Part shown: positions 1-64,000 of the stretch, in pieces
Layout of the letters: every line of letters begins with the position of its first letter
Numbering within the stretch: position 1 is the stretch's first letter
Source of the DNA: Daucus carota subsp. sativus
Lineage: Eukaryota; Streptophyta; Magnoliopsida; Apiales; Apiaceae
Reading direction: 5' to 3'
DNA length: 64,000 nucleotides
NCBI RefSeq assembly: GCF_001625215.2
Contig: NC_030383.2
Location: 4,228,779 to 4,292,778, forward strand
Position numbers and translations under genes: made by a program
The notes under the pieces: model-generated
Databases searched by the model: none
The model's input: only the letters and a program-made list of their open reading frames with translations
Told to the model about the DNA's origin: nothing

Positions 1-945
1 AATATGCCTGATATTTTTTCTTTTTTGAATAAATATGCTTGTTATTTAATCCAATCAATTTTCAATTATGGTACATTTCAATATTATTCCGATCAGATTA
101 TATTCGATTAAGATTGAGTCGAGTCACGTGTGTAATTTGTAGAGACTGATTTCAAATGTCCCTATTAATGTCGTCTTATTTTTTATTCGACTTTTAGTTA
201 ATTTAATTTAAAGAAACTTTCTAACGATATCGTTGTTATCGTCAGATCATAATTTCAGTATATATATAATTTGAAATCCTCAATATTAGTTAATAAAATG
301 TAAAAATGTAAGTAATTTAAAAACAGTTTTTCTAGTGGGGCACATGCTAAACACTAAATTCCACAAACTAAATTCTACAAATTTAACTCATTTTGATTGA
401 TGTTGTTTTTTAATAATGATAGACCCCTACATATACAACAATCATACCAATCAAAATGTCTCAAACCTATAAAATTTTGTACTTAGCATGTGCTCATTAC
501 ACACACCAGACAAACCCATTTAAAATATTTAAACAGTTAATATTATTTTAATTTTTTTATTCGCATATGTTAATTTGTTCAAATCTTATTTAGCTAGTAT
601 CTATAACTTGATTTTTCATATTATATGTTGTAGTACAATAAATTATTTGCTTGCTGATAAATTAATATATTTTATTAAGTATCTTACTATAATATCATAA
701 ATTATATATTAGAATTAATATATATATTATTGATTATAAAATATAAAATATTATAATTATTGATATAAATTAATAAATATATTGGGATTTTAATTTGTCA
801 TTATTTGAGTTCTTTTTTCAAAAAAAAAAAAGGTTTCTTTTTTTTTTTTTAAAAAAAATTTGGGGGAAAGAAAACGGAGATATATGCAGCAGAGGGGTAG
901 CAGCAAGAAAAGGCTTATCCAGAAGAAAGGACCCAATCCAAGAAA
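1..945. other. AT-rich 5' flank of PSRP5, no gene seen
   Basis: This stretch is strongly AT-rich and I see no supportable coding exon. It contains one small inverted-repeat element (336-498) and an A/T homopolymer patch near 820-860. The last ~100 bases, purine-rich just before the ATG at 946, should hold the PSRP5 leader and core promoter. I cannot pin down a TATA box with confidence. Confidence 0.5.
336..498. mobile_element. small MITE-like element, copy 1
   Basis: The ends form a short inverted repeat, GCACATGCTAA on the left against TTAGCATGTGC on the right. A diverged second copy lies at 44990-45120 and shares the interior stretch with a CCAATCAAAA core and the right end TTAGCATGTGCTC. 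Two related copies at unrelated places in one window support a mobile origin. I could not define a target-site duplication, so the superfamily is unknown. Confidence 0.45.
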
Positions 946-2356
946 ATGGCTCTTGTACTCTTCACTGCGATTAACCCACACATAAGCTCTCTCTCATCCT
1001 CATCATCTTCTTCAATCTTGCCTTTCTCTTCACTTCCATGTAAGTGCTGTCTTCCCCATTCTGTATGTATATATGTATGTATATTTGAGTCCACTTTTTG
1101 CTTTACACATTACCCAAGTTTGTTTCTTTACTCCCACGAATCTACCTTACTTTTTGCAATTCACAGCTTATTATGCATTTAAACTTAGCTCCATTGTGAT
1201 TTGGGTTGAGGGTAGCTGATTTTATTGTTTCTAGTTGAAATGGGATTTATATAAATTGGAGCCTATGTGCCTCACAAGAGATAGAGAGAGAGAGACTGAC
1301 TGGAGAGAGAGAGGGGAGGGAGAGATAGATAGAGAGAGAGAGAGGGGAGGGAGAGATAGATAGAGAGAGAGAGAGGGGAGGGAGAGATAGATAGGGAGAG
1401 AGAGAAGAAAGAGGGATGGAGGGAGAGAGAGAGAGATTTACCATCTCTTGGCTATATTTAGCTAGGGAAACGGTCGCTGTGGACTTGTTAAATAACAATC
1501 AGTTTCTGGACCGTTGGATGCATATCCAGCGGCCAGGATCATACTAAAATTTTAATATGTCCAGCGCTTTTTTAGCGCTGGACGGGGATTCCCATGTCCA
1601 GCGAAAAAAGCGCTGGACATATTAAAATTTTAATATGATCCTGGCCGCTGGATATGCATCCAACGGCCCAGGACGTGGGTGTTGGTTAACCATTCCCTGG
1701 CATACGGCTGCCAGGGACCTGGTCCCATTTAGCTATATCATTTGGGTGTTTTAATATGCATTGCATTTGTTGATTTGTTTATTTGTTTCAAGATATTGTT
1801 GGGACATTGATTTTCAATTGTTTAAAAGATAAGTAGAAGTTACATTCTTATCAATTTCTTTGCTATCAATTGGTTGGGAATTATGATTTACATTGCATTA
1901 TTTTCATCATTATGAATGGTTATGTTATGTATTGGGATAGAAACTTTTATATAGTGATAATTATTGAATGCATAATGGGGTTCGACTCTTGGTTCACTTT
2001 CAGCTTCTAGGCTGAGCTTGAAGTTCACTAGTTCAAGGTCAAAACTCTCAGAAGGGGGTGACATTTGTACACCTTTTGTGGCTAGACAAAGGGATTCTTT
2101 TGTAGTCAAGGCATCTGCAGAAATTGATGGTACGGGTTCAGATGCTCCTGAGACTCCCTCTGAGAGTAAAGAAGAAACTGTGCCAGTTGAGAACCTTCCT
2201 TTGGAGTCTAAACTTCAATTAAAGCTCGAGGCAAAGATAAGAATGAAATTGGCAAAGAAGATTAGGCTTCGAAGGAAGAGGCTTGTCAGGAAGCGTCACT
2301 TGAGGAAGAAGGGCAGGTGGCCACCTTCAAAGATGAAGAAAAACAAGAATGTATGA
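946..2356 (+). CDS. PSRP5: plastid 50S ribosomal protein 5 (PSRP5), two exons
   Basis: Exons are 946-1039 and 2004-2356, joined at GTAAGT...TTTCAG, giving 148 residues, a length I recall as usual for this plant family. The N-terminal ~70 residues are Ser/Thr-rich with few acidic residues, as in a chloroplast transit peptide. An acidic linker follows. The C-terminus is extremely basic (Lys/Arg) and ends in a WPPSKMKKNKNV tail, which I recognise as that of plastid-specific ribosomal protein 5, a small chloroplast large-subunit protein. The start is set by AAAATGGCT and by the transit peptide. The ~960-bp intron holds a GA-rich minisatellite and a 262-bp MULE-type foldback element. A decayed copy of exon 2, including intron sequence, lies at 9560-9985. 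Confidence 0.88.
1275..1435. repeat. GA-rich minisatellite in PSRP5 intron
   Basis: Purine-only tandem repeat on the + strand. A unit of about 31 bp containing GGGGAGGGAGAGATAGATAG recurs at 1313, 1344 and 1375, within longer (GA)n. It sits inside the single intron of PSRP5. The repeats on the opposite strand read as a Ser/Leu/Pro-rich frame, which is an artefact of composition. Confidence 0.85.
1465..1726. mobile_element. MULE-type foldback MITE, 9-bp TSD
   Basis: The element is flanked by perfect 9-bp direct repeats ATTTAGCTA at 1456-1464 and 1727-1735, the duplication size of Mutator-like elements. The centre is a near-perfect inverted repeat of about 70 bp per arm (about 1515-1660), with a nested palindrome GTCCAGCGC...GCGCTGGAC in each arm. 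The outer ends GGGAAACGGTC and the complement of GACCTGGTCCC are diverged terminal inverted repeats (TIRs). It codes for nothing and lies in the PSRP5 intron, so it would fold into a strong RNA hairpin in the pre-mRNA. Confidence 0.8.
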
Positions 2357-2594
2357 TGTTCTCGCTCGAGCTCTTATGCGGGTATATTGCTGGCCCTTTT
2401 AGTTTATGATCTTGATTACAAGCTCAGTTTTCTATTTTGTGTTTTGCTCAATGTCAAAAATGTAATTTTTAAGTCTATTACTATCGACTAGAAATATATC
2501 AAATTTGATTCAGGGTTTGATCTTGATTTGAGAAAGATAAGGAATCATGTGTAGCTATCTGAAAAGTAGTCAGCAGCTTAAGAAATTTACTTTA

Positions 2595-3581
2595 GAGGTA
2601 ATTGCATATCGCACCCCCTAACTATCGTTCAAAAACGATATTGTACCCATACTTTGAGAAACTCAACTCGCACCCCTTATCTTTACAGTTCAAACCCGAG
2701 ATGCACCCCTCTGTCGTTAAAGCCGTTAACTCCGTTAAGTCACTATACAAGTAATTGCAAATCGGACCCCCTAACTTACGTTCAAAAACGATATTGTGCC
2801 CATACTTTTGGAAACTCAAATCGCACAACCTATTTTTACATTTCAAGAACGATACGCACCCCCCTCTGCTAACTTCCGTTAAAATACTCCATCCGTATCA
2901 ATTTACATGTCTTTTTTGCTTTTCGAGAAGTCAAATTGGCTAATTTTTAACCAACTATTAGAAAATATTTATTTATTATTTTAGGAAATAGAAAGTTACA
3001 TATTAATATAGACTACATTCACTTCTTGGTGATATTTTTTTTTATTTTTATTTAATTAAGATATCCCTGAGTCAAAATGATTTTACATATCAAATTATTT
3101 TAAATTTTTAGTGGTATGTGTATTAAGTACTTAAAAGATAAACTATTTTAAATATAAAAAATAAATATTATGTGATATTTTTATAAAATATACACTTTTA
3201 TCAAACAAAAATTTGATATGTAAAATCATTTTGACTTGGGGATAGCTTAATTAAACAAATTTTTTTTTAAAAAAAATCATCAAAAAAGTAAATCTAGTCT
3301 ATTTTAATATGTAACTTTCTATTTCCTAAAATAATAAATAAATATTTTCTAATAGTCGGTCAAAAATTAGTCAATTTGACCCCGCGAAAAGCAAAAAAGA
3401 CATGTAAATTGAGACGAAAGGAGTATTTTAACGGAAGTTAACAGAATTTAATGGAATTTAACGGAGGGGGTGCATATCGTTCGTGAAATGTAAAGATAGG
3501 GGGTGCGAGTTGAGTTTCTCAAAGTATGGGTACAATATCGTTTTTGAACGATACTTAGGGGGTGCGATATGCAATTACCTC
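2595..3581. mobile_element. non-autonomous MULE, 987 bp, 9-bp TSD
   Basis: The element is bounded by identical 9-bp direct repeats TTTACTTTA at 2586-2594 and 3582-3590. It begins GAGGTAATTGCATATCGCAC and ends with the reverse complement, and the inverted repeats run about 130 bp. The left arm carries a second, diverged copy of the terminal sequence at about 2752-2870, so the left TIR is tandemly duplicated. No coding capacity. It carries a nested Stowaway element (2887-3423). It inserted about 240 bp downstream of the PSRP5 stop. The decayed PSRP5 copy at 9.6 kb lacks it. Confidence 0.88.
2887..3423. mobile_element. Stowaway-like MITE nested in the MULE
   Basis: Ends CTCCATCCGTATCAATTTAC and its inverse (GTAAATTGAGACGAAAGGAG) match the Stowaway terminal consensus (CTCCCTCCGT). 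Each end is flanked by TA (2885-2886 and 3424-3425), the Tc1/mariner-type target duplication. The whole 537 bp folds back on itself, with arms continuing inward through TTGATATGTAAAATCATTTT on the right against its partner near 3075. It is non-coding and probably inserted after the host MULE. Confidence 0.82.
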
Positions 3582-3590
3582 TTTACTTTA

Positions 3591-4029
3591 TTATCTGTTA
3601 CTTATCTGGTGCACATTACATATAACCTCTTCTGACACCAGAATCCATATTTTTAATCAAATTAAGCAAGCGCAAACTGCAGAAGGGACTGTGTACATGC
3701 AGATCCCAGGTAGTCCACAATACTTGCTTTCGACCACGATGAAAGTATCAGATTTTTCATAATCACTGAATTTGAAAATGTGGAACTTAGTGGATAGATG
3801 ACATGCAACTTAGTATCTGCTCTTAGCTGGCGAATAATGTTCTTTTGAATACAAGAGATAAATTCTTCAAGTGGTAGTACAGTTATATCACTATTCACTA
3901 GAGCTTATGATGATAATTTGAGAGTTAGTTACATTCCTTGGGTTAAAAAGGAGGAAAAAAAGCCTTATGGCTCATTGTCAAAATGTAGTGTCAAAATTCA
4001 TTGCTTCTTGATACTTGCTTTTGATCATA
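3591..4029. other. intergenic, source of a decayed duplication
   Basis: No gene is seen. The stretch around 3750-3915 (AATTTGAAAATGTGGAACTTA and following) is clearly related to 9800-9970, where it lies just downstream of a decayed PSRP5 exon. The two loci therefore share a duplicated segment that began in the PSRP5 intron and continued past the gene. Confidence 0.6.
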
Positions 4030-4037
4030 GAATTGGG

Positions 4038-7000
4038 TAGGGGTGAGCATTCGGTCGGTTCGGTTCAAAACCGAACCGAACCGAAATAATCGAAAACCGA
4101 AATATGTTTTTTCTATAAACCGAACCGAACCATTATTCTAAACCGAACCGAACCAACCGAATTATTTCGGTTCGGTTTCGGTTTTGGTTTAGAAAAACCG
4201 AAATTCTTAAAAACTCTATACTGTAACTATAATGCACCAGAGAGTTTGCGCTGTGCGAAATAGCTCAATACCAGGCGTTTCAAATCAGAGATCAGAGAAC
4301 TATAAAGCCGTAAAATCAGTAAAAGCAAAGCATACTCTATCTACCTATCTACGGTCATGGTAATGGATGCAATCTCCTCATCTTCAGTTTAGATTTATAT
4401 ACAACCCACACACTGAGATTGTGACGACCCCAAATCCGCTTCCCGCAGATCTGGCTCATCACTAGCATTTGACATCAAAACAACACTTGCATAGATATTA
4501 ATATTATACAATATCCGACTCTCGCCCCACAAGTCCAGGGTCGATCGCCTAACTTACATCCAAACTACTAATATGATTACATATAAAAATGGTTGAAACC
4601 AAAAGAGAACAACTACAGCTCGAGTTCCTACTATTCTTCGTTGTCTGGCAGCTTCAGCTGGAGTGATGCGCCTTTCCCTTATCCGAGCTCGCCCCCGCTT
4701 CCGAGCGGTTAACTTGATTCGTGCCATACTCGCTTTTTACTGCTAGTTGATAAAACATAGATGCAAGAATGAGCACTTACATGCTCAGCAAGCTCACATA
4801 GTAGAAATAAACAATTTATGCATTTAAGGCACAGAAACAGGAAAAATCAACACAGCATCAAATACCAGGATAAGTTTTTAAATAAAAGAATTGCTGGTCT
4901 TCCAACCTCTCGATATCACTACATGGTCCGATCAAATACCATTTCGTGAATATCGTTCTCCTGTGTAGTCCTAGTGGTCTGATCGTCACCACTAAAGACA
5001 CACCAACACTCTCTTTGCTAGCATCAAGGTTTAACACTGGAACCCTACTATCTGCCTTACCAGATAGTAAATTTTCATCTCCATCACGAATTTAATAAAT
5101 TCGTGTTGACCAGCCGAACCAGAATTCTCCGAGTAGAAAGAACATTCTCCGAACAAACTCTTCCGATTTATTAATCAATCATCATAAATCAGAAGATGTG
5201 AACAATACATCTTCTATCAGAAACGAATCTTTACTAATCTATCAATCACTATTTACTAGAAGATGTGAACAATACATCTTCTATATGAAATAAATCTTTA
5301 ACCATTCCCGAACGAAAGGAAAGGTAAATATTTAATTAAATCTCAGGTGTTCATCTCAAATGATTTAATAAACTTATAATGGAACGAAGGACGTAGTCAA
5401 GATATTTAAAACATTATTTAATCAAACAATTAAAATAATTAAAACAATTTAAATAAAGATAGAGATAGTGAACTTGCCTTAGGTCCTTAGCTTGATATAT
5501 AATAGGCTCCAAGTTCCAATTATAAATATTCTATATCACACATATAAAATAATAATAATTTTAGTAACCTCTTTATCAAAGAATGTTTTTAAAGAATCGT
5601 AATAAACATATAACTGGCCAGCCCTCGGTTTAAATTAATGCCTAAATTTTTTTAATCAACTACTCAATCCTTATAGTTACCACATCATAACTCTTAATAA
5701 TAAACTTTCACATGTCAATTAATGTCATAAATATTTACTTAATTAACAAAAGATTCTTTCTTATAATTAATCTAGCTATCCATTATGCTTAGCTAACCAA
5801 AATCACGATCATTATTTAATTATCTTGCAAATCCATCTTTCTCTAAATTATTCGATTAAATCAAATTTCTAACATCCTTGTGCTATCACTACACCCCGAA
5901 CTTCCAGATTTTCTCTTTTTCTTTTGATAGAATTGCTATGGTACACTCCTTAATTATCCAACTATAAATTTAAAAAATTTTAAGACCAAAACTTTTACTT
6001 TATTACAAATCCCACGCAAAATCACTACACCAACTAATTATTATAATCTTATAATCTTATTTCCTATTTTTGTTTTATTAATCAATTTACTATATTTATT
6101 TTACTGTTTTTATATAATACAGAAATTCCCCCAGCTTGTTTAATTACTATTATACCCCTTGCTGTGAAATGACTAAATTGCCCCGGCCTTCTTCTTCCTT
6201 CATCCATTAAACTCCACCACCGCCTATGGCGGTTCCAGCTTCGTTGGCGACGAAGTCGCCATCCCCCCTCCCCTCATCTCATATTTCTCTCTCTCTCTCT
6301 CTCTCCCTCCCTCCTGCCTATTCGCGACCTTGCCGTCGCCAGCCCCTCATGGTCGACTGCAACTCTACCCACCATTGCCAGCCCCGTCGCCGCGCGGCCC
6401 GCGGCGAGCTCCGACCCTGCCTGCCGCCATCCATACTTCCCTGACCACCTCCGCTCTTGATTCCCACAAGAACCCAACTTCAATTAATTCAATTATCACC
6501 CCACAATCGAAAACCCCAATTCAAATTTAGAACCCTAAATCTAATTTATGAAATATTCTGGGAATAACACAATACACAATAGTGGCTTTGGTGTTTCTTT
6601 TTATTACTGTTATTATCAACTCAATTCACAATTTATCAGTAAAACATGGGAAGAGGGTCCATGCAGTAGGGATTGTATTATTAAAAGAACTAAATTCTTT
6701 TCTAATTAAAGGAAGAGAGAAGCTTCCAAGATACCTTGAAAACAACTGACAGAATATTTCTGATTGTTCTGCTCAATACACCTTTTCTTGCCCTCTTAAG
6801 TTTTGTAACCGAACATTAACCAATAAGCGGGCTATTTATACACCTCTTAACTGCGATTAACCTATTAACTATGGTTAACCAATAAAATAAAAAAATCCAC
6901 TTACTTGGTCGCTACACAACCAAGTGTAGTACTGTAGTACTTTATAGTACTAGTTTTGAAAATCAGCGTGCCAAAACCACCCAAATGGGTCGGTTGGTTT

Positions 7001-7788
7001 TGTTTAAATACATAATATTATTAGCTCGCAAAATTAATGTCTCGCTGTTACGATACTTAATTCATTTTTTAACGAATATTTCTGTCCCGAATCATTTAAC
7101 GATTTTTATTTAAAACTGTAAATGCCATAATAATTAATTCTAATATTTTTCTGAATATTTCAAAATGTAATATTTATTTTAGCTAACCCGTAAGCCGTAA
7201 TGTCTACAATATTTCGGGTCATAATAAAACTATGTCTCTACCAATTTATTTACATAGCCAATATTTAAATTCTAATGGTACGAAAATAGATTCAATTAGC
7301 TAACCAATATAAACAAACCTCGTACTAGCCTGAAATGTTTTATGTACCAATATTTTATTAAATAATATTTTCAGAATTGTTTAAATAATAACTTCAACCG
7401 CATAAAATTAAATAACTAATTTATTTACGTACTTGAAATTTTGCGGTTGTTATAGAGATCAGGCAGAATTGTGCCTAATAAGCTCACTGGTCAGCAAAAC
7501 TGATCTAAAACTACATAAGAAGTTAACAAATGGCATCCTCAATCAGAGTTTCAGAGTTTAGGACATTAGATTCTAGGATTATCCATAAATAATGTATATA
7601 AAATATATTTTTTTATACATAATAAAAAGTTCGGTTATTTCGGTTTAAACCGAAATATTATATCAGAAATCGAATCGAACCGATATTTTTTTCGGTTTAA
7701 ACCGAATTAACCGAAATTTTGAAAAAAACAAAACCGAACCGAACCGTATAATGGTTTAACGGTTTCGGTTCGGTTTTGCTCACGCCTA
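4038..7788. mobile_element. non-autonomous hAT-type element, 8-bp TSD
   Basis: The element is flanked by perfect 8-bp repeats GAATTGGG (4030-4037 and 7789-7796), the size made by hAT transposases. TIRs are TAGGGGTGAGCA and TGCTCACGCCTA. Both subterminal regions are dense in CGGTT/AACCG motifs (the GGTTCGGTTCGGTT type), as in a widespread class of plant hAT MITEs. About 720 bp belong to the element itself. The rest is a 3-kb solo LTR (4420-7454) with its own 5-bp duplication. No transposase is present. Confidence 0.82.
4420..7454. mobile_element. solo LTR, about 3.0 kb, LTR retrotransposon
   Basis: A 3,035-bp unit starts TGTGACGACCCCAAATCC and ends TTGCGGTTGTTATA. It is flanked by the 5-bp repeat GAGAT at 4415-4419 and 7455-7459. 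There is no internal domain, which fits a solo LTR left by unequal recombination. The size and the TGTGACGACCCC start suggest a Ty3/gypsy family with very long LTRs, but with no pol sequence the family is inferred. It carries an internal short tandem repeat near 5205-5290. It is younger than the hAT element it interrupts. Confidence 0.72.
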
Positions 7789-7796
7789 GAATTGGG

Positions 7797-9227
7797 GATA
7801 GATGACTTGCACTGAATTTGATCATATTTCCGTGCTTTAGATCGTAGAATTAAATAATACTCTGCCCTTATTTCTGTCCTATATTATGTTGTAAGTCAGT
7901 TAAAAAAAAAAAAAAAAGAGTTAGTAAGTGCACTAATCGAGTTTGATCACAATATATTTGAACTTTTGAGTACAGTTTAAACTTGAGTTAAATAATTTCT
8001 TTATGTAATCGGGCTTAAACTTTAACTTATTTAAATTATGAGATTCGTGAGACTCATGAATCTAACTAATATTTACTTTTGTTGTTTATATATATATTAT
8101 ATTAATATTTAATATGTTAATAAATTAAATATTAATTGAAACAACTCAAATCGAACTTATCTTGAAATTTTTATAAATATATTTTATAATTGTGAGAAAA
8201 ATATATTATATAATTAATTTTGAACTTTCAAATCAAGTTAAAAATATATAAAACTTTTATCGAATCCAATTTCAAAATCATCATAACTCGATTTAGCTAA
8301 TGTCCAATTTAAATATTAAAAAAAATATGCATGTATTTATTACTCAAACAGTCAAACTATAATTCAACAATTTTAACTAAATTTACTTATTGAATATATA
8401 ATAATTATTTCATATTAACCAGTTGACCATAATGAACATTAATTCATCAACCTCTGATCCTGGACAAACATGTGTCTCTGATTCAACTAACAAAACCGAT
8501 ATAACAAAAACGGAATAATTTCCTCAGATATCTCAAAAATGTAAATTTATTCATACATAAATGTTACAAAGTAAGAATCTTCCGAGCTCGAAAATGATGG
8601 AGATTGGAGGGTGCGAGAACATTATAGGTAGAACTCATGCCAAATAAAAACTTAGTAGGCGATCATACAAAATATGTAACGAAAATCTGGGAAAAGCAAA
8701 AATATGAATGGCAAGTTGTGCCCAACCCAAATCTCATGACACATGTCTATGTACTCCCGATTATATGAATATAAAGATGAACAACACCAATATTTGCTTG
8801 AATTAGTCATATAAATTATACAGGAATTGAAAGACCATCTTGCTAAATGATTGAAGATTGATGCTGCAGCTAGGCAGAGGAAGTCATTGCACTGGTGCAA
8901 TTTATATCGTTATGAACTTTTTCTATTACTAATTGGCATCATGTTGTATTTGAACACCTGAACTTGGTTGATGGAATTTATCAAAATCAATATAAACCTG
9001 TCCAAGAATTCAATATACTACTTCCAGAATCCAGATAGATAATAGATACTGTATAATTTTTCTGATAATTCTAAGTTAATAACTTTGTTTACTTGCTCCA
9101 TAATAAAACCTAGACTCTTGCATTGGTACTACGGAATAAGAACTGAGATGGCATACAATTTCACTGCGAGTGGAATCAATGATAGTCAGGAAAGTTATAG
9201 GCGTCTTGCGAGCCTCAAATATAAACA
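7797..9227. other. intergenic, no recognised gene
   Basis: The sequence is AT-rich. I found no reading frame that resembles a protein family. The part from 8560 to 9080 is less AT-rich and may be old transcribed or duplicated sequence, but I cannot assign it. Confidence 0.4.
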
Positions 9228-9330
9228 AAGGAGGGGGGGTCTAGTGGTTATGAAGATTGTTGGAGAGTTTGTGTTTAGGGATTTGATCCTGTAAGCGGGA
9301 CTAAAGTTTAGTGTTTGTGTTTTTGTTTTG
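9228..9330 (+). mobile_element. possible tRNA-derived SINE
   Basis: GGTCTAGTGG at about 9238 fits the RNA polymerase III box A consensus RGYNNARYGG. About 45 bp later GGATTTGATCC resembles a decayed box B. A T/G-rich tail follows. The spacing suits a short tRNA-derived SINE. No target duplication was found, and the match to box B is imperfect. It sits immediately before the decayed RING-gene fragment. Confidence 0.35.
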
Positions 9331-9344
9331 GGTGCACGATATGA

Positions 9345-9530
9345 CCGATCATGATTTTGGGAATAACAGATGATGCCGAATAATATAATGCATGCCATTC
9401 TGATGCAAAATATAACAGCTAATACCTCAAAGGCCAGCAAATCACTGCTAAACTTCATCTGGGAACAAATAAAAAGTTGTTTAAAGTTGCTTAGTGCTGG
9501 CTAAACATGTAACAGAAGTCAGAATTACTG
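9345..9530 (-). pseudogene. decayed fragment of RING-H2 gene exon 2
   Basis: On the minus strand the stretch reads as part of the membrane segment of the neighbouring RING gene: LLAFEVLAVIFCIRMACIIL here against [20 protein letters not shown] there. At DNA level it aligns with about 13110-13290 and shares ACCTCAAAGGCCA and GCTAAACATG. Only this short part of exon 2 is present, and the similarity stops at both sides. It is a DNA-level fragment joined directly to a PSRP5 fragment, and it cannot make a useful protein. Confidence 0.75.
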
Positions 9531-9559
9531 AGTTGGTTTTCTACAATACTTGATGTCAA

Positions 9560-9985
9560 TTCTTTGTTCACATTCAGCTTCTAGGCTGGGAGGTAGAAAC
9601 TCTTAAATTGGCAAAGAAGATTAGGCTTCAAAGGAAGATGCTTGTCAGGAAGCGTAGTTAAGGAAGAAAGGTTGGTGCCCACCTTCAAAGATGAAGAAAA
9701 ACAAGAATGTGTGTTCTGCCTCGAGCTCTTACGCTGGTATATGGCTGGCCCTGTTAGTTTATGTTCTTGATTACAAGCTTATGATAAGTATCAGTTCTCT
9801 CTCAAGCAGTGAATTCGAAAATGTGGAACTAATCAGATACATGACATGAAAACTTAATCACTTACTATATATCTTAGCTGACACATATTGTTCTGTAGAA
9901 TATAAGAGAAACCTAAGTTCTGAAATTGGGAGTACAGTCTAGATCACTCATGCTTATAACGATAATATGCGAAGTAGTTACCAAT
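9560..9985 (+). pseudogene. decayed duplicate of PSRP5 exon 2 and 3' flank
   Basis: TTCACATTCAGCTTCTAGG copies the end of the PSRP5 intron and the start of exon 2. The block then skips most of the exon and resumes at AAATTGGCAAAGAAGATTAG, continuing through the stop and 3' UTR and then through sequence related to 3750-3915. The frame is broken and the transit peptide is absent. Intron sequence in the copy means it arose by DNA duplication and not from an mRNA. The 987-bp MULE present in the parental locus is missing here. Confidence 0.82.
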
Positions 9986-10503
9986 GGTTAGAAGGGATGA
10001 GCCTGTCCGCGTCCGCCTATGTCTCAAATGAATTAGTCTGTTTCATTAGACCATGACAATTTATTGCTTGGTCACGGACAATATAAAGGAAGTGAACACA
10101 GACGATCAGTCAATTCAAGTGTCAACTGCTACTGTGTTATCTAAGTAGTCAATGCCCCCACCACATTCCTTAACCAGAACTAATACAAACCAGAGTGGAA
10201 AACAGAAGGTAGAGATAGCCAACAGTACTCGCTACAAACACTATTAACTCAAGAACACTGCTTCTGGTGTGTGTTTGTGTGTGTATTAATGCTTCATCAA
10301 GTAAAGTTCAGCTCAGGATTCAGATCAATTGCAAGCGAAAATTTCCCCTCTGGAGGTTGTTAAGGTTTTGAACCTTCATGCTCATTAAAAAGCACATTAT
10401 TTCTACAAACTAAAACATCAAATATTTTTCACAAATCTGAAAAACTAAAACAAAAGCGTAAAACAACACCTCAGTCTAAAACATAAGAACATTCTTACTA
10501 CAT

Positions 10504-11502
10504 TCACTCACTCCAATACTTTTCTTCTTGTTGCTCTTGATCAACATCCTTGCCTTCATCCGCAGCCTCAACCAACCCCGACTTAAACTTCCTAACATCT
10601 TCCACAGCAGCATTCCTAAACAATCCCACATCAACCGCGCCAGAAACCATATGATACCCTCTCTTCCTCAACTCCTCCGGACTATCATGTGGCATTGCAA
10701 ACCCCGCCAAAAAGGTCCCATCATACTCTTTCCCTTTCTTCTTCCCCGTCTTAAGCACCCCTTTCTCCGCAACCCTCATCATCTCCCTCACTTTCTTATG
10801 CCCCGGATCCCACAAATACCCCATACTAGCACTCAAATCCAACGGCCCCATCTGAACACAATCCACCCCTTCCACTTCCGCAATCTCCTCCACCTTCTTC
10901 ACCGCCTCCTCACACTCAACCTGACACATTATCAACAACTCATCCTCATAATTATTCAAGTACCCATTATCAATTCCATACCCCGAAGCTCTCACCACCG
11001 TATGAGCCGATCCACGGACCCCATTAGGCGGAAACCTGCAATACGACACCGCCTTTCTCGCCAATTTAGGGCTGTCAATCATCGGAAACATGATTCCCTG
11101 AGGTCCCAAATCAAGAGCTTTTTTAGCCCAAGTATCCGATGTCTCAGGCACTCTTATAATCGCCGGAGTTGCCGTCGCCGCCAGAGCTCGCAAACACGGC
11201 AAAGCATCGGAAACTCCTCCGGGGCCGTGCTCCATGTCAACAACCACAAAGTCATACCCGGCGAGACCCGAAATCTCGGCAAGCGTCGGAGAGAAACTCA
11301 ACAGAAAGAGGCCGTAGAGGGTTTCGCCGCCGCGGAGACGGGTTTTGAGGGTGGCCGGAGCGGAGAGAAATGGAGATGATGATGAAGAAGTGATGGTGGA
11401 TCTAAGAAGAGTAGAGGGTCTGGGGAAACGGGGTGCTGGGAGATGTTTGATTGAGGATGAAAAGGGAGATTTGAGGTTGAGGAGAGAGGCAGCCATAGCC
11501 AT
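10504..11502 (-). CDS. HpcH/HpaI-type aldolase, plastid-targeted (predicted)
   Basis: Single-exon gene, 332 residues. The protein belongs to the HpcH/HpaI (2-keto-3-deoxy-sugar-acid aldolase / citrate lyase beta-like) family, a metal-dependent TIM barrel cleaving or forming C-C bonds next to pyruvate or oxaloacetate. Family signatures: VVVDMEHGPGG near residue 86; QVECEEA near 192, where Glu is the expected metal ligand; and GPLDLSASMG near 218, with the Asp ligand. The first ~55 residues are Ser/Pro/Thr-rich and hydroxylated, like a chloroplast transit peptide. Plant members are often called phosphoenolpyruvate carboxylase family or 2-keto-3-deoxy-L-rhamnonate aldolase-like; the substrate in plants is not known to me. 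The C-terminal tail is acidic and Gln/Glu-rich. The antisense 283-aa frame over it is a shadow. Confidence 0.88.
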   Translation of the reverse strand: MAMAASLLNLKSPFSSSIKHLPAPRFPRPSTLLRSTITSSSSSPFLSAPATLKTRLRGGETLYGLFLLSFSPTLAEISGLAGYDFVVVDMEHGPGGVSDALPCLRALAATATPAIIRVPETSDTWAKKALDLGPQGIMFPMIDSPKLARKAVSYCRFPPNGVRGSAHTVVRASGYGIDNGYLNNYEDELLIMCQVECEEAVKKVEEIAEVEGVDCVQMGPLDLSASMGYLWDPGHKKVREMMRVAEKGVLKTGKKKGKEYDGTFLAGFAMPHDSPEELRKRGYHMVSGAVDVGLFRNAAVEDVRKFKSGLVEAADEGKDVDQEQQEEKYWSE

Positions 11503-12631
11503 GGTCTTAGACTCTTAGTGAGTCAAAGGGAGAGCTGGACTGTGATTGATGTTGTTGATAATCATCAACTCCTGATTTATGCGGGACAGTTCATGTTCTT
11601 CGTCATATCCTGGACACTTCTTCTCCCTTCTTTCACTCATTTTCTTTTCCTTTTCTTTTTTTTCTTCTCCGATTCCGTAATTCCAATTTAAATATTTTTT
11701 GATTTTGGATAAAAATTTAAATTAAAATTTTTCGGATATCATATCGAATTTTAAAAGTATTTACTTTAAAATAAGTAATGTACTAAAATTAGATAGATGT
11801 AGAGACCGTTTGAGTTATCTTAAAGAAAGTGACTTCCAGATTAAATTAAAAAAGTAGAGAACTTTAAGTTAATAAAGTGTTTGGAAAATAAATATCAGAT
11901 AGAATGAAAAACTAGTATTCGATTTTTTAAGAGTGTTTCTATTTATTTAAATAAATATGAAAAAAAGCAAGAGTCCGGCTCCCGCAAACCAACGGGCGTG
12001 CAGTATGAGTAAACAATATATATTTTTATTAGTTGAGTGAACAAAATCCCGATTATTTATATACTTCTATCGATTAAAACTAAATATCTTATTTTGACAT
12101 TTTTCACATGAGTTGATCAAATTTTAGTAGAGACTAAAATTTTAAAATATATATAATTTATATGAGGATATAATTTTTGAATTTCTAAAATTTTATAAGA
12201 TTGTGTTTGATAAAATGTATTTTATTTGATTAAATATATTTGAACACAAAAAGATTTAAGATTTAGCATTTGAAGCAAGAAACATGACAGCAACTAACAC
12301 AGGAAATCTAATAAGCAAATTATATTAGTTTCCTCCTATTTCTCAAGAATGAAAATTTTATTAGTTTCCTCCTATTTTTCAAGAATTTATTTTTAATAAA
12401 TAATATTAAGGATGAGATTTAGAGAAATATTAATATTATAGGTGAAAATCATGCTAATACAATATGCGTGACCTAAGTAATATAGCTCAAATGCTGTGCC
12501 TCTTGTTTCTTGAATTCACATGTAGAAACTAGAAACTACTAATAAATAATAATATTCCCCTCGATTATCTTCCTAACTAGTAGAGTAGTAGTAATATTTG
12601 GCCAAAATATGGCTAATTTTTCCATCACAGT
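11503..12631. other. intergenic between aldolase and RING gene
   Basis: The first ~150 bp next to 11502 should be the aldolase leader and promoter on the minus strand; it includes a pyrimidine-rich tract near 11620-11670. The remainder is AT-rich. Two copies of TTAGTTTCCTCCTATTT lie near 12327 and 12360. No gene is seen. Confidence 0.45.
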
Positions 12632-12697
12632 CTGTCATACCAACATTTCGCTTCTGATAATAAGCTGTCATACCAACATTTCGCCTCTGATAATACT
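12632..12697. repeat. 33-bp tandem duplication across the RING gene stop
   Basis: CTGTCATACCAACATTTCGC begins at 12632 and again at 12665, a 33-bp (11-codon) unit repeated twice. The coding end of the RING gene, including its stop, lies in the proximal copy. The other copy follows in the 3' UTR and still reads in phase beyond the stop. Confidence 0.8.
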
Positions 12698-14446
12698 AAG
12701 CTTGCAAAGCGGGCAGGTTGCATTGATCCGCAGCCATTTGTTAATGCACTTATGGTGGAAATGGTGTCTGCACTGAAGCCTGCACAACTCCGCTCCTTCT
12801 ACATAACTATGAAGGCATATGCAGCACTCCTGCAACACATACCAACAACGTAAACCGCAAGTTATACCATTCATAGCTTTTAGCAAATTATTCACAAAAT
12901 ATACTGGCCCCTGCCTAAAAGGGTCCTTACAGAATCATCTGGATGGAGGACAAGTTTGGGAGTAGAGAACTCGTTGTCCGGCTCCATTGCTAGCTCACAG
13001 TCTTGCTTCTCAGCACTACTGAATGTGTTTCGAGTATAGTGAAACTTGGAAAGAGTCCTGAGTTCATCTTCAGAAGCGCCTTTTCCGATTGCTGATATGT
13101 ATTCAATTGTTGCAACAACTGGGAAATAACAGAACATAATCAATAATATTATGCTTGCCATTCCAATGCAAAACATAACAAATAACACCTCAAAGGCCAA
13201 AAAAGTCACTGCTAACCTGCATTCGGGAACAACAAATAAGTTAAAAGGCAGGCTAAACATGCAAGTCACCATAAGAATTACTGGAATGATAATGTATATT
13301 AATTTATACCAGAATAAACTAGGAGAATCTTGCATAAGTGCTTTGTCACCCACAAGAGTCCAGTAGAATCCAACTGCCCACCAGAAGGATGAAATTACAG
13401 TGTACACAGATTGTAACCTTTTGCTTAGTCTGAGAAGAAAGAGAAAATGGATTATCGAGATAAAACAGGAATAGATTCTCACATTTCTAACACATATATG
13501 TCATGACTCATGAGCAGTGGATTTTTATCTTAATTTACAAGCTTTATCGCTTCTGATAACAGCTATAGTAATATTCTATATTCAGTTTCAAATCAGAATA
13601 TACTAATTTAAAAGCAGTTGGGCTTCTCTAACATCAGCTCTAATTTCTATCCTACAACAAGTCACTCACTAGTATCATGGTGTGCATAGTAACTCAAACA
13701 TAAGGGTCAACCAGATACTTTGCAGGTGGCTATTTCGTGTTTCAGATTGTATTCATTTTGATATAGGTGTCAATCTGTTACTCTAAAACTTACTGAAATT
13801 TGATGAAAAATAATAGATAAGGCGAAAAGAACACAAATTAGTTAACGAGTCATTTGGATTCATTTCAGGATTCGGGTTTTGTCCCTGTAATCGTGTTATG
13901 AAAGAACCAGGTTCAAGTTGGGTTCTAAGTGATGTTAGACATTGCACCCTATTGCTCCAAAATTTACAAGAGTAGTTATAAAGCACCACAGAGATCATCT
14001 GAGCAATACATTCAATGCAACATTAAAATGCATCCAAATTAAAAAATTGAACTAAGTATCTACAACCCATATACAGCACATAGTATTTGATTAGCTTAAC
14101 CAGAGTACAAGTACCTGTTTCGACACACAGAAACTGAGTAGCCATCATCTTCATCAACCTCAAAATCAACACTATTCCACGTCAGATAATCGAAACATAC
14201 GAAACCCAAATGCACCAAACATAGTAATGCATAGCCACCAATCCAAACCCTCAATGGAGTTGAAGGCTGCTCTCTAACTGAAAATAATAGCACCAGCACT
14301 GAAACTACCACAAATGTAAAGTTCCATATGAGGTCAAGAAACAAAAAGGGCTCAGAGTTCCACACACTGATATCTCTTAAGCCCAAATCCTCTAACTGTG
14401 AGTCCACACAGTCTCCAATGAAGATCCTATGTTCCACTTCTTCCAT
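12668..14446 (-). CDS. membrane RING-H2 E3 ubiquitin ligase, three exons
   Basis: Exons on the minus strand are 14446-14115, 13429-12931 and 12829-12668, all with GT-AG borders, giving 330 residues. Hydrophobic segments occur near residues 33-55, 67-88, 115-135, 150-172 and 178-205. They are followed by a charged cytosolic stretch and a C-terminal RING-H2 finger starting ECCICL, with spacing C-x2-C...C-x-H-x2-H-x2-C...C-x2-C ([16 protein letters not shown]). This layout matches the plant multi-spanning RING family (At1g63170/At1g12760-like), predicted E3 ligases in an internal membrane. The exon 2/3 junction gives DDS-ECCICL, as expected for the family. Part of exon 2 exists as a decayed copy at 9345-9530. 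The substrate is unknown. Confidence 0.85.
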
Positions 14447-14724
14447 GTTTAGAAACTGAATTTTAAGGTGTCATGGGAAATTCTCAACATGAAACCTCAG
14501 TGTATTTAAATACTGAAGAAGTAGTATTAGTCAGGTGACAACTGGTGGGAGTTGGCTAGTAGCTTTGTAGTGGCGTTGTTAAGTGGGGAAGAAAAGATCT
14601 GGTGTTTTCGCATGTTTTTTTGGATTTGAATAATGATCACACAAGGACAACATTTTGAGGTTGCTGTTAGAATCTTGATGTTATTCTAGGCTTGGTCCTA
14701 GTTGTGCGTTACTGTCATGTTCCG
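14447..14724. other. 5' flank of the RING gene
   Basis: Probable leader and promoter of the minus-strand RING gene. No other feature is recognised. Confidence 0.4.
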
Positions 14725-16125
14725 CCCTTTAAATAACTGTATGTTTGGACTCAGAGTCATTAAATAGTTTCTCTTACCGTATCAATTATCATACATAGTC
14801 GTTGATACTAGTCCTTGTGCATATGAGATGATATTATAATATTATAATTTATTTTTATTTTTTTTAATAAAAATTTAACATCTAAATTTATATTATATAA
14901 TAATATTAAAATACTTGTCGAGCAGTTAAAAAAACGTATAGGATTGGATGAGACAGAGTTGCAACTACCCTATGGTATGGTATGTAATAAGTTTTGTAAA
15001 AATATTTTAAATAATTTAAGAAATTATTATATTTTATTGAATAATAATCCCAACAACTATCCATATTATTATAACTATTAAATTCAAACTTTATTAGTAA
15101 GGAGATAAGGCAAAAAATAATGTAAAAAAGATGATTAAGTAAATGTTTTATTGTTAAAAATAAAATGAGAAAAGTTTAATTATTATTTATAAATGAAGAA
15201 TGACAGGAGTATCCTAATTTTTGAGGAATGATTAGTACTCTCATAATTGTGCTTTCTATTATATTACTCAAAATTATAACTTACACCAAATAATAGCTAA
15301 TTTATTAAAAATATACTGTTATTTAGCTACCTAGAGTCCTAGACAGGTGAATTCTGCGAATAATTTATTCATAGTACATCTTGGATGACGTTATAGAACC
15401 CGTTCGTTCCAGTTAAGTAAAAATCATCCATCACATACGTATGCCGGGCAGGGACCAGTTCTCAGTACCCAAGTGAAAATACTATACTCCCTCAGTCGAT
15501 TTTATCTTTGAAAATTTTATAATTTATTTTTAAAATTTTTTGTCTGAACAAAAATTTAATAATTAAATTTTTAAATAACTGTATGTTTGGACTCCAGAGT
15601 CATTAAATAGTTTCTCTTACCGTATCAATTATCATACATAATAGTTGTTGTTTCTTATCAAAATCATACATACTTGTTGATACTCGATTTCTGTTTTCCT
15701 GGCCAGGTTACGCATCTGATGAGATGCGACACCTATATTAATATTGTGTAACTTATTTTCTAAATTTTTATCGAGAAAAAGAATAATTTAAAAACAAGTT
15801 ATAAAACTATATTATATAATAATATTAATATCGTGTCGTGAAAAAAATTTATAAAATTGAATTGGACAAAAGAATAATAACGGTTATATGCTGGTGCTGC
15901 TACTTACGGTATGTAATAAGTTCCATGAAAATGTTATAAATAATTTAATACATTATTATATTATATCGAATGACAGTCCCAACAACCATTTATATTATTA
16001 TAACTATTAAATTCAAAATTTATTAGTAAAGAGATAATGTCAAAAAAGATATATAAGAATGTAAAACAGATGATAAGTAAATATTTTGTTACTGAAAATA
16101 AAATAAGGAGTGTTTAATCAATATT
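14725..16125. repeat. diverged tandem duplication, about 0.5 kb units
   Basis: The segment 14725-15190 and the segment 15569-16125 share long matching runs in the same order. Both have AGAGTCATTAAATAGTTTCT at their start (14753 and 15596) and the TATTATTATAACTATTAAAT region further on. The two copies differ by many small changes and are separated by about 380 bp of unrelated sequence. There is no coding capacity. This may be an old tandem duplication or two copies of one unclassified element. Confidence 0.7.
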
Positions 16126-16710
16126 AACGTTTAAATAAAAAATTGGTGTAGTGGACCCATTTATAAAATCAATATCAGAGTGTACCGTTAATAATTCATA
16201 CAAAAATTACGGTATAGAGTGTTGTAGTTAACATTTGACTATCTTTTTAATGACCGAGTGACACTTTTTATGACAAGAGTAAATCAAAAATGAATAATGA
16301 TATCATTGTTAAAAGTCAATAAAATGGTAACAATAATAATTTCTCAATTGTTAAAATCAAAATATTAAAAAATTTAGTTAGTTAATTTATTATATTTTTC
16401 AGATATGAAAATATACTAATGAGTTTATCCTATTTAAATTATAAAGTCACTTGAATATTTTAATTTTAATTTATATTATTTTCTTATATATTTTAAAACT
16501 AGTTTGACATGTTCAATATTAAACATCTAATAAACAGATCTAATAGAATATATATAATTAAAATAAAAATTTGAACCTTTTTTTAGCTAACTTGTTATTT
16601 AAAATCGTATTAACATCATAACAAGACATTATTTGCTATGATAGGTCAAGAACAAAACGAAATCATATGTAAAAGCTGAGTGTCAATTGATAAGAAAAAC
16701 AATTTTTAAA
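16126..16710. other. AT-rich intergenic, no gene seen
   Basis: No frame or known repeat could be supported here. Confidence 0.4.
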
Positions 16711-17172
16711 GTAGCCGCATCTATAATCTGAGGGGCTTCCATCGGCCTTTACCGGTGGAAAGCCCCAATTTTTTCTTCTTTTTAGCAGTTTTTGTTCATC
16801 TTTTACTTTTGTTCAATAAGTTCTCAATTTATTTGGGTTTTGTTTGGTCTCTCCTGTGAGAGTTTGATTTTTATTTTTTTTACAGTTTGTCATGTCCGGG
16901 ATCCTAGATCTGCAGGATTTTGATGGTGTTGATTTTCATGGTGTTGATTCGATGATGAAGGTTATTATGGTGATACATCTATGGTTGATTGCTCAAAACA
17001 ACAGTTGGAGGATTACAATATGTATATATCTCTTCAAAAAATCGTTTGGTTGCCTATCCAAGATGGAAGGATTCAACAACGATATTATTACGCGTTTGTT
17101 CAATTTCGATCATGTATGTAGATGCCGTATGGTTTTTTATTATTGAATTATTATCCTTGTTCAAAAAAAAAA
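16711..17172 (+). mobile_element. poly(A)-tailed retroposed insert
   Basis: The insert ends in a run of ten A and is bracketed by long imperfect direct repeats: GAGTGTCAATTGATAAGAAA at 16678 and GAGTGTCAAATGATAAGAAA at 17176. These continue for at least 36 bp and perhaps further. Near the left end a stem can form between GGGGCTTCC and GGAAAGCCCC. The poly(A) end suggests a SINE, a truncated LINE or a retrocopy. The flanking repeat is longer than usual for retroposition. A short frame starting MSGILDLQDFDG is present, but I recognise no family in it. Confidence 0.5.
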
Positions 17173-17497
17173 GTTGAGTGTCAAATGATAAGAAAAACAA
17201 TTTTAAAGCCACTCGCATGCTCCGGAATATGAGCTATATCATTTATAAGCGAGGTGTGTATTGTGGATAAACCCGGAGAATATGATTTTGAACCAATTTT
17301 ATTTAATTAATATGAATTTGGACTAGTTTATGAATCAAAATTATATATTAATGATATTATATCAAATATCAAATATGATTATAATGTTGATTTGATTTTA
17401 TATGATTATGAATTAAAATATGGATATCAATATTTGTATCAAAATTTACCGGTTCCTTTGAGCATGGGTCATCAGAATCAGTTTTGCAATAAGATAT

Positions 17498-18419
17498 TGT
17501 TATTTTACATCAACTATAAGAAAGATTGTAGAAGGGGGGGTTAAATACAATCTTTTACAAAATAAAAGATTCAAGAACAAACACTTTAAAACAACAAAAC
17601 AGAAAAACACCAAGTATTAAAAATACGGGTGGATTGAATGATCCACCCGTGAGATCATCACTTGAACAGTTTTTAACTCTCAGATTTTCTCTCAAGTTTT
17701 TCGAACAAGTTCAACTGATGCTACTAACTTGGTTATATACTCCAAGTTTTATAAAGCTTTTTAACTAGAATACAAATTGCACTCTAATCTAAAAAATGTT
17801 GCACATCTTTGTCTTATGCATGCTTTCTGAGATGTCTTCATCTTTGACCATCATTTTGATTTGATCCAGATTGCATTGCATGAGATAAGAATGTTTCTGC
17901 TTCTTCTTTATTTTCCTAATCAGGCTTCCATGTCTATTTTAGTGTAATTCGATCCATGTGATTTGTCAGACTTAAGCTCTAGTCACTTTCAACTGCTATT
18001 TGCTTCATCAGTTGAAAGTTCTGGTTACTTTCAACTGCTCTTGACTTCATCAGTTGAAAGCTACTTCATCAGTTGAACGAATTACAGACTTCATCAGTTG
18101 AATGCTATTCCAGTCTCATCAGTTGAATTCCTTAGCATCATCAGTTGAATACTTTGTCTTCAGTTGAATGCTTGGTTTTCATCAGTTGAAACATGACCCA
18201 GTCTTCATCAGTTGAATAGTTACATCTCATCAGTTGAATATCCTTCACTTAGATAAAATTACATGGCATTGGATATTTACAATTAGCCATCCTATTCTAC
18301 CCATCCGTTGATAATTCCCAAATACAAGAAGTATAACAATTACAACTGAAATTTGATAAAGATTCTATATAAAACATGTTACAAAGTGTGTTATCATCAA
18401 AAATTATTGATTCCTAACA
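17498..18419 (-). mobile_element. solo LTR, Ty1/copia Sirevirus-like
   Basis: Read on the minus strand the unit starts TGTTAGGAATCAATAA and ends AAATAACA, with flanking 5-mers GATAT and AATAT (one mismatch). It includes GATTGTATTTAACCCCCCC, a motif I associate with Sirevirus-type LTRs. No internal region is attached, so it is a solo LTR of about 0.92 kb. It contains the CATCAGTTGAA array. The family call is an inference from sequence feel and has no pol domain to support it. Confidence 0.5.
17985..18245. repeat. degenerate CATCAGTTGAA tandem array
   Basis: About ten copies of CATCAGTTGAA or close variants recur every 20-30 bp, with some inverted copies (TTTCAACTG) at the start. The spacers differ in sequence while the 11-bp core stays constant. 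The array lies inside the solo LTR. Confidence 0.8.
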
Positions 18420-19094
18420 AATATAATCACATCCTGGTCACTTGCGATATATATGTTGTTGGTGTTGGATTTCTATGATTTTTAAATATTTATAATATAA
18501 GTTAGTCAATATTAATATGAAAAAAAATGCTAAAGCAACCAAATTCTTAATTCCCAAAATGATTCTAAATACCACGCGTCACATGAATTACAATACTTCA
18601 AGCTGAAATGTCATCAACGACATCATTTGAGAAAAAATTTCGATACCCAATTTGGAACCTCTAATGTTAATGCTAGGCAAAATCAAATGTAAAGGATGGC
18701 GTTAATACCAAGTTTTTTCCTCATAAAATATTTAAGTAACATGAATAATAAATATAAAAGCGTGTGTGAATGTGCGGAAGAGAAAAACGTGCATTCAATA
18801 TATGAAAATGTTCATATAATATATAAAGAATTTGAACATTGTTTCTTAAAAAAGAAAGTAATATATTATTGTTATGATGAGAGGAGGATGAATTAAGAAG
18901 GTAGCTGCTGGGCATTGGAACCAAAAATTGAGAGGGGGCGATTCTTGTTTGCTTTTTTCTCCCCTCTCTCAAAACCTTCCTCCATAATCCTCTGTTTAAT
19001 TATTAATTAATCATATTTATTAATTAATATTTACATCTTATATTTCAATATATTTTGGGTAGAACTGTATTGCATGATAAGGGATCTTAGCAAT
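18420..19094. other. 5' flank of the first DHHC gene
   Basis: AT-rich sequence. The stretch from about 18900 to 19094 probably contains the leader, with CTCTCTCAAAACCTTCC near 18963. No other gene is seen. Confidence 0.4.
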
Positions 19095-22000
19095 ATGACT
19101 TCAGGAGGAGCTTTGGATCCTCCCTCCAAAACCAAGTTCAGACGTTATCAAGTTTGGAAGGGTCACAATGTAAGTTCTCCATTTCTTTATTTTAGAAAAA
19201 TTATATATGAAATATATAGATATGTTTAATGCATAATCTCTTATTATAATTTACTCACATTTTTAAGGGTGGTTGAAATGTTTGATCCTTTTTTCTGATA
19301 ATAAGGATTCAATTAACTTGTAATTTGTTGGAAAACATGGATATTTCATAATGTTGTTAAAATATGGTTGTTAGACAATGTCATGAAAAAAATTTGAATA
19401 CTTTGTTGCTTTGCATGGCCATAAAGGCATAGCCATCTTCTCCTGTTTTTTATATGGTAATCTTGTGCATGAAAGTAATTTATTTAGTTTTTTGCTTTTT
19501 TGCACCCTCAAAAGGAGATTTTGGGATATGAAATCTTCATGCATCTTATCTTTCTTTTGGACCTTGTATCTAATTGTAATCTACACTTAGGTTATGTTTT
19601 TTCGTTTACTTTCATCTTTCTCATTAGTTTGATAAAAGACATACAATGTTGTCTCATAAAGATGTAGTGTATTGTAATACCTATCACCAACTAGTATGGA
19701 TTTCACATTTTTTAGGTTTAGAAATTATAAAAAATTCTAATATTATGAACATGAAGCCTATCATTGCAATAAATTTTTTGAATTAGTTAGTTTAAATAAC
19801 AATACAAGTATGGGTGTGGATTTTCATACTATATTCTTAATAAAGTTGTTAGCAAAACGACTAAGTGAACATCTCACATGCTTTCTCTAACACTTATGTA
19901 CTAAAAAAATTCTTCTTTGTCTTTCTTTATAACTAATGGCAGAAATTTTTCTGTGGTGGGAGGTTGATCTTTGGACCTGATGCATCATCTGTAGTTTTAT
20001 CTGCAACCTTGATAGCAACTCCAGCAGTAGCTTTTTGCATCAAAATGTTTAATCGAATATCTCGCACGGATCCTGCTTATGGGTACACTGTATTTATAGT
20101 GGGTACACTTCTCCTATTTTTGGTAGGTTAATGTTGGATATGAGTTAATTATTGTTGAAGACAACCAAATTATAGTTGATTTTAACTATGCGTCAGTTTT
20201 GCAGGTTTTAACCTTTCTCTTCATGACATCTGCAAGAAATCCTGGAATAGTACCAAGAAACACAAACCCTCTTGAGGTAGAGACTCCATCAGTTGCAAAT
20301 TCTATGGAGTGGATCAACGGTTCCATGAGTCTTAAAATTCCAAGAACCAGAGATGTTGTTATCAATGGCCACATAGTTAGAGTAAAGTATTGTGAAACTT
20401 GTTTGCTATTTCGTCCACCACGTGCTTCTCATTGCTCAATTTGCAACAATTGTGTCGAGAGGTTTGATCATCACTGTCCATGGGTGGGTCAATGTATCGG
20501 AGCTGTAAGTGACCTGCTTCAAAGTATTAATTCATCAACTAATTGTTTTAAAATGATAAGTTGATTCATTTTTGTTTATACTTTTTTTTTTATTTCCAAG
20601 TTCATATGCTCTCTAGATAATCATGATAGTCTACTTGACTAATTTAGTTAAATCTTCTATTTAGAATCATCGTCTCTAAATTTTATTTATTTACTACTAA
20701 TTACCAGTCTAGTAATATGCGATTTCTGGGAAGATTCTATTGCATGATTCTTTCAGCATTTGTTTTCAAAAGTCATATTCGGGGAGCAGAATTATTGTGC
20801 CATTTTGGTTAGGATACTCCAAATTGAAGGACATATGTATTTCAAGTAAATATATTGAAAATACATGCATCAAGTAGTCTTAAAGCAAAGAACCACTAGA
20901 GTTAATCTTGGACTTCAAAAGATTCCAAGTTACTTCGATATTTGTTTCAAACTGAAATGCATTACTTTTTCATTCTTTAATTTCATGTAGCTGCTAAATC
21001 AATCTCTATTAAAAATGAATTTTTTCAAAATCATAACATCATGTAGGTATATGAAGGACTTCATATTAAGACATCACTATAAAGTAGCAAGTAATAATTA
21101 AAATTCACAATGTTATAAAACGATACTTTTATAGCTTCATCCACTGTTGAAAGTTAAATAAGCTGCCTATGTTTAGATAAAAACATTAATTTCCACCAAA
21201 AAAAAACATGTTTTTCCAACTTTTTGTAGAGCTAAATGCACTAAAGTTATTTGTCTATCAGTCTTACTAATGAAAATTCACTATTAATATTGCATTCTTA
21301 ACTAAAATTATTTTATAATTTGCTTATCTTCTTGTGTGTGTTGTACTTGTACAAGACACAGACACACATATTTTTGTGTATTTATTTCTTCTGCATGATA
21401 TATGTTTGCTTATAGTTGGACTAAGTTTGCTTCACCGTTTATCTTGTTGCAGAGAAATTATCGATTTTACATCTTCTTCATATCCTTTTCAACAATATTG
21501 TGCATGTATGTTTTTGTGTTCTCATTGCTAAATCTTGTGGAACAACCAATAAGCATGTGGAAGGCCATGTCAAAAGATATGACATCAGTTGTTCTAGTAG
21601 TTTATTGCTTCGTAGCTGTATGGTTCGTTGGTGGGCTTAGTCTCTTCCATCTATATTTGATGAGCACAAACCAGGTTTCCTCCTCTTAAAGTCTAATTTG
21701 TACTCTCTTACTTAAAGTATCAAATATTATGATTTAGACATTGCACATATCATCTGGTAATACATTTTCTCTGTATTGGGTTTAAATCTTAGATGATGCC
21801 TTTTATTTGTATATTGAATGAAAAGAGTCGTCTCATTTCAAATATTGATATACAATTTGGCATGTTTATAAAAACAAAGATAGGTAAATAGAACCTCATT
21901 TTCTTGTTCAATCATATAAAAGAATATTGTGACATGTCTTGTTTCCTCTTTCATCCACAAGTTTTTCAGTTTAATTATATTTATGATATAATCATCTAAT

Positions 22001-22565
22001 ATTTTCAATTTATGGAGATTGAGATATTGATATGTAAGTAAATTTGTTCCGGACATTGAACTATGATTCTTAATTATACCATTTCATAACTTATTTTTAA
22101 TGAAGCATATGTAATGTCTTGATGATTATTTCTTGACAGACAACCTACGAGAATTTCCGGTATCGCTATGATAAGAGGAAAAACCCTTATAATCGGGGTA
22201 TTGTAAGCAACCTAAAAGAAATATTCTTTGCCAAGATACCGCCATCTTTGGTTAACTTCCGAGAATTTGTAGAATACGAAGATGATGAGTCATATATGGG
22301 ATCCTTTTCTTACCGATTTGGTCGGATCATTAGCACGAAAGGGGGAGGTGCATTAGACACAAAAGAAATTAGAAAAATTCCACTTATATTGAAGGATTTG
22401 GACTATAGTGTAATAAACCGTAGCATGAAAGAGAAAGATGATGAAAAAAGAAAGGAACATAAACGATGGAATTCTGTTTATGGTGATAATCTTTCTATTC
22501 CAGATGAGGTCAAGAGTGGCGATAAAAGGCACCAACAAACTTCATCAACAAGCCGACACCTATAA
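19095..22565 (+). CDS. DHHC protein S-acyltransferase A, five coding exons
   Basis: Coding exons are 19095-19169, 19943-20122, 20205-20504, 21453-21674 and 22140-22565, all GT-AG and all in phase 0, giving 400 residues. The enzyme transfers palmitate or other acyl groups to protein cysteines. Two membrane segments (exon 2 and start of exon 3) precede the Cys-rich domain VKYCETC...[11 protein letters not shown] and the catalytic [12 protein letters not shown]. Two more membrane segments follow in exon 4. The TTxE motif (TTYE) starts exon 5, ahead of a ~140-residue charged cytosolic tail. It belongs to the plant PAT1-PAT9-like group. The paralogue B lies 4.4 kb downstream with the same phases. 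A candidate 3' UTR intron (22568-22892) begins two bases after the stop. Confidence 0.9.
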
Positions 22566-23480
22566 AGGTGAGTCATGCTTTTGTGCACACTGACATTTGA
22601 TAATTTAAGCTAAATCTACTATTCTAAATAGAATTTTGATTTATTATTATCGTTCCTGTACATATAATCAAAAAAAACCATAACACAACATTCGATATCT
22701 TCTAGTGTACTATGGTGATGGTATATAACTCTTCAGTACTACTGTGTAAAAGGATAATTAATTATCATGTTTGAGTGAACATGTTTGAGATCTCTTGTTG
22801 TCTTGAAAATTAGTTAATATCGGGATAAAATAATTTTAACCTTCTTATTCAATGGAAAACAATGATCTATATTCATCAAATTTAATACGCAGGAAAAAAA
22901 CGTTTGGGAAGAAAGGATCTGATGATGCAGAACCAAATAGAGAAGAAACAATTTACAGTTTGTGAAAAGGAGTTTAGACAGTGATGCACTATAACTAATG
23001 TATAATGGAGACAACTAGCGAACTGCCTTCTCATTTATTATGTCCTCTTTCCGATAGCTCCATCTTCTTTTTTGCTCTGATGAAATTTGTAAAATGTAGC
23101 GATAGTTATATATATCATTTTCCACAAAGGAAAAGAGAAGAGAAAGACAATGTTAGGAGTTGTATATAAAAAAATTAAAAATTGTGTAAGCACTTGTAGA
23201 GTGATTACATTTTGTTTCGGAAGAGAAATGAAAATATAATATAGTTTTCTCGATTATGAAAGGATTGCAGCCAGTTTTTGTCTTTTAAAAGGTGTAAAAA
23301 ATTTATCTCATTGTCTTTGTTGTGTTTTCAAAATGATTGAATCTGATCATTACCAGGTTACGGCGTAGATTCACCAATCACACACATATGGATGGAATTT
23401 CATGTGCCCACCATCCTTCTATATTTTAATGTAAATTCTATGATTCTTCTCTTCTATAATATTGTTGATGTTTTTGACTT
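22566..23480. other. 3' region of DHHC gene A
   Basis: This probably contains the 3' UTR, with a GTGAGT donor at 22568 and a CGCAG acceptor at 22891-22892 spliced entirely after the stop. AT-rich sequence with likely polyadenylation signals follows. No second gene is seen. Confidence 0.5.
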
Positions 23481-23894
23481 TCGGTACCAATTTTAAAGTT
23501 TTTTTGTAAAATTTTACATACAACTAAATGCGAACCTTAAATATGAACCAAGAGAAATTAGGCCTATGTGATATCACTCACCCCCTATATGTCATCACCC
23601 ATCGGGACCCACTACCGACCCTACTCAATCCATCTCGGGCCCATTAAAACCTCACTAAGGCTCCGGACAGGACCCAGAGGGGTTCCAGATAAGCTCAAGA
23701 GCCAATAATTTACGACACCCCCTTCTCACTAGGGCCCACCACGATCAACTAGGCCTTGCCAATGCCAACTCGGGGTCTATTCTTAGGGCCCACAAACCTC
23801 CCAATATTTTTAGATGCTTTGGTTCACATTTAAGTTTACATTTAGTAGTATATACTAGAGTAAGAAACACACTCTCTCTCTCTCTCTCTCTTTT
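23481..23894. other. intergenic, GC-richer unclassified stretch
   Basis: Positions 23560-23800 are markedly more GC-rich than the surroundings (GGGCCCA, CTCGGGGTC and similar). They look like a remnant of some repeat, but no family, frame or terminal repeat is evident. Confidence 0.35.
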
Positions 23895-24112
23895 TTTTTG
23901 ATAAACCAAAATATATTAAAACAAAGAGCACAGCTCTAGAAAAAGGATCCACAACTTGACCAAACTTAGGCTAAAATTCTGCCATAAACTACCATAAAAT
24001 ACTACCATAATAACCTGAGAAAAGAAACAGAATTGCAATGAAGCTTTAGAACCAAGTCGAAATTTCTTTTTTGAGAGCAGAATGAATCTGCAAGCATCCA
24101 TTGCGTGACCAG
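23895..24112 (-). mobile_element. LINE-type retroposon 3' end, 5'-truncated
   Basis: Read on the minus strand it ends TATATTTTGGTTTATC followed by a run of nine A, a style of 3' end typical of plant L1-type elements. The remaining ~200 bp include a short hydrophobic frame. The body looks 5'-truncated. A (CT)n tract abuts the poly(A) side and a (TA)n tract the other. No clear target duplication can be seen because both flanks are simple repeats. Confidence 0.55.
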
Positions 24113-24113
24113 C

Positions 24114-24115
<2 letters not shown>

Positions 24116-24144
<29 letters not shown>
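24116..24144. repeat. (TA)n microsatellite
   Basis: About 14 TA units in an uninterrupted tract beside the LINE-type fragment. Confidence 0.9.
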
Positions 24145-24147
<3 letters not shown>

Positions 24148-25439
24148 GCATATTAAAGTATTATAAAAAAATATGTTAAATATTATCTTCAAGGTTTATA
24201 ATAAATTTTTTAAAATGTTATATTTTCCCGATGGTACCGATTGTTTTAAACTCATATACAAGTCATTCAGAGTTATCAAACAATTTATCATAACAGTTCT
24301 GAAAATCATCCAGATATTTCAATAATTAGAAAATTGTGATTTGGATGTAAGAAATGGATCATAAGATAGTGTTTAATTGAACGAGGGGAGAATGGAATGA
24401 AAAATTATAAAGAAATTTACGGTGAAAAAAAAATGTATGAGAAAATAGTGATTAAATATAAGTGAGTCTAATTTTTATGATGACGAAAGTGAAATGAGCA
24501 TTTTTTTCTAAAACATATGGATTTGAGTTGTGCGTTAAATAATTTTAAAAAAAGTGACTGAAGAAATAAAAATTACATAAATCTTTCAACGCACCCCAAT
24601 TTAGAATACACATAAAAATAAAATATCCTTTCACTCACCAAACTACAACTGTTACCTGGTTAGGTGTCATCACGACATGACTTTGGCAGATAATGTATGT
24701 CTCATGAGAATCGATCCCTGTCTCTGACTATCATGGCAAAACACAACCGTCTCCCCCGATGATTGTTAATAAATAATATTATTTCTATTTATTTAATCAT
24801 TGTGTCCCACTTGAAACATATATTACTTCTATTTTTCGAGGAATTCTGTTAACTGATTAAAAAGAATAATAATATTATCTCAAAGAAGAGATTTTAATCT
24901 TTAATATGTTAATGATTGCATATACATATCGCTTGTAAATATCTTCCCCTCTCAAATTAGATGAGTTAATTATATTTAAACAGGCAATTTAAAATATATA
25001 TATAGTCTAGATTTTTTTTAAAACAAAATTTCATATTTAAATTTTTATTTATAAAAATAAAATTTTAAAAATAAACTATGTAGTTCGAGCATCTCGGAGG
25101 ATTGTCATCTATTAGCATAATATATATGTTGGCAGTCTCGTATATCTACTTAACGGATAATATAATTTAGCTTCCGTAAAAAAGTTAAGCTACATTTGTT
25201 GAATGTCATGCATCATCTAAATCATTTCAGGTCAATGAATTTTAAACCGAACTCATTTAATTTAAGATGAATGAGTGTCATTATTATTTCTAAGTCTAAT
25301 AATTAATATTTTTCTTAAAATTTTTTAAAATAAGAGATTTTAATATTTGAATATGTATGCTTGTACATGTCATTACAATACATGGGAGGAATCCCAGAAC
25401 CTTTTTAAAAAATAAAGTTACTTTTCATATATATATATA
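24145..25439. other. AT-rich intergenic, no gene seen
   Basis: No reading frame with family resemblance and no clear terminal repeats. It ends in the short (AT)n tract that forms the left flank of the element at 25440. Confidence 0.4.
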
Positions 25440-26135
25440 GAGTTTTACTCCAATAGAAACCTCCTTATCCTAGAAACTAAAAACCAAACTGAAATATCAC
25501 TAAATCCTAAAGCAAATACCACTAAATTTTTAAACAACCCCATCTCCACCTCCATCTTCATCAAAACCACCTCCATCTTCACCAACCCCACCTCCACTAC
25601 CACCACCTCCGTCGTCGCCTCCTTCATAACCACTACCACCTCTATGCCGCCTACCCCCTCCATAACCACCACCTCCATCTCCATCTCCACCTCCACCTCC
25701 ATTATTTCTTTAACAACACAACCTCCACACCTCCATCTTCACCAGGCCCATCTTAATCGCCGCTTCAACCTCCTTCAGATTCGTTCATACTTCTTTCTCC
25801 ACCTCGACTCAACTTCAAAGGCGGAGCCGTCACTATTCCGGCAACGCTCCAACCCCCTATTTCAAGCCGCCCAAACCTCCGCTACAATCATCTTTCCTCC
25901 ATCTCCACCTTCACCTCCACCATCTCCACCACTATCACCACCATCTGAATCGAAAACATGAACAGATCTGGAGATTCTAAGCTGGTTAATATCTGGAGAT
26001 TGAGTTTTCACTAAATTCTGCAGCACAGATCACTAAATCCTAAAGAGATAATCACTAAATTGTACTGAGAATATCACTAACTTGTATTGGTTTCTAGTTT
26101 TTATTTTAAAATTGGTTTCTATTTGATCATGAGCC
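25440..26135. mobile_element. TA-tract element E1, non-autonomous MULE-like
   Basis: The left end is GAGTTTTACTCCAATAGAAAC; the right end is TTTGATCATGAGCC. Both abut TA dinucleotide tracts. Imperfect inverted repeats of about 45 bp include the paired AAACTAAAAACC and GGTTTCTAGTTTTTATTTTA segments. Beside the ends are ATCACTAAAT motifs near 25497, 25528, 26026, 26048 and 26072. The interior is C-rich with CCACCACCTCC runs, probably captured or eroded coding DNA. The right end matches the left end of the large transposase-bearing element at 53822, so that element is its likely helper. Confidence 0.7.
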
Positions 26136-27001
26136 TATATATATATATATATATATATAATTATAAAATTAATTAGCTCTAGAAAATATAATGAATTTAA
26201 TTAATATTACAATTATAATAATAAAATTTCAAAGTTTGCTTCAGAAAAAGTTATAAAAATATGGTCCTTTAAATGATAATTTTATCATGACAAGTTTTCT
26301 CTCAAAACAATGTCGGGGTAGCCGCTGATTCCTAGCATCCTGATATTAATGTTTCTAAATCCAAAAATTAACTTCTGTTTGATGATTTTTTGTTTAAATC
26401 AAGTAATTAATAAAATACATTTAATTAGCAAGAATCCAAAAGGAATTAATGAAAAATATACTACTAGAAGAAACTGTGTAGTGACAGCACGTTGCCTCCT
26501 CATAAATCAACAACCTTATATCATACACTACATGTATGTAACTATGTAAGTATCTAACTTATGTATTCATACATTTGTTTAGCTGTAAAATTATAGAAAT
26601 GGTAATATAGTAATATAATAATCAAGATCACCCGGGAAATTGCCGCTACATACTTGGACAATCCGCCCTAGCTGCTTTGTTTGCCAGAAGAGAGAGAAAC
26701 AAAACAAATTATACATATAGAGAGAGAAAATCTCTCCATGGGTTTTTGTATCTATATCTCATTAATATTCTTGTAGCCAAAAACCCCATTTTTATTTATT
26801 ATCATTTTTTCGGTTTCATTTCACTGGCCCATTATTAATAAATACAAGATTCTTTAAAGAAAGTGATAAAGTTGGGAACTTTTGATTCTGGGAGGCCTTT
26901 TGTGATCATGGGTGTTGTTGATTGATTCAAACAAGGATAAAGTTCTGATCTTTGGGTTTGTGTTTGTGTTTTGGGGAGTTTTGTTGTTTGAGTTGAGAGG
27001 T
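26136..27001. other. 5' flank of DHHC gene B
   Basis: It starts with a (TA)n tract beside E1. The part from about 26650 to 27001 probably holds the promoter and leader of gene B, including GA-rich repeats near 26690-26730. The nearest in-frame upstream codons are not ATG, and an upstream ATG at 26908 opens a frame that stops after five codons. Confidence 0.45.
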
Positions 27002-30000
27002 ATGGAGCAAGAAACAGGCAAAAGCAAGAGGCTTTATCAGGTTTGGAGTGGGAGTAATGTAAGTTTCTATCTTGTATCGGATTTTTCAATGATTTTGTTT
27101 TTGTTTTGATGAAAAAGATTGTTATCATGTTACTTGAAATTGATTGTATGATGGTTCGGGGTGTTGATTATTATGGACTTATGGTTCAGATGCTGAGTAG
27201 AAATCATAATCATTAGCTTATTAGGATTTTGTGTTTTTCTCACTAAGCATGAAGTAGTGAGTTATATTTCAATTATAATCAGGATTTTATAGGCTAAAAT
27301 TAATCTTGAGCTACTTTCTTGATTAAGAACTTCGAAACAATAGACTTTGAATTATGGAGGAGATGTTATAAACTTGTGTTGGGTGGAGATGAAGGTGAGA
27401 ATGGTGTTTAAAAGAGATGAAAGTGAAAGAGTATGATAGTTTGAAGGGCGGAGCCACTAACGTGAGGATAAATTTTTATCTGCAGACCAAAATAAAATTG
27501 AAACAGTAATAAATGATTAAGAACAGAGAATGTACTGATAAAATGCATGTGCAAGAACACCATGAAATTATGAAAGATAGATCAGTGAAAAGAACAGATT
27601 GAGGAATTGTAACTTGGGATCTGGCATCATATGACTTATTTTTTAAAATCAAAGTGGGGGATGTTGCCCCCTCATGTCCCTCCATGTGTTCGCATATAGA
27701 TATTTATAATTCCTTTTTTTTTTAATATTTATTTTGTGAAAGTATATGAGGGGAGAAGGAATGATCAACTGAGCAATTTGTTAATAAATTGGGAGGAAAC
27801 TCTGGTTTGAACTTGTGGAATGGAACGGTGAGAGCAATGTATATTACGCATAAATGCCCATAAAACTGTTCAAATTTCATTTCTTTCCCACCCTATTCTA
27901 CTGCAACCAACCAAAAGCAAAGGGTAATTCCTCCATCTTACTCTTTATTTGATGCAAAAAGTGAAATGTTTGCTGTGGATATCTGGTAGTAGGGAAGTTA
28001 AAGCCTATTACATGTTGCTAAGTAATGTTAATCATTTATGATAAGCAGTTCTGCATTCATATAAAGCCATCTTATATTTCTCAGTAGTTATTTGATTAGT
28101 GTATAGTGTTTCATTTGCCAAAAGTTTCCACTATTCATTTACTGAACTTAAATTTTTATTTCTCAAATGTTATCAGAAATTCTTCTGTGGGGGGAGATTG
28201 ATCTTTGGCCCAGACGTGGGCTCTTTGTTTTTCACAGTACTACTAATTGCAGTGCCTGCACTAGTATTTTGTGTAAAAGTTTATGTTGATAAAGTCAGAC
28301 ACCATGCTAATCATTGGTACCCTATCCTCATTATTGGAGCTGGTCTCACCGTGCTGGTAAGTATTGTTTAGAACTGGTTCCCTGTACTTGTATGTTTCCA
28401 GATTGTCCACAGACTCTTTTACAAATTCATATTGTACATTAAGGCACAATTATCATCTATCTCTTCCTGCCACATGACTGCAACTGCATCCGGTGTACTG
28501 GCTGTACATATGTAACTAACCACATTAGCCTTCACTTTGAGTTATGCTTCCAATTGCAAAGAAAGACCTATAACCTACTGCTCCTCCCTAATAAATAAGG
28601 GTACCAATAACAGAGTACAGAAATTGACATTGTGAAAAATGTCATGAGGTCACATGACTATTACATATTGAACACCTCTAGTAACCTCTTCAGTCCAACA
28701 TGACATGTCTGATTGAAGATTAAGTAGATGACAAACTTTATTGGGTAGGTGACCATGTACGAGGCATTCTATGTACACAGATTACAGATATCAAGTTAAG
28801 TTTATTTTCCTGAATAGATATTAAATTTTTTATATGCTAAAATAGATATGAAGATATTCCGATCACCAATGTAGTGCATAAAATAAACTTTTAGCTTGAT
28901 GTTGACACTTTACGTATTAAATGAATCCTCAGACTGCTCTTGTCTTGATTATTCGCATAATAATGTTAAATGAATCAAGTGTAGCATTGGAAACATTCAT
29001 TGGTATCTCAAGTGTCACTTTCTTAATATCCTCTGCAGGATATGATATTTCTCTTCATAACATCTAGCAGAGATCCTGGAATAGTTCCAAGGAGCTCTAA
29101 TCCTCCTGAGTCGGATGATAATTATGATACGATGAATACACCTTCTATGGAGTGGGTCAACGGTAGAACACCTCACCTTAAACTACCTCGAACAAAGGAT
29201 GTACTTGTGAATGGGCATGCAATTAAAGTTAAATACTGTGATACATGCATGCTATATCGACCTCCCCGTGCTTCTCATTGCTCAATTTGCAACAACTGTG
29301 TACAGAGATTCGATCATCACTGTCCATGGGTTGGTCAGTGCATTGGGATAGTAAGTTATTATTCGCTTTGTTCTTGAGAATTTTGCACTGCTTTATAGTA
29401 TCTGCACTACTGAAGCTAAAGCTTGTCAATCTAGTATAGAACTTATCTTCTATTACCATCATAGCATTTGAAATGAAATTTATTTTAATGGAAATTTATA
29501 TATATATATATCAGCTGTAGCTTGACCCCTCATTCTATGAAGTAAAATTTGCAAGATTTGATAATGTAACAAACTTTGTTTGTTTGTTTGTGAAGTTTTG
29601 TTATTATTATTTTTTTTAACAATTAGCTCTTTTTTCTTGATCTGGTTTCAGCGTAACTATCGGTTCTTCTACTTGTTCACATCAACGTCAACCATCTTGT
29701 GCATATTTGTATTTACCTGTTCATGGGTACGGCTCTATGAGCAGCACCATGGAAGGCTCTTAAAGTCAATTGCAAATGATATAATATCAGATATCCTCAT
29801 AGTGTACTGCTTTGTCGCTGTTTGGTTTGTTGGTGGCCTCACAATTTTTCATTTCTATCTGATTTGCACGAATCAGGTGAATTTTCTTCACAAAAATAAT
29901 AGAAGTGTATGTATGAGTACTTAAAATGTTTTGTCTGTTCTAGTCATGCACGTCTCTTTATCATTTGTTAGCATATTAATAAATTATAACCTTAATGAAT

Positions 30001-31107
30001 GAGACTAAAATAACGAAAGCTATTACTATATCTCATAGTCCAAATTTTAATGTAGAAAAAAAATTTCTACTTTACTGCAGGAACCTTTACACAAATTTTT
30101 ATTTACTTTATGTTTGTATGTATGGAAATCAGTCGCTGTTCGCCTAGTTGAATATATGGTAAGTTTGAGCTAAACCATCGAACCCCGTTAATTTGTCATA
30201 TCAACAGCCCAGCCCTCCGCTCTAAAATAAGGTGGAAACCCCCCTCTTCCAGGTCCGAAATATCGACTGCTTTTGCGCTCTTTTCTAGAGCGTAAAGCTT
30301 TATTGCTTCAGCTATATTTTAGAGCGGGAGGATTGAAAAGCTGGGCTGCTGGTATTACAAATCAACAAGGTAGGATGAGTTGACTCAAAGTCATCATATG
30401 TCTAGTTGTGGCTATAAAATGGTTGTCAGGACCTTCCATGTTTTTAATTATGTATGTTGAAGAATTCAGATATCTCCTAAAAAGAAAGACCGGCATTTCA
30501 TATATCATAATCATTGAACCATTCAAGCCTCTATTAATATAGATTTCCCTTCTCACTGATCGTAAATTATTGATCCAGAAGATTAAGTTCTTGCTTACTC
30601 CTAGAGAGCAACAGTGTTCTTAACTAGTGCTTTTTGCAGACTACGTATGAGAACTTTCGATACAAGTATGACAAAAAAGAAAATCCATATCACCAAGGAA
30701 TGATACAAAACCTAAATGAAGTCTTTGTTCATAAGATCCCAGCTTCACTTAACGATTTCCGAGCATTCGTTGTGGAAGATGAGCATATGATGATGGAACC
30801 CTCTACTCCAAATCTTGTGAGAAGTTTGACTACCTCCAAGGAAAAAATCGACATTGAAAGCGGCAAGTTCACTGAAGACAATGGCTTTTCACTTCCTGAA
30901 ATTCTGCAAAATTTGGATTATGATGAACTAGAGGATGACTTGAAGAGGAAGGAGTCTGTTGAAAAAAATTATTCCGACCCATATTACCTACCTGCTGAAA
31001 TCAGAAATTATATGCAAAAAACTGTTGGAGATGGTAATGATGAAGAGGAGAAATCTGATGAGTTTACTAGATCTTTTAAATCTACCAGATCACTTCCAGA
31101 AGTCTAG
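27002..31107 (+). CDS. DHHC protein S-acyltransferase B, five coding exons
   Basis: Coding exons are 27002-27058, 28177-28356, 29039-29350, 29652-29876 and 30640-31107, all GT-AG and phase 0, giving 413 residues. The order is the same as in gene [11 protein letters not shown] start, [13 protein letters not shown], paired membrane segments, Cys-rich VKYCDTC...[11 protein letters not shown], catalytic [21 protein letters not shown], two membrane segments, TTYE motif, then an acidic cytosolic tail of about 145 residues. It is a protein S-acyltransferase, expected to palmitoylate membrane-associated proteins. Exon 2 is exactly 180 bp in both genes, and the tails differ most. A candidate 3' UTR intron (31110-31461) starts two bases after the stop, as in gene A. 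A small MITE sits in the last coding intron. Confidence 0.9.
30190..30362. mobile_element. small MITE in DHHC gene B intron 4
   Basis: The ends pair as inverted repeats: ATTTGTCATATCA then CAGCCCAGC on the left, and GCTGGGCTGCTGGTATTACAA on the right. Inner arms CGCTCTAAAATA and TATTTTAGAGCG pair perfectly. It is about 170 bp and non-coding. No target duplication could be separated from the terminal repeat, so the superfamily is open. Confidence 0.65.
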
Positions 31108-33220
31108 AGGTACTTGGGCTTCTTTTCCTTATGCATGCTATTTGTCCTATAATAGCATTATCTTCTTTCTAGTTCGAGAAAAGGAAATACAAAATTCTGT
31201 TTGATGTAAAAGATCACATGAATTTACTAATATGAACCTTGCTTCTTAGACAGATCAGATACTACCATTCCACATCTACTGATTCAAACCCATGCTAATG
31301 ATGATTTAAATAACTATGAGTTTACTTGATACATTGTTAAAGTATGATTACCTCCAATTCTTGATATGGCTATCCTCATTCTTCTCTATATTCCCTTTCA
31401 TGTTTTGTTTTCTCTCAATCATAATATCGTATATTGATTATGACTTTTGGGCTTTTGGCAGAAATTGCTAAGCTGAACAAGCCATTGATCTCTCTCCGAA
31501 CCTGCATGCATGCTTACCATGTAAACCTTTATAACTAGTTAGAAAATATTACAATTAGTAAAAAGTGGAAAGGCTAAACATTCTGTACCTCTGTTACATA
31601 ATTGATAATTTTCAGATGAATACATGTATTCATGCCTTGAATTCAGAAGCACAACTCATTTGTCTACATGCTCATGAGAAAGCATTGCCTCATCAACATG
31701 AAAATTAACCTCGGGAAGGGCCGTTCAATTGCTTTTGCTGTAAAAGAATTTAATACCTTATCTTCATGGTATTGAAGTCAAGCTAGATTGAAGAATGATA
31801 TCTGGCAGGGAGAAAAATTCCATTTCATCCCTGCCCTTTTCTTGCATATTGTTGATGTCCCTGCTAGTTCAATAACTATGCAGTTGACAGTATTTACTTA
31901 TGCAGCTCATTTGTTTGGATTTCAGACTATTCTCTTAAGCCGCAGAGACTTGAAAGCTCTTCAGTTGTAGAGGTTCACGACAAGTTGTTCATACGAAGAT
32001 AACAGAGGCAGATAAATTTGATATTATATTGTCTTTCAGATTCAAGACAGGGAGCTGGTTGTAAGTTATAATGTCGTGTTCATAATAATGCAGGAATTTG
32101 CAAGAAAAATTTGCAGTAGTCCTGCAAGATGGATACAGAGTTTGGGTCGACAATTATTTTTTTCAATTTCCTTGATTCTTCTTTGTATTTCTTACTATTC
32201 CCCTCGTATTTTCAATTATCTTTCCTTGTTAAATACTTTTCCCCTTAAAAGATTTAGCCATATACTGTAAAAATACTTGGTTGGTATGTTTGTGTTAAAG
32301 ATTAAGTACAACGAACTTGTCCAAGCGTTGGCCTTGATAGATTACAACTTATAAGCTGCAGCAAAATCTCGTCTTCAACTCAAAAGTGATTCACGATTGT
32401 TAATAACATATATTCGGTGGAAAAAAAAACCGTCAGCGAACTAGCCAAGTACATGCACCAAAAATGTTGGGTTAAACCATTGAGCGATTTTTTTTCCTCT
32501 AATAGTATGTCGAACATACGATTGTTAGGGATCCGGACCAACAGATAAATATTTGGTTTTAGTTTCAGCAAAGTTATTTCTCTATATTATTCTCCTTGGG
32601 TCAGGCCGCAATTTCTTCATTCTTTTGTTGTCTAGTTTACTCAGGTATCTCAGTTCTTCTGTTCACATAAATGATAACTTAAAGAGAAACTACTGTGCAA
32701 CAGAGTACTAGAAAAGAGTAATTCTCCCACGAAACGAAGGAACAATGCACCACTTAGCCTGCAGAAACTAAAAAACCTCGGAATCTGATCATGAAACATT
32801 TTAATCAATATGAACTTATCTTTACAAAACCAATGATAACTGGCAACATTTCCACAGCCAAGTTATTCAGCTGCAGAAGGCAATGTATATTTGTCCTTAA
32901 TACCTAGAGTACAAATTGAACTGCACAAATATAACAAAAATGGTGACTCTGTAATTCTCACTAACCTGAATATGTGGGTTCACTCACTGCCAGAAGATAA
33001 CCCGTAAACAAGAAAACTGTAACCAGACTGATACAGAGAAGACTTTCTACAGCACCGTTTAATAGAGATATTCATCACTTGCACTACAGGAGAAGCTCCA
33101 GCTTCCAATACTTCCTCAAAAATGAGAAAGTAATATTTAAGTTTGGCACGTTTTGCAGGTAAATGTGACATCTTGGTGCTGAGTGGGTCGGTTTTACTGA
33201 GGCAAATAGTGAAGATAGAA
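31108..33220. other. convergent 3' region of DHHC B and kinase gene
   Basis: The left part should be the 3' UTR of gene B (possible exon from 31462), and the right part the 3' UTR of the minus-strand kinase gene. The stretch near 31700-32300 has moderate composition but no frame I can assign. No independent gene is supported. Confidence 0.45.
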
Positions 33221-36200
33221 TTAACCTGATGTGCCAATATCTTTTCCATGGTCTTCTTCATGAATATGTCGTTTTAGCCTTTTTAGCCAAATTTCATAAT
33301 CCATAGGATAAGGTGTCCCACATAGACTGTCAACATAATCAGCGAAAGCTTTCACTACAGCTGAAATGTCCCCAAGCTTCTGCTGAATGAGTCTTTTTGA
33401 CCAAGAGGCTTCTCTCCATTGCAGTGCCCCCTCAATAGAATCCAGTTCTGGCAAGTCCCCGCCAAAACTAAAGTAAAGCAAATAGACTAGGCTCTCTGCA
33501 TCAGAAGCCGAACACAACTTTCCTTCCTGAAGCGCATAAGTTGATGAGAAATGAAGATTCATTGCAGGACGATCCCTGTCTTCCAATATGGCATGCCCCC
33601 AACCGAGGAGGACAAAATGAGGTTGTCTTAGGCCGGCAGTCACATAAATGACATTCTCAGGCCTAATGTCTCCATGCCGAATTCCAGCAGCAGCAGCAGT
33701 AGAAAGGGCGGACAAGCAATCATGGCAACATCTAATAGCCTCATCTGGACCAAATTGACCATCTCTTACCATGTCAGCAACAGTTTTTCCAACTGGGCTA
33801 GTCACGAGAATTAAGGTCCCACACCAAGGGTGACTACAATTTCCACCCGAGGTTGGTCTCTGACATTCACCAGGGTGAACCATCCTGCCAGATGCACTCA
33901 AATGAGGCAAATACTTGCTTGATAGACCTTTCTGCTTCATAATATTCAAAATCTTAGTTTGCCTCTGAACTTGATACCATAACTTCATATCTTCCCATGC
34001 TGATTCTAGGTGAGAAGGATGTGAACCAACATACAGAAACAGAGTCTTGCCCTGGTCTTCAACAGGAGAAACAACATAATAAGGAGTTTCTTCGTCACTC
34101 AAGATCTCGTTGATTTGATAACCCTTCTGTCGGTCGGACTCCTCCAGCCATAAAGCAGAACCTACTTCTAATTTCATCGGCTTCTCCGACTCCACGTTTC
34201 TAGATTCCTCTTGTACTTCAACAATTTCAGGGGAAATGCTGCGCTGCTGTAACTTAAATAGACCATTTCCATTTATTCTAGTATCGCCCAACTGCCTCTC
34301 TGCTCTTCTTAATTGAAGGCGGGAACTGTGATCAGCTGCTAAATCTTCAATTGAGTTGTTGGGCAATCCTGCAATTTGTATTAATGAATGGAAGGTTGCA
34401 AAAAGTAACTGCAGAGCACCAATATCTCCCCAGTTGGCGTTCCCCAGGTCATTCCAGATCCTATCGATAGGGGAAACAGCAATCTGCGAATAATTTTTAA
34501 GCCACTCAACAGCACATTCATACACATTACTTCCACCGAACTCCAACTTAGTCAAATCTCCTTCCACTTTCAGAACCCCTCCATATTGTGAATCAACAAG
34601 AAGAACAAAAACCGAATTTACGCTAAGAGATGTATTTGAACTACTAAGGCTTCTCGACAGTAGAATTCGAACAGCGTAGAACAGTGCTTCACCTATAACA
34701 GATAGAGAAGGCTTATGGTCACTCTTCTCTTGAAGGTTACCAATTGATGGCTTCACAACTGCTAATTGTAGAATATCATCCCACTTCCCATGTGGATGCC
34801 TAGGATTTTTTAGCAATATACCTGAAGCACATAAATCTCCTAGTTTCTTATTAGCAATGGCCTTTTCAGCTTGATGAAATTTTAAGTTATCATAAACAGA
34901 GGTAACATAAAATGGCATAGGTTCGTCCTGACTCCAAAATGCCTCCCACAAGCCCTTCACACTTGCATGTAAAAAATCTTCAATTGCCAGAAAATTTGCT
35001 GCTTCCAAAGCCCCAGAACTTGATGCATAAACAGCACTAGGCATCCTAATTAGCTGCTGAAAAGAAACTCCTTCCAGTGCATAATCAAACTTTTGAAGAT
35101 CAATCAACTCAAATGGAACTTCAAAAGCAGGTGCATCGCATCCTGGTTCAAGCCATTCCTCAAGGTTTATACTCCAAATGTAACTGTCAACAAACCTACG
35201 GAGAAATTCCTTGCATCTACGAGACCTACTACCTGAGGAAGTACTGGAATTCTTAGTCCCAGACCCTATCGAGTCCCGGTCAGTGGATCCACCTGGAAGA
35301 TATAATCCATATGCGAGCATATTGTTAGCGAGCATATTGTTAGCGAGCTTATTTAATCCTCAACATACCACTAAATAAAAAATATGTGCTAAAACTTTTT
35401 GGGGACTAATCTAATACATATACAAAAATTATAGAAGCGATTACACAATCAACTAACAATACAAGCACAAGCCAACAGAACCATTACTAACATAATATTG
35501 CTACTTGAAACCATGGATTTATTTGATGGTTTAGAAGAGTATCCTAGACTCTGAGGGGTGAAGTTTTAGTAGCATATGACTATAAATACGAGTGTAAAAG
35601 CAAGTCCATGACTTATGTTTGTGAGAAATACTTCATCCCTCTTGCAATGAGTTCAACACAAGACACAAAGATACACTCAAGTATCTACTTTTAGTACACA
35701 TGATTTTCCGATGTAATCGGCTTCTTTAATGTTAAAACAAATTTCATGCTACAAAAGCCAGTATAGGAACATAATGCCCACACCATCTAAGTCCATATAA
35801 CATATAATTGTTGCCTCGAGTCCAGTCCAACAAGTGTAATTAAAAAAAATTTGTAACACAAACATGTCATAGAATGTGCAGCCAAAACATTAAGAAGGTA
35901 CGTGAAGCAAATCTAAATATCATATTGATTAAAATGATCTATAAGCCTGCAATGATTGCAGAGCAACTCCGGCTACAAACGGACTCAACTCAGGTTGTGT
36001 TCACTTGGACGGAATGAAATGGAGGGAGAATGGAATAAATTTTGTACTCTAACATGGTGTTTATCAGAGAAAATGTTCATAATTTTCATTCCTCCAACCA
36101 TTCCATTGTTACAATTTTAACTAGAATTACAACCCACATGTTTTGGAAGGTATGCTCGTTCCATTTCTACATCATGTTACCTTACAATCTTTATCACAAG

Positions 36201-37792
36201 AAATTTAGACTCATTCATATTTAGTCACTATAATCTCATACTTTCTTTTTTCTCCATAAAACTTCTATATAATTTTTCATTCCAATCTTCCCTCATTCCA
36301 TTCCATCCAAGTGAACACGGCCTTAATGTTTAATTTAAATTTAAGTTATTCATCTATTTGATTGGAACAAACCAATGCATACTGAAAAAGTTTAAGCTAA
36401 AAAAAGCTTAGAAGGGATACAATTTTACTATTTAATTTCTTGATTTGTTTTCTTTTAAGGAAATCCTGTCCTTTTAGAAGAATAAGGTACTGCTTCACTG
36501 GAAATAATATTATCCTTTTGCCCAGTCCCTATAACTACGATGAGTACTTGGTACATCCATCAGTTCCTTTTGCACATCCTAGACAATGATACTTCTATTT
36601 CTTATACTTACTATTGTAATTCTGAAGTAGTCTGCAACTACACTTGCATAGTGGTTATTAGTTATTACTGTAGTTGAGCTTATTGACCTTCATTATCTAG
36701 ATAAGAAACCATCCACAACAAAAAGATACAAGGGGAAGATAGAAAATAAATCCATATGTTGAGACACGTTGGCAAGAAGACACAAAACTTTTCCGAAAGC
36801 TCCAAAAGTACAGACCAAGATCGATGTCAAGGGCCTTCATCCTTAAGCAGTTGAAAAATGTCTATGATAAAATATATAACTTCTTTTTCCTTTAAAGAAG
36901 AACCATACTTTATAAAGGCGAAACTGTTTTGATTGTCCAAAACAGTACTCCCACTTCACATTCCAGAATATAAAAATTACTCCTTTTAAAGAAACATATA
37001 GATAGAGCATTTCACTTTCAGAAGGCCAAATCAATAAGCATTATTAGCCGAATTTTCAGAGAGGTCAAAGTTTTTATTGTCGAACTATCGTATCACATCA
37101 TCCAATACCCTTTATTACATCAGTCAAATTAAATCACGGTAATTACATACGTAGAAGTTACAAATCGAGGTCAACAATACCATATAAAACATATCACTAA
37201 AAGTAAAAAAAGATGCAGGTAGAAAGTAGTATAGACACCTCTTGAAGTTGTTCAACCTTATCAAAGTATATATCAAGCAATAGACACATCTCAATGATTC
37301 CCCAAACTTGCTTAGAACCACAATGTCACACCCCAACAAGAAATTGACCGAAATTTTCTAATAACGAATCTAAAGCACACCTCATTAACATCCACCGTAA
37401 AATGCAAGAGAAAGTAAACAACTTATCCAACCTTTTTGCAAATGCACTATACTGTTTGCTAGCTACAAACACTAATTGTTTTGATTTTTACCAGTAAAAT
37501 GGCCAGCACTAATCGTCTCATCGACCATAATACATTCACAAACAAAAATTAAAACAACCCTTTAACACAAATCAAAATTCCCAAACCAGACATAACATAT
37601 CCAGAACAGTTTCTAATCTCACTCAATCCCCATGAATTATCAAAATCATAATCAACCAAGAAAACATAAAATCAAACTAGAACAACACAAACCCATCATA
37701 ATTCAAGTCCAATTAGACCCAAAAAATCAACAATCAAGCAAAAAATCAAAAAACAACAATTAGGGTTCATAATACACAATCATACCTTCCAT
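33221..37792 (-). CDS. kinase-like protein lacking the DFG aspartate
   Basis: The main exon is 35292-33221. A 7-base first coding exon (37792-37786, ATGGAAG) joins it across a ~2.5-kb intron (GTATGA...TTCCAG), giving MEGGSTDRDS and 692 residues. A longer in-frame start at 35335 would need translation of intron sequence, so I prefer the spliced start. The first ~450 residues match no domain I know. The C-terminal part is protein-kinase-like: HGDIRPENV near residue 542 replaces HRDxKxxN, and the following VLLGWGHA stands where DFG should be, so the metal-binding Asp is Gly. I infer a pseudokinase or a scaffold with atypical activity. It recalls the plant gene At2g40980, annotated as protein kinase superfamily. 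A 330-bp MITE lies in the intron. Confidence 0.75.
35993..36322. mobile_element. MITE in the kinase gene intron
   Basis: Terminal inverted repeats GGTTGTGTTCACTTGGACGG and CCATCCAAGTGAACACGGCC bound a 330-bp non-coding unit. Flanking trinucleotides are TCA and TTA, compatible with a decayed Tourist (PIF/Harbinger) TTA duplication, but this is weak. The element sits in intron 1. Confidence 0.7.
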
Positions 37793-40700
37793 TTAGAAGA
37801 AAGAGATAAACTTTAATTGAGATCGAGGAGATAGAAAACATCCACTTCGCTGAATGATTGACTGTGTGTATGTATATGTGTGTGTATGTGTTTCTTGTCT
37901 CTCTCTCGGACTCTTTGCGACTTGGAGACTTCTCGCTGTCTCTATTATCTGACTTGGTCTCATTTATTAATCTATCTCTGTTCGCATTAGAGTTAAGTTC
38001 AATGGAGACCACATTTTTTTCGGAGACATGGAGACCACATATGTTCTGCAACTAAAATAATTCATAAAAACATTGCAAAACGTATAGTTTTGCAAATCAT
38101 GTTCTACGCAATCATTATTTCATTTAAAATCTTGAATATCATATAAGTCTTACATGTGGAACATAACAAAATGTTTTTTTCTATAAAATATGTTTAGTTT
38201 GCAGTACATTTATTCAACTTGCAGAACATACATTATCTACTTATTAAACATAGATGATCTTCAATAATTTTAATGAATACATGATATTTGTAGATAATAT
38301 TTTACAAAATAATATATTTTATAGTGTTTTAATTGCAAAACATACGTGGTCTCCGAGGTCTCCGATGAAATAGCGGTCTCCATAGAACTCTCCTCTACTT
38401 ATTTAATCTGTTTACTGGAGTATCTTGTATAACTATTTATTTTATTTATTTTTTATTACCATATTTAGTTATGACATATTTTTTTAGGACAAAATACAAA
38501 TTAATCGCTCCGTCCCTCTCATTTCTCAAGCATTTTAAAACTTATATAAAACATAGCCCGTAACTTATTTTTGAGATTTTTTTCTGTATAAAAGTTCAAC
38601 TATGAAATTTATTCAAAACAAAAAAGATTAAAAAATAAATTACGAAACTATGTTTTCTAGGAGTATTAAAATGCGTGTCAAACTCTCGTCCACAGGTACC
38701 GGGTGACGGAGGGAGTAATATTTGAAAAGTAATACATGATTTTAATATTATTTCACAATAAAAGATTACTGATAATTTTATTTTAAGATAGAAATATTTT
38801 TTTTTAAAAATTATAAAAAGTTATATAGCTTATATTAAATTTACTTAAATTTAAAACCTTGTAATTATAATTTAAAATATATAGACTAGCTTTTATAATG
38901 GTACGGAATACAGCATTTGAAACCATTATATAATTTAATAATTATAAAGATTAGTTGACCAGTTAATCATGATAAAATTAAATAATGAGCTAAGAGCTAT
39001 TAATATATAATTTTATAAATTTTAGATTTAAATATGTATCATAAATTAATTAATTTTATTATAAATAAAATATAGGATTTGCATATGATTAATAATGTTT
39101 TGTTCCAACTAACAATTCCTTGTTGACGTAAAATATTATTGTGTAAATAAAGTATACTCGTAAGATAACTAATTCTTAATCATAAATTTAGAAATTAAAA
39201 TTATAATAATAACTGACATTTAATTATACATAAATTTGAATTTATCGTCTTTAAATCCGTACGATACGAGAGGGTCTTCCGTCCAATTTTTTAAATTCTG
39301 ATTTATGTTGACATAATCTTGCATTAGAATTTATTAGATCTTCACCAGACCTTCATGAAAGTAACAAATTAAAGAATGGGTCCTGAGAGAATTTAATTGA
39401 AGAACAACATATAATGCAAAGAAGATGATCAAATATCATACATTTTGCAAAACCGAACAAAATTTATTTACTCATTTATCTCTGTCTTTACTTTGAAAAT
39501 CATTTTCTATTATCAGGAGGACGGTCCATGGGCTCCCCTAATCAATATATCTGTTGCATGATATTTACGTTTCATCGAGTACGTCGATTAAAGCGAAGAA
39601 ACAATCAACATGTTTTGCAACTTTATTTTAAGAATATAAAAGACTTAATTCGGGAGCTGACACGTGCCATGCCATTATTTTGGACTATTTTTATGGGCTA
39701 TAGTTGCCATTTTGACCAGAAATTTCTTGGTATCTACAAGTGACTTGATACATGTAATTCATAAACAAAATACCAATTCGTATTTCGTTGTAAATATTTT
39801 GGGTGGCACGTCAAGACAAGAACCGTAAAGAACTTGACAAAAAGAGAGAGATTTTATAATTTTTTATTATTTATGATTTTGATAGGAATATCGAGGAGTT
39901 TTGACAGTATAATTAAAAAATTGTTTTGAAATAAAATTGTGAGCGAAAGACGAAAGTGTTAGTCCAATATTTTTATTTATAAAAAAATTAAAACAATATC
40001 TTCCAAGTGTGATGAAAACTTGTGTGCTGTATATCCAGAAAGACAGAAGCTAAAGTTGATATTCCCTCAGTCCATTAATTCATCTCTATACAATTATTTT
40101 TCAAAACGTCTACTCAGACTCAGTTATATAAATACAGAAATAATACAGTAACATTTTATAATATAAAAATTTAACTATACCCACCGTTTCTTGTAATGTA
40201 CTATACCCATTACTTGTAATGTACTAGTCTGAAGTGTTGCAACACAGGTGATATGGAAGCTGCACAAGGTTTATATAGTATGGCCTCTGTTTACAAGGCT
40301 CCTTTCCTGCTGTTGGTTAGGTATTTTGCTTACAAACTCTTAGTAATGGTTGCGGGCAACAAACGATAATCGCCCTCGAAATGTGATATAGGAGCTTGCC
40401 AAGGAATCAAGGAATCTTAACGGAACTCCTCCCAAGTCCCAAGGGCTCAAATTAGGCTTTGATTTCTGAATGATGAAGGTTACTCAACAACCCTGTAATC
40501 CCACTCTATGAACAAGGTACTTGGTAGTTGGTACCTTACGTCTCTTATCATTCGACAATGGTATACTCCTTCTCATAGTCGATAAGAGTAGAAAATGATC
40601 TGATCTGCTTTAACTAGTCCTGCATGGGTTACCATCAATTGTTGTTACAATTGTCAAGGGGTGAGATAAAATCAGTTGATAACCTAGAGTATATTCCACA

Positions 40701-41784
40701 AATCTGTCTGTCTTTCTGAAGTTCTATGCGAGCTACACTTTCTTGCAAAGTATTCCATCAATTGTGCTAAGAACAGTTAGCCTCACACCTAACGCAGGGA
40801 ACTGGAAGTAATCCAACCCCGATGATGCTTACGGATTGTGGCCTTCCCTGAATCAGCTCTACAGGCTGGAAAGATGCTGCCTGACAATAATGAGTACGTT
40901 AGACATGCCAGGTGAGAACATGCTGGTGCTTTTAATGTGACAATACTTCAAGTTGTGGACATAACTACTACAATAACAGACCTTATCATTTGACCATATG
41001 ACACAATATATAACATGCAGCAACTATTGCCCTTTTAATCACAAACACATTTCTAGTGAAGCCATTTTTGGTTAAGACCTAAATCCACCATTGTGACAAA
41101 CACAACCATCATTCCAGGAATTTTACCGCAACATTGGTTAGACTCTACCTCGGATAATGTCCATGTGTCCCCGAAAACAGTAAGAAGCTAATTGGATTCT
41201 AAGAATGCAAATGCTGTAAAAGAGAATCTCAGCACTACAAAACTCTAACAGCTATAGGCAGCATCTCAACCTCATTTTCGAACCCTTAACTCTCATTTCC
41301 CCCATCACATTTCTAGTTAACAGTCAAAACACCCCCAAAATGCACCACTGAACAAAGCTGCTAAAGAGAAAATCAGACCCAGTCTCAAGTAAAGAATCAG
41401 TACCCACCCAACAAACTACCCTATGACTTTCAGTTACACACCAACTAAAATCAGCCTCACCAAATAAAGCAGATTATGTTAAACGATATTCAAGTTGGAA
41501 ACATTCCATCCAATAGAGTAAAGAGCAAGAGGAAGAATAACTTTAAAACCTGCTAATATTAAATTCAAATCACAACACAAAAGGAAACAGAATATTCCAC
41601 CACCACCATAGCAACAAACCGCTAAATACCCTTACAAGTTTGACTTAAAACCATTATGTAAAATGGTGAACAAGGTACCCAGAATCCATTATACTAAATA
41701 AAAAAACCCTGTTCAGATTTTTCTCATTTTTTTTCTTCAAATTCACTTTTATACGAAAATGTTTTGGATCCCTTGTAGCACTCA
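37793..41784. other. intergenic between kinase and calmodulin genes
   Basis: The first ~250 bp probably hold the kinase leader and promoter (pyrimidine/GA-rich, with a TGTATGTATATGTGTGTGTA tract near 37866). A Stowaway-like element lies at 38504-38716. Positions 40200-41640 are less AT-rich and may be old transcribed or duplicated sequence, but no frame resembles a protein. Positions 41640-41784 form the calmodulin 3' UTR. Confidence 0.45.
38504..38716. mobile_element. Stowaway-like MITE
   Basis: The left end CGCTCCGTCCCTC and the right end GACGGAGGGAGTA form the typical CTCCCTCCGT inverted termini. The right end has the expected TA; the left is less exact. Non-coding, about 210 bp, with AT-rich foldback. 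Confidence 0.6.
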
Positions 41785-43106
<1,322 letters not shown>

Positions 43107-43485
43107 TTCTTTGAATTTTCTGCAAAAGATAACGAGAGAGAGATGCAGAGAGAAAGAGACGAGAGAGATGATAAATAAAATATGTAAATGAGGAAATGGA
43201 GGAGGAGATTAGTAAAAGTAGGCCCAGGCCTTGTATGTCCGTCTTTGCCGCTTCTTCATTGCCTTCCCCTTCTTTTTCGACTGGGCTTTTCTGACTCTCC
43301 TCGGCCCATTTCACCTTTCTTTTCTAATATTTCAGGTATCTTTTTCTTTTTAATTGAATCAAATCATTTAGGTTCTATTTACAAATTCAAAAATGTGTCA
43401 CTTTAAATGTCTTTTGATTAAATATAGTTTCGTTAAAATATATTTTAAAACAAATTTATATAGAATTTGTTGGAAGGGAGTTTTA
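43107..43485. other. calmodulin 5' flank
   Basis: The GA-rich stretch 43125-43180 directly upstream of the start is probably the calmodulin leader; the promoter should lie further right. No other gene is seen. Confidence 0.45.
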
Positions 43486-43492
43486 TTTTATA

Positions 43493-43884
43493 GACCAAGA
43501 GAAAGTCCAATAGGTTACCTATCCTATTACTTATAAATAATATAAAATAATAGGTGCTAGTATGTCTTAGTGATTTAGGTAATCTATTTGTAGTGTCAAC
43601 TCCAATATTAATCCCTATATTGGTTCTCCTAAAATTATTTTAATAATAAATTTGAGAGAGAGAAGGGGAAAAAGAGAGAATAGACAAAGAAAGAAGTAAG
43701 AGATGATTATTTTATTCATAAATATTAAATTGATAATGCTAGGAGTTACTTATAAATAGGTAATGAGTAGGAGAATTAAGGTTGTGCTAATGATTTAGGA
43801 TAACACTAGGATAGTGTTTGAGTGCATTTTTTTGACACGTTATCTAAATGTGAGCTTAAGACATCATATAGGTTTGCTCTAGGT
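43493..43884. mobile_element. diverged MITE-like inverted repeat
   Basis: GACCAAGAGAAAGTCCAATA near the left end pairs loosely with the reverse complement of ATAGGTTTGCTCTAGGTC on the right. The interior has TAGGTTACC / GGTAAT type pairs. The ends resemble those of the clearer Tourist-like element at 43986. It may be an older relative. No convincing duplication. Confidence 0.35.
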
Positions 43885-43985
43885 CAATATTAAAATTACG
43901 GGTTATCTCGGGCCTTTAGGGCACAAGTTAGTTATTCTGATATTTTATTAAAAAAATTAGTGTGGGACATGCTATGTAGTGCTTA

Positions 43986-44349
43986 GAGCAAGTCCAATAG
44001 TGTCCTAGTAGAAGCCTTAAAAATATAATAAAATATGATGTCCTAGAGATTTAAGACACTATAAACATAAATTTACTCCAACAACATGCCTTATCTTCAT
44101 GTCCTAATACTAAAATATTAATATATTTGAATATAACTATATTTAAGACAAGTGTGAAAAGGGAGGGAAGTCAATATTTTATGGATTAAAATAGTTTAGG
44201 ACAAGTGCGGTGGTGCCCTAAAAATGAGGCAAATGTTATGTGTCCTAGTATTTTAAGGCACAACTAGGACACTGTTGGATTACATTTTTGTCTCAAATAC
44301 CTTAAATTTTACTTTAAGACACCATTTTAGGGTACTATTGGACTTGCTC
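43986..44349. mobile_element. Tourist-like MITE, TTA duplication
   Basis: Terminal inverted repeats GAGCAAGTCCAATAGTGTCC and GGTACTATTGGACTTGCTC bound a 364-bp unit. It is flanked by TTA at 43983-43985 and 44350-44352, the target duplication of PIF/Harbinger elements. Several internal repeats of TAGGACA and its inverse increase foldback. No coding capacity. Confidence 0.8.
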
Positions 44350-44352
44350 TTA

Positions 44353-45568
44353 AAAATGAGACATTTGTTGGATGTCTTTCATTTAAATACATTAAATTTG
44401 AGCTTAAAAACATTAATACATCGAAATAGCCTCCCCTATTTGTAACATCGTTGGACCTTTTCCCTAACATTGGACAAATTTTTTCGATATTTTCGTAATA
44501 TGTTACATAAACAAATAGAAGTATACATGCTTTAAGAACACGTAGACTAAATTAATGTTATTATTATTTTACTCGAATAATATTTACAAATTTCATGCCT
44601 AACATTCACGTTTAAATGATACTTAGATTATTTTATCTTTTCTTGCAGTTAATTATTGTTTTCTTAGGTTGATATATATGACTCGGAACAAGCTGGAGGG
44701 GCTGTAATTGGCTAGGATTCACCTGATAAACATCTCCATCGTTTAGTGGTTTTTGGCCCGACCTTTATCACCCACTTTTGAAAATCAAAATATTTAATAT
44801 CTTAAAGTAGTATAAAAATAAGATAGTATATGATACTCCATGTGATATAAGAAGCATTTAGATGATTGAAATTTTTCGATGTAAATAAATCTCCTCTAAC
44901 TAAACTTCAATTTGAATAAATCTCATCGAAATTGTAATAAAAATATTTCATTAATCTATATTTTTATTATTGGTTTTTTTATGATATGTTCATGCGCACT
45001 AAGCATAAATTTTGACTACATTTTCGAACAATGATCATGGTTATCCGTGTATTTACAACACCATTCCAATCAAAAATATCTAGATTATTAATTTTTGTAT
45101 TTAGCATGTGCTCGTGAGCATACGCTAAACAAATCATTTTATTACTTTAACAAATTGTGTTAATTTAACATCAATCACCTCATGCTCTACTAAAAATGGA
45201 ACGATCACATTCTGAGCACGTATTCTGTTAAAAAGTTATTAACTCCATCTCAATCAATTATATATAATTGTTTTCACTATTCGATACACATTTTAAAATC
45301 CTTATTGACTATACTCTATAACTTATGTTTATATTTCTTTATTTTGTATAAAAATATATGTTTATATTTTTATACAAGAATTTTTTCTAAAATAAATTAC
45401 AAAACTATATTTTATTAAAACATTAGAATCAGTGTCGTGTACTCGTTCCCCAATATATGCTATTGGCCGGGACTGGGGGAGTCTTTTCTCGAAAAAGGTA
45501 CGAAGACCAAAACATCAAATGCTTTCTCACTTATTCTGGCGAAGGGAATCTTCTTATCTTATCTTATA
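44353..45568. other. AT-rich intergenic with one MITE copy
   Basis: No gene is seen. It contains the second copy of the 336-498 MITE at 44990-45120. Confidence 0.4.
44990..45120. mobile_element. small MITE-like element, copy 2
   Basis: It shares the interior (CCAATCAAAA) and the right end TTAGCATGTGCTC with the element at 336-498, and has a diverged left end GCGCACTAAGC. A short inverted repeat is present. Superfamily unknown. Confidence 0.45.
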
Positions 45569-45870
45569 TCTATATAAAGCAAAATCTCGGGCGGCTTACG
45601 TGGCACTTCTCAGGCTCTTAAACCAAATTCTCTGCTCTCTGAGCCTCGCTCGCCTAGAACAACTCTTCTGTTCGACTGATTAATATTAATATTTCAGTTA
45701 ATGACCTTTTGTTTTCCTAATCTATCTATTAATTATTACAGTTTAAAAACCTTTTGCTTTTCATTACAGGTAACTTTTAATTTTTCAATGGTTAGTCGTG
45801 TTGTTCAGCCTTTGATTTCCCACGATCCGTAGTGTTGTTTGTGTAATTCAGCCTTTGTCTTCACATTCAC

Positions 45871-46086
45871 GTGATCGAGAGGGTTCATGGTGATCTGGTC
45901 ATTAAAGACATCAATAGCATCGATAGATTCGTGTTCCGTACCGCCAAGGTCTACATCAATGGCCTTCTACATGTTTGCGAGGATGTCACAATGAAAGAAG
46001 ATAACACAACTGTGGTCTTTTCTAAGAGACTCAAGTTTCTGGTGACCTTCTACATGTTTGCGAAAATATCTTGCAATGATTTTTAA
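45871..46086 (+). other. coding-like fragment of unknown family
   Basis: A 71-codon frame contains HGDLVIKDINSIDRFVFRTA and then NGLLHVCEDVTMKEDNTTVV, with protein-like composition quite unlike the AT-rich surroundings. A 13-bp sequence, CTTCTACATGTTTGCGA, occurs twice inside (45964 and 46045). I do not recognise the family. It may be a captured exon. No splice structure linking it to anything else is evident. Confidence 0.35.
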
Positions 46087-47470
46087 TTCGATATGAAGGA
46101 GCGGAGTATGGTGGATGTGTTTGTTATGGTAGAAGGTTACTGCCATTTGTTTGTAGAGAGGCTCGATCTTGTAGGCAAAGAAAAGTTAGTTTTTTTTACA
46201 CTTATTAATGTGTGTTATTTGATGCATTTGATTCTTGAAATGATATGATTTCTTTTTTACAGAGGATGTTCAGAGGAGGTATCGGGCTTGATATATGGTT
46301 CTATAAGATGATGAGAGTTTCCAAAGCTTCGAGAGACGAGTGCAATGTTCACATCACATTTTGGGAAGGAATTCTTTGCTCTTGCTGAATTAATCATCCA
46401 TGACAATAGAGGTAAGCAAGCAATATTAGAATATAGTTGATTAATACTGTTGTGACATTTGGCAATTAGAATGGTTAGCGCTTCAGTTTGTTGCAACTGT
46501 TATGAACTAGATGACTGCGTAAATCAACTCTGTTCTTGTGTTGCTTTCGGTTCGGTTGGATGAATGTTAGTGATTATAGACACACATGTTTGTTTGGATT
46601 AGTGTGATGACAAAGGTCTTTGTGCGAGTTTAATTCAGTGCAGCTGAGGATTTCCTCCCAGTTCTGTGCAAAAGCTCCTCATCCTCAAATGGTACTCTCT
46701 CTCATACAAGGTGATTAATAAGTATTCTCTTTCTCAGGTGGGTGGCTTTTTTAAAGAATTTTTGGTGTCACTCCAAGTATTTAGTGTATAAATAAGATAC
46801 TCTGCTATCTGGTCAAAAGGACCAGCATGTGTAAAACCATAGCAAAATCATCTTCAAAATGTGAAACAAATGTTTCAAGAGCCTCTGTCACTACTCGCCA
46901 GTGTTTATTCATAGGGACGGGCAAACTGGACTACGCCAGCTTATGTTGCTACAAATGGTATCTCTGGATTTCTTTGTTACAAGTACACTATTATTTCTAA
47001 CTTTAAACTGCTTTAATTAGTAGAATAATTTGCTTTTATTGTCCTCTCTTGGTTAAGATATCTGTATAAGCTACTATTTGGTTCTCAAACCTCAGACAAA
47101 TATGTTATTTCGAATATTGTAAACTCAAATTTGCACTCTCAACAATTTAGATTGCAATTTGTTTTATTACTGGACTTTTACCTCTTTGTTGCAAGTCCAG
47201 CACTTAATTAGCGTCTTTTAAATCTTTCAAGGAAGACTTTAACCAATCACACTAAAATGTTATTGTTGTGTAGTAGTTACTCATAAGTAGGGTAATTTAA
47301 GAATAGTTATTTACAAGTGATGGTTAAAAACCTGTTAAATTAAATTGTGAGTGTTTACATGAGGCTGTTGTTTATATTAATTTTGTTTTATACCGTGAAA
47401 TTGAATATAAGTTGTTAGCTCTTTCCTGATTGCGTTTTTACTTATTGATTGTAGCTAATTTTCCGCAACT

Positions 47471-47748
47471 TTTTTTTTTTTTTTTTTTGACAGAAAATAC
47501 ACTTGCTCGTATCGATAAAACGCCAATACTCCGAGGAGTTTCTTTCATTCAAAAAAGCTTATCATCTAACCGAAAGACATGAAAATGTCTCCGGAAGTTT
47601 AGACAATAAGACCTTAATGTCCGAAAAGAAAATGTCCCAACTTGTAAGACCACGCTACCTGAAACAAATACAATTGATTAATAACAAGAAAATACAATAA
47701 ATTTAATAATTAATATCAGTATAGTTTATCAAATCAAAAGGTGGTAAA
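47471..47748 (-). mobile_element. retroposon with 14-bp target duplication
   Basis: The direct repeat AATTTTCCGCAACT at 47457-47470 and 47749-47762 brackets an insert. Its left edge is a run of about 18 T, that is, a poly(A) tail on the minus strand. The size is about 280 bp. The duplication length and tail are diagnostic of retroposition by LINE machinery. The body contains no pol III boxes I can confirm, so it may be a SINE, a truncated LINE or a retrocopy. It inserted just upstream of the raffinose-synthase fragment. Confidence 0.8.
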
Positions 47749-47778
47749 AATTTTCCGCAACTATTTGAGTGTGCAAAG

Positions 47779-47970
47779 ATGACAATTACACCAAAGATTT
47801 CCATCGATAACGGTGACCTGGTAGTGCATGGGAAAACTGTGCTCAAGGGGGTTCCGGACAATATTATGCTGACTCCAGGATCTGGAGCTGGACTGGTCTC
47901 CAGGGCTTTCATTGGTGATACGAGTAGTAAGTGCATCCACGTCTTTCCCGTGGGTGTATTAGAGATTTAG
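47779..47970 (+). pseudogene. raffinose synthase 5' fragment
   Basis: The frame [20 protein letters not shown]...[21 protein letters not shown]...HVFPVGVLE is the N-terminus of galactinol-sucrose galactosyltransferase (raffinose synthase/SIP1 family, glycoside hydrolase family 36). In the family the next residues would be a GxRF segment and a TIM-barrel of several hundred residues. Here the frame stops two codons after GVLE and nothing further of the gene follows. It is a 5' gene fragment of about 60 codons, probably captured with flanking DNA. The good conservation suggests a fairly recent copy. Confidence 0.78.
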
Positions 47971-48240
47971 AGTAAGCACCAAAGTTTCCTTCCTAATTTG
48001 CTGTTATGTCTGTTTGTAATGATGTGGTTACTCTTATCTATAACTATGAAGTATTATAATCTGCAAGCTCCTAGATATTCCAAATTAATAGCCTACAAAT
48101 GAAAAGATGTGTATATTGGTGTAATGTGGCTGAAGAGCACCAGGTTTCAGTACAGGGCATTAGTCTACAAGTTGAAGAGGAATCCTCCATGACAATAGAG
48201 GTAAGCAAGCAATATTATTTCAAATAAACAAGTATAAATG

Positions 48241-49189
48241 GGCTTAAATTTGCAATCATAGAAGTACAATTTTTTCGATATATGCAAACTAATCAGATCC
48301 TTGTCATGAATGTGTGGAATTTTGAAGCAGGATCAAATCTAAAATAGAATTCCTCGATTTTACTTTGAAAAAAAAAAGATAAAAGCTTTTCTGATTCTAT
48401 GAAAGGAAGAAAAAAGTGAAAGGACATAACTGACACAAGACATGAATACAAGCATCATTTGAATCGGCAGCTTATACAGCAGTAGTCTAGGTGATCAAAT
48501 TAGTCCAAAGTACAAGGTTGAAAGAGGCATCTAATACACCTAAGCCTAGAGAGGTTTGGACAGAGAGGAATTAGAAATTATGGATCATATAAAATATATA
48601 AAATGTTTTATATTTTATATATTTCTCATTTGAAACCTGTTGCTGCTTCAAAATATGTTTCGAGCATTCATTCAGGAAGTAACACTGATATAGGACCACG
48701 TCATTCTAATGAGGATTAACACATCTCTGTTAATGATCTGTATGCCCAGTTAGGATCCTACCATATGTGGCCACTACCAAGTTCATTATATGTTTTGTTT
48801 GACATTCATGTTGTCCAAGCTCTGGCTGATGAATGCATCTGTAATGTCTCTGAGACAAACAACTTTGACTGCTTTGGTGCTTGGAAGTCATCTACAAGTG
48901 GTTGCGAGTGTTGTGTTTCTCCTGTAGTGCTTTGCAGAAAAGGAGTTGTCACTATGTCTCGAGCTTCCCTTCTTTTTTGTTCTAACTTTCAGGCTCTGCG
49001 ATGCCTCCTCATTTTAAAAAATAAAATATTCTTAAGTTGATAATTGATTCTTTATTTTTCCAGCTTATTAATTGTTACTGTTAAAGACTATTTACTTTCC
49101 GTTTCACAAGATCTTTAATTTATTAAGACTAAGCACATATTTTAATTTTCAAAATATTTAGTCTACATTTTTATCTCAATTATTTATAG
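48241..49189. other. intergenic, one unassigned frame
   Basis: A 91-codon frame at 48765-49040 has many Cys and reads MWPLPSSLYVLFDIHVVQAL at its start, but I do not recognise it and cannot call it a gene. A palindromic AT stretch lies at about 48583-48625. No terminal repeats seen. Confidence 0.35.
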
Positions 49190-49198
49190 ATTTATTAA

Positions 49199-50116
49199 GG
49201 GAAAATAGATTTTTTTGTCACCGAACTTATTATGTTTTTAGAAACTTGCCACTCAACTAATTTTTTTTTCCTTTTAGTCACTGATGTTAGGTTCGGAATT
49301 TTTTTTGCCACTAAAGTTAGGTTCGGATTTGATTATTACCATTATATTAATTCTTTGTAGTATTATTAAAATATAGTGATAACCTGTAATATTTTGATAA
49401 TTTGATATATGTCTATCTTTATATATAGTATTTTTATGTACTCAAGATCGTTTATCTTCGGTGATAAGAGTTAAACACGCATTTTACGGTTTCTAAAAGT
49501 GTACTCTCATAAATTATTTTATTTTTTCTTCCGAATAAAAATTTAGTGTTTGAATTTTTATACGCAAAAAGAAAATCGCATAAATCATCGAAGATTAAGT
49601 TTTCCTCTCTATTTATTTATCTTTATCTTGAAAATTATAATCAGATAAAGTTATTAAAAATTATGAGGATAAATTTAAGAGAGATCTTAGGCTGAACTAG
49701 GTGATTGAAACTTTAATAGTGAAAGATGATGCATCGTATTACTCAATTAGACTTTATTTTATCATGAAGAGCATAAATTATTTGAAGTCATTGATTCCAT
49801 ACTGATGATTTAATGAATTTCTAGAATTCTAATTACGATTTTTCATGATCTTAATATTATATCACCTCATTTTATGTTATTATTGCTATATACAAATATA
49901 TAAACATACATCATATTATCGAAAAATTATATACTATCACTATGTATTAATGATGCTACAAAAAATTATCACAATGCTAATAATCATATCTGAACCTAAG
50001 TTAGTGACTAAAAACAAATCCAAACCTAACATGAGTGACTAAAAGGAAAAAAAATTAGTTGAGTGACAAGTTTTTAAAAACATAATAAGTTCGGTGACAA
50101 AAAAATCTATTTTCCC
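49199..50116. mobile_element. MULE-type MITE, 918 bp, 9-bp TSD
   Basis: Near-perfect terminal inverted repeats of about 100 bp start GGGAAAATAGATTTTTTTGT and end with the inverse. They include CACCGAACTTATTATGTTTT and GCCACTCAACTAATTTTTTT on the left and matching partners on the right. The flanks ATTTATTAA (49190-49198) and ATTTATTAT (50117-50125) match at 8 of 9 bases, the Mutator-like duplication size. Non-coding. Confidence 0.82.
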
Positions 50117-50147
50117 ATTTATTATTCAATATATATATATATATATA

Positions 50148-50720
50148 GGCAAGTGATCAAATGGAAACTAATGTTATTCTAGAAACTAGAAACCATTCCT
50201 TGAATCACCGTTTATAACCACATACATCACTAGTTTCCATGCTGTTAATCACTATTTTATAAAGTATATTCATCAATTTTTATTTTTAATAATTGAGAAA
50301 ATTTACGTATAATTGACATTGGTAGTCGATTATTGATGATCAATTATAGTTGTAGAAGGTCTATGATGGTAACAAATGACGGGATGAGGTGTGTGGTCAT
50401 GATAGATAGTCATTAGTAGTGACAAGTTATGATGACAAATGGTAATAGGCAAATCATGGTTGTAAGTGAAGGCGGAAGTAGTGGAAGGGGTTGATAATGA
50501 TGTCGGGAGTTTCATCAATGTAGTATGATTGAAGATGATGATCATATACGTTGTATATATGTGTATTTATATATCTATATTTGTCAGATTTCGCATATAT
50601 AAATTAGTGATTTCTGATATACAAATGAGTGATTTTTATAGTTGAAAATAGTGATGAAAAACTGCTCAGGGACGAGTTTTTAGTTCTTAGGCTAATTTAG
50701 TTTCTAGTGGAGTAGGCCCC
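50148..50720. mobile_element. TA-tract element E2, non-autonomous
   Basis: The left end is GGCAAGTGATCAAATGGAAAC; the right end is CTAGTGGAGTAGGCCCC. Both lie against (TA)n. The two ends have the same polarity signatures as the other family members: GATCAAAT on one side, and CTACTCCA (complement of TGGAGTAG) on the other. ATCACT/AGTGAT motifs cluster near both ends (50226, 50250, 50605, 50629, 50650). The interior is low-complexity and shows no gene. Confidence 0.65.
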
Positions 50721-50728
50721 TATATATA

Positions 50729-51421
50729 TCTATACTATACTATAATAAGCCAAGATGGGTATAATTTGTAGTCCAAGGTTTTAGTTATATTTTTTGGTTT
50801 GGTACTGTCCTTTTGGTACTATAACTCTACAAATGTGGAGTCTATTAGTATTATATTGTTAAACAGTTTCAAATACTAAAAACACTCCTAACAATCCATT
50901 ATCATATAATATTTCATTAAAAAAATTATAATGATGTTATATATAAAATTATAAATATATAATTTTGAATATTTTCTTTTAACAAGAACCTACATATAAC
51001 TTTTTTTAACTTTAACGTGTTTAATTTCAATATAAACACGAACCATTACATAACATTTTCTAACTCTAATCTTAAAAGTTATTGTTGTCAAAAAAACTAA
51101 GATTACAAAATTACGTTGAAATTTGATTGATTAGATTACTAAATCTTTCAAGGTATTACACGATCAGCTATGTTTGGAAAAGATTTGAATTTTATGATTT
51201 TTTTAATTTTTAAATCTACGTGTACTAAAATCGGATTAAATGCACTAAAATCCTTAGGGTTTGTTCATTTTCAAGTAATCGGGAGAAAATATAGTCAGTT
51301 GAATAATATAATTTAATTAAAATTCAATCTACTAATATTAAAATACTAATAAAATGATGTTAAAATTTAAATTATAAATAAACTATATACCCGCCCGTGC
51401 TTCGCACGGGTCAAAGGCTAG
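50729..51421 (+). mobile_element. non-autonomous Helitron, copy 1
   Basis: It starts TCTATACTATAC after an A and ends GGCTAG before a T, the A^T insertion pattern of Helitrons. Eleven bases before the end is a GC-rich hairpin CCCGTGCTTCGCACGGG, the typical 3' stem-loop. There is no target duplication and there are no terminal inverted repeats, as expected. The body is AT-rich and 693 bp long, with no Rep/Hel gene. It inserted into the (TA)n tract between E2 and E3. Confidence 0.85.
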
Positions 51422-52178
51422 TATACTATAATAAGCCAACATGGGTATAATTTGTAGTCCAAGGTTTTAGTTATATTTTTTGGTTTGGTACTGTCCTTTT
51501 GGCACTACAAGTCTACAAATGTGGAGTCTATTATTTTTTGGTTTGATACTCTCCTTTTGGTACTACAAGTCTACAAAGTGGAGTCTATTAGTATTATATT
51601 GTTAAACAGTTTCAAATACTAAAAACACTCATAACAATTCATTATCATATAATATTTTATTAAAAAATTATAATGATGTTATAAATAAAATTTTAAATAT
51701 ATAATTTTAAATATCTTTTTTTAACAAGAACCTTCATATAACTTTAACATGTTCTATTTCAATATAAACACGAACCATTACATAATTCTTTCTAACTCTA
51801 ATCTCGAAAGTTATTGTTGTCAAAAAAACCAAGATTACAAAATTACGTTGAAATTCGATTGTTTAGATTACTGGATATTTCAAAGGTATTACACGATCGG
51901 CTATGTTCGGAAAAGATTTGAATTTTCTGATTTTTTTTTATTTTTAAATCTACGTGTACTAAATTCAGATTAAATGTACTAAAATCCTGACACACACATA
52001 TATATTAGGGTTTGTCCAATTTCAAGTAATCGGGAGATATAGTTAGTTGAATAATATAATTTAATTAAAATTCAATCCATTAATACTAAAATACTAATAA
52101 AATAATGTTAGAATTTAAATTATAAATAATAAATTACGAACTATATACCGCCCGTGCGAAGCACGGGTTAAAGGCTAG
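51422..52178 (+). mobile_element. non-autonomous Helitron, copy 2, head to tail
   Basis: It follows copy 1 without spacer and shares its sequence throughout, starting TATACTATAATAAGCC (the first few bases of a full 5' end are missing) and ending GGCTAG before T. The 3' hairpin is CCCGTGCGAAGCACGGG. Relative to copy 1 it has a tandem duplication of about 70 bp near 51480-51590 (TTTTTTGGTTTGGTACTGTC type unit) and other differences, so the copies are not recent twins. Confidence 0.8.
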
Positions 52179-52194
52179 TATATATATAGAGAGA

Positions 52195-53267
52195 GAGTCA
52201 TGCTCAACTACAAACCATTTTAAAATAAAAACTAAAAACCACTGGCCCAGCCCACATGTAGAACATCCCAGCCCACCTAATGAAACCCAACCCATTACTT
52301 TACATCAAGCAACCTGTTGCGCGCTCAATTAAAACAACTCCGATACATACGCCTATACATACAGTTAGCACTAAACACAAACCCACTTTCTTTTAATTCT
52401 TCATCTTTTTCGATTTCAAGATGTAACTACAGCGTGTTATTGGTGTTTCAAGCAAAAAAATTCTATTTTGAAGTCTGATATTCTCGTTTACAGGTGATTT
52501 TGGTTTTAAAACACAACAAATCTGAGAATCTGCTCTGGAGTTCACGAATATCACTAATTAATAAAGCGAATATCACTAATTTGTAAAGCGAATATCACTA
52601 ATTTGCACAACATAAATCATCGATTTCTATAACTATATCAACAACCACCCCACCTTTATCTCTTCCACCAGCTTCATCTCGACCTCTGCTAGTCTGCTAC
52701 ACCACCTCCACCTCGACTTCTACCACCACCACCTTCACCTCCGCGCGCTATCTCAGCCCCTACCTCTGCCATACATCCACCTCGACCTCCACCTACGCCA
52801 TCTCAACCCCACCCCCACATCCTCCATGCCCCCGCCCCCTCCATATCCACCACCTCCAGCTTCACCACCGTCACCACCACCGGAATCAACAAACAAGAAC
52901 AGATCTGGAAGTTTTCATCAAGTTCTTGAGACTATAACAAATATCACTAATTTCTCAAGCGGATATCACTAAAATGTACAGTATTTGGTGATGGCGGAGA
53001 GATGGCGAGGATATATAGTGATGACGGGGAGAGGAAGGGACAGAGTTGGTGAAGATGATGGTGAAATCAGGACGGCGAGGTAGGTGGTAGTGTTGGCCTG
53101 GGTATGACAGCAGAGATGGAACGAGTGGAGAGATCTGGGGTAGATGGGGATGGTTGGTTTTGCTATGCTGGGTTATAAGTGTAGGAGAGCGTCTTTAGTA
53201 ATTAAAAGAGTTTCAGTAGTGGTTTTTAGTTTTTATTTTAAGATTAGTTTGTATTTGATCATGAGCC
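52195..53267. mobile_element. TA-tract element E3, non-autonomous
   Basis: Left GAGTCATGCTCAACTACAAAC; right TTTGTATTTGATCATGAGCC; (TA)n on both sides. Terminal inverted repeats of about 50 bp share AAAATAAAAACTAAAAACCA with the right end inverted. A triple GAATATCACTAATT-type repeat lies near 52548-52610 and a double one near 52930-52975. The interior 52630-52920 is rich in CCACCTCCACC, resembling the interior of E1 at 25.5-25.9 kb, so the two probably share an ancestor. Confidence 0.72.
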
Positions 53268-53283
53268 TATATATATATATATA

Positions 53284-53773
53284 GAGTCCTACTCCAATAC
53301 AAACCAAGCCAAAATACAAACTAAAAACTACTCACTCATCTACATATATATACCTTATATATACACATACAATCTATATATATCATCACAATCATCCAAT
53401 ATATACTACCAAAGCCGCCACAACCATTAAATAACATCAATATATTCGATCATCAAAAATAGTGAATCACCAGATTCTGTCCAGCATCTGTTCTCTGTTC
53501 TCTTTATTTCACTAATTTCTGAAGTAGTAATCACTAATTTCTAAAGCAGTAATCACTAATTTCTGAAACGAATATCACTAAAATATATAGCAGCGGCCAG
53601 CGAATTTATTAGCAAATTTGCCGACTAGTGGGGCTGAGTGGAGGGGTGGCAGGGTGGTGGTCGGGATCGAGATATGTGGTTGGATGATGGGTCATGCAAA
53701 TGGGGTGCGTAGATAGTGTAAAATAGGAGGTTCTTAGTTTGTATTTTAAGAATGGTTTGTATTTGATCACTAG

Positions 53774-53775
<2 letters not shown>
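53284..53775. mobile_element. TA-tract element E4, non-autonomous
   Basis: Left GAGTCCTACTCCAATACAAAC; right TTTGTATTTGATCACTAGCC; (TA)n on both sides. The inverted repeats share AAAATACAAACTAA. Four ATCACTAATTTCT-type repeats sit at 53510-53580. It is separated from E3 and from the large element only by TA tracts. 492 bp, no coding capacity. Confidence 0.75.

Positions 53776-53821
<46 letters not shown>
53776..53821. repeat. (TA)n tract between E4 and the large element
   Basis: An uninterrupted TA microsatellite of about 22 units, the longest in the window. It forms the only spacer between two members of the same transposon family. Confidence 0.95.
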
Positions 53822-53823
<2 letters not shown>

Positions 53824-54152
53824 CTTTTGATCAAATACATTCTTTTTCTTAAATACAAACTGTGAACTAATCTCAGCCCTTGATTATTTGAATTTATTTT
53901 ACAATCTCAGCCGTTAGATCTAGAAAATAAAAAATAACAAAAAGTCAAAGATTTAGTCTAATTAATCTCATAATTGAATTCAGTTTCTCTCACTTCCATG
54001 CTTATTGTCTCTCTGCTCTTTCTCTCTCTACAATTTTCACTGCGGCGAGTGCGTTTACTGTGGCGAGTGTTTCTGTGCTATCTCTACAGCAACTTAGGTG
54101 ATCAATTCGGTTCTGTGTTGTCGGTCTTAGTGTGTGAATTTGGACGTTGAAG

Positions 54153-57100
54153 ATGATTATAACTGATTTGACTAAAATCGCTGATAATCAAGGTAATTTT
54201 TTATTGATTTCAGCTTTGTATATGCTTGTAGGTGAATTTGTATGTAATTTGTAGTATTACTTGTGTATATGATTCTATTTTGATGAGGTTGAGTATGAAT
54301 ATTAAGCTGATTAGCAGTTTATGTCGTACGAGTTAGTTTTCTGAATATTTTTGCTGAAAATTGAGTAGTTGTAGTGATAGGTATGATGTTTGGGGAGATA
54401 GTAGAGTTATATAAACAATAAATCACAGTTTTGCTCAGGTATGATCACTGAAAACAGATCAGTTGCCTTCACGCATGTTGTTTGTAGGATAGTAGAGTTA
54501 TCTAATAATAAATCACAGTTTTTTAAGTTGATGATCACCTAAACATACCAGTTGCAGTGATGAATATAATGTTTGAGAGGTATTATAGTCATAAAATGAA
54601 TAAATCATAGTTTTTTAAAAGCTGATCATTGAAACAGAGAATGTCGAGTGATGAATTTGTGTTTTTGCAGCTATGTAATTTAGATTTTATAATAAACTGA
54701 TTATATAAAGAGAAGAATTAATGTGTATTTTTTGTGAACATGTGTTTTACAGGATCTGTTTGTGGTGATTCGTCTCGGATCAGTAGCTCTGTTACAGATG
54801 ATGTGAGCGTAGATAATAGCTCAAATGAGAGTGAAGGTGTTGCATGCTCTAGAATATCTCCTGGTGGTAATAGCTATTATGTACCTGTTGTTGATGCTGT
54901 TTTTATTCCTTATGCTGATCAGAGATTTGAAAGCCTAGATAAATGTTTTAAGTTTTATAAGGAGTATGGTAGATATAGTGGTTTTGATGTTCGAAAAGGA
55001 TGTGATAAGAAGGATGAACATGGTACTACTATTTTGAAGCATTTTGTATGTAGTAGAGAAGGGTTTAATGAGTTGTTTCGGGGTAAAGTTGTGAAAGGGC
55101 GAAGGACTGTTTCTCGGAGGTGTGGGTGCAAAGCAAGAATAGTTGTGAAGTTAGTGCAGTTGAATAGTTATGCTGTGTTTAATTTTGTGGAGGAACATAA
55201 TCATCCTTTAGTTGAAGAAAGTTGTAGGCAGTTTTTGAAAGTAAATAGGGAGATGACTATGGGTTTGAGAAGTATTGTTTTTGATGCGGCAAAAGTGAAT
55301 ATTGGTTGCAGCAAGAGTTTTAGCTTGGCAAAGGAAATGTACGGTGGTTATTCAAATGTAGGTGCTACCTTGCGTGACTTTAGAAATTTTAATCGAGATT
55401 TAAAAGAATATGTAGGGGAGAAAGATGGGCAGATGATCATAGACAAGTTTAAGGTGATGCAGGAGACTTCATCGTCGTTTTATTATGCTTATGATGTTGA
55501 TTCTGCCGGCCATTTGACAAAGCTTTTTTGGGCTGATCCTGTTGGTCGTAAAAATTTTGAAATATTTGGTGATGCGGTATCATTTGATGCGACGTTTGAT
55601 ACTAATAAGTAAGGATATGTTTGTTTTTGTGTTTGTGTTTTTTGTATATGGTTGGTTCTTGGCTTTAACAGAAATCAGTGAATCACTAATTTTGAAAGTT
55701 GTTTTTTATGCTTCAGATATAATATGGTTTTCGCGCCATTCACTAGTGTGGACAAACACGACAGATGTGTTACATTTGCAGCGTGTCTTTTATCACATGA
55801 AAGTGTTAGTGATTATAGTTGGGCTTTTGAACAATTGGTGAAGGCGATGGGAAGAAATCCGGTGATTATTATTACTGACCAATGCCCTGCCATGAAGGTA
55901 GCAGTTCCTGCAGTGTTTTCTGACGCTAATGGTTTGGTGCCTACAAAGCATAGACTATGTATGTGGCACATTATGAACAAATTTCCGATAAAGGTGTAGT
56001 ATTCAAAATTTATTTGTTTTTGTAGTTTATATGTAGATAATATTTAATAGTTGTAATGTTCAACTCTGTTTAATTGTGTTTTGCAGCTTGGTAATCGTTT
56101 GTGCAAGGAGACAGATTTTATGGAAAAATTGAAGAAGTTTATTTGGTCTTCGATTTTAGAGATTGATGAATTTGAGAAAGGTTGGGAGGAAGTTATAAAG
56201 GAGTTCAAATTAGAGGGGAACAAGTGGTTGCAGGATATGTACGAAATTAGGAGTTCCTGGATTCCAGCATACTTCAGGAATGATCCAATGTTTGGTTTGT
56301 TGAGAACCACGTCAAGGTCAGAAAGTGAGAATTTCTTTTTCTCACAGTTTCACAGGCAAGGCGACAGTTTATGTGAATTTTGGATTCGATATCAGAGTGC
56401 GATGGACAGGCAGAGGAATGAAAGAAAGAGGTTGGATAATGAATCAAATTCTAGCGTTCCTACATCAGTGTCTACATGGTTCATTGAAGATGATGCTGCA
56501 AAACTGTTCACACGCTCAATTTTCTATAAGGTTCAGGAGGAGATCATTGCGTCTTGTTTAGATATGCAGATCAAACGTATGAGTGATGAGGTTGATGGAG
56601 TTACTAATTTTGAGATTAGGGATGTTAAAGTGCAAGATAAACTGTTTAAGGTAATAATTTAAGTCTTTTCTTTAATGTTTTAGTGATCTTTTTTATATAT
56701 GTTCTTTTTATGTAGTAGAAAGTAGGTCTAAATGACATCCCCCCCTAGATGTCACCACCCACCACTTAGTTGTCATCACCCCCCCAGATAATAGTTTAGT
56801 TAATTTTATTGATATGGTAAAAAACTATCAGTGATTTAGAGCTCCTGTAATAATGGATTTTTCTTTTAGGGATAGTGGTTTTTGATTAACTGACTTAATG
56901 ATAGTAGGCCTAAATGACATCCCCCCCCCCTAGATGTCACCACCCACCCCTTAGTTGTCATCCTCCCCCCCCCCCCCCCCCAGATTATAGTTTGCTGAAT
57001 TTTAGTGATATGGTAGAGCTATCAATGATTTAGAGTTCATGTAATATAATGGATTTTTCCTGTGAGGATAGTGTTTTTTGATTAATTGAATGAGGCCTAA

Positions 57101-57818
57101 ATGACATCCCACCCCCCCTAGATGTCACCACCCACCCCTTAGTTGTCATCAGCCCACCCGTTGGTATTAGTTTGCTTAATTTTAGTAATTTTAGTCATTT
57201 TTGATTAAATGAATTAATGATATCTTCTGTTTTTTGCAGGTTTCCGTGAGTAGAAATCATGTAGTTTGCTCTTGCAAGAAATTTGTTATGTGTGGTATTG
57301 TGTGTAGGCACTCATTTTGTGGGTTGAAACACATCGGAGTTACTAAGTTTCCTAGGAGTCTTGTTTTGAATCGCTGGATGAAAATCGCTGAATCTGGGAC
57401 TTCATTAAGTTCTGTTTCTAATGACTATTTCAAGATGGAGCATGTATCCATGAAGTTGACAGATATTTGGTATGATTTTCGCCAAGTGGTAGACAAAGCT
57501 GGTGTGCAAACAGATAGGCTTGATTATGTTCACAAGGTTATAAAACAGTTGAATACTGATCTTGACAGTCAAGGGGTGGTTGTTGATTTTACAAAGAGGG
57601 ATCACATGGCTGCTATGGTTGGGGAAGAGCCTGAAGGAGATTTGACCGTTCTTGCACCGAATGTTTGTAAGAACAAGGGGAATTTTTTTAAGAGACTGAT
57701 TAGCGAAAGGGAGAAAGCTGTGATCAAATCAAAGAAAAGAATACGAAAATGCAAGGAATGTAGCGCAGTTACTCATGATTTGAGAACTTGTCCAAATAGG
57801 AAGAAAGGCGATTCATGA
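54153..57818 (+). CDS. FAR1-type MULE transposase, five exons, 771 aa
   Basis: Exons 54153-54192, 54753-55608, 55717-55993, 56087-56650 and 57240-57818 join in frame with GT-AG borders. Residues ~70-165 form a FAR1-type zinc finger (FVCS...RRCGCKARI...EEHNHPL). The transposase core has the expected acidic triad: Asp292 (SFDATFDTNKYN), Asp353 (IIITDQCPAM) and Glu470 (TTSRSESENF), with CMWHIMNKFP between. A SWIM finger C-x-C...C-x-H spans residues 589-603. A C-terminal zinc knuckle C-x2-C-x4-H-x4-C starts near residue 750. The protein should bind the element's ends and cut and move it; the plant regulators FHY3/FAR1 descend from this class. The first 40-bp exon is chosen because its phase fits exactly, and a start at 54734 within the intron is the alternative. 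Intron 4 carries a C-rich minisatellite. Confidence 0.85.
56722..57170. repeat. C-rich minisatellite in transposase intron 4
   Basis: A unit of about 180-190 bp is repeated, starting at about 56728, 56908 and 57094 (the last copy is partial). Each begins CTAAATGACATCCC, then a C run, CTAGATGTCACCACCCACC, TTAGTTGTCATC and another C run. The C runs range from about 6 to about 17 bases, so they are likely to vary between copies. A vaguely similar stretch (CCCTATATGTCATCACCCAT) occurs at 23583. Confidence 0.82.
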
Positions 57819-58461
57819 TTAATTTTTTATATCTGTTTAGTTTGAAGAACAATGTAAATTGAAATACAATTTTAAATAGTTGATATGGAACTACAATTTT
57901 TTCATTAAACAGTTTTGTGATGAGTTTTTTTTTAGTTGGTAAATTTTTCTGCTATTTTTTTGTAATTCGATGAAAAATTTGAAAGTGATGATGCAAGTAT
58001 ATTAGTGATTTTTATCTTGCTATTTTAGTAATACATGAGTTATATAGTAGTGATTTTGTTGTATTATTTTAGTGATGCATACATGATATAATAGTGATTT
58101 AAGGGTTATTTTTTTGGCTTTTGTATAAAACAGTGCATCTCTAGTGATAACCTGGAAGTCCATTAAACTTTACAAACACTATCATTGTAAATGTGTTGAT
58201 ATAAGCAATATTTGAAATAGAGCACTGAAATAGTTGAATAACATCCAGAAAAAGATTCATTACTCATAAATTGATCCATTCACCAGAAATATTACATAAT
58301 TGTCATAGTTATAAAGTCATTGATTCACCACAACCAACACATAATTGTCAAAATGATTTAGAAAGACAGATACTGAAAGATGATGACAAGAATAAGTTTC
58401 TTGCAAAAAACATAATCTTGCGATATAAGTTCTGAATTGATTTGGAGACTACTAATCAACT

Positions 58462-61400
58462 CTAGTTCTTTTTTGCTGCCTCTTCAAAAGTGGATGACAA
58501 ATTCTTTGCAAATCTAACCATCTTCTTTTCTTTGGGACCTGTGTCAGTGCGCCTTGATGTTGGTGATGAGTTCAGTATATTCACGAGCTTTTTCTGTGCA
58601 ACTTTGTTGAACAAATCAGTTGCTTCTTTGAGGATCGAAGTTCTTTTCTCATTGAGGGGGAAAGACAATATAGCACTGTTGTACTTGACCCTGAGCTTTG
58701 TGATCTGGCTTTCTTGGAGACTCTAAACAAAATAAATTTAGATGGTATTTAGTAGATGAATCAAGAGATTTAATATATCACTCAACAATTTGTAGTAAAC
58801 CTGACTAAAAGGGTGAGTGTGCTTACTTCATTTTTAAATCCAGTTTCCCAGTTTTTTGGATCACCCTTATAGGTCTCCATGTGCCGCATCAAAAAAATTC
58901 CACAATCTCTATGATTCTCCTTTGTCTGCCAGGGCATCTTCATCAAGGTGGGTTTCATGTTATGCAGCTTCTTGGTCAAAGTTGACAACCCTTTTGCTTG
59001 CAAGTATTTTATGAAGTTGGTATGCTGTAAAATTTATAGGTTATACAGTATGAGAAGAATATGATTAATCTGTGATTAACAGGAGCCATCTTTAGTGATT
59101 TAAATTGAAGGTTTTAATAGTTCTTACCAACATATCTGGTACCTCTCCATAGCAAATCTCCTCATGCTCATCCCTCTTTATATTGTCGATGATTTCATAT
59201 GTTGTTTTTTTCAGGTGATAAGTGATCAAGTAGAAATGATCATACTTATGAATTGGGAAGAAAACCTGGAAAGAGCATAAAATAAATATATTTAACATAT
59301 TATTGTGGATGGTTATTTATGAAGGTACTGTATTTTTATACCATTTCCAAATCATCTATTTTGTTGCGTCCTGCTTTGGTGAGAATGTCATCCATGTTTT
59401 TTGAAAAAACTGAAGAACGTTGGTGAATAGTCTTCTTCTCATCCAAGCTAGGAAACTGCAGTGAAAACATGGTAAGTTAGAATACAGATTTTATCGTCTC
59501 CTTTTATGAAGAAGCAAAGACAGATATTTTAGAAATATTTAATTTATTTTTACCAAACTCCCAATAGTGCAGAAGAGGCGCAATGGTGATTCGTCTGCTT
59601 TGTAATTCTCCTTGTTTAAAATGATGGCCCACATATCAATGACAGAGTAGGATACAGATTTTTTCAGTTTCAATGTCTGCATATACTCTCTTATGCACTC
59701 AAAACCATTATACAAGAATAATGGCTCCCTGTAAAAACCGTAAAATGATAAGAATTTATTTTTTCATAAACAAGTGTCATGGTAAAAGTAAATTTACTTA
59801 CAGCGGGTCTTTGTTCTGAATCAAGAACCTCCACAGTCCTAAATCTTCATTTGTGCATTTGGCTGTGATATCGATTCCTCTTTGAATGTAGGGTGATTTT
59901 GCATATCGACCCATCTTGATGTTTCTGGTACTCTTCAATCTTTTTGGTAGTTCAGGAGTTTGGTCTTGAGAATTTGGTGTCCCCTCGATTTCTTGTTGGT
60001 TGATATCTTCACAGACTTGTTGAATGATATCAGTCTCTATCCCAAGTGAAAATGATGGAACATATGAATATTCCTTGAGAAGTTTCTGAGACAAATGATC
60101 ATTGGTAAGTTGCATGGTCTGGACGTATTGTACAAGATCTATGTCAGCAGTGGCATGTATTGTGAGGTCAAAATCCTCATCAATGTCATGGGTTGGGGTA
60201 TTTGGTGTAGATTGATATTCAGTCTCTCTTTGTGGAGATTGCAGACAAACATCTTCTGTAACTTTGTACCCAAACACATCTTGAATCACTTTTTGAATGG
60301 TTTGCAGGGTGTAGCTTTCGGGATTCTTTTGTAACTCTATTTTGAGGTCTGTGTCGAAAAGCAATTTCTCTTCAATCAAGTTCTGTGCTCTTAATCTCAG
60401 TGATTCAGAAGGGTCCTGAAAGTAATAGGAAAGTTAACAAGGTGATTAAAGTGCACATTACATAGAAATTGTAATAATGACTTTTAGAAATATAGATGGG
60501 TGATATAGTATCTAGTGATTTTTATAGTCACTATTTGTGAAATATAGATTCAAATTATAGTGATTGTATATATAATGATTAATAGTCATTATTGAAGTAA
60601 TGTAATACCTCATTTTCAGTAGCATTATGTGGGTTGTCAGTGTCCATTATATCTACTGGAGGGACCTCTGCGGCAGCATCATTGTTGTTTTCATCGCCTT
60701 GGTTGATGTTCCAATCCCAGTCATTGTCTGTTGTTGGTTGTTGGTAATGATTCCAGTCATCCCAGTCGGTCTATGTTAAACATATGAATATTTAGTGTCG
60801 ATATTAAAAATAGATGTGTGATATTACTGATAAGAAAATAGATGTAATACTAGTGATATAAGAGTAGTATATGTAATACCTTGTTTGGGGAATTATTATT
60901 AACAGGTTGGCTGTCCTGTGAAAGAACTTCTCTTAATGGTCGCAAAACACAGCCAATTCCAAAAACACCATCGATAACCTCAATTCTTTGCCTCTCCTTG
61001 AGCTTCTGTTCTGTCCATCCTTTGTAGGAAGGGAAATGTCTTTCAACTAGCTTTATTCCTTTGTGCCTCACTCGATCAACATAAAATAACTAGATAAAAT
61101 AAAGTATTATTAGTTGTTTAAGGAAGGAATATAGTAGACAATATATAAGATAAAAAAAAAGTGACTTACAGTTAGAAATATCAGTGATCCGGTGAAGAAT
61201 GTTGATGACGTGCGGTTCCAACTCTCTGTACCAGCAACAAGGCGATTTATGAGATACTCAGCCCAGTTGTAGTAACAGCAGTTGTCGAGATCATCATCAA
61301 ATCTGAGAAGCTGCTTTTCAATATAAGAATTGGTTGGTGTTTCAATTAGAATGTTGGACATCACAATGAGGAAATTCAATTTGAAGTTCTCTGTGACCTC

Positions 61401-63451
61401 TGGTCGTTTGAAGTTCTCCGTGTCCTTTTTTCCATTCATGATTTCAACAATCATTGAAACTGTGATGTTGTTCGTGCTAAACTGAGCTAGCCAATTGTCA
61501 ATTCTTTCTTTGTGTTTTTCGTGTGAACCCAACAAGATGGTTTGTCCCTCGTGTGGCAGTCCAAGAACATCGAAAACATCTTCTTCAACAATGTTGACAT
61601 CCTTATTCTTCAGTTTCAGAGTGAGACTGTTGTGTTCAAAGATTTGAAAGACATTATATGCTAGCTTTGAAGGGATCATCACCAGATCAAAATCAAGGAG
61701 GGCTTCAAATCCAGCGTCTTTGACCCATTCCTTCTGTTCTTCTAACAATGAATCAATCATTTGACTTAACAGCCTTGGTGAATTCCTTAATTTTATCTTA
61801 GATTTTGTTTTGTTTATATGTTGGGCACCTTGAACTTCCTGTGAGGAAGTATAATAGTTGAATCAGGGATATTTTCTATGATTAATCTAAAGTGCACAAG
61901 TTGTTTAACAAAAACAATAAATCTTTAGTGATTTGTTACCTCAATCGGATACCCCTTCCTGATTTGGAATTTTAAAATTGGCTTCTTCTTGTTCAGTGGG
62001 TCATCTGCATCTTGATTATCCTCCTGTTTGATTAGAAAGAAAGAGATAAGCAAATCACTAATTTATTCAATATGCATCACTGAAAGCTAGGAAAAAGAAT
62101 CACTAATATACTTCACTATTATTCTTACATTCTGGTTTGCCTTTCTCTTCCATTTTGTGAATTTTGGTTTAATTGGTTGGTCCTCTTCTTCTACAATCAT
62201 GTCTTCTGCATTTTGAGAATCTGAGTTGGACTCATTGTCTTGTTGATATAGATCTTTCAAACAAAAATCTTCATCATCAAGTTCCTGTTAATTGTACCAA
62301 ACAAAGTAAACATTAGTAATCATCTTTTAAAGATTTATGTAACTATAAAAATATATATCAATTTTACAACATCAGTAGTAGGATTTTCTGGAGGTCTTTT
62401 TGCAGATGTCTTGATTCTAGTTTTTGATTTCATAAAAATTGTAGGAGCACTTTGCTGAAAATCATCATCACTGTTTGCCATTATAGTGTCTTGATCAGGT
62501 GCTGGTTGGAGTCTTGGACTTCTCCGAGGTGTTGATGTGCAACCTGCAAAAAGAGAGTATGGTTTATAGAGGTACAGAGTGAGTTTAAGCAGGGGTATAC
62601 AGAGAGGTATATACACAATGATGTCAAATGCAGTTGACAACCGTCTCAGTTTATCTATGGGCAATCACTAAGACAACCAACAGCTAAAAACTACAATCTG
62701 TTTGTAAATATCAATAAAATACAGTTCTCAAAATCATAATGTTACATCTATAACAACATTGTACAAACTACAGTCTCCAAATTACTTTTTGCAGTAAAAC
62801 GACAACAACTACAGCCAATCACGAACACAGCAACAGAGCAATAACAAACAATACTCTCAGTTTGTCTGTTAAAACTACTTTTTGTAATACTGCAGCATCT
62901 ATTTATAACTAAACTACTTCACAGTACTTTTTGCAATCACCAACACAGTAACAGAGCAAAACCCTAAGTAAAACAATGGAGTCAAATCACTAGTTTTGTA
63001 ATACTGCAGCATCTATTTATAACTAAACTACTTCACAGTACTTTTTGCAATCACCAACACAGTAACAGAGCAAAACCCTAAGTAAAACAATGGAGTCAAA
63101 TCACTAGTTTTCTAGGTTTATACCGGCAACATAGTTCAAGTTCAAGAAAATCGGTATAAGAAAAATAGAAAAACAGTATAACACAATCCAGATAGTAACA
63201 TTATTTTATGCAAAAATCAGTGTAAATTAGTATAACAAAATCAAATCAGTATAACACAATCCAGATAGTAACATTATTTTATGCAAAAATCAGTGTAAAT
63301 CAGTATAACAAAATTAGTATACGAAAATCAGTCTAAACTAGTATAACACAATCACTAAATCATAATTTATGCAAAAATAGTAACATTATAAGAAAAATCC
63401 AGAAAAAAATCTAAAACCCTAAGTTTACATACCTTTTCCAGTTTTATCCAT
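58462..63451 (-). CDS. transposon-borne Ulp1-like cysteine protease, 13 exons, 991 aa
   Basis: Exons on the minus strand: 63451-63433, 62543-62368, 62284-62129, 62023-61940, 61838-61170, 61089-60880, 60770-60609, 60415-59802, 59728-59554, 59455-59342, 59265-59128, 59024-58827, 58722-58462. All junctions are GT-AG and the frame stays open for 991 residues. The C-terminal third is a C48 (Ulp1/SENP) peptidase: His803 (KYDHFYLI), Asp820 (YEIIDN, 17 residues later as in yeast Ulp1), Gln872 and Cys880 (HRDCGIFL). Residues ~170-420 form a domain common in plant transposon Ulp1 genes (FDLVMIPSKLAYNVF, EEDVFDVLGLP). The middle is acidic, Asn/Gln-rich and probably disordered. It may cleave SUMO or a related modifier. 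Its role in transposition is unknown. It ends 640 bp from the convergent transposase. Confidence 0.85.
62884..63111. repeat. 114-bp tandem duplication in Ulp1 intron 1
   Basis: The unit beginning GTAATACTGCAGCATCTATT starts at 62884 and at 62998, with the two copies virtually identical. Each ends in ATCACTAGTTTT, so the duplication also adds one ATCACT motif. It lies in the first intron of the protease gene. The near identity suggests a recent event. Confidence 0.9.
63175..63320. repeat. 73-bp tandem duplication in Ulp1 intron 1
   Basis: The unit beginning AGTATAACACAATCCAGATA starts at 63175 and 63248, nearly identical, with a further partial copy of the AGTATAACA(C/A)AAT theme up to about 63350. 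It lies in the first intron of the protease gene. Confidence 0.88.
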
Positions 63452-64000
63452 AATTTTTGCTTGAATAGTCAAAAACTCTGTAATTAGTGGATCCTTTGAG
63501 ATGTGGAGCTGCAAATCACCAACAATAACAAAATATTATAAAAAAAAACCCTAGAAATCACAAAATCAGTAACATGCAAAAGTTAATAGACATTTATTCT
63601 AAATATTATAGTTGATTTTAAGTAATAGCGAAGATTAACATACATTTTTTCGAGTTCGAAGTGATTTTTTGCACTGTAGAAGATGAGCAGCTTCAGATCA
63701 CCAGTTTCTTCACTTCGATTTCTTGTAATTACTTTAGTATCGACGTATTTGAAGCGTTTTTTAGCACTGTTACAAGCACAAATTATAGATTTGTGCTAGA
63801 CTGAGTGTTGGTATCAGGTGATTTTAGTGGGAGAGAAGATGGTGGAATGCGTGTGTAATTAGTGCCGCTGTAACTGAATTGATTGTAACTGTATGTATTG
63901 TCGGTAAGAATTTAAATTTTTAGTGGATGGGCAGTTGATAATTTGTTTGGGCCGATCACAAAACTAGTGGACTTGGGCCTGTGGTTCGCAGTTTGTATTT
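63452..64000. other. promoter side of the Ulp1 gene, right end of the element
   Basis: This stretch should contain the leader and promoter of the protease gene (minus strand) and the subterminal region of the element. The final 14 bases belong to the right inverted repeat. No other gene is seen. Confidence 0.5.

Follow-up and report, generated by a model that had tools for sequence, protein, structure and literature searches.

A Jittery-like MULE of Daucus carota with a Ulp1-type gene, TA-tract insertion and a dispersed TAGTGAT motif: a possible anti-silencing system

Described MULEs with TA targets, Ulp1-type genes or VANC factors

Both TA-targeting MULEs (MuTAnT, SaTar, Ac-mMITE) and Ulp1 genes in Jittery-like MULEs are already published. 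In Medicago truncatula, AutoMuTAnT has a Jittery-like transposase in five exons and inserts into TA microsatellites; the element described here, D, shares with MuTAnT/AutoMuTAnT the five-exon Jittery-like transposase, the TA-microsatellite sites and the short non-autonomous relatives, but AutoMuTAnT measures 4873 bp, has a single ORF and GGGG tips, and the accessible part of its description mentions no Ulp1 gene (PMC4486113). The SaTar arrays of guayule, rice, sorghum and citrus are, like the array containing D, joined end to end via TA tracts without nesting, and the autonomous gSaTar- and rSaTar-MULEs lie within them as D lies within its own array; unlike D, guayule AgS-MULE1 has 5.3 kb and 400-bp TIRs and is called a defective autonomous element, at least in the sections available (PMC5907723). 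The main text of that paper contains no occurrence of "ULP", "protease" or "FAR1". In pineapple, the TA-flanked copies of Ac-mMITEs are reported, in the available excerpt, to be less methylated and to have less siRNA than related copies flanked by TSDs (PMC8449440).

The grapevine Jittery-like MULEs carry, like D, a ULP gene downstream of the transposase (PMC2528002), and Jittery-like MULEs with ULP are known from melon (van Leeuwen 2007, as cited in PMC2528002); for these elements the passages at hand do not mention TA-tract targeting, and "microsatellite" appears 0 times (PMC2528002). In the Kaonashi elements (KI/KIU) of Arabidopsis the ULP domain is opposite to the transposase, as in D (PMC2528002, PMC13317346), and a 2026 review designates as KIUs the VANC genes with a Ulp1 domain (PMC13317346). 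However Kaonashi elements, as presented there, are non-TIR, encode mudrA and have three genes, whereas D has two genes, one of them for a FAR1 transposase, and ends that are inverted repeats as far as visible; judged on non-TIR ends and a mudrA-type transposase, D would not be a Kaonashi element.

VANC21 binds YAGTATTAY, which lies in tandem repeats in the noncoding parts of VANDAL elements, and brings about a loss of methylation (PMC5735166, PMC10398659), and VANC6 targets carry AGTTGTCC/AGTTGTAC, also in tandem repeats of noncoding DNA (PMC5735166). As these partly available sources describe them, the VANDAL/VANC systems resemble the D family by a short motif repeated in the noncoding DNA of the family, but the VANDAL ends are degenerate, unlike the inverted-repeat ends of D as far as visible (PMC5735166, PMC10398659). 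Besides, mobile-domain ORFs, often antisense, are listed in MUDR groups (PMC6446971, table and excerpts), and Ikeda and others speculated that mobile-domain proteins captured by MULEs act in anti-silencing (PMC5418596, as excerpted).

The preliminary description of the locus had suggested that this may be a poorly described lineage. For the traits taken singly this is not supported: a Ulp1 gene with a Jittery-like transposase and TA targeting are each published. The three traits together were not found described, as far as the consulted portions of the sources go. Among the matches listed (titles and abstract starts, with few subscription journals) we recognised no element with a FAR1 transposase, Ulp1 and TA targeting, and no such dispersed motif in a TIR-MULE. 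D joins a FAR1-type transposase, a Ulp1 partner and TA-tract targeting in one apparently intact element. What is new is the array E–C–D with its relatives A and B, plus the dispersed TAGTGAT of D and the short elements.

Element D, its ends and its two genes

The window, that is the whole stretch of 64,000 nucleotides analysed from Daucus carota subsp. sativus, contains five related elements (Table 1). MULE D begins at 53822 and is apparently intact and near-complete, the window stopping about 28 bp short of its predicted right end. It is the third module of an array that reads E, 16 bp of TA, C, (TA)23 (46 bp), D. TA tracts adjoin 5/5 elements on their visible sides, the right tract of B being imperfect and the left tract of E being followed by GA. 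The copies are TA-flanked and joined, not nested, as in TA-targeting MULEs; and the TA-tract insertion announced for D is supported by its left end, which follows (TA)23.

Table 1. Positions of the features of D and of its relatives in the window
Feature	Position	Strand	Basis
Element A, non-autonomous, 696 bp, flanked by TA tracts (12 and 24 bp)	25440..26135	.	shared ends
Element A motif array	26029-26079		
Element B, non-autonomous, 573 bp, preceded by 18-bp TA tract	50148..50720	.	shared ends
Element E, non-autonomous, 1073 bp	52195..53267	.	shared ends
Element E motif arrays	52550-52600, 52943-52971		
Element C, non-autonomous, 492 bp, flanked by TA tracts (16 and 46 bp)	53284..53775	.	shared ends
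Element C 22-bp ATCACTA array	53530-53580		
Target tract (TA)23, joint between C and D	53776..53821	.	sequence
D left end, type 1, imperfect terminal inverted repeat of ~47 bp	53822..53868	+	alignment of ten element ends
FAR1-MULE transposase gene, 771 aa, 5 exons	54153..57818	+	rebuilt gene model, Pfam
Transposase exons	54153-54192, 54753-55608, 55717-55993, 56087-56650, 57240-57818	+	splice model
Tandem repeats of ~180-196 bp, transposase gene intron 4	56718..57159	+	sequence
Five motif units between the genes, 22-23 bp spacing, four exact TAGTGAT and one TAGTAAT	58003..58098	-	
Protease protein gene, 991 aa, 13 exons, predicted C-terminal C48 (Ulp1) domain	58462..63451	-	gene model, Pfam, SENP2 alignment
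Protease exons 1-7	63451-63433, 62543-62368, 62284-62129, 62023-61940, 61838-61170, 61089-60880, 60770-60609	-	splice model
Protease exons 8-13	60415-59802, 59728-59554, 59455-59342, 59265-59128, 59024-58827, 58722-58462	-	splice model
Two exact motif copies 45 bp apart, protease gene intron	60513..60564	-	
Protease exon 5, marginal DUF1985/plant mobile domain similarity	61170..61838	-	Pfam, below cut-offs
Motif array ATCACTA, ATCACTG, ATCACTA at 22 and 23 bp, protease gene intron	62054..62105	+	
Perfect 114-bp tandem duplication, protease gene intron 1, one ATCACTA per unit	62880..63107	+	sequence
Right inverted repeat of D, inner part, 16/17 identical to 53851-53867	63984..64000	-	alignment; outer ~28 bp past window

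Two types of ends are found in the family. The type-1 end, GGCNNNTGATCAAATA, is clear in all five elements, with 0 mismatches in A, C and E, 1 in B and 2 in D; the type-2 end, GAGTYYTACTCCAATA, is clear in A and C (0 mismatches), whereas in B it is degenerate, with 4, and in E the end is ambiguous, differing by 4 from either pattern. In the ten-end alignment each of the four type-2 ends has one base less ahead of the inner repeat, and on the four ends measured this repeat lies 28 bp from the type-2 tip (C, E) and 29 bp from the type-1 tip (C, D). The final 17 bases of the window, once reverse-complemented, reproduce the left subterminal repeat of D at 16/17 positions: the right terminus that the preliminary description placed near the edge thus gives signs of its presence. 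From the offset of the inner repeat the right end of D is predicted near 64028, for a total of ~10.2 kb, and its tip is expected to be a type-2 end, e.g. GGAGTAGGACTC, then (TA)n, near 64017-64028. As a separate matter, the literature matches to element-end sequences were judged, from their listing, to be chance strings.

That D is a transposon is near certain. FAR1-related and ULP host genes do exist in plants, according to the accessible parts of two papers (PMC2528002, PMC6117577), and one could imagine that an ordinary FRS (FAR1-related) gene and an ordinary ULP gene became adjacent here by chance; however, both genes lie, to the extent visible in the window, between inverted ends that match, a TA tract adjoins the left one, and ends of this kind recur in four short relatives, so that we hold this coincidence for extremely improbable.

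The two genes of D converge, the transposase on the + strand and the protease protein on the - strand, with both frames and the catalytic residues intact. All 16 introns (4 + 12) are GT-AG, and both joined frames are free of internal stops. Our rebuilt models retain the apparently intact two-gene MULE initially proposed, with its 5 + 13 uninterrupted exons and its genes facing each other; the catalytic residues then named for the two proteins were all located. The first exon of each gene—13 codons for the transposase, 6 for the protease protein—has splice signals as its sole support, with no homology; an unspliced ATG at 54740 offers an alternative start to the transposase, and an internal ATG is present in exon 2 of the protease protein gene.

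The FAR1 type attributed to the transposase is found again by Pfam (FAR1, E 1.2e-18; MULE, PF10551, E 6e-21). Its D-D-E residues, D292, D353 and E470, each stand in the expected context with a spacing of 61/117; that of JITA is given as 62/110 in the available text (PMC9569675). The label FAR1/SWIM initially used holds for its FAR1 part, but the SWIM-like motif falls under the Pfam cut-off (E 0.072) and was not listed in the full-length scan. The terminal zinc knuckle also announced, CX2CX4HX4C, can be read by eye close to the C-terminus. Jittery-like MULEs are defined by a FAR1 N-terminal part and a SWIM or CCHC C-terminal part (PMC6446971, from its table); the transposase of D appears to present this combination, with a strong FAR1, a sub-cut-off SWIM and the CCHC knuckle seen by eye. 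D would be a Jittery-like (FAR1) plant MULE of the cut-and-paste kind, specialised for TA-microsatellite targets and potentially autonomous. A sequence search of the PDB with the transposase found no match, and its core found no relative in the viral contigs and prokaryote genomes searched.

For the protein of the second gene, the preliminary description had spoken of a Ulp1-like protease, and its membership of peptidase C48 (Ulp1) is borne out by comparison of the sequences: the 289-aa C-terminal stretch matches Peptidase C48 (PF02902) with E 6.7e-06 and 26.5 bits for a cut-off of 20.7, a match absent from the Pfam listing when the protein is scanned full length. The active-site residues H803, D820, Q872 and C880 are all present and fall on H, D, Q and C in the alignment with SENP2 (sentrin-specific protease 2; E 0.0067). 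This gene might be a captured host SUMO-protease gene, a passenger without part in transposition: ULP recurs among MULEs that are only distantly related, oriented either way, as well as in CACTA elements, for which the authors evoke, in the accessible pages, repeated capture or frequent loss (PMC2528002). The 991-aa frame and the four active-site residues are nevertheless intact over 13 exons, which one would not expect of a passenger free of selection, save after a very recent capture, and we regard the passenger status as rather unlikely.

Exon 5 of the protease protein gene deserves a separate mention. Its match to DUF1985 has E values of 0.0044-0.043 and 14-17 bits (best 17.4), for a cut-off of 35.1, and the plant mobile domain is matched more weakly on the same stretch (E 0.072). 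In the same query two unrelated families reach E 0.012; and among nine controls, one reversed and eight shuffled, none matched DUF1985, the best other family reaching E 0.022, so that the match is little above noise. An AlphaFold2 single-sequence model of exon 5 alone was uninformative (pLDDT 34), and the viral contigs searched with this exon held no relative. The DUF1985 similarity is therefore a marginal, below-threshold hint; it matters because Arabidopsis VANC proteins carry DUF1985, as the available part of PMC5735166 indicates, whereas the protein of D, known here from sequence, has a sub-cut-off match.

The TAGTGAT motif in D and its relatives

The dispersed TAGTGAT and the five-element family were absent from the preliminary description. 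K-mers were counted in the noncoding DNA of D as the discovery set, and the four short elements, their ends trimmed by 25 bp, served as the check, their 7-mer counts being already visible at the discovery stage. TAGTGAT/ATCACTA occurs 20 times in the 4862 bp of D noncoding DNA, for a mean of 1.48 and a maximum of 5 in 200 dinucleotide shuffles. With 1 copy in 5292 bp, against a synonymous-shuffle expectation of 0.89, the coding DNA of D is merely without enrichment. The short elements hold 17 copies in 2634 bp (A 4, B 4, E 6, C 3) versus 0.78 expected from the remaining window (15 in 50712 bp), a Poisson probability of ~2e-17 which is overstated: A, C and E share repeat units, so that these held-out elements are not fully independent. 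The enrichment as such is real.

Its score needs to be put in context. TAGTGAT has a z of 11.7 in D noncoding DNA, where the highest z of any 7-mer across 60 dinucleotide shuffles is 8.8; a C-run from the intron-4 repeats ranks above it. Among 81 overlapping equal-length host segments, three (one region, with two AACCGAA clusters) have a top 7-mer with z >11.7, and the next best, with z 10.6, comes from a CAACTGA array at ~18.0-18.2 kb, mostly with 19-26 bp spacing; at 17988-18240 the window thereby has a second array of roughly 22 bp (TCATCAGTTGAA). As other loci of the window reach scores like that of D, enriched 7-mers are not rare, and we moved the weight to the dispersal, the 22-bp phase and the held-out relatives. 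It is by these that D is set apart: exact copies in 10/19 separate noncoding segments over 9 kb, a 22-bp phase, and recurrence in the relatives.

Same-orientation exact pairs no more than 60 bp apart number 19 in the five elements, at 22 bp (10 pairs), 44 bp (5), 45 bp (3) and 50 bp (1), with at least one pair at 22 bp in each element. In D alone, 2 pairs are at 22 bp (P 0.00075 by 20000 random placements), but exact pairs are most often 45 bp apart (3 pairs; P 0.0002 for any spacing). When one mismatch is allowed 22 bp becomes the commonest spacing in D noncoding DNA (5, ahead of 23 and 50 at 4 each) as well as among the short elements (13), while it stays outside the eight first-listed spacings for D coding DNA and for the rest of the window. 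A short motif in tandem arrays, in the noncoding DNA of family copies, is the layout of the VANC systems, and the D family shows it too.

Such a layout could also be inherited: descent and local duplication would have carried a 22-bp tandem repeat of the ancestor through the family, leaving a minisatellite without present function. Alignable stretches at the 22-bp units, shared by A, C and E, go in this direction, as do the two D copies that lie in the perfect 114-bp duplication. On the other hand, in the array near 58 kb, between the genes, the 7-mer is exact in 4/5 units while the linkers diverged; outside the ends, D and the short elements have only short weak matches (best E 0.008); and the exact copies are scattered over those 10/19 noncoding segments. 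We find mere inheritance of the repeat improbable, though a serious candidate.

Two other properties of the motif were considered. The splicing branch point, which TAGTGAT might evoke since it often continues CTAA, was rejected: copies point either way, some are found between the genes or within the short elements, and the five sense copies in protease introns lie ~68-142 nt from the acceptor. As to polarity, TAGTGAT is on the + strand in 13/14 exact copies of D noncoding DNA left of 62000 and ATCACTA in 6/6 copies right of it; B departs from this arrangement, so no conclusion is drawn from it.

A possible anti-silencing system

We propose, as a suggestive and unproven reading by analogy to which we give slightly less than an even chance, that the D family carries a VANC/KIU-like anti-silencing system in a FAR1-type MULE. 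With its FAR1 and zinc-finger parts the transposase would bind the two ends, which differ slightly, its D-D-E site would cut, and the element would insert into (TA)n, by which copies come to stack end to end. The same helper could also move the short copies A, B, C and E, to judge by their shared ends. The second protein, with an N-terminal half weakly resembling DUF1985/plant mobile domain and a C-terminal Ulp1 protease, would be an anti-silencing factor of the VANC/KIU sort: it would recognise the family-wide TAGTGAT, whose 22-bp spacing is maintained in noncoding DNA, and silencing marks would be removed at the motif, perhaps by cutting SUMO from silencing proteins. The motif as a protein-binding site, the second protein as its reader and anti-silencing as the outcome are all three inferred from sequence.

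Subterminal repeats of other plant DNA transposons serve the assembly of the transposition complex. TAGTGAT might likewise be the site on which the transposase, or a helper, builds such a complex, the Ulp1 protein having another job, e.g. trimming SUMO from the transposase. The motif is common to autonomous and short copies, the type-1 tips of C and B include TAGTGAT and AGTGAT respectively, and the two terminal segments of D have one-mismatch copies (1 and 6 respectively); but no exact copy falls in these segments, of 331 bp on the left and 549 bp on the right, the exact copies lying in the introns and between the genes across 54.4-63.4 kb, and the tips of A, D and E are without the motif. 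A role in complex assembly seems to us about as improbable as the inherited repeat, hence less credible than the anti-silencing function.

Returning to the latter, anti-silencing might be shared by a TIR-bearing, FAR1-type, TA-targeting lineage and not be confined to the VANDAL MULEs with their degenerate ends; we think this extension unlikely, albeit conceivable. Within it, the guidance of a DUF1985/PMD-like SUMO-protease fusion by a 22-bp-phased TAGTGAT, placed in the introns and in the short dependants, is to be taken with equal reserve; autonomous and non-autonomous copies would then escape silencing together. In any case the presence of a cis-motif makes the role of Ulp1-type genes in MULEs directly testable. 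Finally, TAGTGAT and the VANC motifs have AGT in common, which could be chance.

Repeated words outside the elements

Nearly half (7/15) of the background copies of ATCACTA, the 7-mer enriched in the noncoding DNA of the two-gene MULE and its short relatives, fall within 1952-6027. Among these seven the 22-bp spacing was looked for and not found, and a search of the same region with the element-end patterns gave no match. The TCATCAGTTGAA-like words form an array restricted to about 250 bp, spaced mostly by 19-26 bp, with linkers unlike each other; they are perhaps binding sites of an unrelated element. The AACCGAA clusters are possibly foldback-like repeats.

Features listed by position in the window
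Feature	Positions	Basis
AACCGAA repeats, two clusters, both orientations	4059-4202; 7630-7775	
HpcH/HpaI aldolase frame, 336 aa, uninterrupted	10504-11514	PF03328, 2e-54
About ten TCATCAGTTGAA-like words	17988-18240	
Two DHHC palmitoyltransferase-like frames	20127-20564; 29027-29377	by eye
CCCGTGCGAAGCACGGG hairpin, seven bases, CTAG-T	52151-52179	sequence read

Genes and a Helitron-like end

The aldolase frame is probably a host gene. Two genes in 20.1-31.1 kb have frames that read like DHHC palmitoyltransferases, and element A, a short non-autonomous MULE relative, sits between these frames. The hairpin-bearing segment looks like a plant Helitron 3' end; the TA tract holding element E, another short relative, directly adjoins it.
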